Positions 1-60,000 of a DNA stretch of 60,000 nucleotides are shown piece after piece. The stretch is from Tubulanus polymorphus (taxonomy: Eukaryota > Nemertea > Palaeonemertea > Tubulaniformes > Tubulanidae). Within the stretch, counting starts at the first letter, position 1. The number at the start of each line of letters is the position of its first letter. Where the stretch lies: the NCBI RefSeq assembly GCF_964204645.1, contig NC_134030.1:22513210-22573209 (forward strand), given 5' to 3'. The notes beneath the pieces are model-generated. The model had not been told where the DNA came from and did not search any database. It saw only the letters and a program-made list of their open reading frames with translations. The position numbers and the translations under genes are program-made.

Positions 1-746
1 ACCTAACCTAACAACCGCGGAACTGGATCTTGTTCCCAGGGATTGGACAATGTAAGGGTGAAGGTCGGGTTATCAGTAGTTACCTCAAATTCAGGAATAT
101 GCACATACGCGTCGGGTGGAATTCCTGCGTGAGCTGTAGCTGAATACGTTGGCAAACAATCCGACCACGGAACCAAATCATGAGTATCCGAATCAACCAT
201 ATAGTCAAACAACTAAAAATTAATTGAAAAATATATTTTCATAAAAAATATATGTAATTTCATCAGGAAAACAATGAAATAATTCTTCGCAAGTTTCCAA
301 GCAAGTAGAAGAGAAATGAAACTTTGTTATTTGAACGTTAAAAAGATTTGGTGAAAAATTTTTAATCTGAAACTGAAATATACATCAGAAAACGGTTAAA
401 TTTAGAAATTTGAAAAATTCAATAAAAAAAACTGTTTAATTTGAAAATCGAAAAATTCACCAAAGAACTTCGAAAACCAAAAATTCATTGAAAAACTGTC
501 AGATTTGAAAATTCAAAAATTCCTCGAAAAACTGTTAAATTTGATATTCGAAAAAATATTCAAGCAAGTACTTACAGTGCCCTCTTGTGGATAATCGTGA
601 TGTTCACCGAATTCGATTTTCCACCAGTTGCTGAAGATTTCTCGTGATTTTTGGTCGAGAGTCGAGCCAAACGTCCAGACAGCGGCCATGATGAAATATC
701 CTTCAAAATCGCGATCAGACAATTCCGTGTACGGGCCGACTAATGT
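1..746 (-). CDS. Dynein heavy chain exons 51-52 (AAA2-AAA3 connector, partial)
   Basis: Exon 51 (576-746) contains EGYFIMAAVWTFGSTLDQKS, the dynein FxFxxxWSxGxxLDxxSR motif. Exon 52 starts at 212 with LFDYMVDSDTHDLVPWSD, matching VFDYxVDxxxxxWVPW just before AAA3. Its 3' boundary is unclear: the reading frame hits a stop at the very edge inside a copy of the dispersed CAGTTCCACAGTTGT-like repeat, so the true donor is probably within the first ~45 bases or upstream of them. AAA3 onward lies outside the window. Confidence 0.8.
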
Positions 747-3700
747 CTGCAAAATCAATGAATTCCAAGTCAGGGATATATTATTCAAATTCAAATTTTG
801 CGACGTTCAGGAAGTAAATATCCATCGAAATCAACAATGAAATCGGTTAAAACTTCATCGATGTGAAATTGAAAAATATAATATCCGATCTAGTGGGATC
901 TCAACCTTATTACTCAAATTATTACTAGAAACAATTGAAATGTTTAATAATTTACACTACCTCAAGGAAACATTTCTGACACTTTCAATTTTTAGTGTGC
1001 ATGGATTTTATATCATCTTTACGCCACAAACTCAGAATGTTTCATCAATGGTTTTGACGTAAATAAAAAATCTACGAACCTCAAATAAAGTCGTAAAAGT
1101 GCCGATCAGATTCTCGTCGCTTTGCTCGATCGTACGCGTGAACTGCACCATATCGGACGGAGCGCCACCTAGCAGCGGCGGACGAGTCGATAAACGCAGG
1201 TATTCAAGCGCGCGTTCCACGTAGATGTCGCAGAGACGACGTAGTAATTCCTGCTGTAGCGCGGCGCGCGTCTCCAACCACTGAGCCAGAATCAAACGCC
1301 ATCCGACATCTTCTTTATCCATCATCAACACGCCTACATTCGCCAGTAAAGATGGACTCATATCGGCCAGTGTGTCCAACTAGAATTAGAATACAACAAT
1401 GGTACTTGCAGCACACACCAGATAGCACAACAATGCTCTCAGTTGATTTCAATGAACTTTGAACTGCATTCTCAAGCTCCCGAACCCACAGTTACACAGA
1501 TTCAAAATTTTCCAGGCATTTCCAAGTATAAGCAAATTTCAATTTTTCCAACTCAAAATACAAAACTGATACCTTCATACTACATGTTAATGGTGACTGG
1601 TTGATAAAGGTAATTGCTATAGAAAGAGTAGCTAGTGTAAAATAAAATTCGAGAGATTTGTGTGAATTTCTAACAGATCGAGTCCATTCATACCTCCCAA
1701 AGAAATCGTAAAGTATCGCTACAATTCAGACGTTCGCTGTTGGGAAAGACGATCGCCCCGGTCGATGTAAGAACTGATTCCAATAATTCCATCTGATACG
1801 GGTCGGCCTGTAAATATAATCACATATAATTCATTACAAACACAAACTCATGTACACATAGCCAGCAAGAGTAAGAGACCACTAACATGAACTAAGGGCT
1901 AACATGTTTTAACAACTCACATGTAAATGTTTCATCAACTCACATGTACATGTTTAATTAAGGCACATGTAAATATTCCATTAACTCACATGTACATGTT
2001 TTAACATCTCCCATGTACATGTTTTAACATCTCCCATGTACATGTTTTATTATAACTCACATGTACATGTTTTATAAACTCACCTGTCCGTCGAGTTCGA
2101 TTATTTTCATCACTTGTTTAGTTTGGTATTCATATTTGTGACTAGCGATGGATGGACAGCACGCTTTTCTCAACAACGACGGCAAAACACCGTCCTTCCA
2201 GTCCCTGCGAAAAGACAACACACACTTCAAATCAGCAAATCTCTGTGAGTTAGCATTTAAAAAGCAGAATTAGAAATGATATCATAAGATACCAAAAGTT
2301 TCATGAATTTTACAACCAAAAATCCATACGTTAGTAACATTATTTTTGAAAAATAAATTTCTCTAAAAAAAATTCCTGGGCCGGTTTGATAGTTTGATAG
2401 ACCGGTATTAACTTTAACCCGGGGGGTGGCTAACTGAATTCATTATCAATTTATTTAGCCCCTGGGCTAATGTTGATTCAAGTCTATAAAACTGGGCCCT
2501 GATTTATTATCAAACGAAATCAAAGCGTGTGAAAACAATGAACAAGTGTGGCATATGTTTGGGTACACAACCCAAGTGTTCCTCCATAGCAGGAATCAGT
2601 AAAAGGATTGTGAAATTCTAATAATTTCATATTGTGAGATGAGAGGCAGGTAGCGTAGACTTACTTGGTATCCGGATCCATGTATCCAAACAGATCTTCC
2701 GATTCGACCGCTTTCGTGAAAACGCTTTGAACGCTGACGTTTTTACCGCATTCTTTCTCGGCGAGCGCGAACGTTTTAATCACTTCACTCTTACCGCAGC
2801 CGGGCGGTCCTACCACCAATATCTGATCAACAAACAAACCATTCATTGTACAATTCCAGAAAAAATAATATCCACAGGGATATAAACTGCGAAAGCTGGG
2901 CCACAGTTTTCTTGCAATAATAGTTTGCTCAAGTTTTGGAGCAATAATTAGTTTGCTCCAGGTCAAAGTTAGGGCAAGGCCATAAATTTGGAGCAATGAT
3001 GGTTTTCTCGCATCTGAGCATGCCCCATGAGAGTCAAGAGGCAATTTCCTAAGCAATGATTTACATAACATCCAAATTTGGATTACAGTAAAGCAAACTT
3101 GCACTAAGGATTGGAAAATTCAATAAGACCAGAGGAAATTGGAAATAATTTCGTTATTTCGCGTGATTCAGGTTATAAGAGTTTGACTTGAATGTGAGTT
3201 AACTGTTAACAAACCGTTTGATGAGCTGTATTGAGTTGTGCGAGTTGAGCGACGCGACCTTGAAACGCGACGCCCGGCATCAGATTCAACTCGTTGACAG
3301 CGACAGCGATCGCGTCTTCGATCGAGTTTAATTCCTGTTTCTGGGCGTCGGTATACGCGCTGTACTGCGGTACGTCTGGGGTCACCGATATCACCGGGGT
3401 CGTTAGGTTCAATGATTCTAAAAATAGAAATCAAACTATCGTCCTGTTGGGTTCTGTTGCGAGGGTACAGACAGTTAAGGGTCTTACATGAATAGAAATC
3501 AGTCTGTTTGCTGCGTGGGCTCAGGGTTTCTTAAGATTCTTAAGATGAAAAAATGAACTTGTTTTTAACTCCAGATGCAAAACTGTAGAACTGGATCCAG
3601 AACTGTAGAACTGGATCCAGAACTGTAGAACTGAGTCCAAAAGTGTAGAAATGGATCCAGAACTGTGGAACTGTAGCCCAGAACTGTAGAACTGGATCCA

Positions 3701-6700
3701 GAACTGTAGAACTGAGTCCAAAAGTGTAGAACTGGATCCAGAACTGTAGAACTGGATCCAGAACTGTAGAACTGAGTCCAAAAGTGTAGAACTGGATCCA
3801 GAACTGTAGAACTGGATCCAGCCAGAACTGTGCAAGTCTTAGCTTCTTTTTCTTATTGTGTATTTTGTCCTGCTGCCTTATAAGAGTCCTCAATCCAGCC
3901 CCATATATGTATATCATACCTCTGAACGACTGATCGCGACTTTTAAGTTTTGATCTCCGATCCGCCTGCTGCGTACTCGGACGAGATTTCAATCCGGTAT
4001 CCATGACGGCGACAACCTCATCGCTGGTCGTCTGCTCATCGTCGTCTGCTCCGGGGACGGTCATCGGGATGTCGACATCAGGCCAGAAATCTTTCAGTAA
4101 CGTGGCGAATACGCTGCACTCTCGCACCGCGAGCAGACGCGGGAAAAACGCGTTACGCAACGCTGTCACTAGAGCCTCGCTTTCATTCATTACCGATTCA
4201 GCGATTTCCTCGTCTTAAAAATAGAAACAGTATCGGAGTAGTCCACGTGAAAACACCCTTTAAACTGTGTGATTTGGATATTTGAGGAGCCATCCACTAG
4301 AAAAAGGTATCCCTTCATATATTCATGGAGCCTCCCACTAACGAAAAGGTATCAATCACTTCAGATAATCATGGAACCACCCACCCACTAAAGAAAGGTA
4401 TCCCATCGGACATTCATGGAGCCACCCACTTAACAGAAAGGTACCCGCAGAAGGAGATTTTCAAACACTCCTAGTTTAAGACTTGAAATGTGGCTATGCC
4501 TCTGACAATCAGGAATCGGTTGCTCAAAAGTTGGTCGAAGTTAACTGGTTGACATAGCGACAATTTAAAGTCCATCGATACCATGGCATTCCTCCAACTG
4601 TTATCTTTAACCTATTGTTTAGTAACTTCAACCCCAGTCCAAATTGCCTTGTTTTTTGTGTCGAAAATTGTCGATGAATTTTCTTACCTTTTTCTTGCGT
4701 TTCTTGTTCATGTTTTTCTTCATCAATCTCAGCATTACCTTCGGTTTCCTCGGGGATTGTTTCCTCGAGATCGCACTGTTCGGTGGTTACTACGCAAAGC
4801 GGGAATAATCGTTTAATTTGAAATTCGAATAACCATTGAAATTCAAATTCGAATTACCGTTTAATTTGAAATTTGAAAAAAATGTTGAACTCAGAATTTT
4901 TTTGAATGAAAAATTTATCACAAGTTCAGATTTAGAATAACTGAAATTGACAGCTGTAGAACTTGGGTCCTGAGTTCTCTCGATAATCTTGTTACTCTGG
5001 GTCCTTGTGAATGTTCTCGACGATGGAATTCAACTTACCCGGGCTAGAGTTCGATTTATTGGCGAGCTGATCGAGGATGGCTCCAGCCTCGGCGCAGACG
5101 TACTTAAGTGTTCGCGGACTCCAACCGTGAGACCCGTCGTTAGCATCACATCCTGCAAATTTAGAATTCAGGAAAAATCAAATCGCGAGGAAAATAGATT
5201 TGAAATAGTCACAAACTCAGGTACTGTGAAATTGGATCCAGTTTCACAGTTTTGAGTTAGAATTCAACAATTAACCGAAAGAACTGGTAATTGTAAGTTT
5301 GAAATGAAGGTGATTGTTGTTTTGGAATTTACCTAGTCTGATGTTCTTCGAGATCGGTATATTTGTACCGAGAAGCTGTCGACACAAATCGTAAAGTGTG
5401 ACGAGTTTTTGAGCTAGTTCAAATGCTTGCAGGAAACCTGAAATTGAGACATATTTCATTGAAGTTTCTGGTAGTTAAATATTAACAGGTGGACATGGGT
5501 AGATCGAGGGCACTGCTGGGCTGATATTAATTAACATAATGTACTACAATAGAAAATAGTTAATAAATATGTAAATAATTTAGACTTTAAAACTTGTCCA
5601 GCGAGAGTTAAATTAAAGGTATTTTGAAAATAACGGCCAAAAATATGAAAGCCTGGGGGTGAGGTCTGGTGAGGTCAGCCTACATCAAGTGAGGTCAGGC
5701 GAGGTGGTTGCTGATTTCATACAAACCTTGACTAAGCAGTAAAACCTCTACTAGAAGTCTTAAATCCGGTTTAACGACGGCTACAGTTCGGAACTGACCG
5801 AGTAAAGTCTGCGGCAGCGCGGAGATCACCGAATTAAACGACAGCAGACGATCGGGATCGATCACACGCGCCTCCACGCCGTTATCGATCACCGCGAATA
5901 CCGCGCCACCCGCGACGACGGACGTCTCCTCCGAGAGCAACGTCGCCGTCGATTTCGCCGCGCGTAACGCTCCTAAAACCGACGACATCAACTGAGCGAA
6001 CGCGCTCACGACCGGAGCGGCCATCTTGTCGACGCCGTTGAAACAGACCCAACATCCGGTGGCGGCGAGGCCGCGGAATACGTCTTGTAACGAGAATGTA
6101 TCGACGTTACGGTGACTGTTGAACGTGTAGATCGGTTTACCAAGAGATCGGGCTAGTTCACTGACCAGACACTGTTTATCACATCCCTGAAACACAGAGA
6201 GAAAAAACATATACAACTCATATTACAACATGAATACAGATGATAACTAGAAATGTTGCCTTCATGGGCAAAGACATCGTGAAAAAATTCCCCAAACGCC
6301 CGCATCGGTACTTCGACGCGTGATCGTAAAACTGTATAAGGAGTACGTCCCTTTATAATTACTCTAAAACACACATCGGTTTTATTCATAACTTCAGACA
6401 TTCATCCAACAGGCTTCTCGCGCTATGCTACCACAAGATGGCGTTGGGAGTAACGGTCGGTTTTACTGAAATCAGTTACTACGGCTCCTGGATCCAGTTT
6501 TACAGTAAGTAGTTAAAGTTAACTCTGAACTCAGGATCCAGTTCCACAGTTGTGAGTTAGAGTTTACTGTGAACTCAGGATCTGGTTCCACAGTTGTGAG
6601 CTAGAGTTTAACTCTGAACTCAGGATCCAGTTCCACAGTCTTGTGAGTTTGAGTTAACTTTGAACTCAGGATTCAGTTCCACAGTTGTGAGTTAAGAGTT

Positions 6701-9700
6701 AACTGTGAACTCAGGACCCAGTTCCACAGTTGTGAGCTAGAGTTTAACTCTGAACTCAGCATCTAGTTAAACAGTTGTGAGTTAAAGTTTAACTCTGAAC
6801 TCAGGAACCAGTTCCACAGTTGGGAGCTAGAGTTTAACTCTGAACTCAGCATCTAGTTAAACAGTTGTGAGTTAGAGTTTTACTCTGAACTCAGCATCCA
6901 GTTCCACAGTTGTGAGATAGAGTTAACTCTGAGTTAAAAATTAGTTCATTTTCAAAAAGGTAAAGAGTCAAATCTTAACTCACAACTGCGGAACTGGGTC
7001 CTGGTAGATCCTTACTCGCCAGGAGTGGAATTCTTGATTGCTGCTGGAGCACTCCAAGAAGCCCATTGACAATCAACAAGGAAACTCATCTAAATTTTAG
7101 ACAATACCCGAATAGTTATTGAAAAAGACTTTGAACTTACCGCTGGTCCGGTAACAAGGCCACCGTAATGGGAAGAAGAGGCCTGTATAAGACTGAGGAA
7201 CGTCTGTTCGGTGAGATGAGTGACGACTTCACGTGAACTACTGCCCAAATATTCAAAACCGTAATCATATTCCACATCCATACACTGAAAATAATTTGGA
7301 AAAAAAATGATGAAAATGAAAGATTTTATTTCAGATATTTTTTCGTTATTTTGCTTTGTTAAAACTTTGAAACTGTCGGAGTGAATTGTTAAATCATCAA
7401 CAGTTGGTTTCGCTTATTAACTCTTCAGCGCTGAGATCAACATTAATTAGTGCCGCAGTCGTACTAACCTGTATTTTGACGTCGCGATCGTCCGATTTAA
7501 ACGAGTATCTCAGCTGTGATTTCCATTCGAACGTATCGCGTAGAGTTCCGCCTGCGTCTAACACGGCGAGCAGACGTTCGACCAGGTCGCGTTTATGAGC
7601 TAAAATCGCTACGACGCTCGAAATCTTCTGAATTTGACTCGGGAATAAAACAAGTTTATAATCGACCGGGTCGTCTGTTTCCGCTTCAACGACTTCGTCC
7701 TCTTTTTTAAACAGCGGCACGTCCAGGTTCATCGTATCGACAGGTGGCGCTTCAGACGTCGATGGCTCTCGGAGACCTTTAAAAAACAACAACAAATATA
7801 GCTGCAAAGCAGCGATAATGGGTTTTCTGTCTAGCCGCATCCTGAATGATGATATTAATAATAATAACAATCAATATAGCTGCAAAGCAGCGATAATGGG
7901 TTTTTTGTCTAGCAAAAGAGCTATAATGGGTTTTCTGCTTTTATCAGCAGCTCATGGGTTTTCTGTCTAGCAAAAGAGCTATAATGGGTTTTCTGCTTTT
8001 ATCAGCAGCTCCTGGCCCCAAGCGACAATTAAGAGTTCATTGTTACTATAGTATTTATCCACCGGTTATCTTTAATCAATCTTCTAGCAATTGCAGCTGG
8101 GTGTAAAAAGATATTGCATCTTGATGGGAAAATAACCGGAGTGAAATCCTTAATATTCAAAATGACTCCAATTTCACTTTAGTTTCACTTTTATTTCGAG
8201 AAAGAAAATTTTGTAAAAGGTTTTCTTACTTTCCTGTTCGGGATTGTTCACTTGTGACCTGGCGGTTTCTTGGTCTAAAATAGTATAAAATATTAGATCA
8301 AAGCCTTTGAATCAAGTTCTTAATCTAAAGTATGAATTTCGAGACAGGGTGCGTCACTGTTATTTGATTTGCTTTTCCCCTGACTATTCCCTGACATGCA
8401 CGTTGTTCCCCTGATTTGATCTGCTAAGAATCCAATCAATTAACACAGTCAAATACTTAAGACATACCGTAGATGGAAACTGTTTGATTTTATGCGCAAT
8501 CTAATACTCTCAATAAATCCCCCTTATTTTGTACAGAATTCCATGAATATTCCCTGACATTAGAGAAGGAATTTCCTGTTTTCTCCCTGAATTGGGTAAG
8601 TGACACCACCCTGCAACAGAATTTTTGGCATAACGAACTAGATTAGCAGGCCACAGTCGGTTATTCCTGATAATGACCAGGATCCAGTTCTACAGTTTTT
8701 AAAGTTTAGGTCAGCTAACTTCTGATGTTTTAACCGTGGATCCAGTTGCACAGCCGTGACTAAAGACCAAAAGTGGTCTTAGACCTTCAGTCATCTTAAA
8801 TCTTAAGAATAGTCTTAAGTTGTCGGACTGGCTATAGAAGTGTGTTGGTCTTAGACTGGTCTTAAATGTAAGCCCTGACCGTGCACTTAGCCAATGAACT
8901 GTGTAACTGGGTCTTTGTCATATGCGCGTCCCCAAAATATGGATTTAACATTAAGTGCATCTCCCTTTTCCACACAAGTGCAAACAGTTTAAATCCACTC
9001 TAGACTTCAACGGCCGCATTCCGTATTTTCAAGTTAGAATATGTCTTTAGTTTGAATTAGTTCATTTTCAATAACAGTAAAATCATGAGTTCGATTCTAA
9101 CTTGATAATACGAAACAGGGTTCAAAATGAAACGATGTTATCATAACCCACACACAAACACACACAGAAAAAAAAAAACAATCTGCTTCTACAAGAATGG
9201 AATTTGAAGACCGACCACCAAAACATTGAAATTCTTACCCATCCTAAATGTAACCATAGCGTTAGGGCTCGGTTTCAGAGATATTGAAAGCTCTGCATTA
9301 GAAAAATACATATTTCATATTGCTTTAATTGAATTGTATAATAATTGTTCATAGTTAGTATATTGGTTGATAGATTTGTTAATATTTGAGCGGAGTCTAC
9401 TGTATCATCCAACTCAGATATCACTCTCAATTCAAAATATCCGACTTGAGCGGAGTCTACTGTATCATCCAACTCAGATATCACTCTCAAGTCAAAATAT
9501 CCGACTTGAGCGGAGTCTACTGTATCATCCAACTCAGATATCACTCTCAAGTCAAAAGATCCGACTTGAGCGGAGTCTACTGTACCATCCAACTCAGATA
9601 TCACTCTCAATTCAAAATATCCGACTTGAGCGGAGTCTACTGTATCATCCAACTCAGATATCACTCTCAATTCAAAATATCCGACTTGAGCGGAGTCTAC

Positions 9701-12700
9701 TGTATCATCCAACTCAGATATCACTCTCAATTCAAAATATCCGACTTGAGTGGAGTCTACTGTATCATCCAACTCAGATATCACTCTCAAGTTAGCAGAT
9801 CCGACTTGAGCGGAGTCTACTGTATCATCCAACTCAGATATCACTCTCAAGTCAAAAGATCAGACTTGAGCGGAGTCTACTGTACCATCCAACTCAGATA
9901 TCACTCTCAAGTTAGCAGATCCGACTTGAGCGGAGTCTACTGTATCATCCAACTCAGATATCACTCTCAAGTCAATAGATCTGACTTGAGTGGAGTCTAC
10001 TGTATCATCCAACTCAGATATCACTCTCAAGTTAGCAGATCCGACTTGAGCGGAGTCTACTGTATCATCCAACTCAGATATCACTCTCAAGTCAAAAGAT
10101 CAGACTTGAGCGGAGTCTACTGTACCATCCAACTCAGATATCACTCTCAAGTCAAAAGATCTGACTTGAGCGGAATCTACTGTACCATCCAACTCAGATA
10201 TCACTCTCAAGTCAAAGGATCTGACTTGAGCGGAGTCTACTGTACCATCCAACTCAGATATCACTCTCAAGTCAAAGGATCTGACTTGAGCGGAGTCTAC
10301 TGTACCATCCAACTCAGATATCCCTCTCAAGTCAAAAGATCAGACTCTTGAGCGGAGTCTACTGTACCATCCAACTCAGATATCACTCTCACGTCAAAAG
10401 ATCTGACTTGAGCACGGTTTACACCTATTTTTTACATGTTTTTTGCCCAAAAAGTTTGCTGAAAGTTTTATGGTTTTGATGGCAAAAATCCTCCACTATG
10501 GAATTTATTGAAAATATGTTTTTCCTGAATAAATTTCTGATCAATCAATTATGAATGAAATCAAAGCCCATGAAAATAGTGAACAATTGTGGCATATGTT
10601 TTTGATGTACGGTTGGTTTAGTTTTTTGCACGCATCTCTTTTGTTCTATCACAACAGGACTCAGTAAAACTGCTGCGGTAACAGTTTGGATGTATCTATT
10701 ATTGAATTCATGGTTCGGTTGATTTTTTGCACGCATTCTCCGTTTCCCGCGTGGATTTTTTTCAATTCCTGATTCCACAAAAAAAGGATCGATTGTAAAT
10801 TTCTGCTTTGATAATTTCACCCAGTGTGAGATGAGAGGCAGGTGGTGCGGACATAGTCAATATAAACCAATCAGTTTCATCAACATTTCATCAACTTGGA
10901 ATCGTTTGTATTCGAAGGTAAGTTCATCAATCGTAGAGTCATCAACATTGATCTCATATTGTGTAGTTATTGCAACGGACGAATTGTACAAGAAGTAATT
11001 TGACGATTTTCTATTTGTTAAAACTTGATTTTAATTTTAGAAATTTGATGTTTTTGAATTTGTTAACTTTATCTGAAACAGATGTTTGTTTAATGAAATT
11101 TACAAGAAATAATTCTAACATTTTCAAATTGTCAAAAAATTGAAGATATTTTCTGAATTCAATTCTGTTAAGTTTAACTAGCATCAGATGTAGGTTCTAT
11201 GATTAATTATAGATGAATTAAATATTTTTATGACTGCTGAAATTCAGTCCAAATATCACCGATGTATTCGTTCCTATTTCAGCTTCGTAAATTGCTCGTA
11301 TAAATCTGTGATTTGTCGCCGAAACAACTGTTAAAATGATCGGTAAGTTATAATTCTAATTTCACTGTAAACTTGTAAAAACTAATTCAACAAATAGAAT
11401 GAAGATTTTTCTTTCACGAAGGTTAAACAATAATAAAACAGATTGTATTAATTTGTAGCGTCAATGCTGATGAAAATGTTGAGAAGTTTACTTCCGATCA
11501 TGTTGTTAGTGATCAGTTTGTGGTCGATGGTGAACGCTGAAACTGCTGCTGCAGCTGATGATTCAGCTGAAGAACTCGCTCTTAGCCGTCGAAAGAAGAC
11601 GGCTTACGACGAATGGTGGCGTAAAGCCAATGAACAGGCCGGGAATATCTGATTCCACTGTGGTTAAATTATTGATTCCATAGCGGATAAACTGATTCCA
11701 CATCGTGTAATTTGTGTGAATTAATAAACAAAATTCATTGAATGATAAAACATTATTCTGTAGTTTATTTCATGACTGTTTTTATGGCGACTGATTGGCG
11801 ACCTGTGGAATGGAGCCAAAATAGATTCCATTTTCCATCCTAAAACACCTGATATATAAATTTGTTTTAAACAAACATAGCTGCCAGGCGCCATGTTAGG
11901 TTTCTATCAAGGATATTCTTTATTCTATGGAACTCTACGCGATACATTTGACTGGAAATCACTCAGAAAGTTACTCATTTTATCTTCCAACATTTGAAGC
12001 AGCAAGAAATGAGAAACTTTGTAATTTGCATGTAAAAAATTTTTGGAAAAATGTTAAATTCGAAATTGAAAAAAAATCATCAGAAAACCATATTTGCCAC
12101 AAGTTCCTCCACAGAGGGACTCAGTAAAGTTTGCACAGGATATCTTGATAATCCAGCTGTAATCAAATTTCAAGGAATGGATTAAGAAGGATTAGTACTA
12201 ACCTAATTCATCGGGTTTAGGTTCATCCTCATCTAATATAGAACCGGGCATCGACGGTTCACCTCGACCGGTTCTACTCCGCTCCGAGACCGTATCCGTC
12301 TTTTCTTTCAAACTTCCCTTCTGCGAGGCGACTGCGGAAAAAAGTTTTCAGAAAAAAAGTTTTCGTAATTTTCTCAACGCTAGAAAAAAAAATACCCTAA
12401 AGAACAATCATCGAACTCAATCTTGATTGAATATATCCCGGTAAATATTGATGAAGATATAAAAAGTGTCAAGACATTTATTGAATTTGAATGTTTTCAA
12501 ATATGAGTGTTATTCAGATAAATGGTGACATTAGGAGAATTGGTAAAATAACAACAAAATAAGAGTGGATCATTGGAACTGTTTAGGAGATCCAAACGAG
12601 TGTACGTTTTGGAGACACTAACGAATTAGGCAGCCAAGAAAATTCATCCCAATCAGTTGCTTGCCGGTTCAGACTGAATGGAAGATTGTTTGGATGAACC

Positions 12701-15700
12701 GGAACCGAATTTCCAATTATGTACTTCGATTTAGAAAAAAAAAAATTCTGTTAACTCGACCGCCGATCAAACAACTATATTTGTACTTCGATTTCCGATT
12801 TTTTGTAAACTCGACCGCCGATCACACATCTCCCGTACTTCCATTTCCGATTTCAAAATCAAACCCCCTGTTTCGCTCCGGACAGGTGTGGTGGGTCTGT
12901 AAGGGACACTCAATCAAAAAATCAAACAAAATTTACCAGCCAAATAAATAACAGGGACAATCCCTATTTTAAGATCAATAAACTGCAACGGATAAAAACT
13001 AACAAGAAATTTAGAGAAAACAGCAATAGATATATGACAAAGGACCACGGTCATGTTTAAGTATATTTTTTACGTTTGGATTATTTCGAAGCAACCTTTA
13101 TAAAGAACTTTAAATGGCAACCTCCGTCCGGCTGAAAAGCTCAACCTATAAAAAGGGCATTCTGAAATTTGAAAAATCTGCTTTTTGCAGCAATTTCCAA
13201 GCAATTCAAGTCCCGACGCAAAGTGCTTTCTAGCAAATTAATTGCATTGAGAAGTTTCCAGGCAATAAAGACAAAATCTTGCATTTTTTTGTTAAAAAAT
13301 CATCTACCTCGGCTTGTAAAAATGTGCCCTTTTCTACTTTGGGTATGACAAAAAAATATATGAAAAAATGGCGCGAGATTTTCGCGACGCTAGCACGTGC
13401 CCGGCTCGAGCTTGATATATTATACATTATAGTATCTTACCATCGCTGGCCGATCTTCGCTGCTGTTTATCGATGATTGCTTTTTTTCTTTCCCTGGAAC
13501 TATCGAGTCCTTTCAACATGAGCACCGTCGCGTTAATAGTCTCGTTCATTTTACTCATCATCGTCTGAAATGACGCACGATTAATTAGCTAATTACGTAA
13601 TCAATTAACCGAATAGACAAATGAACTATCGATAATTAGATGATTGATTAACTAATTAAGGTATATTTATTACTCTAAGCCTTAAGATTTAACCCACATT
13701 TACTGCGAAAATGAAATAGCCAATGAAACTATAGTGAAACTATCCACACTTAATTAGATAATTGATTTAAGTAATTAAACGCTATTCAAATCAGCTCAAG
13801 TTAATTAAATATTCAATTAACTAATTAATGGAATCAGTCAATTTAACGTACTTGTATCGAATCCTTATTGCCGTCCTCGACAGCCTGTAAAGCGCCCTCT
13901 ACGTGTTCGGTGAGATGTATTTGAGTGACTAGATAAACGATTTCGGTGACGTGGTCTAAAGTCCACGACTGTCCGGTCACTTTACTATCGATTTTGATGT
14001 CCGGCATTTTCGGCATCGATTTCTCCTTCTTCGAGTTGGTCGTTGAAGATTTTTCCGCTGTTAGAAATAAGACAGAATTGAAGGGTAGATCAATGATTTT
14101 GATTTTAACGCGTGAAATTCTTTGGTCAGAGGAATGTGATTGCAATTAAAATCATTTATCTTATTATGACGCCCTTTGTCCTGGTCTCAATTTCAAGAAA
14201 ATGTTTTTTTTTTCATAAGTAGCTTTATTAACCAAAGAACAATTTTACGGTAATAAAATATGCTTAAGTTTTTTTAAAAGACATTATTAGCGATAGTATA
14301 CAGCATTTCAAGCTTCATTCATTGTATTGTATCAAGCTTAGACTAGTCTAACAATGAGCTAAGACCGGTGTAAAAAATGAGGTAAGACTGGGCTGGTACA
14401 AATGGGCTTAGACTGGTCTCGAAAATGAGTTACCGTAAGACTGGTCTAAAAAATGAGCTTAGACTGGGTCTAAAAATGAGGTAAGACTTGTCTAAAAATA
14501 AACTAAGACTGGTAAAAAAAATGAGCTTAGACTGGGTCTAAAAATGAGGTAAGACTGGTCTAAAAAATGAGCTTAGACTGAGTGTAAAAATGAGGTAAGA
14601 CTGGGTCTAAAAAAATGAGCTTAGACTGGGTCTTAAAATGAGGTAAGACTGGGTCTAAAAAAATGAGCTTAGACTGGGTCTAAAAATGAGGTATGACTGG
14701 GTCTAAAGAATGAGCTTAGACTGGGTCTTAAAATGAGGTAAGACTGGGTCTAAAAATGAGGTAAGACTGGTCTTACAAATGGCCTGCGACTGGTCTTGAA
14801 AATGAGTTAAAACAGGTCGCGCAATTTAGCTTCTAAATCTTAGCCTCGACTGTGAAATCGGTTTTGCGTATTGTGCAATATGAATCGTGTGACGAATCGA
14901 TCAGGAATCGTAGTGAATCGCGGTGTAGCAGGTGTTCGTTAGATAGAGATGGTTTCAGTGATTATTGATTGATTGATGGACAGTAAATGGATTGTAATGA
15001 TTGAGCGAGCGTTGAGTGTACGTGCAGTCTGACTAAACCACAGCACACAGCACCGCGACACAGATCAAACCAGGTAAGACAATACGCTAGACACCTTCAA
15101 ATACCACCAGGCAGATTCTTCAAATATCGGGTAAACGCAGATTTTAATATATTCATTTATATCTTCAGATATCAAGGGAAAAATTTATGAATAATTCATT
15201 TCAACGCATTAATGAAATATGTTGAATATCTTTAGATATGGACAAAGTATATTACATATCTTACATTATCTCATATAGACCGAAAGGGGAACAATTCAAA
15301 GTATATTTAGATATCACGGGAAAAACCTTTCTCATTATTTGGATGATTGACTGAATGATTTTCAAATAAATGAGCTGAACAGATTCAACCTCGTCTTTTA
15401 ACTATTTCACATTTCTTTTCTAGATCCAGTTGCACAAAAGTCGATTAAGTTTTTACTCTACATTGTTAAATCTGTTTGTTTCAAACTACATCCCGATAAC
15501 AACGCAATCTGCGCTATTTAGAAATTACAGAAATTATCACTTCACTAAATTGATACAGGGCGAACTGGATCGATAGACCACACCATCATCTGGTAGTTAC
15601 ATTAATTAGGCTAATTAGTCTCGTCAATACAAACGTAATGAGTCTAATTAACCCGACGAGCCTGTAATCACAACACAGCTGAATTAGCCCTTCATTTCCA

Positions 15701-18700
15701 CCGACTAGATCAGATAAAATCACAAAATAACTTATAACATTTCTTATCATTATTTCAAGATCAAAATGATAAATATTCTAAATGGACATTCGTGGTCTGC
15801 TACTAGCAAATAACTAAATCAAATAATTATTATTACCAACATCTATTGTCATGATCAATATAATGATTATCACTATCATAATCTATTGTTTTCAATAATG
15901 ATAAATTACGATAAATCAAAGTGACTTATTAATTATCATAATTAATTACTATTCATCATTTATGATCATTTATTTTTTTTTTTGTCACCTGAATTCAATC
16001 GGTGATAAAATAGATACGATCTTCTAAAATCAAAGAATAAATTCACTTATCGAGAATCCAAATGAAGAAGCGATGAATTTTATATGAAATTTTCTCTCGT
16101 GTTGCTAGGCAATGGGTTCTATCGTTACGGACGCATTGTTGTGAAGGGGGACGATGATTTTCATCGGTCCCGGAGCGTTCCGTTTGCCGGTTACCGCTCA
16201 GTCGAATAGGAATAAACAAATACCGCTCGAGAATGAATCAGGTAAACGTTTCAATTAAACCAATTAAATAAACCTTACTTAAGAGTAGCGAAGTTAATTG
16301 AACTAATTTGCACATTCGAAAAAAATTGAACTTTTGAACATCATCTGGGAATAACTACTTGAACTGAGGCTAGATAAAATATTCACTTGTAATTAATTCA
16401 CCTTCAATTGAAATGATGGCATCTAATTTGGGTTATTTGATCAAACGGTAATTAATCTTTGTGAACTAATCAAATTGTAACCCATCTTAGACTAATTAAT
16501 CTAATTTTCCTAACCGAACCAATCTCTGATTAAAAAAAAAAGAATTTTCGTTTTCCAGACATGGATTTGAACCAGGTCGAGGAGGAAGGCACGGACAAAC
16601 TGAATACGGAGGATGCTTGTATACTCCGCAATCTGAGCGAACTACCCGACCGGGAACAGCGGGCGTCTTCGCAGAGCTCGTTAGAAATGGCCGACATTCT
16701 AATCGAAATCGACGAACGCCGACGAAAACCACCGCCGGGAATTTATGTAAAAAAGAAATCGCCGAACGACGCAAAGTTTAAGTCGAGTCGAAAGAAGTTG
16801 TTGATCGCGAGTTCGATTCAGCTGATCGCCGGGATTATCTCGTTGTTACTCGCGTGTTTCTGGCTCGCCGCCAACCCGTCGAGCGTCCACGCCGAGAAGG
16901 GTCTCTTATTCGCCGGTTTCGCCGTTTTAACAACGGCCGCCGTATCCGGTATCCGAGGCAACCGCATCGCGCTGATCCGCTGCGCCATTTTCGCCGTTTT
17001 ATCCATCGTCGTCGCGGCCGCCGCATTTTTACAAAATCTTATCGGAATCTACGCCGGCGACACCTATCGAGAAATCCCGGCAGCGTGCTCTCGGCTCGAT
17101 TGTCTCGATCATAAAATCACCGTGTTCGATTCGCGACGTGCTGCCCTCTATTATACGGCGGTGGTAACGTTTTTCGTGGGGTTTTTCGTCGCCACCGCGC
17201 AACTCTCGGTCTGCGTTTTAATTTTGACGTCGCAGGAAAATGATCACGATCAAATATTTATAGTAAATAACAGTTTGAATAACACAGCCGCCCGTTCGGA
17301 CGCTCAAACTCAAACATGAACCAATTTTTCTATTTTCGTATTCTAAGTTTCTAAAAGTTGAAGGTTGATTTCAAACGCTTAAAGTGTTTCGTTTAGTTAG
17401 ACCTGTTCCACTTTTTATTTTTGATATTTCAATTTTTAGTTTACATTTTTTATTCTAAACTGTTTGAAAATTATTTTACGTTTACGTTCTTTTTAATGTT
17501 TCTGAGCAGTTAACTTAAAATTGTTCCATTTTTAATTTTCTCATTCTAACTTCTAAAAGTGGTATTTAATACTTCTCTAATAGATTAATCCATTCTATCT
17601 TAAAAGTATATTAGATTGTTTCATTCAAAGATGAACAAATTATATTTATTTCATTTCTACACAAAACTAATAACTTTAATGAAAATTAAGCCCCATTTCA
17701 ATTTTCTTTTATTAAATTTCTTAAGCGGTTTCATGTTTTTTTTTCTTATATCTGAGTAGTTATTCTTTTGTTTCATCCAATTCGGCCTGATATCAATAAT
17801 GGTAAATAATGATAATGATAATCAATTACCAATTATTGCGCGTTATTTAAGAAGAGCAACTATTCAAGATTGTTTCAAATTTTCAGTGTATACTTGGCTC
17901 TAAACCCGAGGGTCGTCCAGTTCTTAAGTTGCAAGTCAAATTCAACTTTACAAGAGTTAAAAACTAACAAGAAGAACCAAAAATTCATCTTTTTAAAATA
18001 TCTTTCTATGTATTAGACCCAGTTCCACAGGTGTTCATCGTGATTTCATTAAAATGGAAACTAACTTCCAAGTGTAGAACTGGATCCCACAAGAGATGTT
18101 CGAAAAATTCCAGGGCTGGCGTTGGTACACTTTGTGACTATCATAGATGTCAATTAGTAACACTAAACCAACTGGATCCAGTTCCACAGTCGTGACTTAA
18201 GATTTGACTCCGAGTTAAAACATCGAAAATGAACTATTCTTAACTCAGAGTTAGCATTAACTCACAACTGCAGAACTGGGCCCTGTTCCACAGTCATGGC
18301 TTAGACTTAAGACCAATTTAAGACCATCTTAGTTCTATAACCAATCCAACAATTCAAGACTAGTCTCAAAAGTTAGGACCATTTTTGGACTTAAGTCTCA
18401 ACTGAGGAACCAGCCCCTGGACCCTGGATCCTAATAGTTTATTTCAAATTTAATTCAGTAATTGAGTTAGTTTAAATAGTACATTTAGTTTTTATGCAAT
18501 GAGCTAGGGGCGGCGATGTGACGAGAGAATGCAGCAGTCTGTAAGGGGCGGTAGAATTCAGTCTCGTGTTGTTATTTATAGAATTGAATCGAAATGTCAC
18601 GTATCAATAATAACTTTGATACATACACAACAAAGATACAGCAGACACGGAGCTGCAATAACAGGGTGTGGTCACCAGTAACCTGGGAATATACGTGCTT

Positions 18701-21700
18701 ATCACATCTATCAACTGTGCATCAAACTGATCTGTTCCGCTCTTCTGGATAAATAAACTGGATTCTAATTGTGGATTTGTAACATCAGAACAGCAGGATT
18801 TATACGCAATAACCAAAGGTAAAAATTGAGCTGATTTTGTCTCGTTTTTCAATGTTTTGCGTTCATTGGAAAAATGAAGTCAACGAATACAAAGTAAATG
18901 AACTACAAATTCTGAGACCTAACTTGAAACAAGGCTCTGGGCTCATACTGGTTAGATTGGCTATATATGGGTCATATGGTTAGATTATAAGACCAAGCCT
19001 AAGTCGATGTTTGTTCTATGACCAGTCAAACTTGAGATTCTTATATCAAAAGGGATATATTTTCACTAAGTATGATAAAACTCATAATTTTGATTTAATC
19101 TGCTTTGATTTATGTTGAACAATCAAAAATTCCATAATTCATTCATTCTATTTCTAAACTGTATAATTTCACTTATATTATACATATATAATTTATAAAT
19201 CCCATATGAAAAGCCTGAATTTTGAATGGGGCCCTAAATTATCTGTTTACAACTGGCAGTATATAGTAGTGTATGACACCTGATCACTGCTCACTCACTG
19301 AGGTCACATGACCACCACTGACCAATCACTGGCCAGCTACTAGGGTTAGCCAATCACAGAAACCCTAGCAGACTAGTAGGTCACCTTGGGAACTAAGGTT
19401 AGCCAATCACAGAAACCCTAGCATACCACTTATGTCACCAACTGGCTGACCAATCAGAGACGAGGACTTAGGGTTAGATTACAGCCAATCAGTTACCCTA
19501 GGGTTAGCCAATCACAGACACCCTAGCAGACCAGTTCATGTTGACCCAGAGGCCAGGTATAACAGGCCAGCTGAGAGTCCAATGATATTCTAAATAGATA
19601 TCTACAGCCAGTCTATTTTCATGGATCTATAGCTGATCTAACAGCTTATGTAGGGAAACCTGTTGAAATGACCGCTTGGTTTTATAGCCAATCTCCACAA
19701 CGTGTTTCAGAGTTGCACCCACCCAACTCGTTTTCAGATTCACCCCTCTGAAAATCAGCCACTCTGTATAAAATATCTGCTGCCTTTATCTGACTAAATA
19801 TTGTATCAATGCTGATACATGGAATATATTGAGCTAATGTGACAAATAGTATACCAAAATAAAGCATACATTTTTCGAAATCGCAAACCTTGCTAGCTAC
19901 TTGGGCAGTCATGATGTCATACAATGAATGCAGCACCTTTAACATTCCAGCATATGGAGAACACTGGATCTTACAGCCCACTTCTTCAGGCCGGTCTAAA
20001 GATCTAAGCCCACTTCTTCTGGCCGGTCTAAAGATCTAAGCCCACTTCTTCAGGGAGGGCTAAAGATCTAAGCCCACTTCTTCAGGCCGGTCTAAAGATC
20101 TAAGCCCACTTCTTCAGGGAGGGCTAAAGATCTAAGCCCACTTCTTCAGGCCGGTCTAAAGATCTAAGCCCACTTCTTCAGGGAGGGCTAAAGATCTAAG
20201 CCCACTTCTTCAGGCCGGTCTAAAGATCTAAGCCCACTTCTTCAGGGAGGGCTAAAGATCTAAGCCCACTTCTTCAGGCCGGTCTAAAGATCTAAGCCCA
20301 CTTCTTCAGGCCGGTCTAAAGATCTAAGCCCACTTCTTCAGGGCGGTCTAAAGATCTAAGCCCACTTCTTCAGGGAGGGCTAAAGATCTAAGCCCACTTC
20401 TTCAGGCCGGTCTAAAGATCTAAGCCCACTTCTTCTGGCCGGTCTAAAGATCTAAGCCCACTTCTTCTGGCCGGTCTAAAGATCTAAGCTCACTTCTTCA
20501 GGCCGGTCTAAAGATCTAAGCCCACTTCTTCAGGCCGGTCTAAAGATCTAAGCCCGTCTAAAGATCTAAGCCCACTTCTTCAGGCCCGTCTAAAGATCAA
20601 AGCCCATTTCTTCAGATCTAAGCACATTTCTTCAGGCCGGTCTAAAGATCTAAACCCCCTTCTTCTGGCCGGTCTAAAGATCTAAACCCACTTCTTCTGG
20701 CCGGTCTAAAGATCTAAGCTCACTTCTTCAGGCCCGTCTAAAGATCTAAGCCCACTTCTTCAGGCCCGTCTAAAGATCTAAGCCCACTTCTTCAGGCCGG
20801 TCCAAAGATCTAAGTCCTCTCAAGAAATGAAGCTATGAAGTGAAATTTCCAATAATGATTAATAATTCTATGATAATGTTGTTATATTTAACAGTGATGA
20901 CACATGGACAGTGATTTATACACAACAGACCAGCACAGTCTGTACCCGCGTATACCCAGAATTCCTGAACATGACCTGAACGACCTCGACCTTCAAAGAC
21001 AACCACCGCAGCAGACGACTCCGACGATGACTCCGACGATTAGTCAAATCCCGATGCCGAACGAACCGCAAAGCGAAGTCCCGCCCGGTTTCCATCTTTT
21101 AGCCGCGTTGCAACAACAACAACAACAACAACGACAAACAAACAATTCGGGATTCTCAACAATGAACGTTGCCGGGCAACCGAGTTATGATTCACAGGCA
21201 GATGGAGCAGTGAAACGCTTCTCGAAAGCGAACGCAATTTTGGGCGCATTTCAGATCGTTAACGGGCTGTTTTTTATCGGCGCCGGTTTAACGTGGTTAC
21301 TATACTGGATTACGCCGTTGAACTTCTCCGTTTCAACCATCGTGGGCGGAGTTGTTATGCTAATTACCGGTAGTCTAGGCGTCGGTGGTCGCCGCGGTTA
21401 CAAGCGTTCGGTACTAGTAACGTGCGTGATATTCTGCGTATTTTCCGGCTTGGCGTCCGCCGGTTTGTTCACGTATAATTTCCTGTATTTCATCGCGTCT
21501 TATTGTTTTAGACGTTTCCTCAACCACGCGCCCCTCACTGGTATGACCTCGCCGTGCGTGGTTTATTTCGTCGGGTTGGTGCTCGCCGGCGTCGAGTTCA
21601 TAGTCGCCGTCGTTCAGGCCGGATACTGCAGTCACCAGGCGTGCTCCACCGCTAACAAACCGCAACAACCGATTTACAACTATTTCTATGTAACCAACGG

Positions 21701-24700
21701 CGCCGAACAGATCATACCATCGGCGCCCTCTAGCGACGGTACGGTACCGCCACCTGCCTATAGCACGTATGATAGGCGTTGAACGATTAACCCTTTTCTG
21801 CCTAATCCTACATTTACTGCGCAAATCATTATTGCACCTACTACAACTAATGATTTCTTGAAAACTCCTTCAAAATGGAAAATCAAACTCCTTTAATTCG
21901 AGCAAATGCCCGAAACTCTTTGAGAACTCCTTAACCCTTTCAGTGCGTCTACACCGCAGTGAGGTGTATAGATCGGTGATGAATTTTGCTAGTACACCGC
22001 ACTGCAGTGTATTGATGTTATTAGTAATTAGTCTTATCTCTATTAAAGATGGCAGCACCTGTCAGACATAGTGAAATATCAGTAACTAATGATACACTCC
22101 GCCGCAGTGTAGACGCACTATAGTGGTATTCCCGTTATTCAACACACTAGGGTGGAATTTCTCAAAGTTTTCAAATCATCTCCAGCACTATAAGGTGTTA
22201 ATGAGTCAGCACTGAAAGGGTTAAATCTTTAAAAACAGATATTCAGAAATGTTTGTCTAGTTCGTAGTTGTAGAGTCAACTATCCCTAAATCAGTAGAGT
22301 TGGGACTTACTGAATTATGAACCAAGTTTAGCTAGTGTAAAGACTAATAATGGCTTATAAAACCACCAGACTACTGAGATAAATAGTACTGATGAGTCGT
22401 ACTGTAATTGACTCTCATCAAAATTTGAAATTTTCTCCTTTAAAACTCCGTACACAGAGGAACGACTGATCTGTAGGTACCCGGTATGCATTAGAAATCT
22501 AGTTGGTCATTCTGTAAAAACAGCTGTTAAAACAATTTGAATTGAACACCTTTCTGCGTAGCCCCACTTACTGGGCCAACCTTATTCGACCAAATATTCA
22601 ATTTCACTTTTTGTCTTTCTGACGGAAGCTTTTCAATTAGTTAAACCTCAATTACTGATTCAATCCGTTTTTACCTCAAGCCACCATTACTGGGTAAACC
22701 CTGCTTTCCACTAGCATGAGCCCTAATATAACTTATCAATTACTGTCGTAACGGCTTATCAAAACTCTAGGCTCCACTTGGGAACCTTTCTCTAAAATCC
22801 TGTTAATTGTTTTTCCTGTTTAAAACTCGATTTTTCTGTAGTTAAATGGTTTTCACACATGAAAATTATGTGCTTTCTAGATCACTAGACGCCAAGGGCT
22901 AACTCGTGCTTAGTCAACTAATTTGTTTATCATCTAAAAGTTTGTGTTAATCTAATTAGAAATATTCCGTAGTTGATTCTATCACGATCAGAGGTGACCT
23001 CTGTATGCCTGAATTTGTTAAATAAATACAAAGCTTAAGATTAAGATTGTACCTTACCCCCAGCGGTATGTACTATTTGAAGTTGTATATTTTTTGAAAG
23101 GTTGTATTTGCTGTGATATATTATGTGACACTACTCTCTGTAGACGTTGATTTATTTCTTTTATCGTCGTTTTTAAATTAGAATTTATAAATATTTGCTC
23201 CGTATGAAAATTGTTACACGTTCAACACAAATCAAAATAAAAGATTTTATTCGTTTAAATGAATGGAGCGTTATTCGATGATTCTAAGCGCAACCATTTT
23301 CCGAGTTGGCGAGGGGAACCCAGAGAGACAAGGGGCCGCTCGTAGATAATTGGAAGGCTGAGATCAGACGAAAAGGCATCTCTAGTTTGAAGAAATACAT
23401 CCTGACAGATGCGATTTCCGAGGGGATGAGCATCTAATTTGCAACGATCTGTTCCGACGTAAAAGGGCAACCTCAACGAAAAGGCAGGTACCAGTCCATC
23501 GAAACCACACCCAACATCTGACCAAGTACAATCATTTGAGGACTAACATTTAAGTTTAACATTTGCAGGTATTTACTCAGACACCTAAATATCTGCAGGT
23601 ATTTACCCAGTTGCGAGTCAGACAACTAGTTCCAACAGTTGTAAGAGTTTGATTTACCTTTATCTTTCATTAAACTTCCCCTTCGACTTTCTGCAAAATA
23701 AAATAGACAAAATATGTATAGAATTGTGACAAATTCTAATGTGATTTGCCCCTTTATTTCCTGAATCTCAACTTCTGGTAATAGGGGTGACCGAAACACT
23801 GATGATATATTCTCAAAAGGTTTTTCAAATGGACAATAAACGAAACCAACAAAATGATCATATATAGATTTGTATATAATCGATTGTGGGTTTCGCTAAT
23901 AGGGGTATCCCTAAAATCTTAATGCAAGCGGTTTAAAACTTGTTGACGAACAGTTCTTGTGTGAAGAGAGGAGGAAATTGAATTCAATTTAATTTAATCA
24001 ACTTTCTGCAACAACTATTCCGGGCAAAATGTTTAACTGTGCACACATACTGTTCGCAATGGGAGACAACAAATGCCAATTTAAGAGATAGAAAAGAGTT
24101 CGCTGTAGAAAGGTTCTCTTACTTGAGAATTAAGAATATTTTGCATATTGTGGAAAACCACTGTGGGAAGTTTTACTGATGACGAAAATGATGAATACCT
24201 CTTGATGATTTATCTTTGCCGGTGATAGTGACTCTACGCACTCCGGCGCTGTGGATCTCGCGATGGATCTGACGCGGTTTCTCCAGTCCCATCGCCGTGG
24301 CAAGCTGGTATTGTAACGCCGTCTTAATCGAGCCGATTAAATCGGGAAGCCACGATTCAACTTGACCGTCGCAAATCAAAGCCTGTATAAAATAAACGCA
24401 CGAAACTTTTATACTCTTATTTTCTCATGAAAACTTAAATCTCTACACTCTCAAGTTGTCGTTAGACAAATGAAGGTTTATGAAAGCTGGTCGAAAATAG
24501 CTATAGATAGAAGTACAAATGTAGTATGGATGGATGGAGGAATTAATGAATGAATGAATGAATGAATGAATGCTTTATTCTCCCTAATAACAAATAATTG
24601 ATATACGCACTTAAATACAATTCAAGAAAAGGACATCTCCAAGCCGGGGCCTGTACCATAAGGGGAGATGCCCTGTAGTAAACATGGTCTTGAAAGGGTT

Positions 24701-27700
24701 AGACTTTATTGATAGGTTCAGGTGACAAATTCAGGTTTTTGAACGGAGAAGAGCCTAGTCTCTTACATAGGGGCAGTATGCAAATCAAAAGATCTAAAAG
24801 AGTCATAGTTTCATAACAATATGAATTCAAAATTACCAAATTTTACCCAAGTTTTTTACTAGTGATTTTTCTATTCTGCCAGATACCATCATACTAGACG
24901 GGCGTCAACATTATACTGATGACTGGTTGTTGAAGGTGATTTTAAAGAAAAATCGCTGAAGAAAGTGGTCCTAGGGCAATTGCTATTTCAGAACTATGCT
25001 GAATGGTGTAAAATTAATTTCCCAAAGTAAATGAAAATCTATCAGATAATTCCTGATATTTTCAAACAGCGAAATGTGATTTTGAAATACTGAAGTTTTT
25101 CCTGATTTTACCGGTACTGTAGAAAGCTGTACAGAATAACGAGAGAAATCCCACAATAACGAAGCCAAGATTGAAAAATTCTATATCAGAATGATTATAT
25201 TTTTGAGGAGCGACATCTAACAACTGTTGGCCATCATCAAGCGTACTGGAACGTACTCAGTACGCCTGATGATGGCTAACAGTTGTTAGCCGAAACATCG
25301 CACCTCAAATACAATCATTCCGATATAGAATTTTTCAATCTTGGCTTCGTTATTGTGGGATTTCTCTCGTCATCATCATACACGGATATTGTGTATCTTC
25401 TCGTCTAGCTGTACAGAATAACCTCTTTAGAAGTAAGCAAATAAATATCATCTATAAAAGTTGTAAGTAGGCTCGGAACTTACGTCAACAAATGATAGTT
25501 TTTCGCCAAGTGCGCAGAGTATTCCGTTTATACTGAACACCGACTTATCGCCCTCTTCGATAATCTCATACGATAAACCACCGATATTCTCAAACAGTTT
25601 ATTGATATATCGATTCATTTGACCGATGTCGTAACCTACAAATGAATACAGTCAGAAACAAACATCAGTCAGAAATTAATCAGAATTATCAGGTCATTTA
25701 GCGCTTTTTTCAAACATAGTCATTTTCTTTATTAAGATATAAAATCTTACAAATATCCGTTTAACCCTTTCAGTGCTGACTAATTAATACCCTACAATGC
25801 TGAAGATAATTTAAAAATTTTGAAAAATTCCACCCTAGTGTTTTGAATAACGGGAATACCACTAATGCGTCAACACAGTAGCGCGATGTATCGTTAGTTA
25901 CTAGTATTTCACTGTTTGACAGGTGCTGCCATTTTTCAAAAGAGATAATTACTAATTACATCAATACATCGTAGTGCAGTGTACTAGCAACATCTATCAC
26001 TAATTTATACACCGCACTGCGGTGTAGACGCACTGAAAGGGTTAAATAATGAATAAAGTATTTTTCATACTATGAAAATTTCGAATTCGAAATAACCGAT
26101 TAATTCAGTGCGTTTATTACCGTTGCAGACGATATGCAGCACGTCTTCTAAAGACAGGAAATAGAAACGTGGAAATTTCTGCCGACGTCTCTCCAGATGA
26201 TTCAACAGTGACTTGCGACAATTCTCCAACACGGCATCCATTCGTTCCAAAATATGCGAGATATCTAAACACGGAAATAATATCATAGTTTACAGTCAAA
26301 AAACCCTAGAGTCATTCGCATGGTTTTTGGCTCTAAGTTGACTCTCGCAGTCATTTTTCAAACTTTGGCAGACTTAACTGTTGAACTAGGTCTAGCATTC
26401 AGTACCACTTAAATTTTGATTTTAAGGTTTCAAAACATTGGAATTTAACTAATTTTTACTCTTAACCAGGGCTAGGTTTCATAGATGTGGAAACAAAATA
26501 ATCCCTGGGAATATTTTGAAATTTGTCAGTTGAAACCATGGTTTCTCATTGTTAGTATGGTGGTTGTCTTGTCACCCAGATAGAGGATTTACCCCTAGGG
26601 ATAACTTTGATACTCAGTCTATGAAACCGGTCTCAGATTGAGGATTTACCCCTAGGGATAACTTTGATACTCAGTCTATGAAACCGGTCTCAGATTGAGG
26701 ATTTACCCCTAGGGATAACTTTGATACTCAGTCCATGAAACCAGGCCCAGGAATAAAACAAGAAAACTGGATGCGAAGATTAAACATTTTTCATTTATCA
26801 CTCAATAAAAAGAATGAATGAATGAATTATTTTTGACATATTATTTTTTCAGGCAGACTCACTCTTTCTCTGGCAACATTGTAAAATGTTCGGATTTTTC
26901 TCCGTTGCTTTCATCAGTAACTGGAAATCGCGGTTCACCGTCAAGAACTTGTTGTAGTCGTGAGAGAGGGTCGCTCTAACATCCGTACCGGAATAAACCT
27001 GTAATACAGAAACTATACAATGAGACAATCAATTGTGACTTATGAAATTTTAGAGTTGGCAGACGATTTAAAAATGTTCCTAGGTTAATGCTTGGGAGAG
27101 CTTTGATTTTGGATACAAGCCCTCAGGTTGGGTTAAAAAAAAAGTTTAAAGAACCCTTGAATGAATTAAATTTCTACATTGATGCGGTTCATTATCAATG
27201 GAATTCTGAGTTAATCATATCATTTTTTGTGAAAATCTGTAAAACCAGTTGCCGAGCTGAAGTTGAACTGGGTTCAGTTTCAACCTGAAAGAGTACCCGG
27301 TTACGATTTCTTCATGAATTCTGTTTATCTTACATCAATTTGAGTCGATCATCAACTGAACTCTTGATTTTCATGAATTCACATATAACACACGCACCTC
27401 TTGTAGTTCGAGCCATTTTTCCTGCACTGATAACCAGATCGTCAACACAGCTTCGATCGTCTGCAGACGTTTTTGCCATTTAACGACCTCGTCGAGGAAA
27501 GACCCGGCCGCGCTGCTCGTCTGCATCGCTTGAAGCATCATCTGATGACTTTCCAGTAATTCGAATATCGCGTCCGTGTTATTCAACAGATATAAACCAC
27601 CTTCCGTTTCATTCTACCAAATAATCAATAATCATTATTCATTACTAGGAAAACATTACAGTGAAACTCTGATAGTCTTTTGTAGTTGTGACGATCATGA

Positions 27701-30700
27701 TGTTGATGATTAGTTACATTTAGTTTACAAATTGAGAATCAAAGATAGAGACAACTTCAGGATCCAGTTCCACAGCTGTGAGTAACTCTGAGTTAAATCT
27801 TAACTCACAAATGTGGAAGTGGATCCAGTAATCCAAATGACTTATCAAACTCGAATGTATTTTGAGAAATTCAACATAAAATCATCATGCTATGTCTGTA
27901 TTTGTTCATGTATTTGTGGGAAAAAAGTTTCAATCTGGCTCCAGGTCCCTAGTTATAGACCAGTATTACGTTTCACCTATGGGGTTAGTTAATTCATTTT
28001 CAATTAAGTCAACCCCCAGGTTAAAGATAATACAGTCGTTTAATACAATTTTAATATTCTATAAAACCAGGCCCAGGTGAAAAGTAGAGTTTGGGGGTTA
28101 GACTCACCTAACCGATGTTGACCAGTGAGTTCAGGGGGGCTATGGGTGTTAGACTCACCTCACTGATATTGACCAGTGAGTTTAGGGGGGCTATGGGTGT
28201 TAGACTCACCTCACCGATATTGACCAGTGAGTTCAGGGGGGCTATGGGTGTTAGACTCACCTCACTGATATTGACCAGTGAGTTTAGGGGGGCTATGGGT
28301 GTTAGACTCACCTAACCGATGTTGACCAGTGAGTTTAGGGGGGCTATGAGTATTAGACTCACCTCACCGATATTGACCAGTGAGTTCAGGGGGGCTATGG
28401 GTGTTAGACTCACCTCACTGATATTGACCAGTGAGTTTAGGGGGGCTATGGGTGTTAGACTCACCTAACCGATGTTGACCAGTGAGTTTAGGGGGGCTAT
28501 GAGTATTAGACTCACCTCACCGATATTGACCAGTGAGTTTAGGGGGGCTATGAGTATTAGACTCACCTCACCGATGTTGACCAGTGAGTTTAGGGGGGCT
28601 ATGGGTGTTAGACTCACCTCACCGATGTTGACCAGTGAGTTTAGGGGGGCTATGGGTGTTAGACTCACCTCACCGATGTTGACCAGTGAGTTTAGGGGGG
28701 CTATGAGTATTAGACTCACCTCACCGATGTTGACCAGTGAGTTTAGGGGGGCTATGAGTATTAGACTCACCTCACCGATGTTGACCAGTGAGTTTAGGGG
28801 GGCTATGGGTGTTAGACTCACCTCACCGATGTTGACCAGTGAGTTTAGGGGGGCTATGGGTGTTAGACTCACCTCACCGATGTTGACCAGTGAGTTTAGG
28901 GGGCAATGGGTGTTAGACTCACCTCACCGATGTTGACCAGTGAGTTTAGGGGGGCTATGAGTATTAGACTCACCTCACCGATGTTGACCAGTGAGTTTAG
29001 GGGGGCTATGAGTATTAGACTCACCTAACCGATGTTGACCAGTGAGTTTAGGGGGCAATGGGTGTTAGACTCAACTCACCGATGTTGACCAGTGAGTTTA
29101 GGGGGGCTATGGGTGTTAGACTCACCTCACCGATGTTGACCAGTGAGTTTAGGGGGGCTATGAGTATTAGACTCACCTCACCGATGTTGACCAGTGAGTT
29201 CAGGGGGGCTATGAGTATTAGACTCACCTCACCGATGTTGACCAGTGAGTTTAGGGGGGCTATGGGTGTTAGACTCACCTCACCGATGTTGACCAGTGAG
29301 TTTAGGGGGGCTATGAGTATTAGACTCACCTAACCGATGTTGACCAGTGAGTTTAGGGGGCAATGGGTGTTAGACTCACCTCACCGATGTTGACCAGTGA
29401 GTTTAGGGGGGCTATGGGTGTTAGACTCACCTCACCGATGTTGACCAGTGAGTTTAGGGGGGCTATGAGTATTAGACTCACCTCACCGATGTTGACCAGT
29501 GAGTTTAGGGGGGCTATGAGTATTAGACTCACCTCACCGATGTTGACCAGTGAGTTTAGGGGGGCTATGAGTATTAGACTCACCTAACCGATGTTGACCA
29601 GTGAGTTTAGGGGGGCTATGAGTATTAGACTCACCTCACCGATGTTGACCAGTGAGTTTAGGGGGGCTATGGGTGTTAGACTCACCTCACTGATATTGAC
29701 CAGTGAGTTTAGGGGGGCTATGGGTGTTAGACTCACCTCACCGATATTGACCAGTGAGTTCAGGGGGGCTATGGGTGTTAGACTCACCTCACCGATGTTG
29801 ACCAGTGAGTTTAGGGGGGCTATGGGTTTTAGACTCACCTCACTGATATTGACCAGTGAGTTTAGGGGGGCTATGGGTGTTAGACTCACCTCACCGATAT
29901 TGACCAGTGAGTTTAGGGGGGCTATGGGTGTTAGACTCACCTCACCGATGTTGACCAGTGAGTTTAGGGGGGCTATGGGTGTTAGACTCACCTCACCGAT
30001 ATTGACCAGTGAGTTTAGGGGGGCTATGGGTGTTAGACTCACCTCACCGATATTGACCAGTGAGTTTAGGGGGGCTATGGGTGTTAGACTCACCTAACCG
30101 ATGTTGACCAGTGAGTTTAGGGGGGCTATGGGTGTTAGACTCACCTCACCGATATTGACCAGTGAGTTTAGGGGGGCTATGGGTGTTAGGCTCACCTAAC
30201 TGATATTGGCAGTGAGTTTAGGGGGGCTATGGGTGTTAGACTCACCTCACTGATATTGACCAGTGAGTTTAGGGGGGCTATGGGTGTTAGACTCACCTCA
30301 CCGATGTTGACCAGTGAGTTTAGGGGGGCTATGGGTTTTAGACTCACCTCACCGATGTTGACCAGTGAGTTTAGGGGGGCTATGTGTGTTAGACTCACCT
30401 CACCGATGTTGACCAGTGAGTTCAGGGGGGCTATGGGTTTTAGACTCACCTCACCGATGTTGACCAGTGAGTTTAGGGGGCAATGGGTGTTAGACTCACC
30501 TCACCGATGTTGACCAGTGAGTTTAGGGGGGCTATGGGTGTTAGACTCACCTCACCGATGTTGACCAGTGAGTTTAGGGGGGCTATGGGTGTTAGACTCA
30601 CCTCACCGATGTTGACCAGTGAGTTCAGGGGGGCTATGGGTGTTAGACTCACCTCACCGATGTTGACCAGTGAGTTTAGGGGGGCTATGGGTGTAAGACT

Positions 30701-33700
30701 CACCTCACCGATGTTGACCAGTGAGTTTAGGGGGGCTATGGGTTTTAGACTCACCTCACCGATGTTGACCAGTGAGTTTAGGGGGGCTATGGGTGTTAGA
30801 CTCACCTCACCGATGTTGACCAGTGAGTTTAGGGGGGCTATGGGTTTTAGACTCACCTCACCGATGTTGACCAGTGAGTTTAGGGGGGCTATGGGTGTTA
30901 GACTCACCTCACCGATGTTGACCAGTGAGTTCAGGGGGGCTATGGGTGTTAGACTCACCTCACCGATGTTGACCAGTGAGTTCAGGGGGGCTATGGGTGT
31001 TAGACTCACCTCACCGATGTTGACCAGTGAGTTCAGGGGGGCTATGGGTGTTAGACCCACCTAACCGATGTTGACCAGTGAGTTCAGGGGGGCTATGGGT
31101 GTTAGACTCACCTCACCGATATTGACCAGTGAGTTCAGGGGGGCTATGGGTGTTAGACTCACCTCACTGATATTGACCAGTGAGTTTAGGGGGGCTATGG
31201 GTGTTAGACTCACCTCACTGATGTTGACCAGTGAGTTTAGGGGGGCTATGAGTATTAGACTCACCTCACCGATATTGACCAGTGAGTTTAGGGGGGCGTT
31301 ATGACTCACCTCGCCGATGTTGACCAGTGAGTTTAGGGGGGCGTTATGACTCACCTCGCCGATGTTGACCAGTGAGTTTAGGGGGGCGTTATGACTCACC
31401 TCGCCGATGTTGACCAGTGAGTTTAGGGGGGCTATGAGTATTAGACTCACCTCACCGATATTGACCAGTGATACCGGTAATGAAGAGATACTCGCTCGTC
31501 GATGACGACTAATGTTTGACGTACGACTCGTAGCACGAGCCATCGCTCGACTCGCTCGACTATCGGTCGTGCTTCCTAAACCTTGATTCGTCGATTCTGA
31601 CGTCTCACTTTTCTGTTCCTGAAATTCAACGATTTTTAACATTTCAAATACACATGTACGCGTATGGTACAACATGCACATGTCAATATACATGCGTATG
31701 TACAATAAAACATGCACATGTCAATAAGCATGTGTAAATAGAGTAAAACATGCACATGTCAATATACATGTGCATGTACAGTAAAACATGCACATGTCAA
31801 TGAAACTAATACATATACATTTTCTGAAATTCATGCGATTGTTTTGAGAAATATGAATTCTATGTTTTGCCTCACTTCATATGTAGTTTTGAGCAGGTTG
31901 ATAAAACGTTCTTTGAGCCCTAGAACAATCAATCATAGACAATAGGGAGCAGGTAGTAAGGGGTTAATGTTTACTTACTCCCGGTAAATCCTCTCCGGAG
32001 ACAGTCGAATCACTGCCTTTACGTATGACTTGACGATGTAGATCGAACAGTTTACTCAACCAAACTTCTTCATACGTCTTCAACGAGTTCTCGATACTCT
32101 GATCTTTTACAGCGCGGTTTACGATAGCTCTGACGTCATCAACGTGAGCTGAAACATTGTAATCATCATCTCATCTGATAGCTGAACCCCTTCAGTAGGG
32201 CGATGTGTGGATGATCAGTTTTTGAAAGTGTGCTGATAAAATGTCTAATGTCTGGTGTTTGTAGTTCATTTTCAATTAAAAATGTCTCAGATGAAGCACT
32301 GAACACATGCGAAGTGTGGACGATCAGTTTTTGAAAGTGTGCTGATAAAATGTCTAATGTCTGGTGTTTGTAGTTCATTTTCAATAAAAATGTCTCAGAT
32401 GAAGCACTGAACACATGTGAAGTGTGGACGATCAGTTTTTGAAAGTGTGCTGATAAAATGTCTAATATCTGGTGTTTGTAGTTCATTTTCAATAAAAATG
32501 TCTCAGATGAAGCACTGAACACATGTGAAGTGTGGACGATCAGTTTTTGAAAGTGTGCTGATAAAATGTCTAATATCTGGTGTTTGTAGTTCATTTTCAA
32601 TAAAAATGTCTCAGATGAAGCACTGAACGCATGTGAAGTGTGGACGATCAGTTTTTGAAAGTGTGCTGATAAAATGTCTAATGTCTGGTGTTTGTAGTTC
32701 ATTTTCAATTAAACATGTCTCAGGTGAAGCACTGAACACATGTGAAGTGTGGACGATCAGTTTTTGAAAGTGTGCTGATAAAATGTCTAATATCTGGTGT
32801 TTGTAGTTCATTTTTCAAATGAAAATGTCTCAGGTGAAGCACTGAACACATGTGAAGTGTGGACGATCAGTTTTTGAAAGTGTACTGATAAAATGTCTAA
32901 TATCTGGTGTTTGTAGTTCATTTTCATTTTCAATTAAAAATGTCTCAGGTGAAGCACTGAACACATGTGAAGTGTGGATGATCAGTTTTTGAAAGTGTGC
33001 TGATAAAATGTCTAATGTCTGGTGTTTGTAGTTCATTTTCAATTAAAAATGTCTCAGATGAAGCACTGAACACATGTGAAGTGTGGACGATCAGTTTTTG
33101 AAAGTGTGCTGATAAAATGTCTAATATCTGGTGTTTGTAGTTCATTTTCAATAAAAATGTCTCAGATGAAGCACTGAACGCATGTGAAGTGTGGACGATC
33201 AGTTTTTGAAAGTGTGCTGATAAAATGTCTAATGTCTGGTGTTTGTAGTTCATTTTCAATTAAACATGTCTCAGGTGAAGCACTGAACACATGTGAAGTG
33301 TGGACGATCAGTTTTTGAAAGTGTGCTGATAAAATGTCTAATATCTGGTGTTTGTAGTTCATTTTTCAAATGAAAATGTCTCAGGTGAAGCACTGAACAC
33401 ATGTGAAGTGTGGACGATCAGTTTTTGAAAGTGTACTGATAAAATGTCTAATGTCTGGTGTTTGTAGTTCATTTTCAATTAAAAATGTCTCAGGTGAAGC
33501 ACTGAACACATGTGAAGTGTGTGGACGATCAGTTTTTGAAAGTGTGCTGATAAAATGTCTAATATCTGGTGTTTGTAGTTCATTTTTCAAATGAAAATGT
33601 CTCAGGTGAAGCACTGAACACATGTGAAGTGTGGACGATCAGTTTTTGAAAGTGTACTGATAAAATGTCTAATGTCTGGTGTTTGTAGTTCATTTTCAAT

Positions 33701-36700
33701 TCAAAATGTCTCGGGTGAAGCACTGAACACATGTGAAGTGTGGACGATCAGTTTTGTGAAAGTGCACTGATAAAATGTCTGAAAAGGTTTGAAATTGTTT
33801 TGCAGATTGATACATACTCTGTAATCCGAGACTGAGTAATTCTCCGAGAGTCATTCTCTTCAGCGTGTCGTTATCGATAGTAATCGCTCCTCCGGTTACA
33901 CGGACCAGTTGTTTCCAGTGCCGTGTTCTCATCGCTGGATTACTTAAATCATCAATCAACGGTAAACAAGTCTGAAACATAAACATTTACATTTACATCA
34001 TGAAACACGCGGAAGAAATTACTAACTCATAGCGCTACTGACTTTTTGTCATTTTATTTTTCCACAGAAATGAGAGGAATCTGACATCAAATAAGAGTCG
34101 TAACTAAAAGTGTACAATTATGTTACAGACATCCCCTGGTCCATGGAAAATATCATAAAGACACTGTTTATAACATCAAAGCCTTCACAGTTTAGTTACT
34201 CATGAAATAAATCTAAGTTGAATTCAATCTTCTCTCAACTTTTACTGAGCACCGATCAGTAGATTATCAGCAGGTTGGGCAGTTCTTTTTCCCAATTAAG
34301 GAGGAGGACAGATACCAAAGAACTACCCCTGGCCGGGAAACCTCAGCACATGCTACCATCAGTACGTGAAATCTGGATTGATGGTACTTGAGGAAAGGAA
34401 CTGACATTGAGACTGATTGTTTCTAGTTTACCTGTATAGTAGTGATAGAGTCGACTAATCCGAGGTAACAGTCCCAGGAGAATACGTCTTCCGGTAATGA
34501 TTTCACGTTGTCTAACTGTCTCATCGAATCGTCCCGTAAAACCTTCGTATCGATCCTCTGCCAACGTTGTATCTTCCACTCGTTGTGCTGTTCCGTTATC
34601 AGACGTACCGTCTCCCAAACCAGTTTCAAATTACTCAACGTATGACGACATCTAGAGATAGAGAGAGAATGCAAGTGAATCGATCCCCCTATGACATCAT
34701 CATATAGAACTTTCAGGGAAATATGGCTGTTAGTATTCTAGACATATGTAGGAAGTGTACATATGATGTACATTTCTATAATGTACATAAACAATGACAT
34801 GCATGTGTCATGTACATATCTTATACAATAGCATGCACATGTGTACAGTAATATACACATGTCATGCGCAGCAACATGCACATGTCTTATACAGTAACAT
34901 GCACATGTCATGCACAGTAACATAGAGCAGCAGTATATGTTTTGGTGCATGTATCACGTGACTGAGTTGAAACTTACTGCGGCAATAAAGAGAAGTTTAC
35001 AATCGACGTTTCGAGCAACTCTTGCAACTCGATCAAATCTTGAGCTTCGTTTTCTAGTTCGCCGAGACGAGTTATAAATGAGTTTATCGAGTTCCACGCC
35101 GAGTTAATGTCGTAATGTCGCGCGTAGATATCACTGCTGTGTAACTCGAGGTGTAAAGATAAAACTCTGCCTCCAAACTCCATCAGATCCTACAAATATC
35201 AACAGCAAAATTCAATCAGGACCCAACTTTCAGTTTGAAATTGTATGATAAACTAAGAGACAATCACCCTGTAAATTCAGGACCCAGCTTTCAGTTTAAG
35301 ATGAGTATAACTAAGAAATAATCACCCTAATCAATTCATAATATTATCAAACCTTTTACTATCATCATAAAATTGAATATTCCCATCATTTCTCAAAGAT
35401 GTCTGCCTCCATAAATCCCCCTCTATGATATCTTGTCTACTGATGATTTGGAAAAATTGTCTACAAATGATTTGATCTATAGACACTTCTCTATGAATCC
35501 CCCTATGACATCATCAAATTACTAATTCTATTTTCTAAGAAATGATAGTTCTGGGTCCAATCTGGCTATGACATCATCACATTACCTGTTTATTCTATTG
35601 AACCCAACTTACTAAGAAATCCTAAATACATGTGATAAAATAAAGTCGTACCTTCGTAATTCCGGCCGATTCCTCCTGTATTCTCGGACCGAGTCGTTGT
35701 TTAGCGTGCGACACTTTCGTTCGTAGGTTATTCCATCGAACCGGCGACGCCGTGAACAAAACGTCCGTCGATTCCGGAAGATTCTGATTGTATTTCTTCA
35801 GTAGAATCACCGTACGATGCATCGCAGCAAATTTACCGTCCATATCCTGCTGTTGAGACGACACCTGACACACAAAAATACAAAACTACTTTAATACATC
35901 ACACGCTACTTTTTGGGATAGAATCCAAACTGGAGCCACGGTTAAACAATTATATCTGACTTGTATCCAAACTGGAGCCACGTTAAACTGGTGTCAAATC
36001 AATACACGTGAAACAGGTCCGTGCTGCGTAGGTTTAGACACTGCTCATGAGTTGAGTCTTTAAACTTAAGAGTGAAATTTGAATTGGACAAAACTTTTTT
36101 TGGGGCAGACGGAGAAACTAGCGGTATGGGTCGGCATTACATGAATTGGAGTAGGAGAATTTTCTCACAAAGCAGGGCACGTAATAATCAATCAGCTCCA
36201 TAGCAGACAGCACAGTCTATTGTAATTCTGGGATAATCAACAAGTTAATTAGAACATGTACATATGAATAAAGGCATGTACATGTCAATAAGAACATGCA
36301 CATGTCAATAGACATGCATACGTCGTATAAATCTATGTACATCAATAAGAACTTGTACTTGTATATGTGTATAAGAGCATGTAAATATGAATGAAGACAT
36401 ATAAATGTCTCAATAAGAACATGTACATGCCAATGAATAAATGTACATGTCAATTAGAACATGTATATAACTACATGTACATATATACAACTACATGTAC
36501 ATGTATATAACTACATGTACATGTGAATAAGAACAAACCTCATTGAATAATCTCATCATTTTCATGAATGAAGCCGTATCTCTTTCTTCTCCTGTGATAC
36601 TCTCAATTTCAGGTTCGATTCGTTTCATGAATTCATCGAGATTTTCCAACATCGTCGTCACCTGCAGCGAACAAACAGCCGACAATCAGGCAGTGATCTC

Positions 36701-39700
36701 GGGGATGAAATAATTTCAACTCGGGATCCAGTTCCACAGAGAGTAGGGTACCCAATGAGACAAATCGAAACTCAAAACTGTGGAACCGAGTGGAGTTGAT
36801 ATTCAAATTATGTACTTTGATTTAAATAAGAGATTCTGTAAATTCCACAGCCGATCACACAAATATCTGTACTTCGATTTCCGATTTCAAAATCAAATCC
36901 CCTGTTTCGCTCCCGGCAGGTGTGGTGGGTTTGTAAGGGACAAACAATCAAACGAAATCTACCAATCAAATAAATAACAGGGTCAATATATTCACAGTAC
37001 CCAATGAGTCAATGTTCTTAGCTCGGATTGACAGCCTGTGAAACTGAGTGGAGATTCCACGGCCTGTGGAACTGTTCCACAGTTGATATTTACCCGATCA
37101 GTGAGGTATTTAGTAAAGATCCACATCCACTTGCTCGCGTACGTCGTTAAAACTTGTTTAATCGGCTGCAAATCCACTCGAATCCAACCGATATCTTCGT
37201 AATCCTGCAACTGTTGGATTTCATCTCGGGCAATCTGTAAACAAACAAACACAAGGTAATTAACACAGTGTGACGCCACTTTTATTTGACTTGCTGTCTA
37301 TTCCCTGACATGTACATTGTTTTCCCTGACTTGATCTGCTAAGAATCCAATCAATAAACACAGTCAAATACTTAGCTTAGACACAGACAGAAACTGTTTG
37401 ATTTCACACGCGATCTAACTAATTCCATTACTTATCCCTGATAGCCTGATTTTTAACTTTTTAACAGAAATCCCCGACTATTCCGTGATTTCCAGGTAGG
37501 TGACCGACCTGCGCTATCATTGTTCACTACTCAGTTTTTTATTTCCAAACGTACCCTGTAAATATCGATTTCGGCGTCAAACTCGTCGAGGGTCGGGATA
37601 TTTTTCTCGTTTTCCGTCATGTGTTTCGGAGTGAGGAACGTTCGTTCAGCCGTACCCATAATTCCCATCGATTCGATGCTGCTCTTAGCAGACGACACTC
37701 TACGAATAATCAATAAACAAACTCAACATCAGACACCAACCGGATTAATGATGTCAAAGGGGGATTTATGGAGGCTGACATCTTTTATAGAAGTGTCTAT
37801 GGATCAAATCACTAGTAAACAATTTGATGATGTCATAGTGGGATTAATGTAGGCGGACATCTTTTCTACGAGTGTCTATAGATGAAATCACTAATAATCA
37901 ATACTGATGATGTCATTAGGGGATACAGCCATCTTTTCAAGGAAGGGTTTATGGATCACTTGATAGTAATTAGATTGATGATGTCATAGGGTGAATAGCT
38001 GATTTGATGGATGATGTTGTAGAGGTGTAAACGGTACCTGGAAGTAGCAGCTGATCGCGCCGATGCTAATCTCCTCAGTTGCCCGGCGGCGCTGGATTTG
38101 GCAGACGCACGCAGCGGGTTCGGTGAGATATTACCGTCAAGGAAACTATCGAACGTCTGAATTACGTCTTGCGTCCATAGAAACGAGTATTCTTTGAACA
38201 ACTCGTAAAGTCGCGAGCATTCTTCGCTGTTCTGCTGAACGACTGATTTAATCTGATCGATTAAACTCAACACGTCCTCGTCCTGTTCGAGATAATCTTT
38301 GTAACTGTCCTGAAAAATTGAGAAAAGACAATGTGAACACGATCTGAACCACATAATCCACTAGAAAATAGGAAAATTCCATAGCTTCCATCACAGAACT
38401 TCTCCCAAGCCTTAAAGAATAATCAGTGATTTCCACAATTTTCAGCATTTTCAAGGCTATAGTTGGACTACAGGGTACACGTTTAATTTACTTGCTTTTT
38501 CTCTGGTACAAATTTCTAAGACTTTCTACTGATATTTAGTTAGTTTACGAAATTCCCCAAATATTCCCTTGTTTTTTATTACACAAAAAAAAAAATTTCC
38601 TGATTTCCAGGTCAGTGACTACTCCGGATCTTTTCCAGATCCTGTTGGACTTAAAAAATCACAAATGGACAACTCCCCCTCAACTCATCCCCCTCACCGC
38701 CTCAGACACTCACCGTTCTTCCCAACATCTTCACCAAGTTTCCCCGATTCAGGAATCCGGTGAGCCACTCGTGCACGGTCTCCTGGACGCTCGGAATCGA
38801 CGTAGATTCGTCGAGAGGAGGGCGGAACGCGACGTTACTCTCGATCAACTCTAAACGTATCATCAATATCGGTACGATTCCTCCCTGAAATAATCAACAT
38901 CGCATTATTTATCGTCACTGCTAAAATGATAGCTTTCATAAATAATTGAAACGGAAATATTTGTTATCGGTATTTTCTTGAGAAAAATACATTAAAACTT
39001 CTACCAGTTTCTCGATTCACCATTTTTTGTTGATTTGTAACTCGTAATAATCATGCTTTTTTTTTACAATTTCTTTACACTTCATTTTATTGTGTTCTTC
39101 AAACTTTTATGTCTAGTATTTCTACCTTTCTTTGTACGAATCAAATAAGGAATGTCAGAAGTTGTTTTCAATTATAGTTCGACTGAATTGTTGGGAAAGC
39201 CTCCGACAGAAACTAATCATAATTTCACTGATTCATTGAAATCTTAATGAATTTCTAAATTGTCGGATTGTCGATTTCTGGGCCCGGTTTCACGAAAAGG
39301 TTTAAGCTTAAAACGGTTAAGTTTGAATTGTTGTCCTCATTGAAAACATGAAGTAACCAATGGTGATTACAATAAAAATTTGAGTTTAACCTTTTCGTGA
39401 AACTGGGCCCAGACCACTTTCGTTTATTTAAACCTCTATTTATCAATTATCTGTGTCTTTGTGGAAATATCACCTGACTGTTCTTATATAAAACGTAAGT
39501 TTTGTCATTTTCCTGGTGTTAATTACTGAGGGTAAACATGGCTACCAGTAATCCTGATCGCTTCGAGCTGTCGGTAACGTACAATCGACGCAAAATAAAC
39601 GTTTGGTCTGATCAGGATAATGAGTACAGAACGATACAAAATTACTTTTATCAGCCGTTGTTTAATTTGGAATCTGATCGGATAACTGTGGATGGAAATT

Positions 39701-42700
39701 TATTACAACTTGATATAATAATGTGGAGTGAAGAATTAGAGAATGTTATTAAACACGAACTGAACACCATTTACACAGGACATGTAATAGCGGTGCAAAT
39801 GATGCCGTTTGATGAGGTAAAAAGCGATATCATTTTCACTTTCATCGTCACCCGCGTATGATACTAGATGGGTTTCCACTGCGAGGTGAGAGACAAATAA
39901 AAATGTGGTTTTCTATTTCAGGTGAAATTAGAATGGAGACATGCGCCACCTGGTGTGGAGATACCGCATCATCCCATCCCATTCAATCATCAACCCCAGA
40001 ATCATGTGTTTATCGTTAAGTGTGAAAATGAAGAAATGTGTGAAATCTACAAATTGCGACTTCAACAATCACCGCAATCGATAGGTTCGGGTCTTGTGAT
40101 CGGTGCTAGTCGTCACGGGAACGAATACGTGTTTAGAGTGAACACTGAACCGATCAGTGAAGCGCAGACAGTTCGACCAGACATTGATCAAACTCATACT
40201 TCTCTGATTGATCCTGATAATTTAGAACATCAATTTTGTCAACTGAAATGCACAGTTGAAGAGAGGCTGAACCGATGCTGTACTGAACAACAACTAGAAG
40301 ACAGGCTGAACCGATGCTGTACTGAACAACAACTAGAAGACAGGCTGAACCAGTTCTGCACTGAACAACAACTAGAAGACAGGCTGAACCAGTTCTGTAC
40401 TGAACAACAACTTATAGCATTAGAAGGTAAACTGAACAAAACTACCAGAGATGTCAAAGGGAGAATCGATAAGGTAGAGTGGTCTACCGATGATGTCATA
40501 GGGAGAATTGATAAGGTGGAGTGGTCTACCGATGATGTCATAGGGAGAATTGATAAGGTGGAGTGGTCTACCGATGATGTCATAGGGAGAATTGATAAGG
40601 TAGAGTGGTCTACCGATGATGTCATAGAGAGAATTGATAAGGTAGAGTGGTCTACCGATGATGTCATAGGGAGAATGGATAAAATGGAGAGATCTACCAG
40701 TGATGTCATAGGGAGAATTGATAAGGTAGAGTGGTCTACCGATGATGTCATAGGGAGAATTGATAAGGTAGAGTGGTCTACCGATGATGTCATAGAGAGA
40801 ATTGATAAAGTGGAGCGATCTACCGATGATGTCAGATGCCATATGGAACGCATAGATGATGTCATTGATTCATTGATGATCAGTAAACAGGTTCAGACAG
40901 ACTACTCTCCCCCAACCTATTGAGCAGACAGGTCGACAGTCACGTATAATATGTACGCACTGCGGGACCAGTATATATATATAGGCCTATTACGTGGATG
41001 ATAATAATGTAATGAAGAGATACATTAAGAATGATGGTGGTGTATATGGACTCCATACTGATCCATCTGTTTGTACTGGAGAGAAATGAGAGATTCCTGC
41101 CTTCAGGACAAACTTTTAGAATAAATCACTGATATTTTGTTTGGATACCGTAGAACGTTAGTAATCAGTGGTCATAGTGTCTACGTGCAGTCAGAAAGAG
41201 ACGTTCATGTTTTACGTTTACTAGAAAACCCTGTAAACAGTTTGATCGATAGAAACCGAGTGAAGAGATATCAACTGCATGGACTTTACTTCATCAACTG
41301 CTTTGTTGTCGACGCACGGGAACGGATGTTTGTTTGCAAATAGCTTACTGTATTTGGTGATACACATTTCAGGGACACAATATAATTATAATTTCACTGA
41401 ATAATCAAAAACTTACATCGTTTAGATTAGATTCTAAAAGCGTATCTCGCATGTTTTTTAAACTTGTGATCGATGATTTCTTCAGTCCGGCCATCACGAT
41501 GTTATCCATATAATCGAGGTAGTCCTCCCAGGCGGGAGACGCTTTACTGATCTGAGCCGCCTCAAACGAACGATCGATGAGCTGATGAATCCGACAACCA
41601 GACGGATGAATCACCGATTCCTGCTCTTCTTCCAGTTGTCTATAAGCAGACGCACATAACGTCCATGATTATTATAGTAATAATGATAATGATTATAATA
41701 ATTCTAGCTCAGAGCTGTTCACAACAATATAGATAAAATAGATACAATTACTAGATATCGAATTAGATCTGATTCTCTAAATAGAATTTTCTAAATGACT
41801 TATTGATAAATAATACAGTGAAACTTGTTGCTGCTGAAGTCATCGCAGTTTCTGATGATCATTATATTAAACTATATCAAATAAGAAATACAAATTAAGA
41901 CTCAAAATAGAGACAACTTTAGTAATATGACGACTTATCCAAATGATGACTTACATTTAGTAAATTGAATTAGAAATACAAATTACAACAAAAAAAAAAG
42001 ATCAATCAAAGCTAGGGGTACAGTAGGGCTAGGTTTCACTAAAAGTAATCGCTCAAAAATTAGATTGAATTCAAAGTTAATAGACTGTTTTGAACGCATG
42101 AATCCAATTCAACTTCATTTCTAAATCTCGTTTTACAGTTATTCACAAAAAACAAATAATTCCTAAATCATGACTGAAAACCTGAATTAATGAGGAAAGT
42201 ATTTTGACTAGTGAATCAAACATTTTGTTAAACTGGATCCAGAGCAAATTGCGAGTCAGTGAGGAATCATTTCGCAAAAATAGAATAAGAATTCTGATAC
42301 CTCTGCCAGGTAAGAAGTATATCCATCAGGTAGCTGGTGGCCGGGTTACGAGCCGCGAACACGTCTAGTGTTAATTTCGACCACGAGAGGGCGATGTCGG
42401 ACACTTCGAGACAGTTGGTTTGCACGATATCGCGATTACTGTACATATCGACGCAGACCAACGACGAAGCGATTTCTATAAAATCAGCGCTTTCTTCCGT
42501 TTTCCAAGTGTACACCGTTAACCCTTGTTCAAACAGCTGCAAAATATCGTAAACCGCGCCGTGTGTTTCATGGAAAACAGTCAAAAAATCGGAGCCAATT
42601 TCACAGTTCTGAATTCGGACAAACCTGATCAATTTTCGTGAGTTTCTGTTCGAACAGCGGTCTCTCGACCTCCGTTAGATTCTTTACCATCGTGTTGTAT

Positions 42701-45700
42701 TTAGAAACTATCGTCTCCAATCTCGTAGCTGTCACCTGTCAATTATACAAGAATTTGATGGTGTCATAGGGTGATTTATAGAGGTGGCCATGTTATCTGA
42801 AAGTGTTTACAGTGTCTTAAGTGTCTAGCGAGGTAATTTGATGATGTCATTGGAAGTTTATGGAAGCAGACATCTTTTCTAGAAGTATTCATTGATACAA
42901 TGGCAAGGCAATAACTAGACTATCACTATTGTAGGGGTTATATGCAATAGAGGGGGAGGGGAGATGGGAGGGGGGAGAGGGGAGATGGGAGGGGGGAGAT
43001 GGGAGGGGGAGAGGGGAGGTGGTAGGGGGGTATTTTACTGACCTGTAAGTCGAATGCGTTGGTATTCCTCAGTAATTCACGAGCCTGACTCGGTAACTCA
43101 ACGTTATCGGTTCTAAGGTGGAGAGGGGGAGGGGGAGAGGGGAGATGGGGAGGTGGGGAGGGGAGGGGGGTATTTACTGACCTGTAAGTCGAATGCGTCT
43201 GTATTCCTCAATAATTCACGAGCCTGACTCGGTAACTCAACGTTAAACGGTTCCTGCGATAAATAATGAATCTCTCTCAGTAAACGAATCAACTGACGAT
43301 CGAGATTCACGTGAATCGTCGCTGCTGTAGCCGTAGATTCTTCACCGGATGCTGGATAGTTCTCCGTATCATCATCTTCCATCATTAATAGAGGTTGTTT
43401 TAGTCTGGATGTTAATTCAGCTGATATACTCAACTCCCAATCATTCAACAGTTTACCTTCATAACTACAAAATAACATTAATTTTTGTTTAGCTTGTTTT
43501 TGTTAAGATTTGATTTGAATCTCAAAACCACCAAAATAAATTAGAATTTCAACATCATTGGAATCATTCAGATTGATCTAAAACCAATCTTTAAATGGTT
43601 AAGAATGTTATTTGCATTTTATGCGTAACCACATTCATTATTGTTTCTGTGAAGGTGAAATTTAGATCAACCTCAAGACTTTCAGATGAATAAACTATGA
43701 TATATCGACAATAATGACGGATATTCAGATTTATCTAACTGAAATCTTTGGAGAAACAGTAAAGAATGTTCATTGCATTCTATACTATGATAACATTCTT
43801 TATTGTTTACGTGAAGATGCGATTTAGATAAATCTAAAAAAATCTAGATGAATAAACTTCAGATACCATAAATTGTGGGATTCTTTATCAAACTAAAGAG
43901 AATGTTTTAAAGATCCTTCTAAAGATCCCAGAGAAAAATCCAGGGTCTTTGAGAAAGGGTCCCATCGATCCCTCAAAATGCCCAGTGGTGGCAAATAGAA
44001 CTCAACATCTCAACGTAAAGTACTTACGCTTCTATGTCGTGCATGACTTCTTTATAGGTATCTCTAAGTTGCCAGCCGAGATCTCCATCCAGTGAATGTA
44101 AACTGACTTTACGCATTTTATCCATCGGATGCTGCAAAAAATCAAAAACATCTCTCTTACCAACCAGTTCCATACATCCACAATTATAAGCTCTACCCTG
44201 GACCCAGTTCCATATATCCACACTTATAGCTCTACCCTGGACCCAGTTCCATATATCCACACTTATAGCTCTATCCTGGACCCAGTTCCATATATCCACA
44301 CTTATAGCTCTACCCTGGACCCAGTTTCATATCCACACTTATAGCTCTACCCTGGACCCAGTTCCCTATATCCACACTTATAGCTCTACCCTGGACCCAG
44401 TTCCCTATATCCACACTTATAGCTCTACCCTGGACCCAGTTCCACCTCCACAAGGAAACATTTCAGACTAATGTTTTCATACTGAGTATGGAATTATATA
44501 TATTCATTATCTTTACAACACGAACTCAAGAGTGTTTCATCAATCTATAACACATACCTGCATACGTTGTTTCAATGCATGAACCCAGAATAGTTTACTA
44601 ACAACAGGAGGCATGTTCAGATGAGTCGGAGGTTTGTGTCGAAATGTATTCAACATTTCTTTGACGTGGATGATTTCTTCCGTAAAAGATTCCACTAATA
44701 TTCGATCTTTATCTTTCAAATTTGCCTGAATTCAAAAAAATTTACAATTTGCGTTACAAAGATACCGGTACTTGAGACCAGCTTTAAACTTTCCCGTAAG
44801 CAAGTAGGCATGAGTTTTACAAAATTTCAACTTTAAAATTGATTTGATTTCAACATTAATACAGTTTATCTTAAGCATAAATCATTTTTATTAAACCTCA
44901 TTCAGCACTAGAGACACTGGATTTATCTACTGAAAGAGTTGGAATTTAAGATCAACATCTCAGCAACCAGGGTAGACCTAAAATAGAGGCTTATATCAAC
45001 TATCTTCTCTAAAAGCAAAGCTACCACGCTTGAAAATATTCTCAAATTTCACTAGTTCCTCAATTCAGCTGTAAATGGAAACAAATTGGTCCTAAATCTA
45101 ATTGATTCCTCACTAGACTTAACACGAGACTCACCTGAACTAGTTCTCGTCCGCTGATGCCTTCAAACACCTCAAGCAGACGCAGCTGTGCCCCGATTGT
45201 CGGACACTGTTGAAAACTGCATCGTAAAATATCCGCTAATTTACGCTCCAATTCCTACAACCGACCGATAAACAGAAGGACAGTTAGTACGAATCGACCA
45301 ATCAGAAACCTCTAACGTTTCTAAATTATTCATTACCTTGACGACGGTTCGAAAAGCGAAGAACGCTTTCTCGAAAGCTTCCGTGGAATCAATCTTTAAA
45401 ACGTTGTCGACTTTCGCGAAGAAGTTTCCCATCGCGGTCTCATACTGAGCGTGGATCTCCTTAACGAGCGCGTCCAGACTGAGACTACCGGCGCCTCCTA
45501 TCTGAGCTGTGTCGGCGAGCAGACGGAAATGACGCGTCGTCTGCACAAGCTCAAGAACGTCGTTACATCTATAAATAAATTAAGATATGGCCGCTTTCAT
45601 CAATACATCTGTGAAATCATCAAATTTTCTCGATATTTGATTCGTGAATAGATGGCTCTCCCTAAATCTCCCTATGACATCATCAAATTGTCTATTAGTT

Positions 45701-48700
45701 ATTCACTTTCAACACTCCTAGAAAACATGTCTGCCTCCATAAATCCCCCTATGACATCATCAATTCTTTTACAAATGATCTGATCTATAGAAATATCTAG
45801 AAAGTATGTCTGCCTACATAAATCTCCCCATGACATCATCAAATTGTCTAGTGATTCATTTTCAACACTCCTAGAAAACATGTCTGCCTACATAAATCTC
45901 CCCATGACATCATCAAATTGTCTAACTAGCGATCAGATCTGTAAGTTGTAAAACTGGGCGCCTGAATGATGATGGATCTTAACGAACCTTTCCATGAAAC
46001 TGTTCATCAGATTGAAACATGAAGCGTTTCTCGCAGGCCACGGACTATCGGTCCAAATATAGACATCATCGTCGTCGAGTGAACTCAATTCAGCGTCTGT
46101 CATACCGTGTTGCTTTCTGGGTATACTGTAGGGTGGTATATACGCGAACGGGCCGTACATCTTAGCCGTCCACATCGGACCTTGCGGCTTATGAGTCCTG
46201 AAATCAGAATTATCGAGTTAGTCGAACCCTATATCATACAGAAATTCACAGTTAAAGACTCTGGGTGCAGTTCCACAGTTCTGAGTAAAGATTTGACTCA
46301 TCGAGTTAACTCATTGAAAATGAACTAACTTTAACTCTAACTCATGACTGTGGAACTGGGTTCTTGAGTTCATTTCACATGTTTTCCAACAATTTTGTTC
46401 CACAGGGTTGAAAGAATTGAGTCAAAACATTAATTTTCTTCATAAAATACGATAAAAACCCACTATTAACCCTTTCAGTGCTGACTAATTAACACCCTAT
46501 AGTGCTGGAGATAATTTGAAAATTTAAAAAAATTCCACCCTAGTGTGTTGAATAACGGGAATACCACTATAGTGTGTCTACACCGCGGCGCAGTGTATCG
46601 TTAGTTACTAGTATTTCACTATGTTTGACAGGGGCTGCCATCTTTCAAGAGAGATAATTACTAATTACATCAATACACCGCAGTGCGGCGTACTAGCAAA
46701 ATCCATCACTGATTCGTACACTGCGGTGTAGAAGCACTGAAAGGGTTTACAGATCATCCAGTGTAACTTACAGTTTTTCTGCATTTTCTGCAACGTTTTT
46801 AGCGTTTAATTCATCAGCGCGATCTTTCTCATCCAGATACGTCCCTCGAAACGCCGCACAAACTCTCAACGCTTCTTTCAGTTTAGAGTGCGACTGAAAA
46901 TATCATAGAAAACAAATCTGATTGGTCCATTTACGAGGTAATTAAAAGTACTGACCAATCTCAACTGAGGATACCTGACACTGACTCTCTGATTGGTCCA
47001 TATGCGAGGTAATTCAATAAACTGCGACCAATCACAGCTGAGAACTCTCTGATTGGTTCATTTATGAAGTATTTCAATAAATTAACCGATCAGAGCTGAC
47101 TTCATTGATTTCAATTAAAAATAGCAAGCTATTCTAGATAGCAAGACCCTTCCAGGAGAGGGAGGCACAAGACACCCTTCCTGGAGAGGGAGGCACAAGA
47201 GACCCTTCCCGGAGAGGGAGGCACAAGAGAACCTTCCAGGAGAGGGAGGTATGAAGAGAATGAATAATAAATACCTCTAGCGGTTCATGAAGAACGTCCT
47301 TGCCGACCATCGCGTTCGCTCTGTGGACAACTTCATTCGATATCAATTTCAGAATGTGAAGAAACTTCTCTTTCTGATGGTAATACCTGAAATAATCAAC
47401 ATTTAAAATCATCATTCAAGAATGAAAAAGTTTCATGAAAAAGAAACTCAAATATTTGGTTTAGAAGCTATTGGTAAAGCACAATGAAAACATTTAAACT
47501 TCAGTTACTTCAAACTTAACATTTGTTATCTAAGAACTTTGATTTTCTAATTAGGGTCCAGTTTCACGGAAGAAACTCAAATTTTTGGTTTAGAAGCTAT
47601 CAGTTAGTGCATGTTTTCAATAAGCAGAACCCCTAGGTTTCCGAGTACTGTGGAAGGGTACTGCTCTCCTATACTCAACAATTGAAACCGTTTTGAGCAT
47701 TTGATTCAGTAACTTCAAACTTAACCCTTTAAAGCTTGAATCTCTTATAAAACGAGAATGAAATTTTTACGTTACCTGGAATGTGACCAGACGAGAAACA
47801 GAGTTCGAATTAACGGCGGAAAAACCTGCAGCATTTCGTCGGTGTCGGTCGAGTGATGCAAACTGTCGAACCACGGCTGTAGAGTTCTTAAATATAACAG
47901 ATTATCCTCCGAATCTCGGATTGCCTGAAATGATTAAACAAAAGGATAAGTACTCGTTTCTGAGTAAGATTTACAAAGAGAATCAAATAAAACTTCTTTA
48001 AGGATTGAGGAAAAAAACACAAGAAAAATGGACTTTCGAATACGAGCTTCAAAGAGATTTGAAAGATTGAAAAAAAAAAGAAATTGAAATAAAGAGACTT
48101 TCAGGATTACTTAACAAATCTATGAAGACAAGAATGGATTGCAAGAAAGAATCACAGGGAAAAGGATATATGGATTACTGAAATGAATCTTTGAAAATAA
48201 CTTCCAGGATTATGGAATTAAAGAAAATGAACAAAGGCTTGAAGAGATTTTAAGGATTAGAAAAATGAATTTATGGAAGAATAGATCAAGGGCTATGAAA
48301 AAAACTTGAAGGGTTTTGAAAGTCATGAAGAAAAAATCTAAAACAGTCAAAATTTGTATGAAAACGTCGTTACCTTTTCGATGTCTTTTCTAACATTGTT
48401 GAAACTATGCGCGTATTGACTGTTAGCTTCCTCTAGATTCATCAGTATATCCCTGGCGACCGCTGAATCTAACTGTTCGTTAATCGAATGAAGCTTCTCC
48501 AATCGATGTTTCCATAGTTTCACCTCCGACAGCGGGCCGGCGTCGTTACCATAGTAACGAGTTAAATCCGTTATCGGTTCGTGTTTCATTATTGCCTGGA
48601 AAAATGAATCACAAATCAACTTACCGGTAATTCCCCCTATGACATCATCAACTGATTACAGGTTTGTTCTACAGTCATTTCTAGAAGAGATGTCAGCCTC

Positions 48701-51700
48701 TATAAATCACCCTATGACATCATCAAATAGTCTACAAGTAATTTGACCTGTAGCCACTCCCACAAGTTGTATACCCTTCTGCGTGCATAGATTAATCTGT
48801 GACATCATCAAAATGTCTATTTTCTATAGAAAATATGATTGCGTTCAGAAATCCCCCTATGACATCATCAAATCGCCATTTACTGATCTGCTATAGACAC
48901 TTCTAGAAATGACTACATCCATACATCCCCCTATGACATCATCAAATTTGTCTAAGAAACCTGTGGTTGTTATGTTGTAAGTCTTCGCCGTGATGTCATA
49001 AGGAGAATCGATGGAAGCAGCCATGTTACCTTGATTTGTTTGATCCAGCCGATGACCGTTGATTCTAGAACGTGTAACACAGCGGAACGTCTGTTCACAC
49101 ACGCAGCCGCTTCGGCTAAAACCTCAATAGAGGGCAGCGGTAGTACAATATCACCCTATAAACAAATAAACCGCAATTATGTAATAGATATAGGCACCGG
49201 CTAAACTGAAACACCAGGGGCCAGTTACACAGTCGTGACTTAAGTCCAAAAGTGGTCTTAAATCTTAAGACTGGTCTTAAGTTGTTAGATTAGCTACAGA
49301 ACTGGGTTGGTCTTAGACTTGTCTTAAGTCTAAGCTATGACTATGCAACCTGCCCCAGGGCTGGGTTTCATAGATGTGGAAGCAAAGTAATCCTGGCTAG
49401 GAACATTTTGAAATTTGTCAGTTATATCAATGGTTTCTCATTGTTACTATGTTAGTTGTCACCCAAATTGAGGATTTACCCCTAGGGATAACTTTGATAC
49501 TCAGTCTATGAAACCGGGCCCAGAAATATAAACACTCATGGTACAGACATTTAAAGATGGATTAAAACTTAAACATATTTTTACGATTATCTAATATCAA
49601 TCAGCGCAGGGAAATCTGAACTATCAAACTCGATTAGAGTGTCTTATATACTGAAACTAGAACGCAATTTATTCGAAAAGTAGTCGTTATGAAACTTACG
49701 TGTTGGTGTCCCTCGGTGATTTCAACAATCGACATCATTCGATGTAAAACGTCCATGATTTTATCGGAGTTGACGCCGGCGTTTAGCGCGACGTTTTGAT
49801 CGATGCATAACATCGGCATAAACACTTCTCTTACGAGTAAATCAATATGCTGCAGAGCAGACGGCGAACAATCGATATAATATACCTCATCATCTGTAAT
49901 CAATCAAAAACATTCGTTCTTTAGTTTATCGAAAACTGATTAATAAATTATCAGTTAAAATCAGTACAGGGCCCAGTTTCACGAAAAGGTTAAACTCAAA
50001 TTTTTGGTGTAATCACCATTGGTTACTCATGTTTTCAATGAGGACAACAATTCTTACTTAGCTGTTTTAGGCTTAAACTTTTTCGTGAAACTGGGCCCAG
50101 TACGGTTAATTTTTCTAAATTTTAGACCTTGAGTTTGTCAAATTAAACCGTACTGGGGGCCAGTTTCACAAAAAAGTTTAACTCTTAAATCGATTTAATT
50201 TCTTCATCAATTCAGTTTATCTTCAATCGATTAAGGCCTTAATTCTTTTTGTGAAACTGGGCCCTGGATTAAGGCCTAAACCGATTTAAGATCAACTGAG
50301 TTTACTAAGAAATTGAACCGATTTCAGAGTTAAACCTTTTTGTGAAACTGGGCCCAGTACGGTTGATTTGATAAACTCAAAGTCTAAAATTTAGACAATA
50401 ATGAGTAAAAAATACAATACAATTTACAAAAAATAACAGCGTAACATAACATAATCAAAAACTGCCTTTATGCGGACAAAATTCAAGGGTCAGCAGTACT
50501 GTAGTCAAGGGTGGAGCCAGGATATCTGTAAAACAGGGGGATCATATGGAAGAGTATAAAAGTAATCGCAAAAAGCAATCTAACACAGCAAGGCCCTCTC
50601 CCAGATTATTTTGAAATTTCAAAAGGCTTTTTGATGGCTGACATTATTTTATTCTAAGAGTTTATTTTAAGAATTTATCCCAACGAAAGATTCCATTGCG
50701 CAGTTCAAACAAATTTCAGTCTCATTGCAAATGCACAAACTTAGAGAAACATTTTGCTTTGAAATGTTCTTGAAAATCAGTGGGGGATTTTTACCTACTT
50801 TGAATATATGGGGATTTCTACTTAGTGGATTTTTACCTACAACCATACCTACAATTCATATTTCTTTATAAAATGGGAAAAAAATTCCTAAACATTTTGA
50901 GGGCACCAAAAAAAATTTAGGCAAGGACTAGTGATGAGGACTAGTCCCCCTGGTCCTCTGTTGGTAGTGAATAAACCGGTAGTAAAATAGCTGCTGAACA
51001 GTAAGTCATTTTGTTCATTTTGTCGTTTATCGAAACAACCTACTCATATTTTCTTTAGTCAGTTTAGTTCCCATGTTGGTTTTGAGGAAGATCATAGCTT
51101 TATTGTGTAATTCAGCTGGAGGGTTGATAGAGGCTAACATCTGTCGAGGTGGGTGAATATAAACGTACAACCTCCTTACATCCTCATTGTTCAAAAACTC
51201 ATGAAATGCATATCTGAAAAATAGATTTATTCAAAAAAATTAATGTTCTTCATCAATGATTAATCAACAGTTAGGCCCTATTTATCAGTTTGTCAAGGGT
51301 GCAAGTCAGCCCAATTAGTTTGTCTTAGTGACTGGGCACAGGGCACAAGCCAGCCCAATTAGTTTGTCTCAGTGACTGGACACAGGGCACAAGCCAGCTC
51401 AATTAGTTTGTCTCAGTGACTGGACACAGGGCACAAGCCAGCTCAATTAGTTTGTCTCAGTGACTGGGCACAGGGCACAAGCCAGCTCAATTAGTTTGTC
51501 TCAGTGACTGGGCACAGGGCACAAGCCAGCTCAATTAGTTTGTCTCAGTGACTGGGCACAGGGCACAAGCCACCTGAATTAGTTTGTCTCAGAGACTGGG
51601 CACAGGGCACAAGCCACCTGAATTAGTTTGTCTCGGAGACTGGGCACAGGGCACAAGCCACCTCAATTAGTTTGTCTCAGTGACTGGGCACAGGGCACAA

Positions 51701-52246
51701 GCCACCTCAATTAGTTTGTCTCAGAGACTGGGCACGGCACAAGCCAGCTCAATTAGTTTGTCTCAATGACTGGGCATGTGAACATGCCAGCCCAATTAGC
51801 TTGTCTCAATGACTTGATAATCCCACCAGGGAGGCCGGTGCAAGCCAGCTAAATCAGTTTGTCTCAATGACTAGGTACAGAACAGGGCATAAAACTAGCT
51901 CCCACTAACTAACTTTCTCTCTCTTCTGACAGGCACGCCACAAGCCAGCTCAAAATTTAGTTTTGAATTGATCAGTAAATCTCAGTGACTAGGCAGATAA
52001 TAGACCAGTTCATGGAAAGTTTGGTTAGTTTGCTTCAGTCGACTGACACCGACAAATATAATTGAAAGTGTTAAAAAAACAACATTTGAAATCAACCGTC
52101 GACGCGTCGGTCCGGTAGTTTTTTCGGTATTAATTTCCCTACCTGTTTTCTTCGTTTGCCAGCAGATTCTTTAATTCCTCATTTCGCGGCCGAAGCGAGG
52201 AATTAATTCTACTCTCGAACCAGCGTAATTTGTCGTCCATTTCCAT
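1..52246 (-). CDS. Dynein heavy chain, DNHD1-like, 5' 52 exons (3' end beyond window)
   Basis: Giant motor-protein gene. Coding exons (5' to 3'): 52143-52246, 51044-51213, 49700-49893, 49030-49155, 48374-48595, 47776-47924, 47275-47386, 46772-46893, 45988-46197, 45337-45568, 45135-45254, 44558-44725, 44028-44131, 43182-43464, 42625-42735, 42301-42536, 41417-41639, 38714-38884, 38038-38309, 37555-37699, 37094-37234, 36539-36661, 35652-35864, 34978-35189, 34432-34651, 33818-33971, 31979-32148, 31451-31618, 27398-27613, 26863-26998, 26121-26264, 25484-25635, 24199-24382, 23658-23690, 13852-14057, 13441-13564, 12203-12331, 8230-8274, 7469-7776, 7141-7284, 5727-6186, 5333-5437, 5039-5152, 4688-4789, 3920-4213, 3215-3417, 2665-2822, 2084-2204, 1694-1807, 1080-1379, 576-746, 1-212 (partial). 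All introns are GT/AG and phases agree throughout. The order tail, linker, AAA1, AAA2 is that of dynein heavy chains. Both nucleotide motifs of AAA1 are lost, which ordinary axonemal heavy chains do not show, so DNHD1-like is the best inference; orthology is not proven. Likely a ciliary or flagellar protein. Confidence 0.9.
1080..2822 (-). CDS. Dynein heavy chain exons 47-50 (AAA2)
   Basis: Exons 2665-2822, 2084-2204, 1694-1807 and 1080-1379 encode about residues 2659-2889. The AAA2 P-loop GPPGCGKS (2663-2670) is intact, followed by SVFTKAVESEDLFGYMDPDT and DWKDGVLPSLLRK, which match the AAA2 motifs NPKAVxxxELYGxxxxxTxEWxDGLLS. The Walker B region reads IELDGQADPYQMELLESVL. SPSLLANVGVLMMDKEDVGW corresponds to TPATVSRxGMVYxxxxxLGW, again altered. 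AAA2 in dyneins binds rather than hydrolyses ATP, so binding may be preserved here. Confidence 0.92.
1900..2078. repeat. CATGTACATG-type repeat array
   Basis: About seven units of 20-27 bp built on the palindrome ACATGTACATGT with TTTTAACATCTCC or AACTCA spacers, in the intron between dynein exons 48 and 49. The same family recurs at 31650, 34740 and 36235. Confidence 0.75.
2376..2499. mobile_element. Fold-back MITE-like element with GGGCC ends
   Basis: A 124-bp element bounded by CTGGGCCGGTTTGATAG and its inverse CTATAAAACTGGGCCC, with internal inverse pieces (CCGGGGGGTGGCTAA / TTAGCCCCTGGG). A diverged relative lies at about 27935-28076. Confidence 0.5.
2505..2660. repeat. Dispersed repeat, copy 1
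   Basis: Shares GTGTGGCATATGTTT, CAGTAAAA and TGTGAGATGAGAGGCAGGT blocks, in the same order, with 10545-10855; a fragment recurs near 12105. It ends directly at the donor of dynein exon 47. Confidence 0.5.
3215..4789 (-). CDS. Dynein heavy chain exons 44-46 (AAA1-AAA2 connector with acidic insert)
   Basis: Exons 4688-4789, 3920-4213 and 3215-3417 encode about residues 2459-2658. Exon 44 is almost entirely acidic (Glu/Gln-rich, 34 residues) and absent from normal dyneins. Exon 45 resumes the family pattern with EALVTALRNAFFPRLLA and LLKDFWPDVDIP, matching LxxALxDxNLPKFLxxD and IxxDLFPGVxxP. The span between the AAA1 and AAA2 P-loops is about 430 residues, longer than in ordinary axonemal heavy chains, because of these inserts. 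Confidence 0.88.
3580..3831. repeat. 20-bp minisatellite (AACTGTAGAACTGGATCCAG)
   Basis: About 12 copies of a 20-bp unit, some reading GAGTCCAAAAGTGTAGAA. Each unit contains the palindrome CTGGATCCAG. The 20-bp period lets minus-strand frames read through, but this is intron between exons 45 and 46. The unit looks like an amplified piece of the CAGTTCCACAGTT repeat family. Confidence 0.85.
4276..4445. repeat. Short tandem repeat, about 53 bp x 3
   Basis: Three diverged copies of GGAGCCACCCACTAAAGAAAGGTATCCC...CATTCATG in the intron between exons 44 and 45. Confidence 0.6.
5039..6186 (-). CDS. Dynein heavy chain exons 41-43 (AAA1, degenerate nucleotide site)
   Basis: Exons 5727-6186, 5333-5437 and 5039-5152 encode about residues 2233-2458. 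Joined to exon 40, the Walker A reads GPAGCDKQ (2230-2237) where active dyneins have GPAGTGKT: the glycine before Lys is Asp and the Thr after it is Gln. Walker B reads CFNGVDK (Asn 2282, Gly 2283) in place of CFDEFNR, so both acidic catalytic residues are gone. The fold signature survives: GLAATGCWVCF, LLGQFRTVAVVKPDLRLLVE, LAQKLVTLYDLCRQLL and WSPRTLKYVCAEAGAIL align with standard AAA1. Predicted not to hydrolyse ATP. Confidence 0.92.
6485..6935. repeat. CAGTTCCACAGTTGTGAGTTA tandem array
   Basis: About eight copies of a 58-62-bp unit (CTGAACTCAGGATCCAGTTC then CACAGTTGTGAGTTAGAGTT) in the split P-loop intron of dynein AAA1. Single or inverted copies of the same motif occur at 8680, 18175, 27760, 36720 and 46255. 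Confidence 0.8.
7141..7776 (-). CDS. Dynein heavy chain exons 39-40 (entry to AAA1, first half of P-loop)
   Basis: Exons 7469-7776 and 7141-7284 encode about residues 2082-2232. After an acidic insert, TFEWKSQLRYSF matches DFxWxxQLRYYW and DYGFEYLGSSSREVVTHLT matches YxYEYLGNxxRLVITPLT, the invariant lead-in to AAA1. Exon 40 ends GGLVTGPA, so the P-loop is split by a 954-nt intron. Phases are 0 and 0, making the joined motif unambiguous. Confidence 0.93.
7796..8010. repeat. AGCAGCGATAATGGGTTTTCTGTCTAGC tandem repeat
   Basis: Two larger copies (about 75 bp) and two smaller ones (about 62 bp) of a unit containing TATAGCTGCAAAGCAGCGAT and GGGTTTTCTGTCTAGC, between dynein exons 38 and 39. Confidence 0.65.
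8230..23690 (-). CDS. Dynein heavy chain exons 34-38 (end of linker with inserted linker segments and a 33-nt microexon)
   Basis: Exons 23658-23690, 13852-14057, 13441-13564, 12203-12331 and 8230-8274 encode about residues 1903-2081. Exon 34 is a 33-nt microexon (ESRRGSLMKDK). Exons 35-36 correspond to the helical segment before AAA1 (TEHVEGALQAVEDGNK, SKMNETINATVLMLKGL). Exons 37-38 are a charged, low-complexity insertion (SERSRTGRGEPSMPG, DEDEPKPDEL) with no counterpart in standard dyneins. RRGS (Ser about 1908) and RRSAS (Ser about 2020) resemble kinase A sites. The 9.6-kb intron between exons 34 and 35 contains two MS4A-like genes on the other strand. Confidence 0.82.
8346..8615. mobile_element. 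MITE with CAGGGTG-type ends, copy 1
   Basis: Begins CAGGGTGCGTCACTGTTAT and ends AAGTGACACCACCCTG, an inverted pair. Related copies lie at 37265-37512 and, as a remnant, 38475-38630. Shared internal block: TTGATCTGCTAAGAATCCAA. The ends resemble hAT-type termini, but no target duplication was verified. Confidence 0.55.
8740..8905. repeat. Dispersed TTAAGACTGGTCTTAAG fold-back repeat
   Basis: Contains CAAAAGTGGTCTTAGACC and TCTTAAGTTGTCGGACTGGC; relatives lie at 18290-18410 and 49205-49350. Each is framed by CAGTTCCACAGTC / GACTGTGCAAC, an inverted pair. Confidence 0.55.
9388..10415. repeat. 60-bp satellite array, 17 copies
   Basis: Near-identical 60-bp units (GCGGAGTCTACTGTATCATC ... TCAGATATCACTCTCAAGT). 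The period is a multiple of three, so both strands stay open for long stretches (up to 321 codons), but the translations are simply periodic and there is no gene signal. Variable bases near the unit end (GTCAAAATATCC, GTTAGCAGATCC, GTCAAAAGATCA) show a 120-bp dimer order in the middle (9781-10140). The last unit has a 2-bp insertion near 10345. Confidence 0.95.
10545..10855. repeat. Dispersed repeat, copy 2
   Basis: Longer copy of the element at 2505-2660, with an internal second copy of GGTTGATTTTTTGCACGC. It ends GTGAGATGAGAGGCAGGTGG just before the TATA box of the nested peptide gene, so it may supply upstream promoter sequence. Confidence 0.45.
10861..10866 (+). promoter_or_regulatory. 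TATA box of nested small-peptide gene
   Basis: TATAAA lies about 55 nt upstream of the first splice donor (10918) of the nested plus-strand gene, which would place transcription start near 10890. It sits right after a dispersed repeat copy (10545-10855). Confidence 0.5.
11336..11652 (+). CDS. Small secreted peptide precursor, 66 aa, nested in dynein intron
   Basis: Three-exon gene: untranslated exon about 10890-10917 (donor AAG|GTAAGT), exon 2 11283-11342 ending ATG ATC G|GTAAGT, and exon 3 from 11459 (acceptor TTTGTAG|CG). The CDS is 11336-11342 joined to 11459-11652. The protein starts MIASMLMKM, then a hydrophobic signal peptide (LLPIMLLVISLWSMVNA, residues about 14-30), a short acidic spacer, a basic RRKK site (about 47-50) and a C-terminal 16-residue segment with DEWWRKANEQ. 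No cysteines. The layout is that of a neuropeptide or host-defence peptide precursor. I do not recognise the family. It reads against the dynein gene, in its intron between exons 37 and 38. Confidence 0.7.
11723..11728 (+). terminator. Polyadenylation signal of small-peptide gene
   Basis: AATAAA lies 71 nt after the stop codon of the nested peptide gene, followed by a T-rich stretch; cleavage is expected near 11745. Confidence 0.6.
12690..12975. repeat. Dispersed repeat (CTGTTTCGCTCC family), copy 1
   Basis: Shares CGATTTCCGATTTCAAAATC, CCCTGTTTCGCTCC and CAGGTGTGGTGGGT blocks, and a terminal AAATAAATAACAGGG, with 36780-36990. It also has an internal duplication of TGTACTTCGATTTCCGATT. Confidence 0.6.
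14330..14825. repeat. About 44-bp array containing AGGTAAGAC
   Basis: About ten units alternating GAGCTTAGACTGGGTCTAAA and AATGAGGTAAGACTGGTCTA. Each second half contains GAGGTAAGAC, a strong plus-strand 5' splice-site match, upstream of the plus-strand MS4A-like gene. Confidence 0.8.
14826..16153 (+). other. Presumed 5' region of MS4A-like gene 1
   Basis: No coding sequence seen. A possible untranslated exon ends at 15074 (ACCAG|GTAAGAC). The rest is AT-rich, including ATTATCAT-type runs at 15800-15960. Assignment as 5' untranslated region is inference. Confidence 0.3.
16101..16113 (+). promoter_or_regulatory. Possible RFX X-box upstream of MS4A-like gene 1
   Basis: GTTGCTAGGCAAT is an imperfect inverted repeat close to the X-box consensus bound by RFX factors, which drive ciliary genes. 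It lies about 40 nt upstream of the first ATG at 16154. It may instead fall within the 5' UTR. Single-motif evidence only. Confidence 0.3.
16154..17319 (+). CDS. MS4A-like four-pass membrane protein 1
   Basis: Two coding exons, 16154-16241 (donor TCAG|GTAAAC) and 16559-17319 (acceptor TTCCAG|ACATGG), give 282 aa. The ATG at 16154 has an in-frame TGA 12 nt upstream. If the first exon is skipped, the ATG at 16561 still gives 252 aa. A cytoplasmic head of about 105 residues with an acidic part and a KKK/RKK run precedes four hydrophobic helices: about 110-134, 145-160, 168-192 and 226-252. The loop before the last holds two cysteines (206, 211). The tail is short and polar. Topology and the GIRGNR turn after helix 2 resemble the MS4A/CD20 family, but identity is low. 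It lies in dynein intron 34, opposite strand, in tandem with a second such gene. Confidence 0.75.
17320..19275. other. Gene-free intronic stretch with scattered repeat copies
   Basis: 3' flank of MS4A-like gene 1, then AT-rich DNA with CAGTTCCACAGTC-type fold-back copies at about 18010-18425. No exon-like reading frame was convincing. Confidence 0.5.
19310..19540. repeat. AGGGTTAGCCAATCACAGAAACCCTAG repeats
   Basis: Four copies at roughly 50-70-bp spacing of GGGTTAGCCAATCACAGA with the palindromic frame AGGGTT...AACCCT. Each copy holds a CCAATCA box on the plus strand, upstream of MS4A-like gene 2. Confidence 0.6.
19980..20815. repeat. 32-bp satellite array, about 26 copies
   Basis: Unit CCGGTCTAAAGATCTAAGCC + CACTTCTTCAGG, alternating with a GGGAGGGCTAAAGATC variant, so part of the array (20040-20280) has a 64-bp dimer order. 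It lies about 90 bp upstream of the coding exon of MS4A-like gene 2, in its 5' intron or promoter. Confidence 0.92.
20904..21782 (+). CDS. MS4A-like four-pass membrane protein 2
   Basis: Single-exon CDS of 292 aa. The ATG at 20904 has in-frame TGA codons directly upstream, and a splice acceptor (TTTAACAG) at about 20894 implies a 5' untranslated exon. The head is Pro/Gln-rich with a poly-Gln run (70-76). Four helices lie at about 109-134, 141-161, 168-198 and 218-243. LGAFQIVNGLFFIGAG and TIVGGVVMLITGSLGVGGRR match the MS4A first- and second-helix patterns (LGAxQIxxGLxxxxxG; xxxGxxxFIxSGSLxxxA). The tail ends with PPPAY (282-286), a PPxY motif for WW-domain ubiquitin ligases. It is probably a tandem duplicate partner of the gene at 16154. 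Confidence 0.8.
   Translation: MDSDLYTTDQHSLYPRIPRIPEHDLNDLDLQRQPPQQTTPTMTPTISQIPMPNEPQSEVPPGFHLLAALQQQQQQQRQTNNSGFSTMNVAGQPSYDSQADGAVKRFSKANAILGAFQIVNGLFFIGAGLTWLLYWITPLNFSVSTIVGGVVMLITGSLGVGGRRGYKRSVLVTCVIFCVFSGLASAGLFTYNFLYFIASYCFRRFLNHAPLTGMTSPCVVYFVGLVLAGVEFIVAVVQAGYCSHQACSTANKPQQPIYNYFYVTNGAEQIIPSAPSSDGTVPPPAYSTYDRR
21935..22220. mobile_element. piggyBac-type MITE, copy 1
   Basis: A 286-bp element with terminal inverted repeats CCCTTTCAGTGC / GCACTGAAAGGG, flanked on both sides by TTAA (21931-21934 and 22221-22224). TTAA target duplication with CCCTTT-like ends is characteristic of piggyBac transposons. No coding capacity. It is inserted in the likely 3' UTR of MS4A-like gene 2, inverted relative to the other two copies. 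Confidence 0.88.
22225..23657. other. 3' flank of MS4A-like gene 2 and intron
   Basis: AT-rich, no exon-like frame. AATAAA at about 23025 and AATAAAA at about 23236 are candidate polyadenylation signals for MS4A-like gene 2, which would imply a long 3' UTR containing the MITE. Confidence 0.35.
24199..27613 (-). CDS. Dynein heavy chain exons 29-33 (linker core)
   Basis: Exons 27398-27613, 26863-26998, 26121-26264, 25484-25635 and 24199-24382 encode about residues 1626-1902. Conserved DHC_N2 blocks are easy to read: IWLSVQEKWLELQEV (WLxVQxxWxxLE), SGTDVRATL with FLTVNRDFQLLM, then ERRRQKFPRFYFLSLEDVLHI (KRxxFPRFYFLSxxxLLxI), KLFENIGGLSYE and DGQVESWLPDLIGSIK (GxVExWLxxLxxxM). This is the lever that in working dyneins swings in response to AAA1 ATP turnover. 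It remains well conserved although AAA1 is not. Confidence 0.93.
24541..24575. repeat. (GAAT)n microsatellite
   Basis: About eight perfect repeats of AATG in the intron between dynein exons 32 and 33. Confidence 0.9.
25135..25405. mobile_element. Long inverted repeat, possible Penelope-like terminal segment
   Basis: Arms of roughly 110 bp (from ACGAGAGAAATCCCACAATA through TGGCCATCATCAAGCGTACT) are nearly perfectly complementary across a short loop near 25255. The right arm contains CTGATGATGGCTAACAGTTG followed by TTAGCCGAAAC, which resembles the CUGAUGA-stem-GAAA core of hammerhead ribozymes found in Penelope-like elements. The following ACACGGATATTGTGTAT also fits such ends. No reverse transcriptase is present. 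The structure is certain; the family is a guess. Confidence 0.55.
25765..26041. mobile_element. piggyBac-type MITE, copy 2
   Basis: 277 bp, same terminal repeats, TTAA on both sides (25761-25764, 26042-26045), in the dynein intron between exons 31 and 32. Internally it carries the palindromic CACCGCACTGCGGTGT block. Confidence 0.88.
26470..26760. repeat. CCCCTAGGGATAACTTTGAT repeat, copy with 57-bp tandem triplication
   Basis: Inverted-end element (CTAGGTTTCATAGATGTGGA ... CTATGAAACCAGGCCCAG) whose right half (GAGGATTTACCCCTAGGGAT...) is repeated three times. A single-copy relative is at 49358-49515. Confidence 0.65.
27935..28076. mobile_element. Fold-back element, diverged relative of 2376-2499
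   Basis: Bounded by GGCTCCAGGTCCCTAG and TATAAAACCAGGCCCAG; internal GGGGTTAG / CAACCCCCAGG pair. Confidence 0.4.
28097..31480. repeat. 51-bp array (about 66 copies) carrying a splice donor in nearly every unit
   Basis: On the minus strand each unit reads CACTGGTCAACATCGGTGAG | GTGAGTCTAACACCCATAG + CCCCCCTAAACT. The first part equals the last ~20 nt of dynein exon 28 and the second part the start of its intron, so units contain a GAG|GTGAGT donor. Most units are 51 bp (17 codons); three near 31300-31420 are 45 bp, and four at about 28899, 29051, 29358 and 30477 are 50 bp. Some units have TAG|GTGAGT. It fills most of the 3.8-kb intron between exons 28 and 29. Long open frames on both strands come from the period, not from a gene. 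Confidence 0.95.
31451..31618 (-). CDS. Dynein heavy chain exon 28 (Ser/Arg-rich linker insert; parent of the 51-bp array)
   Basis: The acceptor is TTTCAG|GAACAG at 31619 and the donor is GGTGAG|GTGAGT at 31450. It encodes residues 1570-1625: a low-complexity Ser/Arg/Thr-rich insert with RRAS (Ser about 1612), ending VSLVNIGE. Ordinary dyneins have a short, conserved segment here, so this is an insertion in the linker. The last ~20 nt of the exon and the first ~31 nt of the intron are the unit that was amplified into about 66 copies downstream. The phase is 0 on both sides, so using a donor in one of the nearest copies would keep the frame. Confidence 0.85.
31650..31810. repeat. CATGCACATGTCAATA repeat array
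   Basis: About five units of 32-36 bp built on ACATGCACATGTCAATA with ACATGTGCATGT, just upstream of exon 28. Confidence 0.7.
31979..33971 (-). CDS. Dynein heavy chain exons 26-27 (start of linker, DHC_N2)
   Basis: Exons 33818-33971 and 31979-32148 encode about residues 1462-1569. TCLPLIDDLSNPAMRTRHW is an almost textbook match to the dynein linker signature LPxIxxLxNPxMRxRHW, and TLGELLSLGLQ matches the following TLxxLLxLxL. Exon 27 reads KDQSIENSLKTYEEVW, equivalent to AxKExxIExxLxxxxxxW. The intron between these exons holds the 108-bp tandem array at 32165-33790. Confidence 0.92.
32165..33790. repeat. 108-bp satellite array, about 15 copies
   Basis: Units contain ATGTCTCAGATGAAGCACTG, GAAGTGTGGACGATCAG and TCTGGTGTTTGTAGTTCATT. 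A multi-unit block is duplicated: 32605-32940 and 33170-33490 share the same variants (CATGTGAAG after GAACG; TTTTTCAAATGAAAATG). Fills the intron between dynein exons 26 and 27; the last unit stops within 30 nt of the exon 26 donor. Confidence 0.92.
34432..38884 (-). CDS. Dynein heavy chain exons 18-25 (tail to linker)
   Basis: Exons 38714-38884, 38038-38309, 37555-37699, 37094-37234, 36539-36661, 35652-35864, 34978-35189 and 34432-34651 encode about residues 963-1461. The segment is largely predicted helical, as in the dynein stem. Exon 19 ends with a basic, Ser/Ala-rich stretch holding RRLAS (Ser about 1102), a protein kinase A-type consensus not typical of the stem. Exon 25 has LVWETVRLITEQHNEW and SLPEDVFSW, the usual run-in to the DHC_N2 linker. 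Several introns here carry CATGTACATG-type and TATGACATCATC-type repeats. Confidence 0.85.
34740..34935. repeat. Intronic CATGTACATG-type repeat array 3
   Basis: Irregular units with ACATGCACATGTCATGCACA and CTTATACAGTAACATGCACA in intron 24. Confidence 0.7.
36235..36530. repeat. Intronic CATGTACATG-type repeat array 4
   Basis: About ten units such as AATAAGAACATGTACATGTC and ATATAACTACATGTACATGT, abutting the donor of exon 22. Confidence 0.75.
36780..36990. repeat. Dispersed repeat (CTGTTTCGCTCC family), copy 2
   Basis: Same block order as 12690-12975, in dynein intron 21 next to CAGTTCCACAG-type motifs. Confidence 0.6.
37265..37512. mobile_element. MITE with CAGGGTG-type ends, copy 2
   Basis: About 245 bp with the same internal order as 8346-8615 (TTATTTGACTTGCTGTC, TTCCCTGACATGTACATTGT, TCCAATCAATAAACACAGTC), in dynein intron 20. 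Its ends are more eroded. Confidence 0.5.
37735..38000. repeat. TGATGATGTCATAGGGG repeat cluster
   Basis: Three diverged units of about 85 bp (GATGATGTCATAGTGGGATT, GACATCTTTTATAGAAGTG, CTATGGATCAAATCACTAG). The family also occurs at 34690, 35400-35590, 42755-42900, 45640-45935 and 48625-49020. Confidence 0.7.
39280..39412. mobile_element. MITE with GGGCCCAGTTTCACGAAAAGG ends, copy 1
   Basis: 133 bp, ends GGGCCCGGTTTCACGAAAAG and CTTTTCGTGAAACTGGGCCC. The interior (CCTCATTGAAAACATGAAGT) is complementary to the copy at 49973-50099. It lies about 70 bp upstream of the TATA box of the nested repeat-protein gene. Confidence 0.78.
39485..39492 (+). promoter_or_regulatory. TATA box of nested coiled-coil repeat gene
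   Basis: TATATAAA lies 46 nt upstream of the ATG at 39538, giving a very short 5' UTR if used as a TATA box. Confidence 0.5.
39538..40923 (+). CDS. Nested two-exon protein with 14-residue coiled-coil repeats
   Basis: Exons 39538-39816 and 39922-40923, joined in phase 0 (GATGAG|GTAAAA ... TTTCAG|GTGAAA), give 426 aa. Residues 1-210 form a globular region I do not recognise. Residues about 207-265 hold four 13-14-residue repeats (DRLNRCCTEQQLE type, two with CC and two with FC). Residues about 270-405 hold about ten tandem 14-residue repeats of the form GRIDKVEWSTDDVI, encoded by a 42-bp DNA repeat. The spacing of hydrophobic residues suggests an oligomerising coiled coil. Retaining the 105-nt intron would give a 107-aa form. 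It lies in dynein intron 17, opposite strand. AATAAA at about 41119 is a candidate polyadenylation signal. No function assigned. Confidence 0.75.
40263..40425 (+). repeat. Coding tandem repeat, 39-42 bp x 4
   Basis: Four copies of AGGCTGAACCGATGCTGTAC plus TGAACAACAACTAGAAGAC inside exon 2 of the nested gene; the last two carry CAGTTCTG instead of CGATGCTG. Confidence 0.85.
40446..40860 (+). repeat. Coding tandem repeat, 42 bp x about 10
   Basis: Units GGGAGAATTGATAAGGTAGA + GTGGTCTACCGATGATGTCATA in exon 2 of the nested gene. The GATGATGTCATAGGGAGAATTGAT core matches the intronic TGATGATGTCATAGGG repeats nearby. Confidence 0.9.
41417..45568 (-). CDS. Dynein heavy chain exons 10-17 (tail, DHC_N1 second half)
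   Basis: Exons 45337-45568, 45135-45254, 44558-44725, 44028-44131, 43182-43464, 42625-42735, 42301-42536 and 41417-41639 encode about residues 470-962. Diagnostic blocks are LNMPPVVSKLFWVHALKQRM (dynein PPVAGxIxWxxxLxxR), IHVNLDRQLIRLLREIHYLS (VNFDPxLxxLLREVxYL) and LFEQGLTVYTWKTEESADFI (LxxGLxxLTWxS). The 3' end of exon 14 plus its donor is duplicated once in the following intron at 43043-43113. Confidence 0.88.
42945..43175. repeat. Polypurine G-rich tract
   Basis: Two blocks of GGGGAGATGGGAGGGGGGAG type (42950-43030 and 43123-43170) around the duplicated exon 14 end. Many runs of three or more G could form quadruplexes on the plus strand; the dynein pre-mRNA carries the C-rich strand. Confidence 0.8.
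43043..43113 (-). pseudogene. Partial duplicate of dynein exon 14 3' end with donor
   Basis: About 63 bp copy of the end of exon 14 (ending GCATTCGACTTACAG|GTCAGT) with three or so substitutions, 139 nt downstream of the original donor. Reading through from exon 14 meets a stop before it, so it is not a usable in-frame extension. Confidence 0.8.
44160..44450. repeat. 41-bp minisatellite, about 7 copies
   Basis: Unit CTCTACCCTGGACCCAGTTC + CATATATCCACACTTATAG, beginning about 30 nt from the acceptor of dynein exon 13. Confidence 0.88.
45640..45935. repeat. TATGACATCATCAAATTGTCTA repeat cluster
   Basis: Four units of about 75-85 bp with CATGTCTGCCTCCATAAATC and CCCCATGACATCATCAAATT; reverse orientation to 37735-38000. 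Confidence 0.75.
45988..47924 (-). CDS. Dynein heavy chain exons 6-9 (N-terminal tail)
   Basis: Exons 47776-47924, 47275-47386, 46772-46893 and 45988-46197 encode about residues 273-470. Exon 6 has EDNLLYLRTLQPWFDSL, equivalent to the EAKDNVKYLxTLxxxxxxL motif of axonemal heavy chains. Exon 7 opens with SRYYHQKEKF, matching the usual SRYYNTxER. Exon 9 carries an aromatic and proline-rich stretch (MYGPFAYIPPYSIPRKQHG) that looks lineage-specific. A piggyBac-type MITE lies in the intron after exon 8 and a short GA-rich minisatellite abuts the donor of exon 7. Confidence 0.85.
46470..46745. mobile_element. piggyBac-type MITE, copy 3
   Basis: 276 bp, same terminal repeats; left flank TTAA (46466-46469), right flank mutated to TTTA. 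In the dynein intron between exons 8 and 9, about 25 bp from the exon 8 donor. Confidence 0.86.
47140..47255. repeat. 27-bp minisatellite, 4 copies
   Basis: Units GACCCTTCCAGGAGAGGGAG + GCACAA, adjacent to the exon 7 donor. Confidence 0.8.
48374..51213 (-). CDS. Dynein heavy chain exons 2-5 (N-terminal tail)
   Basis: Exons 51044-51213, 49700-49893, 49030-49155 and 48374-48595 encode about residues 35-272. They contain FHEFLNNEDVRRLYVYI, MIFLKTNMGTKL and a GPLSEVKLWKHRLEKL block. The last matches the conserved GPL-E-I-x-x-W-K-x-R motif of the DHC_N1 tail, the part that in known dyneins dimerises and carries intermediate chains. Junction phases are 1, 0, 0 and 0. Exon 5 contains the 14-nt palindrome GTTACCATAGTAAC at 48545-48558 (see findings). 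Confidence 0.85.
48625..49020. repeat. TATGACATCATCAAAT repeat cluster
   Basis: About five diverged units of about 75 bp between dynein exons 4 and 5, including an inverted piece at 48985-49025 (TGATGTCATAAGGAGAATCG) closest in sequence to the coding repeat of the nested gene. Confidence 0.7.
49358..49515. mobile_element. MITE-like element with GGGCTGGGTTTCATAG ends
   Basis: About 155 bp, ends CTGGGTTTCATAGATGTGG and TCTATGAAACCGGGCCCAG, inverted. Unexpanded relative of 26470-26760. Confidence 0.6.
49973..50099. mobile_element. MITE with GGGCCCAGTTTCACGAAAAGG ends, copy 2
   Basis: 127 bp with perfect end pair GGGCCCAGTTTCACGAAAAG / CTTTTTCGTGAAACTGGGCC; inverted relative to copy 1 at 39280-39412. 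Confidence 0.8.
50096..50400. mobile_element. Large composite palindrome of related MITEs
   Basis: Two fold-back units (50155-50266 and 50266-50350, both with CAGTTTCACAAAAAAGTTTAA-like ends) sit head to head inside a larger inverted repeat whose outer arms are CTAAATTTTAGACCTTGAGT and CTCAAAGTCTAAAATTTAG. Likely a nested insertion followed by inversion-duplication. Confidence 0.65.
50401..51043. other. Gene-free intron sequence
   Basis: AT-rich intron between dynein exons 2 and 3 with no repeat array and no exon-like frame. Confidence 0.5.
51290..51960. repeat. 45-bp satellite array, about 11-13 copies
   Basis: Unit CAATTAGTTTGTCTCAGTGA + CTGGGCACAGGGCACAAGCCAGCT, decaying toward 51960. 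First intron of the dynein gene. Confidence 0.9.
52143..52246 (-). CDS. Dynein heavy chain exon 1 with start codon
   Basis: The ATG is at 52246-52244 and an in-frame TAA lies about 40 nt upstream, so this is the true start. It encodes residues 1-34 plus two bases, beginning MEMDDKLRWFESRI and ending NLLANEENR across the junction. This resembles the N-terminal segment of axonemal dynein heavy chains (D-x-R-L-x-W-hydrophobic ... ANEENR). The donor is AACAG|GTAGGG. The sequence upstream is the 5' UTR and promoter, and no TATA box is obvious there. Confidence 0.85.
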
Positions 52247-53620
52247 GTTGAAATGTTCTGGCGGTCGCGTCGTTTTCGACTGGGTTTAGACGCTACTGTC
52301 CGCCATGTTGTTTACCCGTTGTCAATGTCATTCCGGAGCATGTCGAGACCGCACGCGCGCGCTTAGTTACGCTCCGCACATTGTTGTCCTCCTAGTGGCA
52401 CAGGAAGGACTTCTCCGACCCGTTTCAAGCAATCGTGTTGTCAGTGAATTTCAAATACGTAATATATATGCAGAAAACGCTCAGCCGCAAAGATAACGCA
52501 TATATGAAGATACATTTTTTGACTGAACAGCGACAGGGGCCGCGGATTAGGCGACCGACGAAGCCCTGGACGGTCGATCAGCCCCGGCTTTTCGTTTGCA
52601 CAACGATTGTAAAAACCTGTGCAAATTTGACACTTATCCGTTCATAAATTGCATTGTTCCGATATATTTCTTTGCAATGGCCGAGAGTGGCATATCGCTA
52701 GGTTAGCCCGGAAAATCGTCGCTTCATTCACTTGGACTCCGGCCTCCCTAATTTCCTACCACCCCTGACGGCGGCCAGATTTGAATAGTCAATTCAAAAC
52801 CATCAAATTTCGTCCCTAATGACTAAAGGACTAATGGGAGTGAGTGTACTGTGACATCGACAAAACAAACTTTTTGAATTTAACCGTTTTTGGGGCTGCG
52901 GTTGTTTTTTTTTTTGGTTTATCAGGTGCTTGTTTTCTTCATTTACCAGCAGATTCATTTCCAAAATAGAAAACAAAGTTGAACGGTGGCTCGGTGCAGC
53001 AAGCGCATTGGTCCAAACAGTGCCGGATGCATTTTACAAGCTGCGGATTTCCACAATAAACCATCATCATCGAGTACAGGTCTTGGAGTCATCTCCTTCA
53101 TTGTGGAAGCAATGAAGTGAAAAAACCGAAACACAATTTACAATTCACACAATTTATTGCTCAACAAAAACGAAAATATATTCATGTCATGAGCATAAAA
53201 ATTTCTTGGCATTCTCATGCCCGACGCTGGTTAGCAGTTAGCGATAAGATTTGTCTATCTCAGGCTAAACAGAAAAGACATACCTTGTTTTTCCTAATCG
53301 GCTGGGTCATTTTGTAAATTCCAATAAACTTGGTGATCAGTACATTTCTATAGATGTCGGGTCTGTTATTTAGCTTGATCATAATTTTAAGAAAAGGTAA
53401 TGTACAGGGTAGATAAGCGGCCGGCCGGGTCAACTTTTAAGCTCAGCAGAGAACAGAAAAACAAGGTATCATCAGTTTTCTTAGCCTTAATTCAATATAA
53501 TTTTATTATTCATATTCTTTTAGAGTTTATATAGTTAACTCAAATATAATGCGTGACTAAACAGTTTGTAATTCTCGTGTGGTGACCGAGGAATTGAAGC
53601 AACACCAACCGATCTGTAAA
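52247..53620. other. Intergenic region between dynein 5' end and P450 3' end
   Basis: The first ~100 bp hold the dynein 5' UTR/promoter (no TATA seen). The rest has only short spurious frames on both strands. Confidence 0.4.
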
Positions 53621-53633
53621 TTTGATCTCAATC

Positions 53634-53639
53634 TTTATT
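53634..53639 (-). terminator. Polyadenylation signal of the P450 gene
   Basis: AATAAA on the minus strand about 455 nt beyond the P450 stop codon; the stretch between has no other gene and would be its 3' UTR. Confidence 0.45.
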
Positions 53640-54093
53640 ATATGTGCATATATAGTTATACATGGACGCATTGATTAGTTTTAAAATAAATTCAGCACTC
53701 ACATCCTGAAAGTTTTTTTTTGTAAATCAGAATATATAGGATAGAATGTATCTTTATTGCTTACAAAAGTAAAACATTTGCTTAGAGCTAAAAGACAATA
53801 ACAACAACGTTATACAATATCAGAAACAAAATTCTGTTTTATTTTGGATAGATGATAGCCATGGTTAATATCTATCCAAGATTACACGCCACAGGTTAAT
53901 GTATGACAAATAATGATGTAATGATGACAGATGATGTAATGTTAGGTGCAAATATGTACTATATAGTTGGGATACGGTCACAGTAGTTATTGAATTGCAT
54001 TGTTACGTTAGATCCATGGTAGTCTTCGAGTTATTGGTTACTAGGCATGAAATCAGTACAGATGCAGCAGTCAAACAGAAACCAATCCACGAA

Positions 54094-55788
54094 CTAAGAG
54101 CGAGCGCTGATGATTACCTCGTAAGGTTTAGCCATACAAATAAAACCGTTATCATCTAATTCTATCGGTCGACGTTTCAGGTAATTCTCGTCCGGGAAAC
54201 CGAACGTGAATCTCTGCATCAAGCTGGCGAAAAAGACGAACACCTGATGTTTGGCGGAGTTTTCGCCGATACAAGCTCGTTTTCCGGCACCGAACGTCAA
54301 CCAGTATTTAGGACGAGCGACGATTTTGCCGTCGTCCTCGTCGATGAATCGCTCCGGTTTGAAATCGTCGGCGTCTACCCAGACTCTCGAATCGTGGTGG
54401 CATGCGTATAGATTTCCCCAAACTTGAGAACCTTTAGGTATGTCATAACCATCTAAAATATTCAAACGTAAATCGTCTTAATTGGTACAAAACTCTTTTA
54501 AGAGCACTGACTGTCGAGCTTACCGAGTCTAGCATCGACACTGGCTGCCCGAAATAAAATTGGAGCAACGGGACAAATTCGCAACGCTTCAAGCATGACC
54601 GCCTCGCAATAAATCATATTTGATTTATCATTGATTGTCGGTTGTCGGTTACCTGTGAAAATGAATGTCAGATAAATAAATGTAACCATATCTTTCATTT
54701 CAGAATCGACGCATATCTATTTCTCTTACCAATAACTTCATCTATTTCCCTGTGAACTCGGTCTTGTATTTCGGGATGTTTTGCCATGAAGTAAAACAAC
54801 CAATTCAATGTATGAGTCGATGTATCCACTCCCGCTAATATCAACAGATAAATATGGACAAATGGTTTTGTGAAACCAATTAATTCAAAATCATCGTGTT
54901 CAATCATTAATACAGTATGAAAATAAGTAATGTATTTTAACGTCCTGCTATAAATGTCGTCTGCGATACGATTGTAAGACGCATGCTAAGTTTCGTAAAA
55001 TGTTTTTTCTCCATGTAATGAACGTTGAACGTTTCAAAAAATTGAAAATTATTTTTCAAAAAAGCCACACAAATCTGTCGATGAGATTAGATATATAGTT
55101 TACCGGTAAAAGCATCACTAATAGTTTGAACGAGATGTCGGTCGGAGTAGCTTTCAGCTAGTTCAGCATCTTCCTCGCGTAGTTTTTCTCTTGCATTTAT
55201 CAAATAATCAATAAGATCTCCAATATTATCTGTAAATTTAATATACATGATTTAATTATTTATTAAATTATATACATATATTATATATAATTCAATATAT
55301 AATTGAATTATGATATAGTGTTACTTAAATTGGCCGGGAAATGAATCTGAATTCTTCAAAATAGTGTTCAGAGTATGTTCTGGAACCAACCAAAACGACT
55401 CCCACCTCGTCAGTGTGACTGTCTATTGTAAAAATTCTACCCAATAATTTTCTTAAACACCCTCAACCCTCTAAGCGCCACGCAGGGCATTATCGGTGGG
55501 TTCTATGTTTCTTTTTTCCCAATGGGCCAGAGAAGAACCTTCGACCAAGAAACTCTGTCGCCACGAGGGTTTGAACCTATAAACCCTGGATTGACGAGAC
55601 CAGCGACCGGCGGCTTAAACCACTCGGCCATTACTGATGAAAACCAGAAGAAATAACTAAATTCGCGAACAGAATAATGGAATACCTACCCGGGTCATAC
55701 TTGTTAACGTGTTCACAGAATTGCGTTTCGAAGACTGACGCGACGTCACCTTTATACACCCGGCATATGAAATGAACTTGATCGAAAA
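54094..55788 (-). CDS. Cytochrome P450, clan 2 (CYP2-like), C-terminal half
   Basis: Five exons with consistent phases: 55690-55788, 55104-55229, 54730-54834, 54524-54652 and 54094-54452 (stop TAG at 54094-54096). Heme-thiolate monooxygenase. The I-helix oxygen motif reads TAGVDTSTHTLNW, the ExxR motif is EALR, the PERF motif is FKPERF, and the heme loop is FGAGKRACIGE with the axial cysteine, so the catalytic half is intact. It would be bound to the ER membrane. The N-terminal half (membrane anchor, B-C helices) was not found in the next 4 kb. Either the 5' exons lie outside the window after a long intron or the gene is truncated. A tRNA-type SINE sits in the intron between the first two exons seen here. 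Confidence 0.85.
55440..55640 (-). mobile_element. tRNA-derived SINE
   Basis: On the minus strand an RNA polymerase III A box TGGCCGAGTGG (55630-55620) is followed 43 nt later by a B box GGTTCAAACCC (55577-55567). Between them is a tRNA-like head of the Ser/Leu type, but the acceptor stem does not pair, so it is not a working tRNA. A non-tRNA body continues to about 55440. It lies in a P450 intron in the same orientation. Confidence 0.7.
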
Positions 55789-57100
55789 CTAATTAAACAG
55801 CAAACAATTTGAATCCCCACTGCTCCTATGCTGCGATCGATGCCGACTTGAAAATAAACTGGTCGTTTTCGGACCCTTGGTTGCAACGAAGTTTGTTTAC
55901 CATGTACCGCCGGTTATACTACGTAATAAAATACAAAAAACATCACCCAACTTAATTATATAAAATGAACGTAAATTTCCTCAAATAGTGAACGCAGTTG
56001 GTAGACTACTGAAGAGGCTGACCTACTTTCTAAATGAATATAACGCCCCGCTGAGATAGAATGTTTTACTCTACTCGGGAATCCGTCGATATACTTTTAA
56101 ACGCATACCTCAAAACATCTTTCTATGAAAGCTTTTTACCATTAATTGAATAATGTCTACAGTTTCACTGTTTTTATGTTTTTGTTTTGCAATGGCATTT
56201 TAATAATCTTGTGGTTTCATTTATCAAATCATCAAATCACATCGAGAGGTGATTGATACGATTTGAAGATGGTGAACTCGCAAATCTTTTTCAAAAAACT
56301 GATATAAGACGGGTCAAAACTGAAAGAGAAACTGAAACTCATTCATAGGAAATAATATTTTATAGAAACCGGGGCAGCATTTTCTTGTCAGCTGTTTGGA
56401 AGTTGTCAAATCAATCCTATCGTGCAAATCTAATTTGATTAGATTACACGTGACTAGCAAATTATAATTAGGAAAATCAAAACTGAGGCGAATTGATCAC
56501 GTCAAATCAAATTTGATTTTAAGTCAAATCGTTTTTATCTTGTAATAACATATGGTCTAAATTTTTTAATTTAACACGGCATCAAATTCAAATCGATTTG
56601 TCATATCATCAAATCACCCCCGGATGTGATTTGATACGTTTGGGGGTCCTCCCCCAAGAAAATTTTGAAAATTAGGAGTGATTTAAAGCGTTATTCCGCC
56701 ACCTTGAGTGATTACCTTGTGCTAAAAACACGAGTTTTTTTATAAAGTAAAAAATGAAGAAACCTAGCCGAAAAAGGGGGTTAGTTCGCAACCCCCGAAC
56801 CCCCCCTGGCGACGCCTATGCTCTCTGCTGCTACCAGACTTCAGCACCACTCATAAGTCAGATATTTATCACAAATCAAACATTCATTTGCTAAACAAAC
56901 AAGCCCAATCCTGGGCTTCCACACAATTTGTCAAAGAAAATATCTATGAAAATGTAATACAAAATTAATTATTTTTTTACAAATACTGGTAGGGATCAGC
57001 AGTATGACAGCCAGATTGTCACGAAGAGAGACAAATTATTATATTGAAATCTTTACATAACTAATACATAAGAAACTATTTTATATATTTTGATAATACA
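55789..57100. other. AT-rich region, no supported gene
   Basis: Contains a few ATCAAATCACATCG-type inverted pieces (56225-56290, 56575-56650) and a GGCGACGCC/GGGGGG remnant at 56790-56815 typical of transposon ends. The missing 5' exons of the P450 could not be recognised here. Confidence 0.4.
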
Positions 57101-57104
57101 GCAA

Positions 57105-57335
57105 TGACTTAAATGATTATTTCAGTATCTATATACGGGGTGCAGCAGTTAAGTAACTAAAACTAACAGATTTGTCATAAAGAGTGAGACTTAAATGATT
57201 ATTTCAGTATCTATATACGGGGTGCAGCAGTTTAGTAACTAAAACTAACAGATTTGTCATAAAGAGTGAGACTTAAATGATTATTTCAGTATCTATATAC
57301 GGGTACATATAGGGATTAGTAACTAAAACTAACAG
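57105..57335. repeat. About 81-bp tandem repeat, 2.7 copies
   Basis: Unit ACTTAAATGATTATTTCAGT + ATCTATATACGGGGTGCAGC + AACTAAAACTAACAGATTTG; the third copy has a deletion with CATATAGGGA. Confidence 0.88.
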
Positions 57336-58780
57336 ATTTGTCATCATTTGTCTGAATTTGGTGTGGATATTTTTAACCGATCATCCGCTCCGTTAGCCAT
57401 GAGGCTTGCGTGAGGGTGAAAGTATTAATATTCTGACACTTAATACACTTTTTCCCTTACACTTTCTAAACTTCCTTCCGCGAAGCGACGCCTAAGGATG
57501 GCTTCATGTCGACGAACGCAACCGGCCGGATAATCGCCGATCAGCGCCACATAAACACAGCGTTTTCAAACTTCAAAGCATTTTCAAACTTCAAAAGAAA
57601 AGATGCAATTGACCGCAATTCAAGAATGGCCAGTGACCTACCTGCAATACCTTTTGAAATCATTCCCCGAAGCTTTTGGTGTTGGTGATGCAACCAATCA
57701 CCGGCTACGAATTTTAAGGGGGTCAGTTAAAAACTGGTGGGCGCTCCTACAAGTTGTCATTACACTTGGAAATTCTACACGGCGAAGAAGTCTCTGTCGC
57801 TGGATATTTGCTCAGATAGGACACGTTTTAGAAAAAGAGAATTTTCATTAGATTGTAACAAACGCAGCTGAGCTGATAAACTATTTGTTATTAATACAAC
57901 TGGATTTCGCAAAAAGGACACGGAATTTAAAAATGACTTTAAGATTGACTCTTAAATAAAAGGATTACATTTTCAAATTGCTGCTTCATCCGCGTAACAA
58001 GGTTGCTGTAAGGTAGGTGGAACATTTATTTAACATTAGCGGTTGAAATTATGTTTTATAGATTTAGATTTAGGAAAAAATAGTTGCACTTTAGGTTAGG
58101 GTTAGGTTAGGTTTAATTAACAGGTACCGGTACCCAGTGTTACAGCTTCATGGAAGATACAACAGACTCGCCTACTGATGAAAATAAGAGCGGTCCGAAT
58201 TGAATAAGGTAGGACATATTTCAGCGTGGACTTGTCAACTAGAGTTGATACGTCCATGATTTCAGTGAGAAGAAAAAGACCCCCCGGGCCACAGAAGATC
58301 GAACCCGAAGTTGAATGATGATGACAGAGTGGCTTGAAAAAATTCAGGTGCGACTTGTATGACATGTCTAATAGTTCTTGTAGATAAATAGAATTGATAG
58401 AATTTATGTTAGTTCTAACTAGTTATTTGACCCCCCAATTAAAACATAATTTCAACCGTTAATTCTTAGGTATTTTGAATATATTTCACAATTATCCAAC
58501 GCCCCCCCCCCCACCCTCACCCCTCCCCTTAAAACGAAGCTTCCACGATTTTGTGGGTTAAGCGTGACTTTGGTAGGATGAGGAATTGACGATTTGGACT
58601 TGACAACTTTTTTCTACATAATAGAAACTACATAAACGTTAACACATGTAGAGCTAGGGAGGTTGGACTATTAACCCCTCAAAAATACGAACACAGAAAC
58701 AGTGATACAAATATAAAACAATAGACAAATATACACTTATATAATATTACACATTAAAATGATAGAATTAATTTTTTCAC
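57336..58780. other. No supported gene
   Basis: Short frames only (one of 82 codons at 57603-57851 has no recognisable domain). A C10 run lies at 58502-58511 followed by CCACCCTCACCCCTCCCC. Confidence 0.4.
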
Positions 58781-58784
58781 GCGC

Positions 58785-58905
58785 CATTTTATTTTGAAGT
58801 CTCATCTCGCGCCATTTTATTTTTCATCTCGCGCAATTTTATTTTGAAGTCTCATCGCGCGCAGTTTTATTTTGAAGTCTCATCTCGCGCCATTTTATTT
58901 GTCTT
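58785..58905. repeat. TCTCATCTCGCGCCATTTTATTTTGAAG repeat
   Basis: About four copies of a 23-32-bp unit. Confidence 0.8.
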
Positions 58906-58974
58906 TTTGCGCATCCCAGATACATCACTTATTTTGTTGTTCTGTAATTAATCATATATCAACTCACTCAGTTA

Positions 58975-59195
58975 TGTATTGTAATATATGTATTGTAATA
59001 TGTATTGTATTATGTATTGTACCATGTATTATATTATGTATTGTATTATGTATTATATTATGTATTGTACCATATATTGTAATATGATAGGTATTGTACC
59101 ATGTAGTGTATTATGTATTGTATTATGTATTGTATTATGTATTGTATTATGTATTGTATCATGTATTGTAATATGTATTGTATTATGTATTTGTA
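58975..59195. repeat. TATGTATTGTAT minisatellite
   Basis: About 18 copies of an 11-12-bp unit (ATGTATTGTATT), some with ACC or AAT in the last positions. Open frames here are periodic artefacts. Confidence 0.9.
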
Positions 59196-59219
59196 ATTAC
59201 TCTTCTCACTCGGTTTTCT

Positions 59220-60000
59220 CTAATTAGTGTCAGTCTGCCTATAAATACTGATTAGTAGCGAAAGCTTGTGCGTCAAATAAACCTATATTGTATACTTATA
59301 CTTGTCTCGTTATAATTATTCTAAACCCGGTTTATACCCCAGGCTCCTCTACGGAATAAGGGAACATCGTGTTTTAATTCCCGATTCGGACCCACTGTCG
59401 CAGCCTTCGTCAGTGGACACAGGACAACTCTGGCTGGATTCGAACCCTTGAAAGCAGCAGGCCCATTTCTCTTGGACATTGAGGAAAACTAAGACTAAGA
59501 CTAAGATTCTAAGACTAAGATTCGATTTTCAGCCTTCTTTGGCGAAGAGAACTTCAGTGTGACAATACTCAGAATTCGAACTTGTGGAATGAACCTGTTT
59601 TGGAATTTTCTGCGAAAGCTTCATTTTTCTAGAGGAAAATATATCAATTTCATATCGGTAACTATTACGACGAGTAATAGGAAAAATTGTGCCGAAATTG
59701 AGAGTATTGAAACAAACACAGCTAACCTACACGGCTGTCTGGAATCAGTTGTTTCGGGATGAAAAATTTGCAGAAAATTCCGAAACATTTTCATTCCATC
59801 ACGAGGAGACTGAAATTGACTGGTGGCCCACGTACGCTGGGCGAACTTCGGTTATCGGAGTTAGTCGCGACTATAGTCGAACTAAGTGAAACCGAATGTC
59901 AGTTAGTCGGAACCATAGTCTGGAAATAGTTCGGAAATAAAGCGCATTCGGTTATTAGTTCCGACCACTAGTCGACTAGATACGAGAACTGAATTTGGCC
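59220..60000. other. Probable transposon remnant, no supported gene
   Basis: GCGAAAGCTTGTGCGTCAAA then AATAAACCTATATTG at 59258-59292 looks like the 3' end of a mobile element, followed by CTTCGTCAGTGGACACAGG. The end of the window (59840-59985) is rich in TAGTCG/CGACTA inverted pairs. Confidence 0.3.

Follow-up and report, generated by a model that had tools for sequence, protein, structure and literature searches.

A minisatellite repeating an exon end and its 5' splice site in a dynein heavy-chain intron of Tubulanus polymorphus

The window analyzed here is a stretch of 60,000 nucleotides from the nemertean Tubulanus polymorphus, the minus strand of which carries a large dynein heavy-chain gene. 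The first mapped junction of this gene is at 52143, and the gene runs beyond the left edge of the window. The exons pieced together from this strand matched the protein families PF08393 (E = 9.9e-93) and PF12774 (E = 4.8e-35), and their product has a DHC_N2 linker followed by the dynein AAA1 region, the arrangement of an axonemal-type dynein heavy chain; the relatives are also named dynein. Over a query region of 466 residues, identity to the pieced-together dynein was, among molluscs, 64% for Sinanodonta, 61% for both Solemya and Batillaria, and 55% for Bulinus, compared with 58% for sea urchin. In a catalytically competent dynein, the Walker A motif of AAA1 has the form GxxxxGK[ST], from which the residues read by eye across the junction 7141/6186 (GPAGCDKQ) depart, as do those of the relatives.

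The exon on which this study centers (31451-31618, minus strand) was delimited by its open frame and by orthologs as a native dynein heavy-chain exon of 168 nt and phase 0-0. Its start is ambiguous, lying at either 31618 or 31612 due to two in-frame AGs, and its length would be 162 nt if the AG before 31612 is used. The next exon (27398-27613, minus strand; acceptor ATTATTTGGTAG/AAT) was placed by spliced alignment and by similarity to DNAH9, DNAH17, and DNAH10 chains; as it is 216 nt long, skipping it would keep the frame. Spliced alignment of the Bulinus and sea-urchin orthologs placed the end of the first exon at 31451, the GT starting at 31450, and the acceptor of the next exon at 27613; that of a third ortholog, from Sinanodonta, returned no junction at 31451.

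A homology search yielded 831 homologs, and from the best 120 listed, 13 were taken, 10 of which were aligned after hand trimming to the exon region. The three sequences left out were P0008, whose loop differs, and P0010 (Polyodon) and P0013 (Lepisosteus), both of which are without the loop. Judging from the 10 aligned relatives, the exon encodes a loop of variable length ending in a conserved island around SLPxSL, which is present in nine of them and has the form SLYESL in Ranitomeya. The island is followed by N(L/I)GE in half of the aligned relatives (5/10), and the exon end reads SLPVSLVNIGE here versus SLPASLLNLGE in several relatives. The exon end is genuine coding sequence, out of which the array described below has grown, not the reverse, since relatives align through it and two of the three orthologs set a junction at 31451. 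The presence of SLPASLLNLGE or a similar sequence at the same place in relatives also backs the exon origin of the repeat unit, which the first-pass annotation of this DNA had only inferred.

The intron between these two exons (31618-31451 and 27613-27398) is approximately 3.8 kb long and consists mostly of a minisatellite. Tandem Repeats Finder (TRF) placed this array at 28092-31471 (minus strand), with a period of 51 bp, 66.7 copies, and 95% matches. Cutting it at TCACTG gave 67 units, namely the native one and 66 extra copies, which bears out the earlier description of about 66 tandem splice donors in one intron. Unit 0 comprises the final 21 nt of the exon (31471-31451; TCACTGGTCAATATCGGTGAG, encoding SLVNIGE) together with the 30 nt of intron that follow. 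The exonic and intronic parts are both repeated in later units, the last of which is incomplete and truncated by the array end. That the unit joins an exon end to an intron start had been recognized before, and only the lengths given then (~20 and ~31 nt) needed correction. Most units (58/67) are 51 bp long; copies 1-3 are 45 bp each, having lost 6 nt with the frame kept, and copies 19, 25, 41, 47, and 50 are 50 bp. When a 204-bp array query was compared with the organism's own genome (268 Mb in 77 contigs), at least 22 matches were obtained, every one within the dynein array.

The native 5' splice site, GAG/GTGAGT (31445-31453, minus strand), coincides with the ortholog junction. Donor strength was evaluated with a weight matrix based on 51 other junctions of the dynein gene, which were derived from three orthologs with an alignment score of at least 60, weaker junctions being excluded. 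The donor GT is kept in 66 of the 67 units, the sole exception being copy 47 (GAG/TTGAGT; 29073-29074, minus strand, located by unit splitting), and 57 units carry the same nine bases as the native site. The other donors comprise seven TAG/GTGAGT, one TAG/GTGGGT, and one TAG/GTGAGC. Scoring of each copy with a splice-site model, a check proposed in the first-pass annotation, revealed that GAG/GTGAGT equals or exceeds 48 of the 51 other donors and that the nine TAG forms reach at most 9 of the 51; most copies carry a strong donor, which supports the earlier description. The 57 identical donors are indistinguishable by their nine bases. Across 90 kb of minus strand, the score of the native donor is reached by 70 sites, of which 57 belong to the array and 4 are other mapped donors. 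The array spans a real 5' splice site and its units retain a usable donor consensus, which are two of the features of donor-repeating minisatellites of the IFI6/ABCA7 type.

With regard to the reading frame, use of the donors of copies 1-7 would produce exon lengths of 219-507 nt, all of which are multiples of 3, stop-free, and compatible with the phase-0 acceptor. Each of these copies (31112-31450, minus strand) could lengthen the exon product in frame by 15 or 17 residues, and the first in-frame stop is a TAG in copy 8 (31061-31063, minus strand), exactly as had been noticed from the sequence before. The exon frame was also open in 52% of shuffled 51-mers. Frame selection was sought in copies 1-7 and not detected, the probability of such a run free of stops and frameshifts being 0.20 under shuffled order; the in-frame openness of these copies is not unusual by chance.

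Structural masking of the downstream donors was considered as a mechanism that might single out the native donor and was rejected. The array unit is self-complementary (TCAC...GTGA), and the log10 unpaired probability was -5.1 for the native donor and -4.6 (median) for the other 66 array donors; for 51 donors elsewhere in the gene, the median unpaired probability was 0.017, or roughly -1.8 on the log10 scale. Even in a single-copy context, the donor was at -4.7. In openness, the native donor ranked 58th among the 67 with a folding window of 120 and 16th with a folding window of 200. Alteration of the TCAC partner made the array approximately tenfold more open (-3.7), and 50 of 150 shuffled-unit arrays were as closed as the real one. 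Within the folding model, TCAC pairing matters; as the array donors, the native one included, are all poorly accessible, structure does not explain a preference for donor 0.

Arrays that repeat splice donors are already known. Turri et al. (1995) reportedly described a minisatellite with multiple splice donor sites in human IFI6 (6-16), the repeat unit of which is said to be much shorter, and the copies fewer, than in the dynein array. Two downstream IFI6 repeats act as donors, resulting in three mRNAs (PMC4526556). IFI6 resembles the dynein array in that tandem repeats lie at the end of an exon and their units serve as alternative donors; it differs in gene and animal, and the dynein unit of 51 bp contains seven real exon codons and occurs in 66 extra copies. 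A second precedent is the variable number tandem repeat (VNTR) in intron 18 of human ABCA7, a 25-bp repeat starting at the GT of the exon 18 donor and present in about 12 to 427 units (PMC5954066). Retention of one unit amounts to 2 ± 1% independent of array length, and skipping of exon 19 grows with VNTR length and lies between 12% and 45% depending on the tissue, the highest value (45 ± 10%) being that of one brain region (PMC5954066). Both arrays are long and repeat the splice donor of an exon. However, the ABCA7 unit starts at the GT, no exon-derived part is described for it, and one-unit retention shifts the frame, whereas the dynein unit is 51 bp long, includes 21 exonic nt, and has seven copies in frame. 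In the known intron-creating case, a tandem duplication over an exon-intron boundary likewise duplicates splice signals, but it is a single duplication of an intron end and exon start that gives rise to a new intron, unlike the many donor-side copies inside an existing intron in dynein. A human survey also describes splicing changes due to tandem repeats located at exon-intron boundaries (PMC2812944). In a limited search of the open-access literature, no report of several exon-carrying donor arrays in one genome was found.

The genome was scanned for three strong donors in tandem, and protein-family matches, joined in two cases by solved structures, were used to test whether several of the arrays come from an exon. 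Four arrays were verified, in which the donors were counted with at most 3 mismatches in 14, the native donor included, and the copies contain 9-57 nt of real exon. At a TRPM channel exon, supported by a PF25508 match to its last residue, the array has 8 donors at a spacing of 58 or 74 and 42-57 exonic nt. The array of a class II tRNA synthetase gene (PF00587 across the junction) has 3 donors at 72 bp with 46 exonic nt, and its copies keep the frame and contain no stop. The VPS26 array, whose exon is matched to its end by PF03643 and VPS26A chains, has 18 donors and contains stops; 15 of its 17 copies include 21 exonic nt. The array at an ARHGAP21-like PDZ exon (2yuy, residues 1-50 of 51) has 4 donors, with 11-31 exonic nt and stops. 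In three of these four arrays (TRPM, VPS26, and ARHGAP21-like), the copies either break the frame or lie beyond stops, so no shared protein product is under selection. Six additional tandem-donor arrays (L042, L043, L044/L059, L045, L046, and L047), for which the open frame only was checked, offered no evidence of an exon and were left out of the count, and L058 had no donor cluster within the range scanned.

The dynein array is probably best regarded as a mostly neutral minisatellite whose growth has multiplied a splice donor and which is a tolerated by-product of a repeat-rich genome, the first donor being mainly used. A stretch of ~51 bp, made up of 21 nt from the exon end and 30 nt of adjoining intron, would have been duplicated in tandem and then expanded, in minisatellite fashion, to ~66 extra copies; since the complete 5' splice site lies inside this stretch, a donor is present in nearly every copy. 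The acceptor of the next exon would be paired mainly with the first donor at 31450, a small share of transcripts might be spliced from copy 1 or 2, which would add in-frame repeats of 15-17 residues, and deeper donors would be used rarely or lead to stops and decay. The great length of the array may, in addition, lead the spliceosome to skip the next exon in some transcripts. By analogy, we would expect mainly the 31450 donor in mRNAs, some in-frame product with 51 or 96 additional nt, and perhaps skipping of the 216-nt exon. The precedents are human and concern other genes, and the donor choice suggested for the dynein array leans on them; it is this choice, together with neutrality, that we infer beyond the anatomy, exon origin, donor strength, frame, and recurrence set out above. 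Against neutrality, it should be considered that the GT kept in 66 of 67 units and the in-frame state of all copies 0-7 are equally predicted by function. In addition, a donor array need not be harmless, since in ABCA7 the alternative transcripts together exceed the canonical one in 90% of Brodmann area 10 samples (PMC5954066).

Several other explanations have to be weighed against this one. It is rather unlikely that the array dampens splicing, with many strong U1 sites competing with or delaying the true donor so that less correct mRNA or more skipping of the next exon results, scaling with copy number. The concentration of native-strength sites in the array, the length-dependent skipping of ABCA7 exon 19, the in-frame length of the 216-nt exon, and an Elysia protein model (P0006) that fuses NLGE straight to the exon after next are consistent with such an effect. 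However, P0006 is the model of another species, and the ABCA7 skipping may work via other bound factors, as discussed by its authors (PMC5954066). A functional generator of length variants, in which regulated use of donors 0-7 provides the dynein loop with 0 to 7 extra copies of SLVNIGE, is distinctly unlikely. Although copies 1-7 preserve an open reading frame, even with three 45-bp variants among them, the loop differs in sequence and length between species and so may tolerate inserts, and the tRNA-synthetase array likewise has neither a frameshift nor a stop in its copies, a given frame is open by chance about half the time, the other three arrays are unusable in frame, and one-unit retention in ABCA7 is very low. 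The "built-in generator" of the first-pass annotation hence lacks support; its alternative, decoys that the cell must ignore, lies closer to the evidence, except that the first one or two repeats can be used in the human precedents.

In a broader proposal, minisatellite growth would repeatedly capture, in at least five genes of this one genome, exon ends with their donors, and the in-frame dynein copies would truly be used, multiplying SLVNIGE in a disordered loop with a dose set by hypervariable copy number. As a whole, this seems improbable. It is very improbable that the array is older and purely intronic, with a merely similar exon end and a true donor upstream: CCG/GTATCA could be a phase-0 donor, but it scores at least as high as just 5 of the 51 other donors, and relatives continue through SLxNxGE, with the donor at 31450 set by two of the three orthologs and no junction there in the third. 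An assembly artefact, by which the copy number was inflated or the array collapsed or misplaced, has an almost negligible probability; tandem arrays are difficult to assemble, but neighboring copies have variants in common (e.g., the 45-bp length of copies 1-3), and the exons flanking the array follow each other in a single gene.

Whatever its role, the dynein array represents a natural test of how the spliceosome chooses among dozens of near-identical donors that differ mainly in their distance from the exon. Together with the four verified arrays (3 to 18 donors, 9-57 exonic nt, in or out of frame), it forms a graded series in one organism, and it illustrates how a minisatellite could lengthen a protein stepwise while leaving the exon untouched.

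At the genome-wide level, patterns of three tandem donors gave 62 matches at spacings of 16-46 (387 for the reversed control) and 110 matches at spacings of 46-76 (315 for the reversed control). These counts are matches rather than arrays, and among the matches listed, many of the 110 fall in the dynein array. As the reversed patterns match more often, tandem donors are not enriched. In the mapped span of the dynein gene, 38 arrays cover 22% of the sequence, and enrichment of donors within them was not found: of the 52 donors of the gene, 2 lie inside arrays, and of its 52 acceptors, none. Random placement would give a mean of 11.2 of 52 donors (P(≤2) = 0.0025), a control that ignores the avoidance of coding exons by arrays. 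Splice-site arrays therefore occur less often than chance would predict, which fits with the majority doing harm, and the surviving ones may be those that keep the first donor intact beside the exon, as downstream growth does. One more candidate, L060, was rejected as a verified array because its unit shares only ~3 nt with the exon; its first donor follows an open frame of 81 residues without a Pfam hit. The neighboring copy of L060 at 353 has the same exon end and no array. Finally, a two-copy duplication of 139 bp, which is not a multiple of 3, was detected in the same dynein gene by TRF and spliced alignment (42981-43253, minus strand), and it likewise comprises an exon end and its donor (...NAFDLQ/GTCAGT).

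Arrays in which an exon end is repeated together with its splice donor were also found elsewhere in the Tubulanus polymorphus genome, at four verified loci (L054, L055, L056 and L057) that correspond to TRPM, class II tRNA synthetase, VPS26, and ARHGAP21-like genes. At a further array locus outside these four (L060), an identical exon end is present in two adjacent copies, at positions 4930 and 353 of the reverse complement, one of which is directly followed by a donor-bearing array of 39-bp units while the other carries no array. The array-less copy is an in-genome empty site.

Within the dynein heavy chain gene itself, an exon end has been duplicated together with its donor at a second place, 42981-43253, where a 139-bp segment occurs in two copies, out of frame. 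With regard to the main array, the consensus form of the 21 exonic nucleotides included in its repeat unit (31471-31451) is predicted to fold into a hairpin of 8 bp with a 4-nt loop (TCACTGGT/ATCGGTGA), and such a structure might have promoted duplication.

The Walker A motif of the dynein AAA1 domain is degenerate (GPAGCDKQ) and spans the junction 7141/6186 (region 7284-5727, minus strand). By eye, the motif is also off consensus in relatives, such as Sinanodonta (GPVEAGKY), sea urchin (GSNLSGRV), and Bulinus (GPREGTKL). This looks like a family of animal dyneins whose main ATP site is dead.

In addition, three open frames lie on the plus strand inside the stretch that the dynein gene covers: one of 340 residues, which contains in-frame coding tandem repeats of 39 and 42 bp at 40258-40834, and two that resemble, by eye, multi-span membrane proteins (16534-17319 and 20901-21782).
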